From Alcanivoracaceae bacterium (lineage in GTDB: Bacteria > Pseudomonadota > Gammaproteobacteria > Xanthomonadales > Marinicellaceae), in the NCBI GenBank assembly GCA_016744455.1, contig JADGEI010000023.1, forward strand, positions 20,584-59,582: 38,999 bases of DNA, read 5' to 3'. This document shows positions 1-38,999 of the stretch, piece by piece. Position numbers and translations under genes: made by a program. Position 1 is the first letter of the stretch. Every line of letters starts with the position of its first letter. The notes under the pieces were generated by a model. That model worked only from the letters and a program-made list of their open reading frames with translations. It did no database searches and was not told where the DNA came from.

Positions 1-203
1 TCTCTGCGTCATAAATCATCATTGACATTCGTCAACTCAAATTTAAGTCCTTGATCTGAAGAATTCCTAACACAATCTAAAGAGAAGAATGTTATTCAAG
101 GTATTGCTTCTTAAACTTCCTCTCTCTGCGTCATAAATCATCATTGACATTCGTCAGTTCAAATTTAAGCCTTAAATCTGAAGAATTATTAACACATCCA
201 AAG
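1..203. repeat. Two direct copies of an ~82-bp repeat, 122-bp period
   Basis: Copy 1 spans 1-82 and copy 2 spans 123-203. Both begin TCTCTGCGTCATAAATCATC and end in CAAAG or TAAAG, with only scattered differences. Each contains the short hairpin TTGAC-ATTC-GTCA. Copy 1 starts exactly at the window edge, so more copies may lie to the left. No coding sequence covers it, and I do not recognise the repeat family. The rest of 204-319 shows nothing I can name. Confidence 0.75.
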
Positions 204-319
204 TATATACTTGTTTATAAAAAATCTACGGAATTTAAAATTCTTAATTTAACTCCTATTGATTTTTGTCTTTGATTAGGTATAAAGAGCAAGCAATTTG
301 AACTTGTGAAAGGTCAATA

Positions 320-352
320 TTGCCGGCGCTCATTTAGTTTTGGCACCGACAA
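320..352 (-). terminator. Stem-loop after the six-repeat secreted protein gene
   Basis: On the minus strand TTGTCGGTGC (352-343) pairs with GCGCCGGCAA (329-320), a 10-bp stem with two G-U pairs and a 13-nt loop. It lies 15 nt beyond the stop codon of the upstream minus-strand gene. There is no T-run after the stem, so it may be a weak terminator or an mRNA-stabilising hairpin rather than a classical rho-independent terminator. Confidence 0.35.
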
Positions 353-367
353 AATTTGAACTACAAA

Positions 368-2674
368 TCACTCAAAAGCATCACTAAACATATGCATATA
401 TGCTGTTTTGAGGGTAAAATCTTGATTGCTCAGTTGTTGTAATTCTGTTACGGTTATTGGGTTGGCATCAAGTGGGTTACAAGAACTTGGTGTACAAAAA
501 TCATTTCCATATTTAACGTCAAGTAAACTTTCTAGGCTTGAGGTGGTCAAATAATAAGTACCAGCTGGTAAGCCGCGAGAGATATAATTACCTTGTGCAT
601 CGGTGATTGAACTACCCATGAACGTACCTTGGTCATTATAGATATTGATAGTCACATCTTGCAATGGAGCATGTTGGATAAAGTCTTTGGCATGACCTGT
701 TATAATTGCACCTTCAGTTAATGCAAAATTGACAGTTGTTGTTCCATTGGTAGCATTTGGAGACTCTGTAACTACTGGAAGGACAATGGGTGTACCCAAT
801 GTGACGTCACAATCTGCTAAACAAGGCATGTTTTCATAAAGTATATCAATCCAGCCAATGGGCGCAGAACCACCGATGTCATGAAAAGTGCTCACAAAAA
901 ATGGTAAATCAGACCCGTAACCTGTTTTGGCATAATAGGTTCCATCTGGCAGGCCACTAACCTCAAATGTACCTATAGGTGGGTTTCCTGCGCCACCATC
1001 ACTGGTTTGGGCCCAGTTGGCAAATTTTACAATGCCAGCCCCCATGTCTTTATAAACTAATACATTAACTCCTGCGATTGGAGCACTTGTTGCCAAGTCA
1101 GTCACTGTGCCCGAAAATGAGTTGCCTGTGGTAAGAGCAAAGTCAATATTTGCCGTCGTTGTTTCAGTAGCAACAGCGACATCTGCAGTACTTAAGTCAC
1201 ACGCAATGCCAGAACATTCAATATCGTTATATTTTTCATTGACATAGGGTGATATTAGGTCTCCAACAAACATTGAGCCTGTACGAACGGCATAATTTCC
1301 TGCAGGTAATGAACGAGCAGAAATATAGCTGCCATCCTCACTTACAAAAGAAGCGCCAATAACATTTTCACTAGCATCATAAAATTGAACTTGTAACCTT
1401 TCATTTGGATCAATGGAGACTGGGAGTCCGGTGATTTCATCTAGAATTGTACCTGAAATTTTACCACCTTTGTCTAGTAAAAAGTTTATTCCTACTCTAT
1501 TCTCGCCGGCACCTAAGGCAATGACATCACCCATGCCACGATCACATCCACTGTAATAGCACGGGCGATTGTTATAGAGCTCCCTTTGATAAAACTCTCG
1601 ACCTAAATCACCGCCTTGGGCAAAATAGCTTCCAGGCAATAACCCTCCAACGACAAAAGACCCATCAGCCAATGGTTCAATATTTGTTCCATAAACTATG
1701 ATGTAGGCAAGGTTATAATTAAACTCATTAAATATCATTACTAATCCGTATTCTGCTAATGGATTGAGGGTAATGTTATCTACTAGGTTTCCTTGAATTG
1801 TTGCACCAACGTTCAAAGCAAAATCAATACTATTAATGGTATTTGCCATGTTGATGTTAAGAACAGTGCCTATTCCTTCATAGGTTAACCTATTGCATGA
1901 GTTGCATTCAGGGCCCCCATAAATTTGCGGTATATGTAGGTTATCTTCATTTGCAGATAGGTAAACCCTGTAGTTACCATCTGGTATTCCATTGAGAGAA
2001 TATGTTCCTGTGAGTTGATCAATAGGCGAAGAAACACTGTATGAATATTCTTGATTGGTGTTTTCAAGCTGTACAAAAAATGTGCTGACTGGTGACATGG
2101 TAGTTACATCTGAAACGACACCTGTGATTTTGCCACCAAGTTTAGTGGTAAAGTCAATGTTATTTACAACGGCAGCATCGACAACCTCTATATGGCTACT
2201 AACAGGTACTACACAACTATAGTATGTACACAAAATTAAATCAGTCGGATGCCACATATACCTTAAATATTCACCATTATCATTTCCAAAATGAACGACA
2301 TAGCTGCCTGCGGCTAAATCAGTAAATGTATAGTTGCCACTCATGTCCGTCGTAGCTTGGTCAACGTAATATTGTTCTCCGTCAATTATTTGATGTAGCC
2401 TGAGTAATTGAGAAGGCAGAGGAGTTGCAGAATCATCTTGTACATGACCGTTGATGATTGCAGTACCAACACCTTTAGTACTAGAAGGTTTCTTGATTTT
2501 CGGTGCTATTTTACTTTGATAGAGCTGGAATTGTCTTTTCGTTATTAAATTTTCGTTTTTTAAAGATTTGATTAGTTTTAATTCATCTTCAGCTGTAAAT
2601 TGTTCAAGTGTTGCAAAAGAAAGTGATGTAAAGCCGATAAGTAAAACGAGTGATATAAATTTGTACATTTTCAT
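368..2674 (-). CDS. Secreted protein with six carboxypeptidase-regulatory-like (Cna-B-like) repeats
   Basis: This is a 768-residue exported protein of unknown function. A signal peptide (residues 1-21, ending SLSFA) is followed by a charged helical stretch and six beta-sandwich repeats starting near residues 72, 181, 290, 404, 519 and 655. Each repeat shows G-x-I-x-G-x-V-x-D at its start and a D-G-x-Y-x-x-x-x-L-P-A-G-x-Y-type loop, the signature of carboxypeptidase regulatory-like/Cna-B folds. Each repeat is followed by a linker carrying two cysteines, mostly as Y-x-N-x-x-C-x(2-5)-C, suggesting one disulfide per repeat. The protein ends MFSDAFE, matching the C-terminal tail of other secreted proteins in this window. 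The second Met (2668) lies 7 nt behind GGGG and may be the true start. Such repeats usually act in surface adhesion or as spacers; the specific role is unknown. Confidence 0.85.
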   Translation of the reverse strand: MKMYKFISLVLLIGFTSLSFATLEQFTAEDELKLIKSLKNENLITKRQFQLYQSKIAPKIKKPSSTKGVGTAIINGHVQDDSATPLPSQLLRLHQIIDGEQYYVDQATTDMSGNYTFTDLAAGSYVVHFGNDNGEYLRYMWHPTDLILCTYYSCVVPVSSHIEVVDAAVVNNIDFTTKLGGKITGVVSDVTTMSPVSTFFVQLENTNQEYSYSVSSPIDQLTGTYSLNGIPDGNYRVYLSANEDNLHIPQIYGGPECNSCNRLTYEGIGTVLNINMANTINSIDFALNVGATIQGNLVDNITLNPLAEYGLVMIFNEFNYNLAYIIVYGTNIEPLADGSFVVGGLLPGSYFAQGGDLGREFYQRELYNNRPCYYSGCDRGMGDVIALGAGENRVGINFLLDKGGKISGTILDEITGLPVSIDPNERLQVQFYDASENVIGASFVSEDGSYISARSLPAGNYAVRTGSMFVGDLISPYVNEKYNDIECSGIACDLSTADVAVATETTTANIDFALTTGNSFSGTVTDLATSAPIAGVNVLVYKDMGAGIVKFANWAQTSDGGAGNPPIGTFEVSGLPDGTYYAKTGYGSDLPFFVSTFHDIGGSAPIGWIDILYENMPCLADCDVTLGTPIVLPVVTESPNATNGTTTVNFALTEGAIITGHAKDFIQHAPLQDVTINIYNDQGTFMGSSITDAQGNYISRGLPAGTYYLTTSSLESLLDVKYGNDFCTPSSCNPLDANPITVTELQQLSNQDFTLKTAYMHMFSDAFE

Positions 2675-2817
2675 TCCCCAATGTTGTTGTAGCTATTGAT
2701 TATACATCTATTTCACGACAATTTTGTGATATTGTTAACTCTTTGTAACCAAGGATGGCTATTTAGAGGTGGTATTTACTAAAATATAGCAGAATTATTC
2801 ATCAAACAAGATATAAA

Positions 2818-4053
2818 CTAGTGAATTAGTAAATTTGGGTTATAGGCAATATAAGAATTAAATCGAGTATGTGACCAATCAAACCCCAGTGAAACTAGCT
2901 CATCGTTGTGATAAATAAATGGCGTGTTTTGACGCTGCCAAATAGGGATGTTGTTTTCTTGAAATAACTGCTTAACTGTCTTGGTTATTTTGTGTTGACT
3001 GGTTTTTAATTTTTTGCCCGTTTGGTTAAATTTAATGATTAAGTTAATTTTTTCTTTTCCAGTATATGTTAGTGTGCCGCAATCATTTGGCAATGTAAAA
3101 ACATGTTCAGTATCCCAAGTAAACATCGCATCTTGTGATAGCCTTTCGTAGTTTTCAATACAATATATGGCATTTTTCCATCGGAACAATTGATAATGGC
3201 TGTTTTTGTAATGGGGTTGTTTGTCTCTGTTCGCTGAAATAAAATCTTGCGTAATTTGTTGCAAAGCAATTTTATCTGGTAATGGCATGTTTTTACTAGA
3301 AAGCCAATGGTAAAAGAGAGTGGAACGCAGGTTTTTGGGTGTATTTATTAATTTATCAATAGGTAGGTGTTTATGTTCGAAACCTATAAGGTGATTTAAT
3401 AACACTAAACTATCATTACAATTTGTTGCACTACGTGCAATGGTATTAATCGCATCAGGAAATTGGGATTGTAAACTGGGTAAGATTTTATTACGAATAA
3501 AGTTTCTTTTGTAATTGTTATCTTCATTGGATGTGTCTTCAATCCATGTAATTGTATTAATTATTAGGTAGTTCATTAGAGATTCAATAGAACAATCCAG
3601 TAAGGGTCTTGCAACATAGCCTTTGGCAAAAGGTTTTATTTTTTCAATGCCAGAGAGCCCTTTAAGACCAGTACCACGAAGTAATTTAAGTAAAATAGTT
3701 TCTGATTGATCACGTTTATGATGAGCGGTGATTAAAATTTCATGGCGATTTAAGTGTTTCGAAAAAAAAGCATACCTAGCTTGTCGGCAAGAATTTTCGC
3801 TGGCATTAGATAAGTTAGCATGTTCAGTGATAAGTTCAATACCTAAACGATCACATGTTTGTTGGCAATGTTGAAGCCAATTATCAGCTTGGCTTTGTAG
3901 GCCATGATTAATATGAATAGCTCTAACATTTGGATGTTTTGAAAATAGATGCAACAATGCAGTCGAATCCGCTCCACCGCTGTAGGCAACTAAAAATCCT
4001 GAGTTCTTAGGAAAGTTCAGAATAGATTTATCAAGATTCTTGAAAAACTCCAT
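2818..4053 (-). CDS. tilS: tRNA(Ile)-lysidine synthase TilS
   Basis: TilS attaches lysine to C34 of the CAU-anticodon tRNA(Ile), using ATP, so that it reads AUA; this is cytoplasmic and essential in most bacteria. The PP-loop motif SGGADS is at residues 25-30, followed by the N-terminal ATPase fold. The middle substrate-binding region and a TilS C-terminal domain (about residues 330-400, with KLKTSQHK and the end motif VSLGFDW) follow. The length of 411 residues is close to the E. coli enzyme. The ATG at 4053 lies inside the end of accA (23-nt overlap, different frame), so translation is probably coupled. The accA-tilS order is common in gammaproteobacteria. Confidence 0.95.
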
Positions 4054-4990
4054 AACTCATTAGTCTCTGGTACCGTTTGGTTAAAAGCTTATCTATATCA
4101 CTGTTTTTAAGCTTGTTCAGTTGTTTTTCAATAGCGTTACCGATTGATTCTGCTACCGTATTAATGTCTTTATGTGCAGATCCAAGCGGTTCGTCGATGA
4201 TCTTATCAATAAGTCCTTGTTCCTTTAATTTAGGGGCAGTAATGGATAGGGCTTCAGCTGCCAAGCTGGCTTTATCGGCACTTCTCCAAAGAATAGAGGC
4301 ACAACCTTCAGGTGAAATTACTGAGTAAGTGCTGTACTGTAACATCATTGTCACATCGCCAACACCTATTGCCAAAGCTCCACCAGATCCGCCTTCACCG
4401 ATTACTGTTGAAATTATAGGTACACGTAAATCTGACATAACAGATAAATTACGTGCGATGGCATCATTTTGCCCACGTTCTTCTGCGCTAATGCCAGGAT
4501 GAGCACCAGGTGTATCTATAAACGTCAGAATAGGAATGTTAAATCGTTCTGCCATCTTCATCAAACGTAATGCTTTACGGTAACCTTCTGGTCGAGGCAT
4601 ACCAAAGTTGCGCCGAATTTTCTCTTTAGTTCTTCGGCCTTTTTGATGACCAATTATCATAACAGATTGACCTCGAAAATTTGCGAGTCCACCTATAATT
4701 GCAGGATCGTCTGCAAATGCTCTGTCACCATGTAATTCATCAAAGCTTTCGGTTAACAGTTCAATGTAATCTTTAGTATATGGTCTTTTGGGATGACGAG
4801 CCAGTTGACTGACCTGCCAGTCATTAAGTTTTGCAAATATTTGTTTGGTTTTGTTTTTAAGCTTTTCTTGTAACCTATGGATTTCATCATCAATATTTAT
4901 GGCGTTATCATCGCTCACATTTCTTAACTCAGAAATCTTTGCTTCGAGTTCAGCCAAGGGTTGTTCAAATTCTAGATAATCGTTATTCAT
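4031..4990 (-). CDS. accA: Acetyl-CoA carboxylase carboxyltransferase subunit alpha
   Basis: AccA forms the carboxyltransferase with AccD, moving CO2 from biotin on AccB to acetyl-CoA to give malonyl-CoA, the first step of fatty acid synthesis. At 319 residues it has the same length as I recall for E. coli AccA. The family signatures are plain: [18 protein letters not shown], the oxyanion-type [10 protein letters not shown] (198-207) and [12 protein letters not shown]. The N-terminal helix ([14 protein letters not shown]) is typical. It is the first gene of an accA-tilS unit, divergent from yaaA across 100 bp. No strong Shine-Dalgarno sequence is seen before ATG 4990. Confidence 0.97.
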
Positions 4991-5090
4991 TAAGCTTTTT
5001 AGTTAATCAAAACAAACATTTTACGCAAATTATTGTATATCTTCTAGTTAATGGTTAATATTCTCATCTATTTTTTAACAAGCATTCAAA

Positions 5091-5888
5091 ATGATAATTA
5101 CTCTTTCTCCATCAAAAGGCCAAGATTTCGAACAAGCAGCGCCAACAAAAACTTATTCAATTCCTGCACAATTACGAGCAAGCGAGGAGCTGGTTGATAA
5201 TTTGAAATTGCTTTCACCTATAGATATAAAAGAGTTAATGTCAATTAGCGATAATTTGTCAAAATTAAATGTGCAAAGGTATAAAGATTTCACCACGCCG
5301 TTTAATCCACAAAATGCTAAACAGGCATTGTTTGCATTTAAGGGTGATGTTTATGCTGGCATCAATACCGGTAGTATGCAACAGGCAGATTTTGAATATG
5401 CACAAGACCACTTGCGTATTTTGTCAGGTTTGTATGGTTGTTTAAAGCCAATGGATTTAATGCAAGCCTATCGATTGGAAATGAAAACAAAATTAGCCAC
5501 ACAAAAAGGAGGAAACCTCTATCAATTTTGGGGTGATTCAATCACAAAAGAATTAAATTTGGCTCTAGAAAAAGAGGATGAAAAAATTGTGGTAAATTTA
5601 GCTTCCAATGAATACTGGAAATCAATAAAGTCACAACAATTAAAGGCTAGTGTTATCAATGTAGCCTTTAAAGAAAACAAAGACGGCAAAAGCCGCATCA
5701 TAGCTATCTTTGCAAAGAAAGCTCGCGGTATGATGTCTGATTATATTATTCGAAATCGAATAGAAAATATTGAGGGCATTAAAGAGTTTGATTACGAAGG
5801 CTATAAATTTGATAAACAGCAATCCTCTGAACTTCAATTAGTATTTTCTCGCCAACAACCTGCACCGAAAACCAAGAAAAAAGCATGA
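5091..5888 (+). CDS. yaaA: Peroxide stress protein YaaA (UPF0246)
   Basis: YaaA belongs to the DUF328/UPF0246 family. In E. coli it lowers free iron and protects DNA from peroxide damage, and a DNA-binding fold has been described. The N-terminus MIITLSPSKGQDF and the internal VQRYKDF, ALFAFKGDVYAGI, LSGLYGCLKPMDLMQAYRLEM and VNLASNEYWKSI segments are hallmark family motifs. The length of 265 residues is close to that of E. coli YaaA. No Shine-Dalgarno sequence is seen before ATG 5091. Its stop codon overlaps the ATG of the following deaminase gene by 4 nt (ATGA), so the two are probably one transcription unit with coupled translation. Confidence 0.93.
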   Translation: MIITLSPSKGQDFEQAAPTKTYSIPAQLRASEELVDNLKLLSPIDIKELMSISDNLSKLNVQRYKDFTTPFNPQNAKQALFAFKGDVYAGINTGSMQQADFEYAQDHLRILSGLYGCLKPMDLMQAYRLEMKTKLATQKGGNLYQFWGDSITKELNLALEKEDEKIVVNLASNEYWKSIKSQQLKASVINVAFKENKDGKSRIIAIFAKKARGMMSDYIIRNRIENIEGIKEFDYEGYKFDKQQSSELQLVFSRQQPAPKTKKKA

Positions 5889-6886
5889 AAGAATTTATAG
5901 AAAATATGCCTAAAGTGGAGCTACATATGCATGTAGAGGGCTCCATGGAGGCAGAAAATTTATGGAAATTAGCCCACAAAAACCATTATGAAATTGAATA
6001 TAACTCAATTGATGAATTAAAGGCGGCTTATCAATTTAACAACCTTACAGAATTCATAGATATGTATATGCTCGGTACTCGAGTAATTAAATCAGAACAA
6101 GATTTATACGATGTGTGTATGACATATTTTGAAAAATGCGTTGAACAAAATATACGCCACACCGAAGTTCATTGCGATATCCGCACTTATGTTGACTATG
6201 GATTTCCCGCTGACTTTGTTATTAATGCATTGCATGCTGCATTTATCGACGCAGAGAAGCGTTATGGTATCACCGGTGGATTTATGCCTTGTTTTATTCG
6301 GCATTTAGGTAATGAGATTGCACAAAAAGATTTAGATCTGCTGTTACCTTTCAAAGATAAGATTCTGGCTATTGGTTTATCGGCAGTTGAGGTAGGTTTT
6401 CCACCTTCTCTTTTCAAAGATACCTTCAAAAAAGTACATGATGCAGGCATCAAAGTAATTGCTCATGCGGGAGAAGAAGCCCCAGCTGATTATATTTGGT
6501 CAGCCATTAAAGACATAAATGTCGCTAGAATTGATCATGGAATTAGATGCTTAGAGGATGAAAAATTGGTAAATTATTTGGTTGAAACCCAAATACCGTT
6601 AACTGTTTGTCCATACTCAAATGTGGCTTTGAAGATATTTGATAATATGTCGCAACACGTATTACCAATAATGTTGGAGAAGGGACTAAATGTAAGCATA
6701 CATTCGGATGACCCTGCCCACTTCAATGGTTATTTAACTGAAAACATGATCAGCATTGCAGAAAACACATCTATAGATAAAGCTGGAATTATAAAAATGG
6801 CACATAATGCCATAAACGGAAGTTTTGCTAGCCAAAAACGTAAGAAAGAATTGTCAAAAGAGTTAGTAAATTACATCAAAAAATAA
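5885..6886 (+). CDS. Adenosine deaminase-family purine deaminase, probably adenine deaminase
   Basis: This is a zinc-dependent hydrolase of purine salvage, removing the 6-amino group of adenine or adenosine. Zinc ligands and catalytic residues are present: H14/H16 in LHMHVEG, H194 and E197 in HAGEE, H218 in RIDHGI, and D275-D276 in HSDDP. Several signatures fit the adenine deaminase branch (fungal Aah1/Pseudomonas PA0148 type) better than classical Add: EVGFPPSLF, LTVCPYSN, FDNMSQH and SDDPAHFNGYLTEN. In that branch the last motif reads SDDPAYFGGY, while classical Add has a different surrounding. It is often annotated simply as add. Length 333. The ATG overlaps the yaaA stop (ATGA). A terminator hairpin follows immediately. 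Confidence 0.9.
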   Translation: MKEFIENMPKVELHMHVEGSMEAENLWKLAHKNHYEIEYNSIDELKAAYQFNNLTEFIDMYMLGTRVIKSEQDLYDVCMTYFEKCVEQNIRHTEVHCDIRTYVDYGFPADFVINALHAAFIDAEKRYGITGGFMPCFIRHLGNEIAQKDLDLLLPFKDKILAIGLSAVEVGFPPSLFKDTFKKVHDAGIKVIAHAGEEAPADYIWSAIKDINVARIDHGIRCLEDEKLVNYLVETQIPLTVCPYSNVALKIFDNMSQHVLPIMLEKGLNVSIHSDDPAHFNGYLTENMISIAENTSIDKAGIIKMAHNAINGSFASQKRKKELSKELVNYIKK

Positions 6887-6912
6887 AAAAGCACACCAAA
6901 TAGTGTGCTTTT
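6887..6912. terminator. Bidirectional terminator between the deaminase and cytochrome c5 genes
   Basis: AAAAGCACAC (6887-6896) and GTGTGCTTTT (6903-6912) form a perfect 10-bp stem with loop CAAATA. Read on the minus strand it is followed by a T-rich run (TTTTTTATTTTTT), and on the plus strand by TTTT. It sits between two convergent genes and can serve both. Confidence 0.85.
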
Positions 6913-6945
6913 AGAAAAGTATTAATGCCTTGTCCTGAAATAATT

Positions 6946-7446
6946 TTACAAATCTTTAAGCATAAATTCGACAACTGCTTTAATCTCGTCATCTGATAGA
7001 TCCATTCTTCCACCCTTAGGAGGCATAACGCCAATTCCATTGATTGCACTTGCTGTTAATGCATCAAGACCCTTTTCAAGTCTTCCATCCCATGCTGCTG
7101 TTTCTAGTTTTGGAGCGCCCGCAGCGCCAGTACCGTGACAGGCAAAACAAACCATTTGATAAGTTTGCGCCGGGTCGGCAGGTCCTGTAGCAACCACTGG
7201 TTCATCAGCAACAGGTTCATCAGTTACTACTTCACTTTGCTCTGCAATGATAGCATCGCCTGTATTGACTTTAGCCACTGGTTTAATCATATTTTCTACA
7301 GCACTTCTGTCTTTCACTACAACATCGTCACCCAATAAACTGCTATGCATATTGTAACCAACAATGGCTAGTATTATAGTTAGTAAAACTAAAGCTCCAA
7401 GCATAATGGAAAAATTCTTAAAAAATATAGAATCTTGATCTTTCAT
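6946..7446 (-). CDS. Membrane-anchored cytochrome c5 family protein
   Basis: This is a monoheme class I c-type cytochrome that carries electrons in the periplasm. An N-terminal transmembrane anchor (about residues 10-31) is followed by an acidic, Pro/Val-rich linker (about 40-92) and a heme domain with C100-x-x-C103-H104 (CFACH) and the axial ligand M141 in VMPPKGG. GAPKLETAAWDGRLEKGLDAL and the LSDDEIKAVVEFML end are typical of cytochrome c5. The start ATG 7446 has GAGGG about 8 nt upstream. It stands alone, convergent with the deaminase gene. Its electron partners cannot be told from this window. Confidence 0.92.
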   Translation of the reverse strand: MKDQDSIFFKNFSIMLGALVLLTIILAIVGYNMHSSLLGDDVVVKDRSAVENMIKPVAKVNTGDAIIAEQSEVVTDEPVADEPVVATGPADPAQTYQMVCFACHGTGAAGAPKLETAAWDGRLEKGLDALTASAINGIGVMPPKGGRMDLSDDEIKAVVEFMLKDL

Positions 7447-7594
7447 ATTGTACCCTCATACATCTGTAAATTTGTTAGCGGTGTATTATAAGGTCAGGGT
7501 GTGGCTATTCTCAATAAAAAACAGTGTTAATTATAGATATTTACAAAACTTAGAGAAGCGTTTTTTTTGCAAAAATTATAAGTGTTTAATGCAA

Positions 7595-7649
7595 AGTCAT
7601 AATCCTGTCAGGTTTGTGCCATTATTCAAATGGCATTTAAAGCTATGAT
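7595..7649 (+). promoter_or_regulatory. Promoter with 11-bp-spaced GTCA/TGCCA direct repeats
   Basis: Three units stand at an exact 11-bp period: AGTCATAATCC (7595), TGTCAGGTTTG (7606) and TGCCATTATTC (7617). A -10-like TATGAT (7644-7649) follows 21 nt after the last TGCCAT. The segment 7606-7636 matches the promoter of the operon starting at 21485 (minus strand) at 26 of 31 positions, with the same 21-nt spacing to the -10 element. Direct repeats at one helical turn are how OmpR/PhoB winged-helix proteins bind. It would drive the broken beta-helix gene and perhaps the two regulator genes downstream. Confidence 0.6.
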
Positions 7650-7669
7650 TAAGGTTATTTAATACGTAT

Positions 7670-8367
7670 ATGGTTTTTATGAAAAAAGATGGATCAGTTT
7701 TAATTATTGTCATGCTATTTGTGACTACTACAATTTTATCAACAGATGGTGTAGTAGAAATGAACCATATTTGTGCAACTCAATTAGGTTGTTTTAGTGG
7801 CGATAGTATTGGTTATCCAGTTTCGATTGATGGTATATCCGGTAAAAATTATCGATTAACCAGTGATTTATTAATTCCAGATGAGAATACTAATGGAATT
7901 GATGTTAATACTTTTAATATTAGCATTGATTTGAATGGGCTTTCTATTGTTCGGTCTGGATGTGAGAACAATGCTGCTTGTGTTGCTGTGACTTCGCTAC
8001 CATGCTGGTAGCGAAATTAATGCTAGTAATGTTGGATTACCTGTTAAAAACGGCAGTATTTTAGGTATGGAACTTGGCGGTATTTTATTTTTTAGTTCTG
8101 GGGGTGTTTTTGAAAATTTACAATTACGATTAAATAGGGTAGGAGGTAATTTGGGTAACAATTCTATCATATCAGGCTCTATAACTTCTAATAATTCAGC
8201 AATAGGGATTTTATTAAGGGAAGGATCTATTGTAAGAAATAATACTGTTTCATACAATGGTGATCAAGGTGTTTATGCGACAAAAAGTGTTTTAATTGTT
8301 GAGATTACAGTTTGTAGATTTTATGTTTAGTAATGGTTTCGAGGAATGGTTTAGCAAATACGATTAG
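7670..8367 (+). pseudogene. Broken secreted beta-helix protein gene
   Basis: The first frame (7670 or ATG 7679, to 8011) encodes a signal peptide and the N-terminal cap shared by the three intact beta-helix proteins at 24471-28577: DGVVEMNHICATQLGCFSGD, then YRLTSDLLIPDENTNGI and SIDLNGLSIVR. It stops at 8011. The next frame continues the same family without an ATG (about 8007-8330: LPVKNGSILGM, GSIVRNNTVSYNGDQGV). The shift coincides with a perfect hairpin at 7993-8015. A third frame then reads MFSNGFE (8323-8343) and stops at 8365-8367; this looks like a relict of the C-terminal tail found on other secreted proteins here. About the last 100 residues of the beta-helix are missing. A sequencing error could explain one shift but not the lost C-terminus. 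Confidence 0.8.
7993..8015. repeat. Perfect 10-bp inverted repeat at the pseudogene frameshift
   Basis: TTCGCTACCA (7993-8002), loop TGC, and TGGTAGCGAA (8006-8015) form a perfect hairpin. It lies exactly where the beta-helix reading frame is lost. Confidence 0.9.
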
Positions 8368-8456
8368 TTAACCGGATTGTATTGATGGGTTCAATGATGT
8401 TTTCTAAATTGATTGGTTATGATATAGTGAAATTTATTCAATTACATAGAGTTACT

Positions 8457-10730
8457 GTGGTTTATACTTTTTCTAAATTTAGTTTAAATACCTTAACAAA
8501 GGAACTAACTTATTCTGGAAAAAATGTTGGGTTAACAAAGCAAAATTACGAGTTACTGTTATTTTTTCTACAAAGAAATGGCAGGCTAGCATCCAAAGAT
8601 GAAATTATTAAAAGTGTTTGGAAGAAGACAGTTGTAGCTGATAATACAGTTGATAAGAGTTTCACTAAGTTAAAAAAAATATTATGTAAGCATAATGAAA
8701 CCGATTATTTTGAATCTAAGTATGGAGTAGGAATAAGATTTTTACCCAAAATTTTGATTGCTAAAAAACTCACAATTCTCAAATATAAAAACAGTTTAAT
8801 TGCCATTGGACTGATGGCGATATTAACTATCTTTGGTATGCAACTGTTCAAAAAAAATGAGGTTGGCTCAACAATAAAAATTACAAAAGAACGCAAATCA
8901 AATAAGTCATTATTGTTAATTCTGCCAAATGCCCATGTCGATAACAGTCAATGGTGGTCAATGAATAACAAGGAATTGTTTGAACAAGTTTTAGGACAAT
9001 CAACTAATGTATTATTCAAAGATTATCAGACTAAGCCAAAAAATTTAAATGATGATCAATACTTGCAAACTCAATGGCGGATATCACCACAATTAAAGGT
9101 TTTAACCACCGCTATAACAAAGCCAGCTGAAGAATATTCATTAATCCTTAAGTTAATCGATAATAAACAGGAGATAACCTCAACTGTTATTACTGAGATG
9201 GATTTTAACCAAGTGATGAATCTAGCAACTCACTGGCTGGCACGACAATTGGATGCTCATTTAAATAAAGATGCTTTTTTAAGCATTTTTAAAGATCAAA
9301 ATCAAATAGAAATGTATTTAAGGGGGTTAATGAATCATAGAAATGGCAATCATGAGAAAGCAGCTCAGTATTTCGAACTATGTTTGTCTGAAGATAAAAC
9401 ATTCCATCCAGCTCAATACCAATTGGCCGAAACAAAACACCACATGGGGCAAGATGACAAAGCTTTATCTATAGTGGATAGATTGCTCAATCAAAAATTG
9501 AGTCCTGAGTTGGAGATTAAATCTAGTGCTTTAAAAGGGGAAGTATTAGTTAAACAAGGTTACCTCAAACAAGCAAAAAAAGTGTACCAATCTGTGCTAA
9601 AAAAATACCATGTGTACAATTATTCTAGATTAAGCCAATTAAACTTAAAACTAAGTGACGTGTATATCGGTTTGTCGAAAAACAATGAAGCATTAGACAT
9701 ATTAGATCAATTATTACCTGAGTTATCAAGCAACCAAGAACCCGAGCTGATTTCTGATGTATATCTTAAAAAAGCAAATATTTACCAAAAATTAGGTCAG
9801 ACACAATATGCCATAGATACTGTGCGTCACGCACAATTGTTATTCAATCAGATGGGTGATATCAATAGCAATGCCAAAGCACATAGTTTGCTGGCAAGGG
9901 TTGCTCAAAATGATGGCAATTATATAGAAACCGTAAAACAATTGAATAAAACTTTAACGATTGTTAAAGGAATGAATAACAAACTAGCAACTGCTGAAAC
10001 CTTGAGTCAATTAATTAGTGTTATGTTATCTCAAGGGCAATTTGATGAAGCTCAAGAATTGAACGGGGAAATGTTGGCTATTTTGCAAGGCATCAATCGC
10101 CCTTATATCAAGCTTAAAACACTTGATTATGCTATTGAAATATCAAGAGCAAAAAAGCAATGGAAGAAAATGGAAACTTATCTTAATGAGCATCTAATTA
10201 GCGCGATTGGAGTCCATGATATACAATCCCAAATCCGCAATAAATTATTAAGGATTGATCATTGGCTGGATAAAAATCAAGCCTCATTAATAAGACCTGC
10301 TCTTGAAGAACTAAAGCAAAACATAAGTGACCAATCAGATAGTGGATTACAACTGGCGATAAATATTAAATGGGCAAAATACTATGCACTTGTTGATCAA
10401 AGGTCTATAGCAATATCATTGCTGGAAAATACACTTGAAGCTACAAAAGACACTGGAATTATCATTGAAATAAATAATTTATTGGCCAGTTACTACATTG
10501 ATGAACAGTTACCTAAGAAAGCCGTTAAATTACTGCTCAAATCAGAACAATACCAGCCCTTTGCTTACCCTTATTATTTATTGAAGTCAAAGGCAAGTTT
10601 TCATTCTGGAGATGTGGTCAAAGCTTTGGATTATGCCAATAAATGTAAGCATAAAGCCAATCAATTTTGGCAAGCATCAGATGAAAAATATCTACAAGGG
10701 CTCATTGAAACAATGAATAAGCGCGTATGA
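8457..10730 (+). CDS. Winged-helix (CadC/OmpR-type) transmembrane TPR regulator, copy 1
   Basis: This is a predicted one-component membrane regulator. It has a cytoplasmic OmpR/CadC-type winged helix (about residues 3-98; LTKQNYELLLFFLQRNGRLASK and the recognition-helix region VVADNTVDKSFTKL), one transmembrane helix (about 108-128), and a long extracytoplasmic part with TPR-like helical repeats from about residue 260 to the end. It has no receiver domain. In-frame ATG/TTG codons exist at 8382-8397, but GTG 8457 gives a start that matches the tandem copy downstream (VYTFSKF against MIYHFNDF), so I prefer it. It overlaps the next gene by 4 nt (ATGA). Its target is unknown; the beta-helix pseudogene and repeat-containing promoter just upstream suggest surface-protein genes. 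Confidence 0.85.
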   Translation: MVYTFSKFSLNTLTKELTYSGKNVGLTKQNYELLLFFLQRNGRLASKDEIIKSVWKKTVVADNTVDKSFTKLKKILCKHNETDYFESKYGVGIRFLPKILIAKKLTILKYKNSLIAIGLMAILTIFGMQLFKKNEVGSTIKITKERKSNKSLLLILPNAHVDNSQWWSMNNKELFEQVLGQSTNVLFKDYQTKPKNLNDDQYLQTQWRISPQLKVLTTAITKPAEEYSLILKLIDNKQEITSTVITEMDFNQVMNLATHWLARQLDAHLNKDAFLSIFKDQNQIEMYLRGLMNHRNGNHEKAAQYFELCLSEDKTFHPAQYQLAETKHHMGQDDKALSIVDRLLNQKLSPELEIKSSALKGEVLVKQGYLKQAKKVYQSVLKKYHVYNYSRLSQLNLKLSDVYIGLSKNNEALDILDQLLPELSSNQEPELISDVYLKKANIYQKLGQTQYAIDTVRHAQLLFNQMGDINSNAKAHSLLARVAQNDGNYIETVKQLNKTLTIVKGMNNKLATAETLSQLISVMLSQGQFDEAQELNGEMLAILQGINRPYIKLKTLDYAIEISRAKKQWKKMETYLNEHLISAIGVHDIQSQIRNKLLRIDHWLDKNQASLIRPALEELKQNISDQSDSGLQLAINIKWAKYYALVDQRSIAISLLENTLEATKDTGIIIEINNLLASYYIDEQLPKKAVKLLLKSEQYQPFAYPYYLLKSKASFHSGDVVKALDYANKCKHKANQFWQASDEKYLQGLIETMNKRV

Positions 10731-12991
10731 TTTATCATTTTAACGATTTTATTTTTGATAACGCCAATAAGTTTTTAAGTTATGGGCAAGAAAAAATACC
10801 GCTAACCAAGCAACAATATGAATTGTTAACTTTTTTCTTAAAAAATCCCAATACAGTAATTGGTTACGATGAACTAATTTCAACTATTTGGGCAGGCATA
10901 GAGGTCAGTGATAATACGGTTACAAAAAGCATCACTCGGTTAAATAAAGTTCTTGTAGAAATAAGTCAAGTCCGTTTATTTGAAAATAAATACGCTCAAG
11001 GATTTATTTTTTTACAACCTGTAACTATTGTTGAATCAACTAATGACAGTTTGTTTATTGCAAAGAAGAAAAATAAGCCCATTGTTAATAAACCTTTGTT
11101 ACTAGTATTACTGGTTTTGTTATCAGTGGTTTCTATTTATTATTCACAACAACGCAAAAAAGGTAATCAACTAGAAAAACCAGTGATCTTAGTTATGCCT
11201 GAAACTGGATTATCAAATCAATATGCCACTACTCAAGGTTTGATAATGCAGCAACTTTTGTTATTATCAAACAATGTATTGTTTAAAGGTATTCAAGACA
11301 AGCCAAAAGATTTAGAAGACTTAAAATTTATTAGCAAGCAAAGAGCTTTGTCAGATAGTTTACAAGTCTTGACTACTAAAATTACTGAGAATAGTGACTC
11401 GATAACCATAAAGTTTAGTTTAGCCAATGAAGATAATATCAAAACCTCACAATCGTTTACCGACAAAACATTTCGCCTTGCTTTTATAAAAGCCAATCAA
11501 TGGTTGCAAGACGAATTGAAACTTGAAAAACAATCGAATATTCCTGTAGAATTTATACCCAAGAACTCCCATCTTTTAAACCTTTATATAAAAGGATTAA
11601 ATAATTTTACTAATGGGGATTTTAATAAAGCCAGTCAACTCTTTACTTTATGCTTATCCGAAGACAATCTATTTCATTTGGCGCGTTTACAATTAGCCAA
11701 AACTGAATATAAACTGGGCAATAATCAGGCAAGTTTAGGGTTGATTGATACGATTGTGCAACTAGTGGATAACCCTGAGTTAATCATAGAAACTGAAATA
11801 TTACATTCAGAAATATTGTATTATAATAAAGACATTGATAAAGCAAAATCAACATTAGTAAACTTACTTAAAAAGTATGAAGGAGTAACTCGCCCAAGTT
11901 TAGAAACTGTTCAATTTCAATTAATTTGGATTTATTATTTTACAGAATCCATAAGCAAAACTCTTGAAGAAATTTCGAAATTAGAAAAGAACTTGGAAGT
12001 AAATCCTAACCCTGAATTACTGGCAAAAACCTTAATAAAAAAAGCAACCATTTTATTGAACTCAGGACAACAAAATAGTGCTTCAATTTCAGTCAATAAA
12101 GCATTAGTATTATTCACTAAACTAGGAAATCTTGCAAAAATTGCCCATTCAGAATTTTTATTGGCAAGAATTTCTACACAACAAGCCCGTTATGATGAAG
12201 CGTTAACCCTACTCAATAAAGGTTTAAGTGTGTTTAAGAAAAAAAATGATTTACATGCAATCTCAGCTACCCTATTTCGGATTGTGAGAGTACATATTTC
12301 ACTAGGTCAGTTCAATTTGGCATCAAAACTGAATCAGGAAAGTGAAAGTTTTGCCAGTAAAAAAGGCCACAAAGGTCTGTTACGTAAGGCTAAAGAAAAT
12401 GCCATCATAATTGCTATCAAACAATCACGTTGGCAATTGGCAGAATTATTGATTGATGAATATTTTTCACATGCAGAAAACTATGAATCACGTACTAGAT
12501 ACATCAATAATCAGTTTTTTAAAATTGATTTATTGCTGGAACAAAAAACTCCCAATGGTGTGATTGAACTTATTAACCAAACCCGTGCTTATTTTAAGAA
12601 GCCCCCATCTAGACGTATTGCTCAGGTTTTAAATTTTAAGCAAGCACAATTGTATCAACTGACCAAACAATACAATGAGGCCATTGCTGTATTGGAATCT
12701 GAATGGAAGAAAGTAGAAAGCAGCAACGACAATGAAAGCAAAATATTCATCAATAACCTATTGGCACAAGTCTATATAGAGAATAAAAATACAATGCGTG
12801 CTGTAGAAATATTAGATCGAAATAAACCACTTAACCCGATTGCTTACCCTTATCTTATGCTCAAAGCCAAGGTGTTATTGCAACAAAACAAAAAACAACA
12901 AGCCATTGAATTGCTTCAAAACTGCAAATCAAAAGCGAATGAATTGTGGACAATTGAGGATCAAAAGTTTTTGTCTTCTATCAAAAATTGA
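10727..12991 (+). CDS. Winged-helix transmembrane TPR regulator, copy 2
   Basis: This 754-residue paralogue of the preceding gene begins in its stop codon. The winged helix covers residues 1-95 (PLTKQQYELLTFFLKN, EVSDNTVTKSITRLNKVL), the transmembrane helix lies near 118-138 (LLLVLLVLLSVVSIYY), and TPR-like repeats run from about 275 to the C-terminus, with the motif FTLCLSEDNLFHLARLQLAKTE recurring in its sister as FELCLSEDKTFHPAQYQLAETK. Order and domain content are collinear with copy 1, so the pair arose by tandem duplication. They may act as a heteromeric pair. No terminator is evident in the 88 bp before the convergent gene. Confidence 0.87.
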   Translation: MIYHFNDFIFDNANKFLSYGQEKIPLTKQQYELLTFFLKNPNTVIGYDELISTIWAGIEVSDNTVTKSITRLNKVLVEISQVRLFENKYAQGFIFLQPVTIVESTNDSLFIAKKKNKPIVNKPLLLVLLVLLSVVSIYYSQQRKKGNQLEKPVILVMPETGLSNQYATTQGLIMQQLLLLSNNVLFKGIQDKPKDLEDLKFISKQRALSDSLQVLTTKITENSDSITIKFSLANEDNIKTSQSFTDKTFRLAFIKANQWLQDELKLEKQSNIPVEFIPKNSHLLNLYIKGLNNFTNGDFNKASQLFTLCLSEDNLFHLARLQLAKTEYKLGNNQASLGLIDTIVQLVDNPELIIETEILHSEILYYNKDIDKAKSTLVNLLKKYEGVTRPSLETVQFQLIWIYYFTESISKTLEEISKLEKNLEVNPNPELLAKTLIKKATILLNSGQQNSASISVNKALVLFTKLGNLAKIAHSEFLLARISTQQARYDEALTLLNKGLSVFKKKNDLHAISATLFRIVRVHISLGQFNLASKLNQESESFASKKGHKGLLRKAKENAIIIAIKQSRWQLAELLIDEYFSHAENYESRTRYINNQFFKIDLLLEQKTPNGVIELINQTRAYFKKPPSRRIAQVLNFKQAQLYQLTKQYNEAIAVLESEWKKVESSNDNESKIFINNLLAQVYIENKNTMRAVEILDRNKPLNPIAYPYLMLKAKVLLQQNKKQQAIELLQNCKSKANELWTIEDQKFLSSIKN

Positions 12992-13079
12992 AATGTAAAA
13001 AGATGACATTCTCAATTCTATTTCCCTAACAATCATAAATTTATTAAAAACCGACACAGCTTATGAATGCACGCTAACG

Positions 13080-15719
13080 TTACCAAAACAAAGTTGTCGT
13101 TTCACGGCTTTCTAAATCCTGCCATTTACCTATACTCCAAACTTGATTTTTATCTTTGTGGCTCAATCGTATTTGTAAATTGTTGTCTAATTGGCGCAGA
13201 TGGATAAGCATATGATCAAAGCCAAATTCATCAACACCAATTGCAATAGGATAAGGCTTCAGTGTTAAGTTAAGTGCATCAATTTTAGAAAAATTATAAG
13301 TAAGACTTGTCTCATGACTTTTGAATAATACAACCGTTGTTTCAAAGCCATCTGTAAAAATGTTATCACTGACAAAATTGATATCTGTTGCCGAATTATT
13401 GCTCATGTCGGTATCAAATTGATTCGCAGATGAGGCAATAGATGCTGAATACTCAACACTATTAAATGGTGTGTTGATAAGTGTTGCGGAGACGGTATAG
13501 GTGAGACTTTGAAATGCTGGGATATTTACCACATCATTTATTGTACCATTTCCACTGGCACTACAACTGGCTGAACCTGATGCATTGCAAATCCATGAAG
13601 TGCTAAGAATTTCTAATGGAATACTGTCTGTAACAACCGCATCAACAATATCGATTGTACTTATATTTGTCACAAGTATAGTATAATCAATCAACTCACC
13701 AGCAGAAACAATATCAATATTATCTCCTAAAATTATTTGAGCATCTATTTGAGGAAGGCAGCTAGCCACGTATCCGCCATCGAAGAATGTCCAGCCATGA
13801 GTGTTGATTAATTGTGTTTTTGCATCTTGTGCTTCTTGTGAACAGTACTTGGAGGATCCTCCATGAAAAATAGCGTTTTGTGGTACGTTTTGATTGTTCC
13901 AGTTGATTAGTAGGGACTCATAATTTGTTATTGATAACTCACCTGAAAACATGAAATTAAATCCAGATGTTGCATGGATTATAATGTTTTCAATGTTCCA
14001 CATACCAATATCCTGATCAAATGGCGTGTTTGCAAACATTTGAGCCATGTTGGTTACTGATGAAGTATTCCAATTTGAAATATCTTGATTAAAAGGAGAA
14101 TTTTTAAACATTAATGACATGCTTGTTACTAGTGAAGTATCCCAACTACCAATATCCTGATTAAATGATGAATTTCTAAACATTGCACTCATACTTGCTG
14201 CATTTGTTGTGTTCCATTCACTTAAGTCTTGGTTAAATAAAGTAGCATTACTAAACATGCCCTCAAAGCTTGCGACATTAGTTGTATCCCAATTACCAAT
14301 ATCTTGATTAAATGGACTATGAGTAGAGGTCAATCCTAAAAGTGTACCAAACATATATCTCATTTCTATTACTGCGCTTGTATCCCAGCTACCAATATCT
14401 TTATCAAATGAGCTAGCTTCAGAAAATAGGCGGTCCATTAACCTTACAGTTGAAACATCCCAATTCCAGTTTCCATTTCCAGTACCTATTAGTGAGGCAC
14501 CTCTGAACATGCTGCGCAAATTGAAATTGAATGATATTAACCTAGGCGTATCGCTGGCATTAATAATTAAGTTTATACAACCATAGTAGGATGAATCCAT
14601 AGATTTCCAGTGAATAGTGCCCCATTGTTCAATAACAGTAATTTTTTCTCGGTCATTAGTTAATACAAGTGGACTCCCAAAAAGAATTTGTGGAAATATT
14701 CCTTTGATCCTAACTGTATATGTTCCTGCGACACCAAAATCATGAGTGGCATCACCTGTATATGGAATGATTTCATCACTATCATTGAAGTCTCCATCGT
14801 TATTCCAATCTACTTGATAATTATAGGTAAAGTTTGAGTTTGTAGGAATGGTTATTGAAGTGTCATTTGAGCTACCTGCATTATCTGTCTTCCAAGTAGT
14901 AATAAAATAAGCAGCATCACATAAACCACCATCTGTAATCATCCACATATCATTGTTTGCCATATTTGCTCGTGCTAATTGGGCTGGTTCTGAGCAATAT
15001 TGCGTAGTGCCAAGATCTAATGATAAATTGGGTTGTAAAATTTGTGCATTCCAACCAACCAATAAAGCATCGTAATTACCGCTGGACAATGTCACACCAA
15101 AAAACATATTATCAATAGTGTTCACTGATTCCATATTCCACATGCTAATATCCTCATCAAATGAAGAGGCATTAGAGAACACTGCATTCATGGTGCTGAT
15201 ATTGCTGGTGTCCCAGTTCCAGTTTGCACTGCCTATTCCTATTAAACTGGCATTGCGGAACATTTGATTCAGGCTGACTACACCTGCTAGATTAGGCGTA
15301 TCCATGGCATTGTTGATTAAATTACTTGTGCCATGAAAAGCCTTGAGCATTGAGGTCCAAGCGATAGTGCCCCATTGGACAATACTTAAAATTTTATTTT
15401 TATCTCCTTCATTGTTGAAATAGATACGTGGGAAGCTACCACGAATCTGAACCACATAAACTCCAGGTGTTATATAATCATGTGTTATGCCGCCAGTTAT
15501 ACCAAACTCATCAAAATTACCATCACCATCCCAATCAATATCATAATTATATCCAGAACCAGTGGTTGGGATATGAATGGACGATGCATTCGATGAACCT
15601 GTGCTAGTTTGGCTGGTATCCCAAGATGTAATAAAATAGTTGCTAGTTCCAGCTACAGTATAGTCAGATAATAAGAGGGCTGTGATACAGAAGAGAATAA
15701 TTTTGGTTTTGGTTAACAT
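13080..15719 (-). CDS. Secreted BspA-like (DUF285) repeat protein with DUF11 domain, long C-terminal extension
   Basis: This 879-residue exported protein has a signal peptide (ending YTVAG). Two PKD-like modules follow, each with an Asp-rich D-W-D-G-D-G-type loop that may bind calcium (near residues 60-70 and 300-315). Then come BspA/DUF285 leucine-rich-like repeats of the [11 protein letters not shown]-x-V-x-x-M-x-x-MF type. A DUF11-type domain lies at about 655-785, followed by the tail motif IFTDGFE at 787-793. Unlike the other tailed proteins it continues for 86 more residues, ending TTTLFW. It is the last gene of a leftward three-gene cluster and a paralogue of its upstream neighbour. 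AAGG lies 8 nt before ATG 15719. DUF285 repeats occur in surface proteins; the ligand is unknown. Confidence 0.85.
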   Translation of the reverse strand: MLTKTKIILFCITALLLSDYTVAGTSNYFITSWDTSQTSTGSSNASSIHIPTTGSGYNYDIDWDGDGNFDEFGITGGITHDYITPGVYVVQIRGSFPRIYFNNEGDKNKILSIVQWGTIAWTSMLKAFHGTSNLINNAMDTPNLAGVVSLNQMFRNASLIGIGSANWNWDTSNISTMNAVFSNASSFDEDISMWNMESVNTIDNMFFGVTLSSGNYDALLVGWNAQILQPNLSLDLGTTQYCSEPAQLARANMANNDMWMITDGGLCDAAYFITTWKTDNAGSSNDTSITIPTNSNFTYNYQVDWNNDGDFNDSDEIIPYTGDATHDFGVAGTYTVRIKGIFPQILFGSPLVLTNDREKITVIEQWGTIHWKSMDSSYYGCINLIINASDTPRLISFNFNLRSMFRGASLIGTGNGNWNWDVSTVRLMDRLFSEASSFDKDIGSWDTSAVIEMRYMFGTLLGLTSTHSPFNQDIGNWDTTNVASFEGMFSNATLFNQDLSEWNTTNAASMSAMFRNSSFNQDIGSWDTSLVTSMSLMFKNSPFNQDISNWNTSSVTNMAQMFANTPFDQDIGMWNIENIIIHATSGFNFMFSGELSITNYESLLINWNNQNVPQNAIFHGGSSKYCSQEAQDAKTQLINTHGWTFFDGGYVASCLPQIDAQIILGDNIDIVSAGELIDYTILVTNISTIDIVDAVVTDSIPLEILSTSWICNASGSASCSASGNGTINDVVNIPAFQSLTYTVSATLINTPFNSVEYSASIASSANQFDTDMSNNSATDINFVSDNIFTDGFETTVVLFKSHETSLTYNFSKIDALNLTLKPYPIAIGVDEFGFDHMLIHLRQLDNNLQIRLSHKDKNQVWSIGKWQDLESRETTTLFW

Positions 15720-15775
15720 ATTTATACCTTGTAGGTTAATTATTGATTAATATTTGTGTTAGTTTTTGACAATCT

Positions 15776-18325
15776 CTATTCAAAGCCATTGAAAAACATA
15801 ACAGTATTATTGTTGGTATCGGTTCGTCCATTGTTGCCTGGATTAGAATCAATTTGAGATGATGTGGATGCAATGACTGAATAGGCCACATCTACAAAAA
15901 ATTCATCCGTGAGTAATGCCGACACTAGGTAAGTAAGGGTTTCACCTACTGGTACGTTAACGGTGTCAATTATTGGACCAGTTCCTGATGCTGTACAAGT
16001 TGCAGTGCCTGTTGCGATACAAGTCCAACTCGTTGCAATAATTGCATCCGATTTGAAGTCCTTAATTAAGCTATTACTAGCACCATTTGGCCCTGAATTA
16101 CTAATAATAACTATATAATCTACCACATCACCAGATGAAACTATTTCAATGCCATCAGATAAGCTAACAGATAAATCTATATTGTCAGTGCACATGGGAT
16201 CAACCCCTCCATCTGAGATAGTCCAGTTAGAAATATTTTCAAGGTTTAACCGGGCATTTATTGCTGTTTGTGAACAATATTGAGAGTTACCACCAGTAAA
16301 CGATATATTTGTAGGCAAATTTTGCATTTCCCAACCCGTCAATAAAGCGTCGTAATTTGATGTTGACAAAGTGACCCCGCCTAAAAAATTAAACAGGCCG
16401 GTGCTTACCATCTCAATATTCCAAGCGCTTAAGTCTTGATCAAAATTAACAGCATTGTTAAACATAAAGCTCATAAAAGACACCATTGAAGTATCCCAGT
16501 TTCCTATGTCTTGGTTAAAAGAAGTGGCAGAGTTAAACATATTTCCCATGTCTGTAACCAAAGCAGTATTCCAAGATCCTATGTCTTGATTAAAAGCAAT
16601 GTTGTCTTTAAACATGTGCGACATAGAATTGACCATCGCAGTATTCCATTGTCCAATGGGTTGATTAAATGCCTGTGCATTTTGAAACATTATTGCCATA
16701 TTAGTCACTGAGCTTGTATTCCACATACCAATATTTTGATTAAAGCTTATGGCACTTTCAAACATTGAAGCCATTGATGTTACTGATGACGTATTCCATT
16801 GTCCAATATCTTGATCAAAGGCACTGGCTCCAGCAAATGTACCAAACATTATCTCGACGTTGGCGGTATTCCATTGCCCAATGTCTTGATTGAATGCCAC
16901 GGCATTATCAAACATTCTTAAAAATGAAATAGCAGATGACGTATTCCACAGGCCAATATCTTGGTTAAATGAACTGGCATCGCTAAATATAAAATCAAAT
17001 CCCTCAACCAAAGAGGTGTTCCACGCACCAATGTTTTTATTAAACAGGGGTGCATCATTAAACATTCTTCCCATATTGGTAATTGTACTGGTGTCCCAAT
17101 TCCAATTGCCTGTACCTGTACCCAGTATCGATGCAGAGGAAAACATAGCATCAAGAGAGGTAGCATTAGATAAATCAGGTGCATCTTGTGCATCAATGAC
17201 TAGGTTTGAAGCTCCTTTAAATGCTCTTTCCATCGAGGCCCATTGTTGTATTCCCCATTGATCTACAGACAATATTTTTTCTTTGTCACCCAGGTCGTTA
17301 AAATAGAGTCGAGGGAAATTGCCTTTTATATGTATAGTGTAAGCTCCTGGTGTGCCAAAATCATGGGTAACAGATGTGGTGTAAATGGTTGATTCATCTG
17401 CATCATCAAAATCACTGTCCCCATTCCAATTGACTTGATAGGAATAGCCCACGCCAACTACTGGTATATTTATTGAGCTATTATTTGAAGAACCTGGATT
17501 GTCTGTTTTCCAGGTTGTCGCAAAAACATCAGGATCAAGGGAGCACAAACCACCATCAGAAATAGCCCAACCATCATTGTTCTCAATGTTAGACTTAGCT
17601 GTTTGAGCAGTGCTTGAACAAAAAACAGAATTCCCACCGTCAAAAGTTTGATTCGACTGTAAGTTTTGTATGTCCCAACCAATCAACAGCGCGTCATAAT
17701 TATCAGCAGATAGAGTGGCGCCAGTAAACATATTGGAAAAATCACTTCCATTTTCTACATTCCATGATCCAAGATTTTCATTAAACGATGGTGCAAAGCT
17801 AAACATGCCTGAGAAATCACTGATATTACTTGTGTTCCAATTCCAAATGCCTGACCCCGTACCAATTAAACTGCCCTCACGAAACATTTGTCTTAAGCTC
17901 GTAGCCATGCTGAGATTGGGGGTATCAGTTGCATCAATAACTAAATTAATGGCGCCATAAAAGGCTTTTTCCATTGAGGACCAAGGGCCAGTCCCCCATT
18001 GATTAATGGCAATTATTTTTTCCTTGTCATTTGTGTCATTAAAATAAATTCTTGGAAAGTTCCCACTGATGGTAACTGTATATTCTCCAGCAAGACCATA
18101 ATCATGACTAGTAGATCCTGTCACTCCAATTGCATCAAATATGCCATCTGATTCCCAATCAATATCATATAAATATCCTGGTCCCTGAGTAGGGATGTGA
18201 ATCGATGTCGCATTTGATGCACCTGGGTTATCGGTTTTCCAACGACTGATAAAATCTTCAGATGCAGAGTGTGCAAAGTTTGCCAAAAAAAGGCTCAATA
18301 TGATTAAGATTGCTTTATTTTTCAT
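15776..18325 (-). CDS. Secreted BspA-like (DUF285) repeat protein with DUF11 domain
   Basis: This 849-residue exported protein has a signal peptide (ending FAHSA), two PKD-like modules each with an Asp-rich loop ([12 protein letters not shown] and [13 protein letters not shown]), and about ten BspA/DUF285 repeats ([33 protein letters not shown] and others). One DUF11-type domain near residues 710-840 precedes the exact C-terminal tail MFFNGFE. Pairs of cysteines recur after each repeat block (QYCSQTA, VFCSSTA). The gene lies 56 bp upstream of its paralogue and 31 bp downstream of the large secreted protein gene, so all three are probably co-transcribed. AGGA precedes ATG 18325. It is probably exposed on the surface or in the medium. 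Confidence 0.87.
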
Positions 18326-18356
18326 AATTATTTCCTAATATTGTTTTTATTATTTA

Positions 18357-21300
18357 TTATTCAAAATCGTCACGGAACACAAAGCTAGGGACTAAATTGA
18401 TAGGCATAAACATGGGTGTAACAAAATCAGATAGAGTTGTATTTCCATTTTCAAAATCCCTGATCAAATAAGCCAAGTTTAAGATTTCCTTGTTTCTATA
18501 GGTGTTTAAGATATTTTGAGCACCAGCTTGTGGTGTCACCTTGCCCGATAATGTCCAATCAGCTTGTTCTATATCGCTTGCCAATTGAATTTTTGTGCTT
18601 TCTGTCCAAAAGATTGCCATGCCATCATCAGTTGCTATTACAGCACCATCAGACAATTCTGATCCTATGCCACCATCAAGTACAGGTTCAGCTGATCCAA
18701 AGGCTATCACTGGATTAGCAGATAAATCTCCCTGTAATTGCATCACAGTATCGACTTGTCGCCATAAAATAATAGGCTCACCACTGTTACTAAATGCTGA
18801 GATTGGAGAATCATCTAACAGCGTATCGTTAGTCATCTGAACCGGAGGGTTCCAGAGGCCTTGAGTTTTAACTATGTGGAATAGTTCGCGATCATTGGCT
18901 GTAGCAAAATCTTGATCAGTATCCAATACCACTGACACTAACATTTCACCTTCAGTAAAACTGGCAGGTGACCATCCCAATGTGAAACTTAAATCATCTG
19001 CAACATTGTGTTCTGGTGTCCATGCTTGTGATGTTGAATCCCAAGAGCTACTGTGAATGGAAACGGTGTTAATTGTGTCTCCAAAGATATGAGAGCCATT
19101 GGCACGTTGCCAAAACACATGTAATTTATCGTTGTTATCTCGTTTAATGATAGGGCCAAAGTCATTGCTGTTGTTTGTAGTAATTTGCCCTGTTGTAATC
19201 AACAAATTGGTATTGGGATTAAATACCATATAATGTAATTCCAATCCATTAGCAAATGTGTCTAAATCATTGGTGGTCAGTGGTAAAAATTCTATACTTC
19301 TTTGGTAAACAATAACCAAGTTGCCATTATCGTCAAACTCAATGGCCGGAGCCATATCAGCATCGACATCATTGGTCAGTGTTTGAATTGCTCCCCAGTT
19401 TGAGCCATCCCATATGCGTAATTTAATATCACCTGATGGTCGATTCTGTCCAAGGGGTAATTCACTCCAAACAGCCGCGCCAAAGTCTTTATTAACAGCC
19501 ATGGACAATTGCCCATCAGCTGGCACCCAGCCTTGTGAACTCTGAGTCTTTGTTTGGAATCTTGCAGTACAGGTATCACCAAAGGGCCAATCATGGCTGG
19601 GATTAACACCCAGTCCAAGAAAGGACACTTTAGCCCCCACATTGACTTCTCCCCCAAGTTTATTCATATCAAAATTGGGCGAAAACTGAAATTCAATACA
19701 ACCAGATCCACCGCCTTCGATACTCACATTGGCCAATGATCGTAAAGGTTTTGGTATGGCATTAACACTAATTTGTGCTGAAAGATTGCCAGTTAATTGA
19801 CCAGTGCCCCATTTAATCTCACTGTTTTCACTGATAAAAGTTCCATCACCAGTTATCGTGGCATCAGCCTCACCCTTAATGCCAAAACTATTGATTAAAT
19901 TACATAATGCGCCACTTAACCCACAAACAGCAGGTGCTAAACCTGGAATTGCCGTAACAGGATTTAAAGTTTTCTGCCAGTTTAATCCTGAAAATTGTGC
20001 AGTTGCATCGCCATCGGTGGTTAAATCATCACAGGTCAAAGTGGTGGAATTATTACCATTAAGATCAAAGGAAAAAATCTTTCCAGCCAAATTGATGTTA
20101 GCTTGGGTACTTAAATCGCCATTACCTACCGACCCATCAGAATGAGCATTGGTATTGAATTCAGAACTAATTGAACCCGAGACTCCCCACAAACCTGTCA
20201 TTAATGAAAGCGTATCAACTGTTTGGGTGGTTTCTAATGATACAGGCCAGTCTAAAGTAGCTTCATAATTTATGACGCTATCACCAATGCTGCCGCTCCA
20301 TTCAGTGGACATGCCAGCCCAAGCAGGCACCGAGATTTTATTAGTATTGATTTCCCATTCTAATGAATCACCGCTTTGACTAATGGCCTTGGCTTTAATA
20401 CTCGTACCTGATTCACCTGCATCAAAATTCCAAGTGGTTTCTTCACCTGTTGCATCAATTGTTTCAGTTGTGCTGCCATAGGTGAACTCAATTTGGTGTG
20501 TTTCATCAGATTCTTTCCAATCGACTGTTACAGTGACACTGGTATTGACATTGACATCCAATAAATAGTATTTTTTTTCATCTAATTTTAGGTCTGTAAT
20601 CGCAGGTGATTTAGGATTAGATTGAAAATCAGCTGTTAATTCAGCTGTTACTGTGTCTTGGAAAAGCATGGTTGAATATTGATAATATAAATATTCGTCT
20701 GGTAAATTGGCTGGGTCAACCAGTTCTGGTTCATGACCCACATTGTGATAATCTAGTACAAAATGCTGTCCCATTTTTTCTAGCCATGATTGACTGTCTA
20801 GAATTGTTAATTCAGGGTTCCAATGTGTTGATGTCATTGGATCATATGCGGAATCTAGTAATTTAATTTTTTCAATATAACCCGATACATCAATGTCATC
20901 ATGACCATTTGTCCACTCACCCCAGAAACAATCTACATTTATTATAAAGTTAGAGTCATCTAGAACAGTTAATGTTGCTTCATCAATGGTTAATTCTAGC
21001 TCTAACTCTCCTACGGCAGTTACATTTCCTGTAATAGAATATGTTCTTTCAACCTCAATATTCCAGTTCATTTCATTGGGAGGTAATTGATTTAAAACGC
21101 TAGTGCACACTTCGGAATTATCAAATTCTTTGGTTATAACGCCTGAAATTTTATCTTTTCCCTGCCCAGTAACGCTACCATCACAATCTATATCAAGAAA
21201 ATTAGCATCTTGTCCATCGATTAACTCTACTTGCAGCGAGCCACTGCTATTAAAATTATCATAGGGATCTCCTCCATATTTTTCTGTACCACTAATTTCA

Positions 21301-21485
21301 TAGATTCCATTTAATTGTGTAAAGGCTACTCTGCCACTAGTGAATTGGGTTGAGATAGCGCAATCTTCAGGTAGTGGTTCTACTGGACAAGTGCCTTGGA
21401 TATTTGCAGAAGTGTGACAAGAAAATGTCAGGTTGACTAAAACTATAAACCATGCCAAGTAGAAAAAATTAAAACAGCCTTTCAT
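18357..21485 (-). CDS. Large secreted protein with C-terminal propeller-like repeats and F-x-D-D-F-E tail
   Basis: This is a 1042-residue exported protein I cannot assign to a named family. It has an N-terminal signal peptide (about residues 1-28) and then a Cys-containing beta-rich region with repeated GxLELELTIDEATLTVLDDS-like strands. The middle is Gly/Ser/Thr-rich (about 390-640). The C-terminal 380 residues hold repeats of the kind APAIEFDDNGNLVIVYQR, PIIKRDNNDKLHVFWQR and SPISAFSNSGEPIILWRQ, which look like blades of a beta-propeller. It ends VFRDDFE, the same tail as its operon partners. It is first in the leftward cluster and has a distinctive promoter with four TGTCA repeats directly upstream. 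Function is unknown; a binding or extracellular-matrix role is a guess. Confidence 0.8.
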   Translation of the reverse strand: MKGCFNFFYLAWFIVLVNLTFSCHTSANIQGTCPVEPLPEDCAISTQFTSGRVAFTQLNGIYEISGTEKYGGDPYDNFNSSGSLQVELIDGQDANFLDIDCDGSVTGQGKDKISGVITKEFDNSEVCTSVLNQLPPNEMNWNIEVERTYSITGNVTAVGELELELTIDEATLTVLDDSNFIINVDCFWGEWTNGHDDIDVSGYIEKIKLLDSAYDPMTSTHWNPELTILDSQSWLEKMGQHFVLDYHNVGHEPELVDPANLPDEYLYYQYSTMLFQDTVTAELTADFQSNPKSPAITDLKLDEKKYYLLDVNVNTSVTVTVDWKESDETHQIEFTYGSTTETIDATGEETTWNFDAGESGTSIKAKAISQSGDSLEWEINTNKISVPAWAGMSTEWSGSIGDSVINYEATLDWPVSLETTQTVDTLSLMTGLWGVSGSISSEFNTNAHSDGSVGNGDLSTQANINLAGKIFSFDLNGNNSTTLTCDDLTTDGDATAQFSGLNWQKTLNPVTAIPGLAPAVCGLSGALCNLINSFGIKGEADATITGDGTFISENSEIKWGTGQLTGNLSAQISVNAIPKPLRSLANVSIEGGGSGCIEFQFSPNFDMNKLGGEVNVGAKVSFLGLGVNPSHDWPFGDTCTARFQTKTQSSQGWVPADGQLSMAVNKDFGAAVWSELPLGQNRPSGDIKLRIWDGSNWGAIQTLTNDVDADMAPAIEFDDNGNLVIVYQRSIEFLPLTTNDLDTFANGLELHYMVFNPNTNLLITTGQITTNNSNDFGPIIKRDNNDKLHVFWQRANGSHIFGDTINTVSIHSSSWDSTSQAWTPEHNVADDLSFTLGWSPASFTEGEMLVSVVLDTDQDFATANDRELFHIVKTQGLWNPPVQMTNDTLLDDSPISAFSNSGEPIILWRQVDTVMQLQGDLSANPVIAFGSAEPVLDGGIGSELSDGAVIATDDGMAIFWTESTKIQLASDIEQADWTLSGKVTPQAGAQNILNTYRNKEILNLAYLIRDFENGNTTLSDFVTPMFMPINLVPSFVFRDDFE

Positions 21486-21514
21486 TTCATTGCTCTATTG
21501 ATAGTAAGTGGTAC

Positions 21515-21586
21515 ATACTAAAACAACATGATATTTGAATAATGACAAAACCCTGACAAGACCATGACAAGAGCCTGACATTGTCA
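21515..21586 (-). promoter_or_regulatory. Pho-box-like promoter: four TGTCA repeats at 11-bp period
   Basis: On the plus strand TGACA occurs at 21543, 21554, 21565 and 21576, an exact 11-bp period (TGTCA on the minus strand). The outermost unit also forms the palindrome TGACA-T-TGTCA (21576-21586). A -10-like TAGTAT (21520-21515) follows 21 nt after the last TGTCAT, leaving a leader of about 20-25 nt before ATG 21485. The half-site and spacing resemble the E. coli Pho box (CTGTCAT repeated every 11 bp). It shares 26 of 31 positions with the element at 7606-7636. The rest of the gap, 21587-21829, shows nothing I can name. Confidence 0.65.
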
Positions 21587-21829
21587 ATTAAACAATATAT
21601 TAATTAAAAGAACTGAAGAAACGCTGTTTTTATGGTTTGATTTTGAGCTAGTGATAATTGGTATTTTTTGAAACTAGAATAGTTTTCAATTGGTTTTTAT
21701 GATTTAGCTTAATGGGACTTATTAAGTAGTAAACCTCTTTTTCATTACCTTGAGTTTTTTAAATTTCAAAATTAAGTTGATAACATTTAACATTTATGGC
21801 ATTCTCAATATTTATTGGGTTAACTGTAG

Positions 21830-21862
21830 AAAAAAACCTTCTTAATATCTTTTGTATTAAGG
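21830..21862 (-). terminator. Terminator of the third winged-helix TPR gene
   Basis: On the minus strand CTTAATA (21861-21855), loop CAAAAGA and TATTAAG (21847-21841) form a 7-bp stem, followed by AAGG and a run of seven T. It lies 33 nt past the stop codon of the gene ending at 21895. Confidence 0.65.
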
Positions 21863-21894
21863 CTAATTGTATTAACTATCAATTAAATTAAGCT

Positions 21895-24162
21895 TTAATC
21901 AGGATTTTGAGCATTAAGTAATATTTTTTCTAATAAGTGTTGGTTCTCAGATAACCACATCTCTTTCGCGATTTGTTTTGCATGCAAAGCGAGTTCGAGG
22001 GATTTTTTATAGTTCTTCTTGTGGTAGCTGATTTCGGCTCGTGCAATTAAATACGGGTAATTCTTTTTATAAGATTCGGGTGTTTTTTCAAGGTATTTTT
22101 CGGCAGTATCCACATCAGTAGTGATGTGTAAATGAAAGTATTCATTATATATTTCATTATACAATTTCGGATGGTCTATTTTTATTGCATATTCTAAGCT
22201 TTGATTGAGGAATGTTAAGGCTTTTTTTAATTGGCCCATTTCTTTTTTTAGAGTAGCTGAATATAAATGAGATACAGCTTTAAATAACAGGTAGTTACTT
22301 ACAATAGACATTTGATGGCAATCATTTAAGTATTTTTCAGCTTCTTTAAATTGTTTATTGTTAGTTGCAATACTACCCATCATACATAGGGTTTCAATTT
22401 GTTTCTTATCTTGTTTTAATTCTTTTGCAATGTTTAGGGCTTGGATACTTTTATTTAAGGCTAAGCTGTAGTTTTTCATGGAATTTGCAATTTCGCTTTC
22501 CAAAGTATAGGCAAAGTATAAAGTATTGATTTCATTTTCGCTCAAAGCTAATTGTGTCATTAAATCTGCATGCTCAAGGGCTTTGGCAAGATTACCTAAC
22601 TCAATTAGGCTGTAGGCGATTTGTGAATGAGCTCCAATAATATTAATTGGATCTTTCATAACTTTGGCAATACCTAATCGTTGTTTTGCGTATTCATATG
22701 AAGCATTATAATTACCCAGTCTTCTATAAATAGTACCTAGTGACGCACTAGCGCTGTGTATGCCAGTGTTGTCGTTGATTGTTTCATAAATTTTTAAAGC
22801 TTTAGTTAAAAATTCTTGTGAAAGAGACAGTTCGCCTTTTGTTAAATAAATATCACCTAATAAATCATAAGATAATGCTATTTTTTGTGGTATATCAAGG
22901 TCTTTAAATAGTGTGACGGCTTGTTGAGCTCTAATTATTGCATTGTCTAGTTCAAGAGTATCTTTGTCAATTTTTGTGAGCCCTAACAAAGTCAGTCCCT
23001 TGAGAATAGGGTGAATGGCTGTATTATTAATTAGTTGATTAAACGTCGATTTGGCTTTTTCGAGCTGTGAGGTACGGTAATAAGCTTGACCAAGCACTAA
23101 CTGAGCTTGAAATAGTATAAGGTTGTTGTTGCTTAATTGGATTACAGATAAAGCTTGGGCTATCGCAGCATTGTAATTAGATAAATGGTATTCTGCTTGT
23201 GCCAAGGCAATACGTGACAGTATAAAATCGGGGTCTTGCTGTAAACAAATTTCAAAAAAGTTCTTCGCCTCATTTACTAGTTGATTATCCAAAGCATTTT
23301 GCCCCCTAATATAATTTTCGACAATAAAGGAATCGTCATGAGTTAAGGGTTTGAAATTATTTTCGCATAAACTGCTTTCGATAAGGGTGTGATTACACAC
23401 CCAATTATTAACTTTATCTACTGCAATAGATAAGTCATCCATCACTACGTTAAATTCAGAACGAATTATGTTTTTTTCTTTGTAGGTTAAATAAAGCGTA
23501 TTCTCTTCTTGCCTAGCGACAATGACATTGTCAGTATCTGTATTGATTTCTCTATTTTGAATAAAATTAATCGGCAATGAATTATCAGAATAGCTTAACA
23601 GTTGATTAAAATAAGAAGTAAGTCCATTAACTTTCCAATCATTTTCTAATGGCTGTGGGTTTTCCATTATAAAATTAATTTTTACATTTTTTGATGGATG
23701 AGATTCATCACTTGTTTTTGAAGAATTAGTTTCTTTAGAATGAATTATCTGTTGTTGTGCGAAATAATATCCAAGGGCCAAAATAATCAATACTCCAGTA
23801 ACTATTTTAACGATTAGAGTAATGTTGTGGTTTTTATTATTTTTTATAGTCGAATCAATAGTGGCAATAAACTGCAATCCAAAACCGTGTATAGTACGGA
23901 TGATTTCACCTTGTTTTTTATTGTCATTTAAGGCTGAACGTAGTTTGCTAGCGGCATGAGCAAGAACATTTTCTGATGCAAAGCTTCTATCCCATAATTT
24001 ATCTAATAGTTCATTTTTTGACACAGCTCTTTCACGATTTTCAATTAAATATAACAATAAGTCGTAAGATTTCTTTTGTAAATGGACTAAATTTCCATTT
24101 ACAAATAATTCTCTAGTCACTAAATCAACAATGATTTTATTAAATTGAATTTTTTGATTCAT
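21895..24162 (-). CDS. Winged-helix transmembrane TPR regulator, copy 3
   Basis: This 755-residue protein has the same architecture as the tandem pair at 8457-12991. An OmpR/CadC-type winged helix covers residues 1-103 (LQKKSYDLLLYLIENRERAVSK, FASENVLAHAASKLRSAL, IRTIHGFGLQF), and one transmembrane helix lies near 113-135 (ITLIVKIVTGVLIILALGYYF). An extracytoplasmic TPR-rich region runs from about residue 265 to the end (AKNFFEICLQQDPDFILSRIALAQAEYHL, ALEHADLMTQLAL). The wing is closer to the classical GFGLQF form than in the other two. The gene is divergent from the beta-helix operon (308 bp between) and lies upstream of the secreted-protein cluster on the same strand, separated by its own terminator. 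The start ATG 24162 has GAG nearby. A role as regulator of either neighbour is inferred from position. Confidence 0.87.
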   Translation of the reverse strand: MNQKIQFNKIIVDLVTRELFVNGNLVHLQKKSYDLLLYLIENRERAVSKNELLDKLWDRSFASENVLAHAASKLRSALNDNKKQGEIIRTIHGFGLQFIATIDSTIKNNKNHNITLIVKIVTGVLIILALGYYFAQQQIIHSKETNSSKTSDESHPSKNVKINFIMENPQPLENDWKVNGLTSYFNQLLSYSDNSLPINFIQNREINTDTDNVIVARQEENTLYLTYKEKNIIRSEFNVVMDDLSIAVDKVNNWVCNHTLIESSLCENNFKPLTHDDSFIVENYIRGQNALDNQLVNEAKNFFEICLQQDPDFILSRIALAQAEYHLSNYNAAIAQALSVIQLSNNNLILFQAQLVLGQAYYRTSQLEKAKSTFNQLINNTAIHPILKGLTLLGLTKIDKDTLELDNAIIRAQQAVTLFKDLDIPQKIALSYDLLGDIYLTKGELSLSQEFLTKALKIYETINDNTGIHSASASLGTIYRRLGNYNASYEYAKQRLGIAKVMKDPINIIGAHSQIAYSLIELGNLAKALEHADLMTQLALSENEINTLYFAYTLESEIANSMKNYSLALNKSIQALNIAKELKQDKKQIETLCMMGSIATNNKQFKEAEKYLNDCHQMSIVSNYLLFKAVSHLYSATLKKEMGQLKKALTFLNQSLEYAIKIDHPKLYNEIYNEYFHLHITTDVDTAEKYLEKTPESYKKNYPYLIARAEISYHKKNYKKSLELALHAKQIAKEMWLSENQHLLEKILLNAQNPD

Positions 24163-24470
24163 TACTCAAATTTTGAATAGGGGTTTATGCATTTTAATAG
24201 AGGCTCTTAAATGTTCCATGACTTGTTGTAATAACTCTAATATAACAGAAAAACCTAAAAGCACCCACTTTGTTAGCCTCTAATTACAAATTAATGATTG
24301 GGATTAAATTAAATTTCATTTGTTCAATAAAATATTAACTTCCCATCTCTTTGATTTTAAAGAAAAATATTGAGTGCATAAAAAACTAAAAAAAAACTAT
24401 GAAAAAATTAAGGACTAATCTTGCTTGATTTTTTATTCTAAAAGCCGTTTTAATATTTTCAAAAATACTT
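24163..24470. other. Divergent intergenic region with inverted repeat
   Basis: This 308-bp, very AT-rich spacer separates the third regulator (-) from the beta-helix operon (+). TTAATAGAGGCT (24194-24205) and AGCCTCTAATTA (24275-24286) form an inverted repeat matching at 10 of 12 positions, about 70 bp apart, and could be operator halves. I see no TGTCA repeats here and no convincing -35/-10 pair. Confidence 0.35.
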
Positions 24471-25451
24471 ATGAAAAATTTACTTTTTATTCTCTTCGTT
24501 ATAAGCAGTAATGGAGCGTGGGCAGTCGATGGAGTTATAGAAATTAATCAGGCGTGTGCTGTAAATACGGGATGTTTCAGTGGTGATGTTGCAGGTTTTC
24601 CAATACAAATAGATGGAACGGCTGGAAGCAGCTATATATTAACTAGTAATTTGAACCTAGCCAATATTAATAATAATACCCATGGCATTGTTATCGAAAC
24701 TTCTGATATCGAAATAAACTTAAACGGGTTCTCAATAATTGGTGCTAACTGTGCGAACGATGTTAATGTTAACTGCTTACCTGCTACAGGGTCAGCTAGA
24801 GGAATTTTCACATTAATTTCAATCGCTAAACAAGTTTCTGTCACAAACGGTAATATCGTTGGCATGGGATCCAATGCTATACACCTTGGTAATCAATCGA
24901 AAGTATCGGATTTGTTAATACGATGGTGTGGTTCAGGTATACAAGTTGGTGCTGGATCAGTTGTTGAGTCAAATACTGTTATTGCAACAGAAGCCAATGG
25001 AATTTCATCTTTTGGTAATAACATTAGAGTGGTTGATAATACCATAATTAATAATGCAATGGATGGGATTCGACTAGATACAAATTACAACTTTATTAGT
25101 CACAATATAGTTGCTGAGAATGGGTCAATAGGTATCAAAGTCAATGATTACAACACAATAACAAACAATCAAGTAAATTTAAATCAATCTCAAGGCATTC
25201 TTATAAGAAATAATTCACATGTTGCTGATAATTCAATAAGTTCCAATTTAATAAACGGTGTTTTCTCTCTAGGAAATCACAATAAAATTCTACAGAATAC
25301 AATTATAGATAATGGCTCATTAGGTATCAATATGCCTGGTTCTACCAGTGTTTACCAAAATAATTACATGCATAACAATACGTTAGGTTCAGTATCATTG
25401 AGTATTACAAATCTTGGCGGAAATTTCTGTCATGACCAAATTTGCCCCTAA
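24471..25451 (+). CDS. Secreted right-handed parallel beta-helix protein 1
   Basis: This 326-residue exported protein has a signal peptide (ending NGAWA) and the N-terminal cap VDGVIEINQACAVNTGCFSGD. Beta-helix coils follow, recognisable by short repeats of the N-T-I-I-N-N-x-x-x-G-I type (HNIVAENGSIGIKV, DNTIINNAMDGIRL). The end NFCHDQICP carries a second Cys pair. The Cys pairs at both ends probably lock the helix caps. Right-handed beta-helix proteins are often polysaccharide lyases or adhesins, but I see no catalytic motif. It is the first gene of a plus-strand operon of four; the next gene begins 27 bp downstream. Confidence 0.85.
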   Translation: MKNLLFILFVISSNGAWAVDGVIEINQACAVNTGCFSGDVAGFPIQIDGTAGSSYILTSNLNLANINNNTHGIVIETSDIEINLNGFSIIGANCANDVNVNCLPATGSARGIFTLISIAKQVSVTNGNIVGMGSNAIHLGNQSKVSDLLIRWCGSGIQVGAGSVVESNTVIATEANGISSFGNNIRVVDNTIINNAMDGIRLDTNYNFISHNIVAENGSIGIKVNDYNTITNNQVNLNQSQGILIRNNSHVADNSISSNLINGVFSLGNHNKILQNTIIDNGSLGINMPGSTSVYQNNYMHNNTLGSVSLSITNLGGNFCHDQICP

Positions 25452-25478
25452 TCAAATCACTTTAAAGAGGAGAAAATC

Positions 25479-26330
25479 ATGAAAATAAGACAATCAAAAA
25501 TAGTAGCTGTTATAACCTTGTTACTACTTTTTGTCATGCAAGTACGGGCCGTTGATGGGGTTGTTGAAATTAATCAAACCTGTGCTATTCAGACGGGATG
25601 TTTTGGCGGTGACACATCAGGATTTCCAATTCACATCCAAAGTATCTCTACAGCTAAAAGTTTTAAATTAACCAGTGATTTAATACTTCCAAATGAAAAC
25701 ACTACTGGAATTTCTATTCTAACTTCAAATGTGAATATTGATTTTAATGGCTTTATGATTGCTCGTGCGGGTTGTGAAAATGGTTCGTGCAATATACTCG
25801 TCGGTTCAGGTGTGGCAATTACAGCTGGAAACACTATTGATAATATACAGATATACAATGGTACAGTTTCAGGCATGGGTGATAATGGTATTAGAATAGT
25901 GGGAGAATTCAACATTATCCGAAACATGAGAGTATTTTACAGTGGTGATGATGGGATTGATTTTGGTAGTAATGGTATCGTTGAAAGAAATATTGTTTCT
26001 AAGAATAATGATCAGGGAATCGTATTGGATAATAGTAATACAATTATAAACAATGTGGTTTCACATAATGTTGATATTGGAATTTTTGCAAGTAGTTCAA
26101 ATTTTATTATACAAAATACAGTAACTAATAATGACAGAGGTATTTTTGCAAATTCAAATAGTCATATTATAGCAAATACCATCAGTAACAACATGCAAGA
26201 AGGGTTGGTTTTGGGTAGCACTACGTCAGCTTACAGTCGAAATGTAATCACTAACAACCTTACTGGAACAGTATCTGGTGGTACCAATCTTGGTAATAAC
26301 CTTTGTAACACTAACACTGTATGTCCATAA
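25479..26330 (+). CDS. Secreted right-handed parallel beta-helix protein 2
   Basis: This 283-residue paralogue of its neighbour has a signal peptide (ending MQVRA), the cap VDGVVEINQTCAIQTGCFGGD, the strand SFKLTSDLILPNENTTGI, beta-helix coils (NTIINNVVSHNVDIGIFA, NFIIQNTVTNNDRGIFA), and the closing NLCNTNTVCP. It is the closest intact relative, by eye, of the pseudogene at 7670. A strong Shine-Dalgarno sequence AGAGGAG (25466-25472) lies 6 nt before ATG 25479. The next gene's Shine-Dalgarno sequence overlaps its stop codon. No catalytic residues are recognisable, so the role could be structural or carbohydrate binding. Confidence 0.87.
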   Translation: MKIRQSKIVAVITLLLLFVMQVRAVDGVVEINQTCAIQTGCFGGDTSGFPIHIQSISTAKSFKLTSDLILPNENTTGISILTSNVNIDFNGFMIARAGCENGSCNILVGSGVAITAGNTIDNIQIYNGTVSGMGDNGIRIVGEFNIIRNMRVFYSGDDGIDFGSNGIVERNIVSKNNDQGIVLDNSNTIINNVVSHNVDIGIFASSSNFIIQNTVTNNDRGIFANSNSHIIANTISNNMQEGLVLGSTTSAYSRNVITNNLTGTVSGGTNLGNNLCNTNTVCP

Positions 26331-26340
26331 GGAGCTTGTT

Positions 26341-27642
26341 ATGAAAAATACAGAAACTATATTATACCCAAATTTTGATATAGAAATGAACTTGATAGAG
26401 CAAGTAATTGATGTGCCTAGAAAAACAATAAAAACCTTAACCGTATTGGTGATTAGGCATGTTATGAGTTTTCTAGGTATATTAAGGGCTTGTGCTAATA
26501 TCGTATTCTCGATATTGGGATGTGGGATATACAAATCCTTGTTATTGCTATTAGTACACGGGTGTTTATCAGCGCAAACCCCCTTAAAAGAAATTCGCTT
26601 TGTAGGAGATATTCATAATGTTATACCTAATGGAGTAGGTGATATTTACAGCAGCGATGAAGGCATTATCGCTTTTGATGTGGTTAATAACCAAGCAATT
26701 GTTCGGTCTAATGACTTAGGCAGCTTGCCTCATACACAAATTGATGGATATCATGCCTCTGATGATGGTTGTGATACTGAAATTTATTCAGTAGACACCA
26801 GTACAGAAATTGCTAATGTTGTGATGCATGGCGCAGATGTATTTAAATTTAATGGTGTAAAGGTACTGGATGCCAGTGCCGAATCAATACCTTATGGTGT
26901 GAATGTCGATGCTATTAGCCGTCATCCTGATAATTGCGACCTCATTTTTTCTATAGATACCATTGCCGAAATTGATGGAAATGTTTATTACCCAGATGAT
27001 TTGATTCGATTCAGCAACACCATTGGAGTTGAACTTTTGCACCGTTTTAATTTTTCCAAAAATATTGATGCCATACACATGCTCAATGCAACCACAGTAT
27101 TGTTATCCTTGGACATCACAGCAGAAATCAATGGAACCACAGTTTTTGATGATGATGTATTTGAGTTTGATATTTTAGACAATACAGCAAAAATCAACTT
27201 CAGTCCTGAAACTCTCAATTCTTCTTGGCAAAGTGCCGATGTTAATGCCATTTGGGCAAAGCCTGTACAAGCTGGATCCATACAATGGCAGATTAACTCA
27301 ATCTCTGTGAATGAAAATATCGGTACTTTCAATTTAATAGTTGATCGCATAAGTGGTAATGATGGTGAAGTGATCGTGTCTTTTTCAAGTTCTGATGGAC
27401 AAGCCTTAGGTAATGTGGATTACATTTCCGTAAATTCTTCATTAACCTTATTTGATGGTCAAAATTCTGCTGTTCAACAAGTGACTATTCTCGATGACAC
27501 CATACTTGAAGGTGCTGAGGACTTCACCATTTCTATTACAAGTGTAACAGGTGGTGCACAGATTGGGACTATTAGTGAAATTGAAATTATTATCACCGAT
27601 AACGACGCCATCTTAATCTTTAAAGATGATTTTGAAAACTAA
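26341..27642 (+). CDS. Exported Calx-beta protein with unusual N-terminal extension
   Basis: The 433-residue product starts at ATG 26341 with AAGGAG (26329-26334) six nt upstream; an upstream in-frame start at 26278 would overlap the previous gene and lacks such a site. Residues 1-55 are a basic, amphipathic stretch absent from normal signal peptides, followed by a hydrophobic export-type segment (about 57-77, YKSLLLLLVHGCLSAQ). The body holds three related repeats (IFSIDTIAEIDGNVYYPDDL, LLSLDITAEINGTTVFDDD, and a diverged first copy), then a Calx-beta domain (about 322-425, ending EIIITDND). It ends IFKDDFEN, the shared tail. The N-terminal extension coincides with an imperfect inverted repeat in the DNA. 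It sits inside the beta-helix operon, 10 bp after the preceding gene. Confidence 0.8.
   Translation: MKNTETILYPNFDIEMNLIEQVIDVPRKTIKTLTVLVIRHVMSFLGILRACANIVFSILGCGIYKSLLLLLVHGCLSAQTPLKEIRFVGDIHNVIPNGVGDIYSSDEGIIAFDVVNNQAIVRSNDLGSLPHTQIDGYHASDDGCDTEIYSVDTSTEIANVVMHGADVFKFNGVKVLDASAESIPYGVNVDAISRHPDNCDLIFSIDTIAEIDGNVYYPDDLIRFSNTIGVELLHRFNFSKNIDAIHMLNATTVLLSLDITAEINGTTVFDDDVFEFDILDNTAKINFSPETLNSSWQSADVNAIWAKPVQAGSIQWQINSISVNENIGTFNLIVDRISGNDGEVIVSFSSSDGQALGNVDYISVNSSLTLFDGQNSAVQQVTILDDTILEGAEDFTISITSVTGGAQIGTISEIEIIITDNDAILIFKDDFEN
26361..26530. repeat. Imperfect ~75-bp-arm inverted repeat in the Calx-beta gene
   Basis: The segment around 26369-26440 resembles the reverse complement of 26447-26520, anchored by CCTAGAAAA (26416-26424) facing TTTTCTAGG (26469-26477). 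Identity by eye is only about 60-65 percent. Translated, the two strands give related peptides (IEMNLIEQVIDVPRK and IENTILAQALNIPRK). It could be a decayed MITE-like insertion. Confidence 0.4.
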
Positions 27643-27662
27643 TGAATTTTACGGAGACAATT

Positions 27663-28577
27663 ATGAAAAATTTATTTAAAAAAACTTTACTACTATCCAC
27701 TTTATTATTTATCAACAATGTTAGTGCTGTTGATGGTGTGATTGAACTTAATCACACTTGCGCTACACAAACAGGTTGTTTTAGTGGAGATAGTGCTGGT
27801 TTTCCCATTACTATATTTTCTATTATTCCTGGATTAACCGTTCCTGGATTAAGTTTTAGATTAACCAGTGATCTAATACTTGACGATGAAAATATTTCTG
27901 GTCTCATCATTGGAATTAGGAATGTTACAATTGACTTTAATGGGTTCTCGCTTATTAGACAAGCTTGTTATCAACATCAGTGTACCTCTGTTTCGGGATC
28001 TGGTCATGGAGTCAAGTATGTAAACAGTACATTAGGAGAAGGAGCAACCTTAAAAAATGGTCCCATCATTGGGATGGGTAATGATGGAGTTTCTTTGCCT
28101 GGTAAAAATATTATTATTGAAAATATGCAAATTGGATACTCAGGTGGACATGGTATACATCTAACTGTCGGTGAAAGCGCTTTAACAAAAGGAAATGTTA
28201 TTCGAAAAAATACAATGTTTAAAAATGCCGAAAATGGAATAAACATAAATGGTAGTGCTATGATTACAGGCAACATAGTAGATTCAAATGGGGGTGATGG
28301 AGTTGAATGCATTAATTGGTGTAATATTAACAACAATATTATTACATCGAATAATGGAGATGGTGTCACAGTTATTGGGTCAACCACAAAAGGCTCTCTC
28401 GTTCTAGAAAACACTATTTCAGGGAATGACTTGTTTGGTATACGTTTTGGTAATGGCAGTGTACGTTCAGCTTATAAAGGAAATTTCATAACTAATAATT
28501 TTTCAGGTACTGTTTCAGGAACAAAAGGCTTTGATCTTGGGCAAAACTTCTGTACTTCAAATGATACATGCCCATAG
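27663..28577 (+). CDS. Secreted right-handed parallel beta-helix protein 3
   Basis: This 304-residue third paralogue has a signal peptide (ending NNVSA), the cap VDGVIELNHTCATQTGCFSGD, and SFRLTSDLILDDENISGL. Beta-helix coils follow (GNVIRKNTMFKNAENGINI, NNIITSNNGDGVTV), and it closes with NFCTSNDTCP. Extra cysteines occur in the middle (VECINWCNINNN). ATG 27663 is chosen because GGAG (27653-27656) precedes it by 6 nt and it aligns with the paralogues; ATG 27642 would add seven residues and overlap the previous stop. It is the last gene of the operon, and no terminator is obvious afterwards. Function is unknown. Confidence 0.86.
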   Translation: MKNLFKKTLLLSTLLFINNVSAVDGVIELNHTCATQTGCFSGDSAGFPITIFSIIPGLTVPGLSFRLTSDLILDDENISGLIIGIRNVTIDFNGFSLIRQACYQHQCTSVSGSGHGVKYVNSTLGEGATLKNGPIIGMGNDGVSLPGKNIIIENMQIGYSGGHGIHLTVGESALTKGNVIRKNTMFKNAENGININGSAMITGNIVDSNGGDGVECINWCNINNNIITSNNGDGVTVIGSTTKGSLVLENTISGNDLFGIRFGNGSVRSAYKGNFITNNFSGTVSGTKGFDLGQNFCTSNDTCP

Positions 28578-28603
28578 TTTGTTTTAATACCAAGAATATA
28601 ATC

Positions 28604-28921
28604 ATGCAAAACCTAATCAAAACCATCACCAATCGTTACTTTAAAACCATGATTGATAAACGGTTTCATATATACTTAACGGAAAATAAAATTAACATTT
28701 GTTGGATTCGTAGTGTTTCTGATGCCAATAAGAATTATTTTAAAACATTTGGTTACAATAAAAAAGGCATTAAAAGTTTAATCAATTGGGTAGTGGTGAA
28801 AACGGGTTTTCCTCAAGCCAAGATAAATGTAGTGATTGAAGCGTCATTCAAAAATCATGGCGATTTAATTAAGTTACTCAATAGAAATAAGATAAATACT
28901 TCTTTGAAAGATTCAACTTAG
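28604..28921 (+). pseudogene. Truncated IS110-family transposase N-terminus
   Basis: This 105-residue fragment resembles the N-terminal DEDD domain of IS110 transposases: KTFGYNKKGIKSLINWV matches the F-x-N-x-x-K-G-x-x-x-L-x-x-W pattern, and INVVIEASFKNHGDLIKLL matches the V-x-E-A-T-G-x-Y-x-x-x-L region. The first catalytic Asp (usually G-I-D-V-S-K) is replaced (YLTENKINI), the T-G of E-A-T-G is S-F, and the whole C-terminal half with the Ser/Tyr-type domain is missing. It is therefore probably inactive. It follows the beta-helix operon by 26 bp. The assignment rests on pattern recognition and is moderate. Confidence 0.5.
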
Positions 28922-28933
28922 GCTGAGAGATAG

Positions 28934-29013
28934 GGTTGTTTGTGATTTGCTCGATTATAGTATAATGCATGAAAACAACCATGAATATATAAAGTAGAAC
29001 TTTACATATTCAT
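28934..29013 (+). promoter_or_regulatory. Promoter and 5' leader hairpin of the DUF4143 ATPase gene
   Basis: TATAAT at 28961-28966, with a TTGTGA-like -35 element 15 nt upstream (28940-28945), gives a plausible promoter. It is bracketed by inverted 8-mers GGTTGTTT (28934-28941) and AAACAACC (28973-28980). Immediately after, ATGAATATATAAAGT (28981-28995), loop AGA and ACTTTACATATTCAT (28999-29013) form a 15-bp stem with one mismatch. It would sit at the very 5' end of the transcript, 22 nt before the start codon. Confidence 0.6.
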
Positions 29014-29035
29014 AATTTGATCGTAATATTAACTT

Positions 29036-30205
29036 ATGATAACACGAGAAATCACTAAAGAGTTATTGCAGGTTGCAAGTGAGTATCCAATAGTCACCAT
29101 CATTGGCCCAAGGCAATCAGGTAAAACTACTCTTGCAAAGATGGCCTTTCCAAATTATGCCTATTGCTCATTAGATGATCCCGATATAAGAGAGTTTGCC
29201 CTTGAAGATCCGCGCGGCTTTTTAAGAAAATACCAAAAAAAAACCATATTCGATGAAATTCAACGAGCACCCAAATTATTATCCTATCTACAAATCATGG
29301 TTGATGAAGATGTAGCTAAAGGACGATTTATACTCACTAGTTCTCACCAACTCGAACTAAAAGAAGAGATTTCACAATCACTAGCTGGCAGAACTGCATT
29401 GTTGACATTGTTGCCATTTAGCATAGCAGAAGCATCAAAGTTTTCTAAGGATAAATCAAGGGATGAGTTGTTATACAAAGGGCTTTTCCCAAGGGTTTAT
29501 AATGATAATCTAAATCCAACAAAAGCCTATGCTAATTATTACAGCACCTATATCGAACGTGATATTAGGCAACTCATCAATTTGAAAAATATTTCTGTGT
29601 TTGAGAAATTCCTCAAACTTTTGGCAGGTAGAGTTGGGCAAATTATTAATCTCAATTCTTTATCTAATGATGTTGGTGTAACTGCAGTCACTCTAAGAGA
29701 ATGGCTATCAGTTTTAGAAGCTTCTTTTATAATATTCAAACTAGAGCCCTATTTTGAAAACTTTGGAAAAAGAGCGATTAAATCTCCAAAAATATATTTT
29801 AATGACACTGGCTTATTAGCCTATTTGTTAGATATAGATTCAGAGAGAATTATTAGTAGAGACCCATTAATTGGCAATATTTTTGAAAACCTAATTATAC
29901 TTGAAGCGATGAAAGCGCGCTTAAACAAAGGGTTAAACCCAAATATCTATTTTTTCAGAGATTCTAATGGTTTAGAAGTTGATATACTTTATAAACAAGG
30001 TTCGCAACTCATCCCGATTGAAATTAAATCATCGGCAACTTTCAATAAAATATTCACCAAATCTATCCATAAGTTCCATAAACTAACCCCAAATACAAAA
30101 AAAGGCTATATTATTTATTCAGGTGAATTTACGGTAGAAACTGAAACTTATCAAGTTGTTAATTATTTGCAGACACAGTCTTTATTTATTATAAATACAA
30201 GCTAA
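29036..30205 (+). CDS. AAA-type ATPase with DUF4143 domain
   Basis: This 389-residue cytoplasmic ATPase is of the AAA_14/DUF4143 type. Walker A is GPRQSGKT (24-31), Walker B is IFDEIQ (71-76), and the sensor-like region is FILTSS followed by SLAGRTALLTLLPFS. The C-terminal DUF4143 part carries a PD-(D/E)xK-like signature: E314-V-D316, then IEIKSS with E329 and K331. The family is widespread and poorly understood; some members sit near mobile elements or toxin-antitoxin loci. No Shine-Dalgarno sequence is seen before ATG 29036. Its stop overlaps the helicase start by one base (TAATG), so the two are likely translated together. Confidence 0.9.
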   Translation: MITREITKELLQVASEYPIVTIIGPRQSGKTTLAKMAFPNYAYCSLDDPDIREFALEDPRGFLRKYQKKTIFDEIQRAPKLLSYLQIMVDEDVAKGRFILTSSHQLELKEEISQSLAGRTALLTLLPFSIAEASKFSKDKSRDELLYKGLFPRVYNDNLNPTKAYANYYSTYIERDIRQLINLKNISVFEKFLKLLAGRVGQIINLNSLSNDVGVTAVTLREWLSVLEASFIIFKLEPYFENFGKRAIKSPKIYFNDTGLLAYLLDIDSERIISRDPLIGNIFENLIILEAMKARLNKGLNPNIYFFRDSNGLEVDILYKQGSQLIPIEIKSSATFNKIFTKSIHKFHKLTPNTKKGYIIYSGEFTVETETYQVVNYLQTQSLFIINTS

Positions 30206-33200
30206 TGGAGAGGCTGCAATCATGGCAAGAAAAATTTCACCCTAAGTTATTAGATTGGTTTGGGCGTAACTTCGAGCACCCAACAGAGGTGCAAATTCAA
30301 GCATGGCAAGCCATCAGCCAATATCAAGATGTTTTAATTTCATCTCCTACTGGCTCAGGTAAAACTTTGGCGGCATTTTTATATGCATTGAATGCTTTGT
30401 TTGAGCAAGAAGATAGTAAACAATTATCAGTACTTTATATTTCACCTTTAAAAGCTTTGTCCAATGATGTCAAAATCAATCTTCAAAAACCATTAGAACA
30501 ACTCAATCAATTATTTGATGATAAAAATATTCGTGCTGCCACATGGACTGGCGATACTACTCAGAATGAACGCAATAAAATTCGTAAAAAACCACCACAT
30601 ATTTTAGTGACAACGCCTGAATCACTTTATACCTTATTAACAGCACACTCAGGTCGTGCAATTTTGGGCACAATCAAAACGGTGATAATTGATGAAATAC
30701 ATGCTGTGGCAAATTCCAAACGAGGTGCGCATTTAACTTTATCATTACAACGGCTTGAAGCTTTATGCCTACAGCGACCGCAACGCATTGCAATTTCTGC
30801 AACGCAAAAACCAATTGAGCGAATGCGAGATTTTGTCCTACATAAAGAAAACTCATCTATTGTTAATCTTGGACATAAACGTGATTTGGAATTATCTATC
30901 GAAACCCCTGAATCACCATTGAATGCAATTATGCCCAATGAGCAATGGGCTGAGGTTTATAAAAGATTGAAACAAGTGATTAATTCACACAAAACGACTC
31001 TTATTTTTGTCAATAATCGTCGATTATCAGAACGCGTAGCAAAAAATTTAGCAGAAATTATTGGTGATGAATTGGTTACATCACACCATGGTTCGCTTGC
31101 TAAAGAACATCGGTTGAAAGCCGAACAAGATTTGAAAGCAGGCAATTTAAAAGCTTTAGTTGCCACCGCCTCTTTAGAATTAGGAATTGATATTGGCGAT
31201 ATTGACTGTGTTTGTCAAATTGGTTCGCCTGGAAATATTCATGCATTTTTACAACGGGTAGGGCGATCGGGTCATAGCTTAGATAAAACACCAAAAGGAT
31301 TATTGTTTGCGACAACTATAGACGATTTGATGGAATTAACCGCACTCAAATATGCGGTAATCAATAAACAACTTGATACAACTTTGTTTCCAACCAAGCC
31401 CTTTGATGTGCTCGCACAACAAATTGTGGCTGAAATTGCTATGCAAGATTGGGATAGAAAACAACTGTTTCATTTGTTGTCGGACAATTCTATCTACCAA
31501 GACATGAGCGAACAAGAGTTTAATCAGGTTATTGAAATGTTAGCAGTTGGTTATGGGGGCAATCGGCAACGACAAACAGCAATGATTTTTCATGATAAAG
31601 TTACTGATCAACTACGCCCTAGAAAAGTAGCTAGATTAACTGCAATTACCAATGGCGGAACCATACCCGATCACTTTGATTTTGATGTGCGCTTATTGCC
31701 CGAAGATTTGAAAATTGGCACCCTGAATGAAGATTTTTCATTTGAAAGCCTGCCGGGCGATATTTTTATATTGGGTAATCACTCCTACCGAATATTAAAA
31801 ATTGAAACCACAAAAGGCGTTGTATTTGTCGAAGATGCACATGGACAACCACCCAATATTCCCTTTTGGTTTGGTGTAACTATGTGGCGCTCGGATGAGT
31901 TGAGCAAAGCTGTTTCTGCACTTACCATTGATTTATCTTTATCCAAAAACATTAGCGATAAATACAAAATACCAGACCTAGCCGCCCAACAATTGGTTGA
32001 TTATGTCGCCAAAACAAAGAAAGTCTTAGGGGTTGTGCCATCACAAAAAAACATAGTGGTCGAACGGTTTTTTGATGATAATAACGACATGCACTTGGTT
32101 ATTCATTCTCTTTTTGGTTCGCGCTTAAATCGTGCCTGGGGATTAGCCCTGCGTAAAAAGTTTTGCCGTAATTTTAACTTCGAACTGCAAGCCGCAGCTG
32201 ACGAAAATACACTGATTTTATCATTAAGTGAAAGCCACAGCTTTGACTTAACCACCATTATTAACTACCTCAACCCAGAAACGGTCGAATACACTTTAAT
32301 TCAGGCATTACTGGACAGACCAATGTTTGAATCGCAATGGCGTTGGAATGCCACAATTGCATTGGCAATTAGAAGAAGAAACGGTGGTAAACGTGTGCCT
32401 GCACAATTTCAAAGAAACAATGCCGAAGATTTAATCGCGCAGCTATTTCCCGATCAAATAGCTTGCCCTGAAAATTTAGCAGGACCTAGAGAAATCCCTG
32501 AGCACCCATTAGTTCATCAAGCGGTGCATGATTGCATCAGAGTATTGATGGATATAGATGGTTTAGCGCAATTATTGCAAGACATTAAAGACCAGAAAAT
32601 TAAAGTTAATTTCGTTGATGCAAATACACCATCACCCGCATCTTTAGCCATAATCAACGCCAGAAATTTTGCCTTTTTAGATGATGCACCAGCCGAAGAA
32701 CGCCGAACTAATGCCGTTCGTACCAAAGAACTCAGCGATACTTTAGCCTCCTATCCATCACAAAATTTGGATCAAAGTATTATTCAATCGGTGAATTCGT
32801 CTGTCTTGCCTTTTAAACGTGATGCAGATGAGTTGCATGAAGCGATTCATTTTTCAGGCTTTTTGACAGGAAATGAATTGGTTGATAGTCAGGAGTGGCT
32901 AATGGAGCTGGCTCAACAGAAGAAGGTTTGTTCTTTACAAATAGATTCCCGCCTGCGCGGGAATGACAGAATCTTGATTTGGTTTACAACAAATAACCAA
33001 GAATTGATAGCTTCTATCTACAAAACTCCAGATGACGATTACAACCAAGACCTAGCAAAGCTGACTTTCATGAAACTCGAAACCATTGGATTTACTAGCT
33101 TTGAGCATTTAAAAGAAATTATGTATGTTTCTGCCAGTAGTCTTTTGCAAGCCTTATTATTGTTAGAAACTCAAGGCAAAGTTTTTAAGGTCATTGGCGA

Positions 33201-34173
33201 AGACAAAAATGAATACTGGTGCGAACGCCATATTTTGGCCAAAATCCGCAAACAAACCCACTACAAAAAACGCAATTCTCACCAATTAATTTCGCCAGAA
33301 ACTTATCAACAAAAATTATTGAGCAAACACTTTACTCAACACGAAGGCATGGATGGCTTAATCGCTGTATTAAAAATGTTAGAAGGGTTTTCAGCACCTG
33401 CAAATATCTGGGAAGAGCATTTGCTTAAACCACGGGTTAAAAATTACCAATCTTATATGCTTGATCAATTGTGTTACAGCGGTCAATTTGTATTCAAACG
33501 CATTACCGCAAATACGCAAATCAGTTCCAATGGTATTGCAACAATTAAAAATACGCCGATAACATTTATACAAAGACAGAATGTTTCGCTATTTGCAACA
33601 ACTGATTATTTACCCGAACAATTGACACATCAAGGACAGAAAATAATCGAGCTGATTGAAGAAAAGGGTGCAATGTATGCCAGTGACATGCAAAAAAAAT
33701 TGGGTTGTATGATGTTGGAAGTTGAAAACAGCTTGATTCACTTGGTAAAACTCGGTGTGATTTATTGTGATGGTGCTAGTGCATTGCGGTTGTTTTCATT
33801 GTCTCCAGCTCAGCGCGGTCGTTACATAAAAAAATCCAACAGCAAAACCAGCTACTTAGATATGATGGGGCGTTGGAGTGTGGCTCCAGAAGTTAAAAAA
33901 TCTGATAATCAAGCCATTGTCAAAATCTTACTCAATCGCTATGGCATTTTATTCAAAGCAATGTTTGATAATGAGCAATTACCCCTAAAATGGTACGATT
34001 GTGTCTATGAATTGACAAGACTAGAAGCCCAAGGAGAAATACTCGCTGGACGCTTTGTAAAATCATATTCAGGGATTCAGTTTGCTGATAAACGATTTAT
34101 TAGGCAAAAAGGTATTTTTCAAAGCGGGGCTATTTCATTCCATGAAAAGGATTGTTGTTATCAAATTCAATAA
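30205..34173 (+). CDS. lhr: Lhr-type ATP-dependent DNA helicase
   Basis: This 1322-residue superfamily 2 helicase is of the Lhr group, which translocates 3'-5' on single-stranded DNA and is linked to DNA repair. Motif I is SSPTGSGKT (46-54), motif II DEIH (163-166), and motif III SAT (198-200). Motifs IV-VI lie in the second RecA domain (TLIFVNNRR, ATASLELGIDIG, QRVGRSGH). The Lhr winged-helix and core region follow, then a long C-terminal part. It is somewhat shorter than E. coli Lhr (about 1540 residues). Residues 914-921 (DSRLRGND) are encoded by a REP-like palindrome inserted in frame. It overlaps the ATPase gene by one base, and a MITE-like element lies 8 bp after its stop. Confidence 0.92.
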   Translation: MERLQSWQEKFHPKLLDWFGRNFEHPTEVQIQAWQAISQYQDVLISSPTGSGKTLAAFLYALNALFEQEDSKQLSVLYISPLKALSNDVKINLQKPLEQLNQLFDDKNIRAATWTGDTTQNERNKIRKKPPHILVTTPESLYTLLTAHSGRAILGTIKTVIIDEIHAVANSKRGAHLTLSLQRLEALCLQRPQRIAISATQKPIERMRDFVLHKENSSIVNLGHKRDLELSIETPESPLNAIMPNEQWAEVYKRLKQVINSHKTTLIFVNNRRLSERVAKNLAEIIGDELVTSHHGSLAKEHRLKAEQDLKAGNLKALVATASLELGIDIGDIDCVCQIGSPGNIHAFLQRVGRSGHSLDKTPKGLLFATTIDDLMELTALKYAVINKQLDTTLFPTKPFDVLAQQIVAEIAMQDWDRKQLFHLLSDNSIYQDMSEQEFNQVIEMLAVGYGGNRQRQTAMIFHDKVTDQLRPRKVARLTAITNGGTIPDHFDFDVRLLPEDLKIGTLNEDFSFESLPGDIFILGNHSYRILKIETTKGVVFVEDAHGQPPNIPFWFGVTMWRSDELSKAVSALTIDLSLSKNISDKYKIPDLAAQQLVDYVAKTKKVLGVVPSQKNIVVERFFDDNNDMHLVIHSLFGSRLNRAWGLALRKKFCRNFNFELQAAADENTLILSLSESHSFDLTTIINYLNPETVEYTLIQALLDRPMFESQWRWNATIALAIRRRNGGKRVPAQFQRNNAEDLIAQLFPDQIACPENLAGPREIPEHPLVHQAVHDCIRVLMDIDGLAQLLQDIKDQKIKVNFVDANTPSPASLAIINARNFAFLDDAPAEERRTNAVRTKELSDTLASYPSQNLDQSIIQSVNSSVLPFKRDADELHEAIHFSGFLTGNELVDSQEWLMELAQQKKVCSLQIDSRLRGNDRILIWFTTNNQELIASIYKTPDDDYNQDLAKLTFMKLETIGFTSFEHLKEIMYVSASSLLQALLLLETQGKVFKVIGEDKNEYWCERHILAKIRKQTHYKKRNSHQLISPETYQQKLLSKHFTQHEGMDGLIAVLKMLEGFSAPANIWEEHLLKPRVKNYQSYMLDQLCYSGQFVFKRITANTQISSNGIATIKNTPITFIQRQNVSLFATTDYLPEQLTHQGQKIIELIEEKGAMYASDMQKKLGCMMLEVENSLIHLVKLGVIYCDGASALRLFSLSPAQRGRYIKKSNSKTSYLDMMGRWSVAPEVKKSDNQAIVKILLNRYGILFKAMFDNEQLPLKWYDCVYELTRLEAQGEILAGRFVKSYSGIQFADKRFIRQKGIFQSGAISFHEKDCCYQIQ
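32945..32964. repeat. REP-like palindrome inside the helicase gene
   Basis: ATTCCCGC (32945-32952), loop CTGC and GCGGGAAT (32957-32964) form a perfect hairpin, much more GC-rich than its surroundings. This is a palindrome found dispersed in many proteobacterial genomes, usually between genes. Here it is translated in frame as DSRLRGND. Confidence 0.85.
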
Positions 34174-34181
34174 CAAAGCCG

Positions 34182-34339
34182 CCGTCATTGCGAGGGAGGA
34201 ATGACCGCGGCAATCTCCTGGTATTGTCGCAATTTTGAATAGAATAATGTGCAGTTTTAGTTATGGAAATGAAAAGCTTACTTTTAGAGATTACGATAGC
34301 ATCAGGGGATTGCCGCGTCGTTCCTCCTCGCAATGACGG
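34182..34339. mobile_element. MITE-like element A
   Basis: This non-coding element of about 158 bp has imperfect terminal inverted repeats of about 36 bp, starting CCGTCATTGCGAGGGAGGAA and ending TCCTCCTCGCAATGACGG. The inner halves of the repeats contain GGCAATCTC and GGGATTGCC. It lies between the convergent 3' ends of the helicase and GIY-YIG genes. It has no transposase, so would need one in trans. Elements of this CGTCATTGCGAG type are widespread in bacteria. Confidence 0.8.
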
Positions 34340-34412
34340 AGTTCTTCTTGGTCTAGGTTGCCACAGTCGTTCCTCATTCTTAATGATTGAGGTTTTGTTT
34401 TGGCTTATTTTA

Positions 34413-34700
34413 TTATTGTATGTCATTATATAAGTCTTTCCATAGAGGATTCATTCCCTCAATTAATTGAATCTTTTTTTGTCTTGATCCTGCTTTAATT
34501 TGTTTTTCTCTCAAAATACATCCTTCCATGCCATTGCCTATTTCATAATAAACCAATTTATTACAGTTGTATTTTGCACTAAACCCCGTAACCACTTTGT
34601 TCTTGTGTTGGTCAATTCGTTTGATTAAATCACTGGTAACACCAGTATACAATACCGTATTGTTTTTGTTGGTAATAATATAAACATAGCCAGTTTTCAT
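34413..34700 (-). CDS. GIY-YIG family small nuclease-like protein
   Basis: This 95-residue protein consists of a single GIY-YIG domain of the YhbQ/UPF0213-like group. The GIY and YIG motifs appear as YVYIITN (5-11) and LYTGVTSDLIKRIDQH (17-32), with the catalytic-type Arg in KRIDQH. REKQIKAGSRQKKIQLIEGMNPLWKDLY is the conserved end of the group. Members are often found as single genes beside repeats and mobile elements. AGGG lies about 8 nt before ATG 34700. It is flanked by MITE-like elements A and B. The substrate is unknown; a nuclease role is inferred from the fold. Confidence 0.88.
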   Translation of the reverse strand: MKTGYVYIITNKNNTVLYTGVTSDLIKRIDQHKNKVVTGFSAKYNCNKLVYYEIGNGMEGCILREKQIKAGSRQKKIQLIEGMNPLWKDLYNDIQ

Positions 34701-34740
34701 TTTAATTCCCTGTTATCGAACTTAATGTAAAACAAAACCA

Positions 34741-34834
34741 CCGTCATTGCGAGGGAGGAACGACCGCGGCAATCTGTTGGGTTTAACCCCGGATTTGGGA
34801 GATTGTCACGTCGCTTTGCTCCTAGCAATGACGG
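34741..34834. mobile_element. MITE-like element B
   Basis: This short (about 94 bp) relative of element A starts CCGTCATTGCGAGGGAGGAA and ends CCTAGCAATGACGG, with inner repeats GGCAATCTG and GAGATTGTC. It forms one large imperfect hairpin. It lies upstream of the GIY-YIG gene and downstream of the broken small membrane-protein gene. Confidence 0.8.
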
Positions 34835-34843
34835 GTGTTAATG

Positions 34844-34875
34844 TTTTGGTCTTTGACGTGTTTTGTTATGCTACG
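34844..34875. repeat. 32-bp direct repeat next to element B (copy at 35695-35726)
   Basis: The segment begins TTTTGGTCTTTGACGTGTTT and ends GTTATGCTACG. It matches 35695-35726 at 31 of 32 positions. Each copy follows a MITE-like element by about 10 bp and runs into the 3' end of one of the two related small membrane-protein genes, so element, flank and gene end were duplicated together. Confidence 0.85.
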
Positions 34876-34880
34876 AAGTA

Positions 34881-35572
34881 TCATTTCAACCTCTTTTGAA
34901 TAATAGATTTAACCGATTTTGCTTTTTGAAGTAGGTCTTTCATTTGATAAATTATCATTTTTTTGCCAATTTGAACATTCTGTAACTCAGGCCGTAGTTG
35001 ATGGATCTTTGTCCAATCATAACTGATAATTTTCCCGTCTTTGTACGGATCTAATACAACGATTTTATGGAATTGATTTTGTGGGTTGGTTATAAGTGAC
35101 AATAAGAGATTCATTGTTGATTCATGGTTTCCAAATTCTTGATAGAATAATGTCAATAAAGAACGTAAGTCAGGTGAACTTAGATTAGAAAGCTGTCCTG
35201 ATGAGACCAGTTCTTGCAACGCCGTGGGTAAAAAAGGTGCCGCTGCCATTGCATCTATTTTTCCTAATGTTATTATAAAAGCCTCTATATCTGTTGGTTC
35301 TTCACCCAGTTGAATTGCATTCAATAAATTTGCAGCCGAAGCATTGTTTTCAATTTGTTTTTAATATTAATTTCAGACGTATCAATGAAAATACTGAATT
35401 GCTCTTGTAGCTGCATCAACACACGTTGCTCTTCTTCTTTAGCAAGGCGGTCAGCATTCCAGTTTTGAACTTGAAGACCGACAAAAACACCGACAACAAC
35501 GATGAGAAAGTCGATGAATACAGCGAACCAGTTTTCGTTTTTAATGTGTTTTGTGATTCTTCTTAGTAGCAT
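34881..35572 (-). pseudogene. Frameshifted small membrane-anchored protein gene (DUF6090-like)
   Basis: From ATG 35572 the first frame gives MLLRRITKHIKNENWF, then one transmembrane helix (FLIVVVGVFVGLQVQNW) and a coiled-coil-like charged stretch. It runs out of the family sequence near 35345-35363 (an A-rich run on the minus strand) and stops at 35321. The next frame continues without its own ATG (NNASAANLLNAIQLGEEPTD...) to TGA 34881-34883. Beyond this TGA, in the same frame, come four codons Y-F-V-A and TAA, matching the FYVA end of the paralogue at 35717, so the TGA is probably also a mutation. The family is common near the start of small single-TM proteins of unknown function. A sequencing error in the A-run is possible. 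Confidence 0.7.
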
Positions 35573-35595
35573 AAGTTTATTCCTAATAGTACTTT

Positions 35596-35684
35596 GTCAT
35601 TGCGAGGAGCGAAGCGACGTGGCAATCTCCTAAATCTGGATATTCGTTATGAGATTGCTGCGGTCGTACCTCCCTCGCAATGAC
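35596..35684. mobile_element. MITE-like element C
   Basis: This element of about 89 bp starts GTCATTGCGAGGAGCGAAGC and ends CCTCCCTCGCAATGAC, with inner repeats GGCAATCTC and GAGATTGCT; it forms a single long hairpin. It is closely related to elements A and B. It lies between the two related small membrane-protein genes and is followed by the second copy of the 32-bp repeat (35695-35726). Confidence 0.82.
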
Positions 35685-35716
35685 GGAGGTTTTGTTTTGG
35701 TCTTTGACGTGTTTGG

Positions 35717-36535
35717 TTATGCTACGTAAAATCTTGGCTGAGAACCCTGTAGATTAGGTTCAGTTATTGCATTAAGGTTAAAAGGTACATAACAATCCCC
35801 ATAAATAGTTTGAGCAGACTTGTTATGTGCTGTTACCAATTCATTGTTTTGCATTATGAATTCAGGAGATAGATCAATTCTTATATTTTCTATTCTGGTG
35901 ACAATTTGGCCTGCTATTAACTCAGATAGACCACTTTTGAGGTCCATCTCTCCAAGTGTATCAAGGTAACGAAATCGGTCTGGTTGATCAATTCGCATTG
36001 TAAAAGTCAATGTCTTCATGCGCCCTTGTAATGTGTATATATCTCTTTGTAACTTTTCTACATGTTCTGCTTGTTTGAATATGCCATCAATGCTATTTCG
36101 TCGATCAACTTCCATCGAATTAAAGGTGCCTCGAGCCAATTCAGCATGCCAGTTATTTGATCCCCAGGTACGGCTGGGCGATCTTAATAAGTTAGGTAGT
36201 GCAGTTATGGAGCCAATTACGTCTGCTCCTTCTGAGGTTCTGGGCATACCAATCCATTCTTCGCCGGGTTCTAGCAGTTTTTGCGCGATGGATTGATAGG
36301 CTTCGATTCGACATTTTGAAACAGTCACTCTTTCTTTGGCATTAAAATAATTTCTGAGTAAATCAGCTTGTAAAACTTTCTCTGCTTGAACAGCGTTAAT
36401 TCTTTGGTCTCTTTCACTGAGCCACTGTTGCCCCATCATGGCTACTGCTACGCCGATAACTACAATGATAAAGTCAAGTGTGACCGCGAACCAGTTTTCG
36501 TTTTTGACGTGTTGTGCAATTCTTCTTAGTAACAT
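35717..36535 (-). CDS. Small membrane-anchored protein, DUF6090-like, unknown function
   Basis: This 272-residue protein starts MLLRRIAQHVKNENWF and has one transmembrane helix near residues 18-38 (LDFIIVVIGVAVAMMGQQW). A long, probably helical soluble part follows and the end is FYVA. ATG 36535 is chosen because it aligns with the paralogue's start; an in-frame start at 36598 would add an unrelated 21-residue stretch. The N-terminal 50 residues and the last residues resemble the broken gene at 34881-35572, while the middles show no clear similarity. The topology suggests a short cytoplasmic N-terminus and a large outer domain. Function is unknown. MITE-like element C lies downstream. Confidence 0.75.
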   Translation of the reverse strand: MLLRRIAQHVKNENWFAVTLDFIIVVIGVAVAMMGQQWLSERDQRINAVQAEKVLQADLLRNYFNAKERVTVSKCRIEAYQSIAQKLLEPGEEWIGMPRTSEGADVIGSITALPNLLRSPSRTWGSNNWHAELARGTFNSMEVDRRNSIDGIFKQAEHVEKLQRDIYTLQGRMKTLTFTMRIDQPDRFRYLDTLGEMDLKSGLSELIAGQIVTRIENIRIDLSPEFIMQNNELVTAHNKSAQTIYGDCYVPFNLNAITEPNLQGSQPRFYVA

Positions 36536-36865
36536 GGCTGTCTTTTTTTTATTAAATAAATAGTTTGAGAATGGTTTAACATGCTTAAACCTAATCAAGC
36601 ATTTGTGTAACTTGTTTATATTAAAGTATTAGTATTGAGTAAATTATAATGAAATTTAGCCAATTAGAACGAGTGATATAGTTTAAGCTAGTAATTGATT
36701 TTTTATGGCCTTATTAACATTTTTTTATAACTTTAAACCCCAACTCTTGAATTATAGTATCTTCGATTAAATAGAAAGAATCAAGTAAAACCTAAGCCAT
36801 ATACGAGTTTAGAAGAATAGGAGGTTTATTAATGCAAAATAAATACATAAAAGTCAATAAAGTTC

Positions 36866-36893
36866 TTTACATTAAAAGTAGTTTACCTATAAT
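36866..36893 (+). promoter_or_regulatory. rRNA promoter P1
   Basis: TTTACA (36866-36871), a 16-bp spacer and TATAAT (36888-36893) are followed by a GCGCCTC discriminator. It is preceded by AAAGTTC, as is P2. In the leader, GCTTG-A-GAAAG and CTTTC-A-CAAGC form a hairpin (36903-36927). The region 36536-36865 upstream is AT-rich; apart from the AGGAGG and ATG at 36819-36834 I see nothing definite in it. Confidence 0.8.
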
Positions 36894-37033
36894 GCGCCTC
36901 TCGCTTGAGAAAGGGTTCTTTCACAAGCACTTTAAGACACCGAAAAGCGGTTATATTTTAGCTTGCCTACTGGATGAATTAAAGGTTAGAAAAGAGTCTT
37001 GTAATTTAATTTTAAATTAATTTAAAAAAGTTC

Positions 37034-37061
37034 TTTACAAGCAAAAATTGGTCGCTATAAT
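37034..37061 (+). promoter_or_regulatory. rRNA promoter P2
   Basis: TTTACA (37034-37039), a 16-bp spacer and TATAAT (37056-37061) are followed by a GCGCATC discriminator. It shares AAAGTTCTTTACA with P1, so the two look like duplicates. GC-rich discriminators with 16-bp spacers are typical of stringently controlled rRNA promoters. Confidence 0.82.
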
Positions 37062-37147
37062 GCGCATCCTTGATTTGATAAACGAAGAGTTTTTCAGGTT
37101 AAAAAAGTTAGCATAAAATTTTAAATTGAAATAAATTAAAATAAGTG

Positions 37148-37175
37148 TTGACGAAAGAAAAAGTCGCAGTATAAT
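37148..37175 (+). promoter_or_regulatory. rRNA promoter P3
   Basis: TTGACG (37148-37153), a 16-bp spacer and TATAAT (37170-37175) are followed by a GTGCGACCC discriminator. This is the closest of the three to consensus and to the 16S gene. The transcript would start near 37182 and begin with the small hairpin TCAGC-GAAAT-GCTGA (37187-37201). Confidence 0.85.
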
Positions 37176-37230
37176 GTGCGACCCGGTCAGCGAAATGCTG
37201 ATTGAGGGTTTCTTCATGTAAGAGACAAAA

Positions 37231-37381
37231 AGTTCATTAAAAACAAAATAGATAACTTGTGTGGGCACTTGATCGAAACGCTAATAAATAGCAAAAAAGT
37301 GTATTGCTTTGGTAATGCACATTAAAGAACAAGTGACCTGACAATTTCCTTTGATAAAATATTATAGATACTTTTATCAAA
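37231..37381 (+). promoter_or_regulatory. rRNA leader with boxA-like region and processing-type hairpin
   Basis: AGTTCATTAAAAAC (37231-37244) followed by TGTGTGGGCACTTG (37258-37271) resembles the E. coli rrn leader, where the boxA antitermination site precedes a similar TGTGTGGGCACT stretch. Further on TTTGATAAAA (37350-37359) and TTTTATCAAA (37372-37381) form a perfect 10-bp hairpin with a 12-nt loop, about 65 nt before mature 16S. Confidence 0.55.
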
Positions 37382-37446
37382 AACAGTAGAAATTTAGTCA
37401 GATTAAACTTTTAGAAAATTAGATGCAATTTATTGTGTCGAAAAAT

Positions 37447-38992
<1,546 letters not shown>

Positions 38993-38999
38993 AAGAAAG

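What the first reader, a model, noticed from the sequence alone, without database searches (positions are those of the whole stretch)
7595..7649. Shared promoter module at two distant secreted-protein loci
The segment 7606-7636 and the minus-strand segment starting at 21558 match at 26 of 31 positions. Both have TGTCA-type repeats every 11 bp, a common ATTATTCAAAT block and a -10 element exactly 21 nt after the last repeat. They drive unrelated secreted-protein genes on opposite strands 14 kb apart. This suggests one regulator controls a dispersed surface-protein set.
Basis: partly seen in the sequence, partly recalled or inferred. Interest (0 to 1): 0.75.

Follow-up and report, generated by a model that had tools for sequence, protein, structure and literature searches.

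The report
Repeat-array promoters of exported-protein genes
In a family of marine bacteria, many genes for exported proteins sit behind the same kind of switch, a row of 11-letter DNA repeats at a fixed distance from the promoter, and such rows are probably read by a family of membrane-bound regulator proteins often encoded nearby.

Summary
Sites A (+, 7606-7636) and B (-, 21558-21528) agree at 26 of 31 bases; the best of 200 dinucleotide shuffles was 23. Both are arrays of 11-bp units beginning TCA, the last unit starting exactly 26 positions before the -10 hexamer. This is no two-site curiosity: in 61 genomes TCA-N8-TCA-N8-TCA-N22-TANNNT occurs 165 times, the pattern read backwards 4 times; offset 21 gives 17, offset 15 gives 52, a 10-bp period 25. 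Sampled hits mostly precede exported-protein genes (23 of 27 ORFs by eye). In this genome 5 of 8 exact hits lie within 5 kb of genes for winged-helix regulators, mostly with TPR repeats; three such genes lie in the window. The 11-bp word follows regulator lineage (Mantel r 0.63; 0.37 after thinning). PhoB fits less well: three Pho-type sites put the last TCA at 15, 15 and 16. Best reading: membrane-bound wHTH-TPR regulators, each lineage with its own word, control exported-protein genes; the 782-aa regulator (8382-10730) is the best candidate for A and B. Binding, activation and that assignment are inferred.

The parts
7597..7629 (+). Site A operator array: units TCATAATCCTG (7597-7607), TCAGGTTTGTG (7608-7618), CCATTATTCAA (7619-7629)
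   Evidence: sequence; set out
7644..7649 (+). -10 hexamer TATGAT, position 26 counted from the first base of the last unit
7670..8011 (+). Target of A: start of an exported beta-helix-type protein gene, broken (113-aa ORF; an 87-aa ORF follows in another frame at 8067-8330)
   Evidence: similarity to 25479-26330
8382..10730 (+). 782-aa regulator: PF00486 winged helix, hydrophobic segment near residue 138, TPR repeats; best candidate reader of A and B
10727..12991 (+). 754-aa regulator of the same type, next to the 782-aa one
21535..21578 (-). Site B operator array: units TCAGGCTCTTG (21578-21568), TCATGGTCTTG (21567-21557), TCAGGGTTTTG (21556-21546), TCATTATTCAA (21545-21535)
   Evidence: set out
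21515..21520 (-). -10 hexamer TAGTAT, position 26 counted from the first base of the last unit
18357..21485 (-). Target of B: 1042-aa exported protein with -RDDFE end, no Pfam or NCBIfam match
21895..24162 (-). 755-aa regulator of the same type but another lineage, beside B
24380..24418 (.). A-rich 11-bp repeat between the 755-aa regulator and the beta-helix genes; conserved in a congener; perhaps that regulator's own array (A-rich, so weak)

Best explanation
A and B are operator arrays of regulated promoters. Membrane-bound one-component regulators (cytoplasmic OmpR/PhoB-type winged helix, one hydrophobic segment, presumably periplasmic TPR domain) stand side by side on 11-bp direct repeats, one protomer per unit. 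The last unit covers roughly -38 to -28 and helps RNA polymerase at a promoter with a -10 but a poor -35. The targets are genes for exported proteins. Inferred: binding, activation rather than repression, the side of the membrane on which the TPR domain lies, the signal, and the 782-aa protein as reader of both sites (that last step about 0.55).
For: Geometry: 165 hits against 4 for the reversed pattern in 61 genomes; shifted -10 or 10-bp period give 17 against 5, 52 against 7 and 25 against 15. In promoters found by the TCA triple alone (28), 13 have TANNNT at offset 26 and 3 at 27, no other offset more than 3; 0 of 5000 shuffles and 0 of 5000 rotations reach 13. Regulators: 5 of 8 exact own-genome hits within 5 kb of one of 16 wHTH genes (binomial P 8e-6); period 11 stands out in regulator loci and not in control regions at score 20 (6 against 4 and 9 against 4, control 2 against 3). 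PF00486 in 36 of 36 and TPR_12 in 34 of 36 regulators scanned. Words follow regulators: Mantel r 0.63 (0 of 2000), 0.37 after thinning at 60% (2 of 2000). For the 782-aa protein: in congener G002 its relative (43% identity, tree support 100/99) stands directly behind the 61%-identical remnant of B's target, with the same recognition-helix core NTVDKSFTKLKK.
Against: No binding, expression or start-site data. Co-variation may partly be shared ancestry of loci, the 29 arrays were chosen by hand, and at 50% thinning the support is modest (9 regulators, 46 of 2000). With one mismatch allowed the triple count is less sharp (period 11: 23 and 5; other periods 4-16 and 3-8). The one exact period-11 triple in control loci is before a gene that is not exported (L156). 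At least 14 of the 165 hits share their -10 with an offset-15 hit, so some are Pho-type or longer arrays. Three of the 8 own hits have no wHTH gene within 12 kb or in the DNA fetched. The 755-aa regulator lies closer to B than the 782-aa one.
Confidence: 0.72

Rival explanations
1. A and B are Pho boxes: PhoB binds the TGTCA repeats and the targets belong to the phosphate-starvation regulon.
For: TGTCA every 11 bp is the PhoB half-site (recalled). The genome has a pst-phoU-phoB locus on C41 (PstC, PstB and PhoU models over their cut-offs, PstA too; PhoB 294.5 bits just under its cut-off of 296.2), with TGTCATAAAACTGTCAC before a PstS-like gene (TIGR02136 E 1.8e-41, under the cut-off).
Against: At three Pho-type sites of this genome the last TCA stands 15, 15 and 16 before TANNNT, at A and B 26, with no TCA at 15. 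Arrays with other words share the offset of 26. The congener links the relative of B's target to a wHTH-TPR gene.
Confidence: 0.12
2. B is read by the 755-aa regulator beside it and A by the 782- or 754-aa regulator beside it; the likeness of A and B is due to common origin or convergence of words.
For: Adjacency is the general rule; the 755-aa gene ends about 310 bp before the B array.
Against: The 755-aa protein is of another lineage with another recognition helix (NVLAHAASKL), and an A-rich array on its other side is conserved with its congener relative. B's word is nearest to the word of A among 21 regulators compared.
Confidence: 0.25
3. The arrays are repressor sites, not activator sites.
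For: Geometry alone does not tell; the last unit overlaps the -35 region.
Against: PhoB and SARP proteins with similar repeats are activators; in the AfsR complex the upstream repeat lies at -40 to -30 (PMC10936776, passages). The -35 sequences of A and B are poor (by eye).
Confidence: 0.15
4. Chance likeness in A+T-rich DNA.
For: Mismatched TGTCA pairs are at chance level in the window.
Against: 0 of 200 shuffles reach 26 of 31; 165 against 4.
Confidence: 0.01

Closest known systems
ToxR/CadC-type transmembrane transcription regulators
   Same: Winged helix, one hydrophobic segment, extracytoplasmic domain presumed; best solved sequence match of the 782-aa protein is CadC (5ju7_A, E 1.1e-8).
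   Different: TPR domain of several hundred residues; a survey of such regulators (PMC10269533, term search and passages) does not contain the words TPR or tetratricopeptide in its main text. CadC model score far under its cut-off (27 against 400 bits). Long iterated 11-bp arrays and many paralogues in one genome.
PhoB and the Pho box (OmpR/PhoB response regulators)
   Same: 11-bp direct repeats, TGTCA word at A and B, same wHTH family (PF00486).
   Different: No receiver-domain family was found in the three window regulators; last unit one repeat further from the -10 (26 against 15-16).
SARP regulators such as AfsR
   Same: OmpR-type winged helix with TPR-type parts; direct repeats every 11 or 22 bp near the -10 (PMC10936776, passages).
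   Different: SARP 3' repeat lies 8 bp from the -10, so one unit closer; AfsR model far under its cut-off (28 against 1430 bits); not membrane-bound (recalled).
HilA/YgeH family
   Same: Winged helix followed by a TPR-type part (recalled); the winged helices match the family model.
   Different: Soluble (recalled); scores far under the cut-off (43 and 47 against 589 bits).

Membership tests
Pho regulon (PhoB box) | TGTCA-type direct repeats every 11 bp | tested here: met
Pho regulon (PhoB box) | Last repeat at the same distance from the -10 as in this genome's Pho sites (15-16) | tested here: not met
   26 at A and B against 15, 15, 16
Pho regulon (PhoB box) | PhoB binding and response to phosphate | not testable with these tools
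   needs an experiment
ToxR/CadC-type transmembrane regulators | N-terminal OmpR-type winged helix without receiver domain | tested here: met
   PF00486 in 36 of 36 regulators; near the N-terminus and no receiver family in the three of the window
ToxR/CadC-type transmembrane regulators | Transmembrane segment after the winged helix | tested here: met
   hydropathy only: 35 of 38 have a 19-residue mean of 1.6 or more, the three of the window 2.13, 2.42, 2.35; no topology predictor was run
ToxR/CadC-type transmembrane regulators | Curated CadC or HilA model over cut-off | tested here: not met
SARP regulators | 3' repeat 8 bp from the -10 | tested here: not met
   last unit starts 26 before the -10; SARP spacing from PMC10936776 passages
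SARP regulators | Curated AfsR model over cut-off | tested here: not met

The most novel reading that the evidence does not exclude
Marinicellaceae and some other Lysobacterales carry a large set of paralogous, mutually insulated switches: membrane-bound winged-helix TPR regulators, each with a private 11-bp word iterated at a fixed distance from the -10 and each committed to one or a few exported proteins. Duplication with drift of the recognition helix and of the word would give a natural series of orthogonal regulator-operator pairs.
Probability: 0.55. Interest if true: 0.8.

Novelty: new variant of a known kind. Interest (0 to 1): 0.7.

Why it matters
If true, an apparently undescribed promoter architecture governs many exported proteins of a marine bacterial family and can be found from sequence alone (165 hits against 4). 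Many paralogous pairs of recognition helix and 11-bp word would be a natural data set for the specificity code of OmpR/PhoB-type winged helices, and the TPR domains pose a testable question: whether these regulators sense the state of the envelope or of their own exported targets.

Tried and rejected
Exact CATTATTCAAAT: 8 places in the genome. Besides A and B, four lie inside ORFs and two outside ORFs of 90 aa or more (L034, L038) without a repeat array by eye (my first script had not located the four minus-strand copies).

A and B as Pho boxes: lowered for geometry, kept as a rival. The 484-aa gene at L015 and the 248-aa gene at L012 with Pho-type sites are not identified: L012 gave no NCBIfam match, and a Pfam scan of both failed for wrong coordinates and was not repeated.

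Composite pattern with up to two mismatches: 37 hits against 23 for the reversed control, so two-mismatch hits are mostly chance. Seven have at most one mismatch: five promoters (A, B, C13:30683, C22:19163, C22:8482) and two places inside ORFs (C13:76386, C18:1608).

TGTCA triples with one mismatch in 33 genomes: 28 places against 8 for the control. I read 12 of the loci; only G002:C4:28071 has, in my judgement, the offset-26 geometry before an exported-protein gene.

Hand-made set of 29 arrays: of the 33 entries, 20 were used. Of the 13 left out, two are second entries of an array already used (L136:5941, L139:8389); the other 11 (window 24380, 35344, 36999, 37538; L124:6898; L128:5345; L133:2204; L135:10756; L135:17427; L147:4772; L156:10511) showed no usable TCA register with a -10, or were A-rich. 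Nine were added. In that set 24 of 29 have TANNNT at 26 and 3 at 27, but the register was chosen with the rule in mind, so the count is circular; searches are not. For the L119 plus-strand array searches use registers 11 bp apart, and only that gives TANNNT at 26. Mantel tests used 21 regulators with 27 - 3 further arrays merged by regulator; B and the four orphan arrays were outside the test.

One search sampled 30 of the 165 hits' loci (one a genome): 27 loci gave 28 sites (L250, L253, L261 gave none inside the script's position limit), one site had no ORF, and 23 of 27 ORFs look exported by eye. A regulator-locus replicate outside the genus (19 loci, 10.5 kb intergenic) gave 4 at period 11 against 5 for eight other periods together at score 18, and 2 against 1 at score 20: same direction, small. 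At score 18 the ratios are 13 against 19, 18 against 19 and, in control, 6 against 30. Two of the 13 own loci (L120, L121) overlap by 4.4 kb. The crude count of hydrophobic N-termini in control ORFs (86 of 189) includes membrane proteins and was not used as a rate.

Papers: seven searches were sent; one was not accepted and six were answered. Their listings showed no description of wHTH-TPR regulators with 11-bp arrays in these bacteria; lists were capped (12 to 15 rows), and the library lacks most subscription papers. Only two papers were opened, and only by term search with passages.

Full report
The observation. A (7606-7636, +) and B (21558-21528, -) agree at 26 of 31 bases; in 200 dinucleotide shuffles of the window the best match to A was 23. 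B consists of four perfect TGTCA units every 11 bp, A of one perfect and two imperfect ones. Read from the TCA of each unit, A is TCATAATCCTG TCAGGTTTGTG CCATTATTCAA and B is TCAGGCTCTTG TCATGGTCTTG TCAGGGTTTTG TCATTATTCAA. In both the -10 hexamer starts at position 26 of the last unit (TATGAT 7644-7649; TAGTAT 21520-21515). The 'common ATTATTCAAAT block' is the last unit and its edge.

Where it lies. Named relatives holding a relative of B's target are Marinicella sediminis, M. litoralis and MAGs, most of them labelled Lysobacterales, so a Marinicellaceae bacterium is likely. B drives a 1042-aa exported protein without a known family. A drives a broken gene of a beta-helix-type protein. Three window genes encode proteins with a PF00486 winged helix, a hydrophobic segment and TPR repeats. 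The genome has 25 PF00486 matches; nine are in ORFs of 228-247 aa, the size of response regulators, and I took the other 16 as the group of interest. Of 36 regulators scanned from this genome and four congeners plus one more, 36 match PF00486 and 34 match TPR_12; 35 of 38 have a hydrophobic 19-residue stretch behind the winged helix.

From two sites to an architecture. Upstream regions of several relatives of B's target carry 11-bp repeats with other words, such as TCACGATTAAT in G004. In intergenic DNA around the regulator genes period 11 stands out among periods 8-16: at score 20 or more it gives 6 against 4 for the eight other periods together in 13 own loci and 9 against 4 in 20 congener loci, but 2 against 3 in 20 control regions of the own genome. 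One of the two control arrays lies before an 892-aa exported protein ending VDGFE. Exact TCA triples in promoters: 14 at period 11 in regulator loci and 1 in control loci; periods 9, 10, 12, 13 give 3, 3, 0, 0 and none in control. With one mismatch the contrast is weaker (23 and 5 against 4-16 and 3-8).

The offset rule. Of 28 promoters with such a triple (one mismatch allowed), 13 have TANNNT at offset 26 and 3 at 27; no other offset exceeds 3. In 5000 shuffles of the downstream DNA the largest value was 9, in 5000 rotations 11. In 61 genomes the triple with TANNNT at offset 26 occurs 165 times (60 in the genus, 83 in the rest of the family, 22 in the rest of the order), the reversed pattern 4 times (summed). 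Offset 21 gives 17 against 5, offset 15 gives 52 against 7, period 10 with the same gap 25 against 15. At least 14 of the listed offset-26 hits share their -10 with an offset-15 hit, for example at G003:C91 and G004:C271; these are longer arrays or Pho-type sites.

Targets. In a sample of one locus a genome 23 of 27 ORFs behind the hits look exported by eye. Of the 29 arrays, 28 precede an ORF with a signal-peptide-like or membrane-anchor start by eye; L126b is the exception. Own-genome arrays without a wHTH gene in the DNA fetched around them lie before a 574-aa protein ending FENGFE, a 1261-aa exported protein and the 892-aa protein.

The regulators. Five of the 8 exact own-genome hits are within 5 kb of one of the 16 wHTH genes (binomial P 8e-6). 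The word differs between arrays and follows the regulator: lineages with NSIDQIISKLRK have TCAGAATTAAA-like words, lineages with DAALNKQI-RLR have TCTTGCAATTG-like words, those with NTIDQSISKLKK have TCACGATTAAT-like words. A Mantel test over 21 regulators gives r 0.63 (0 of 2000 permutations), over 13 under 60% identity 0.37 (2 of 2000), over 9 under 50% 0.39 (46 of 2000). Shared ancestry of loci and my hand selection weaken this.

Which regulator reads A and B. In congener G002 the 61%-identical relative of B's target, of which the match covers only residues 588-1042, is followed by the relative of the 782-aa regulator (331 of 762 identical; tree support 100/99). In our window that regulator stands behind A. 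The recognition-helix core NTVDKSFTKLKK is the same in both. G002 also has a TGTCA array with offset 26 before a 690-aa exported protein ending FKNGFE, with no wHTH gene found in the 18 kb fetched. The 755-aa regulator beside B belongs to another lineage, and the A-rich 11-bp repeat on its other side is conserved with its G002 relative (61% identity). I therefore prefer the 782-aa protein for A and B, at about 0.55.

Why not PhoB. The genome has pstC, pstA, pstB, phoU and a PhoB-like gene on C41 (PhoB 294.5 bits against a cut-off of 296.2). Three Pho-type sites have their last TCA 15, 15 and 16 before TANNNT; A and B have 26 and no TCA at 15. The TGTCA word would still allow cross-binding.

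How it most likely works. By analogy with PhoB and SARP proteins, protomers stand head to tail on the units. If the -10 begins at about -12, the last unit covers about -38 to -28, the place of the upstream repeat in the AfsR complex (-40 to -30; PMC10936776, passages), whose second repeat lies one unit further down. The hydrophobic segment and TPR domain suggest that the regulator reads a state outside the cytoplasm. None of this has been measured.

Novelty. Domain order is that of ToxR/CadC proteins with a TPR domain added (best solved sequence match CadC). A survey of transmembrane regulators has no mention of TPR in its main text (PMC10269533, term search). The six answered paper searches listed no description of this architecture; the library lacks most subscription papers.

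Noticed in passing
window 368-2674, 15776-18325, 18357-21485 (-); control loci L153-L172: Exported proteins of this genome often end in a short acidic tail such as -DGFE, -NGFE, -DDFE; 11 of 189 control ORFs of 150 aa or more match a loose tail pattern. Possibly a sorting signal; not identified.
   Followed up: partly
window 7670-8330 (+): The gene behind site A is broken: a 113-aa ORF like the start of a beta-helix protein, then an 87-aa ORF in another frame. Break or assembly error not decided.
   Followed up: partly
window 13080-18325 (-): Two large exported proteins with PARCEL-type surface repeats (TIGR02167) and a weak DUF11-type repeat, next to B's target.
   Followed up: no
L085 / L134 (G002:C34:2233-3597): The congener's relative of B's target matches only residues 588-1042 and is preceded by another gene, so it may be a remnant or a rearranged locus.
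   Followed up: partly
L139:8191-8470 (G004:C514): Two back-to-back array stretches between divergent genes, seven 11-bp units in the direction of the exported-protein gene.
   Followed up: partly
G000:C7:8898-9065: Five places with TGTCAAAC-N4-CGTCA spaced by 38 bp, a tandem repeat seen.
   Followed up: no
L131 (G000:C41:1-20000): Pho locus (pstC, pstA, pstB, phoU, PhoB-like) preceded by ORFs that look like an ExbB/ExbD/TonB-type export-energising set with a large receptor; that naming is by eye only.
   Followed up: no
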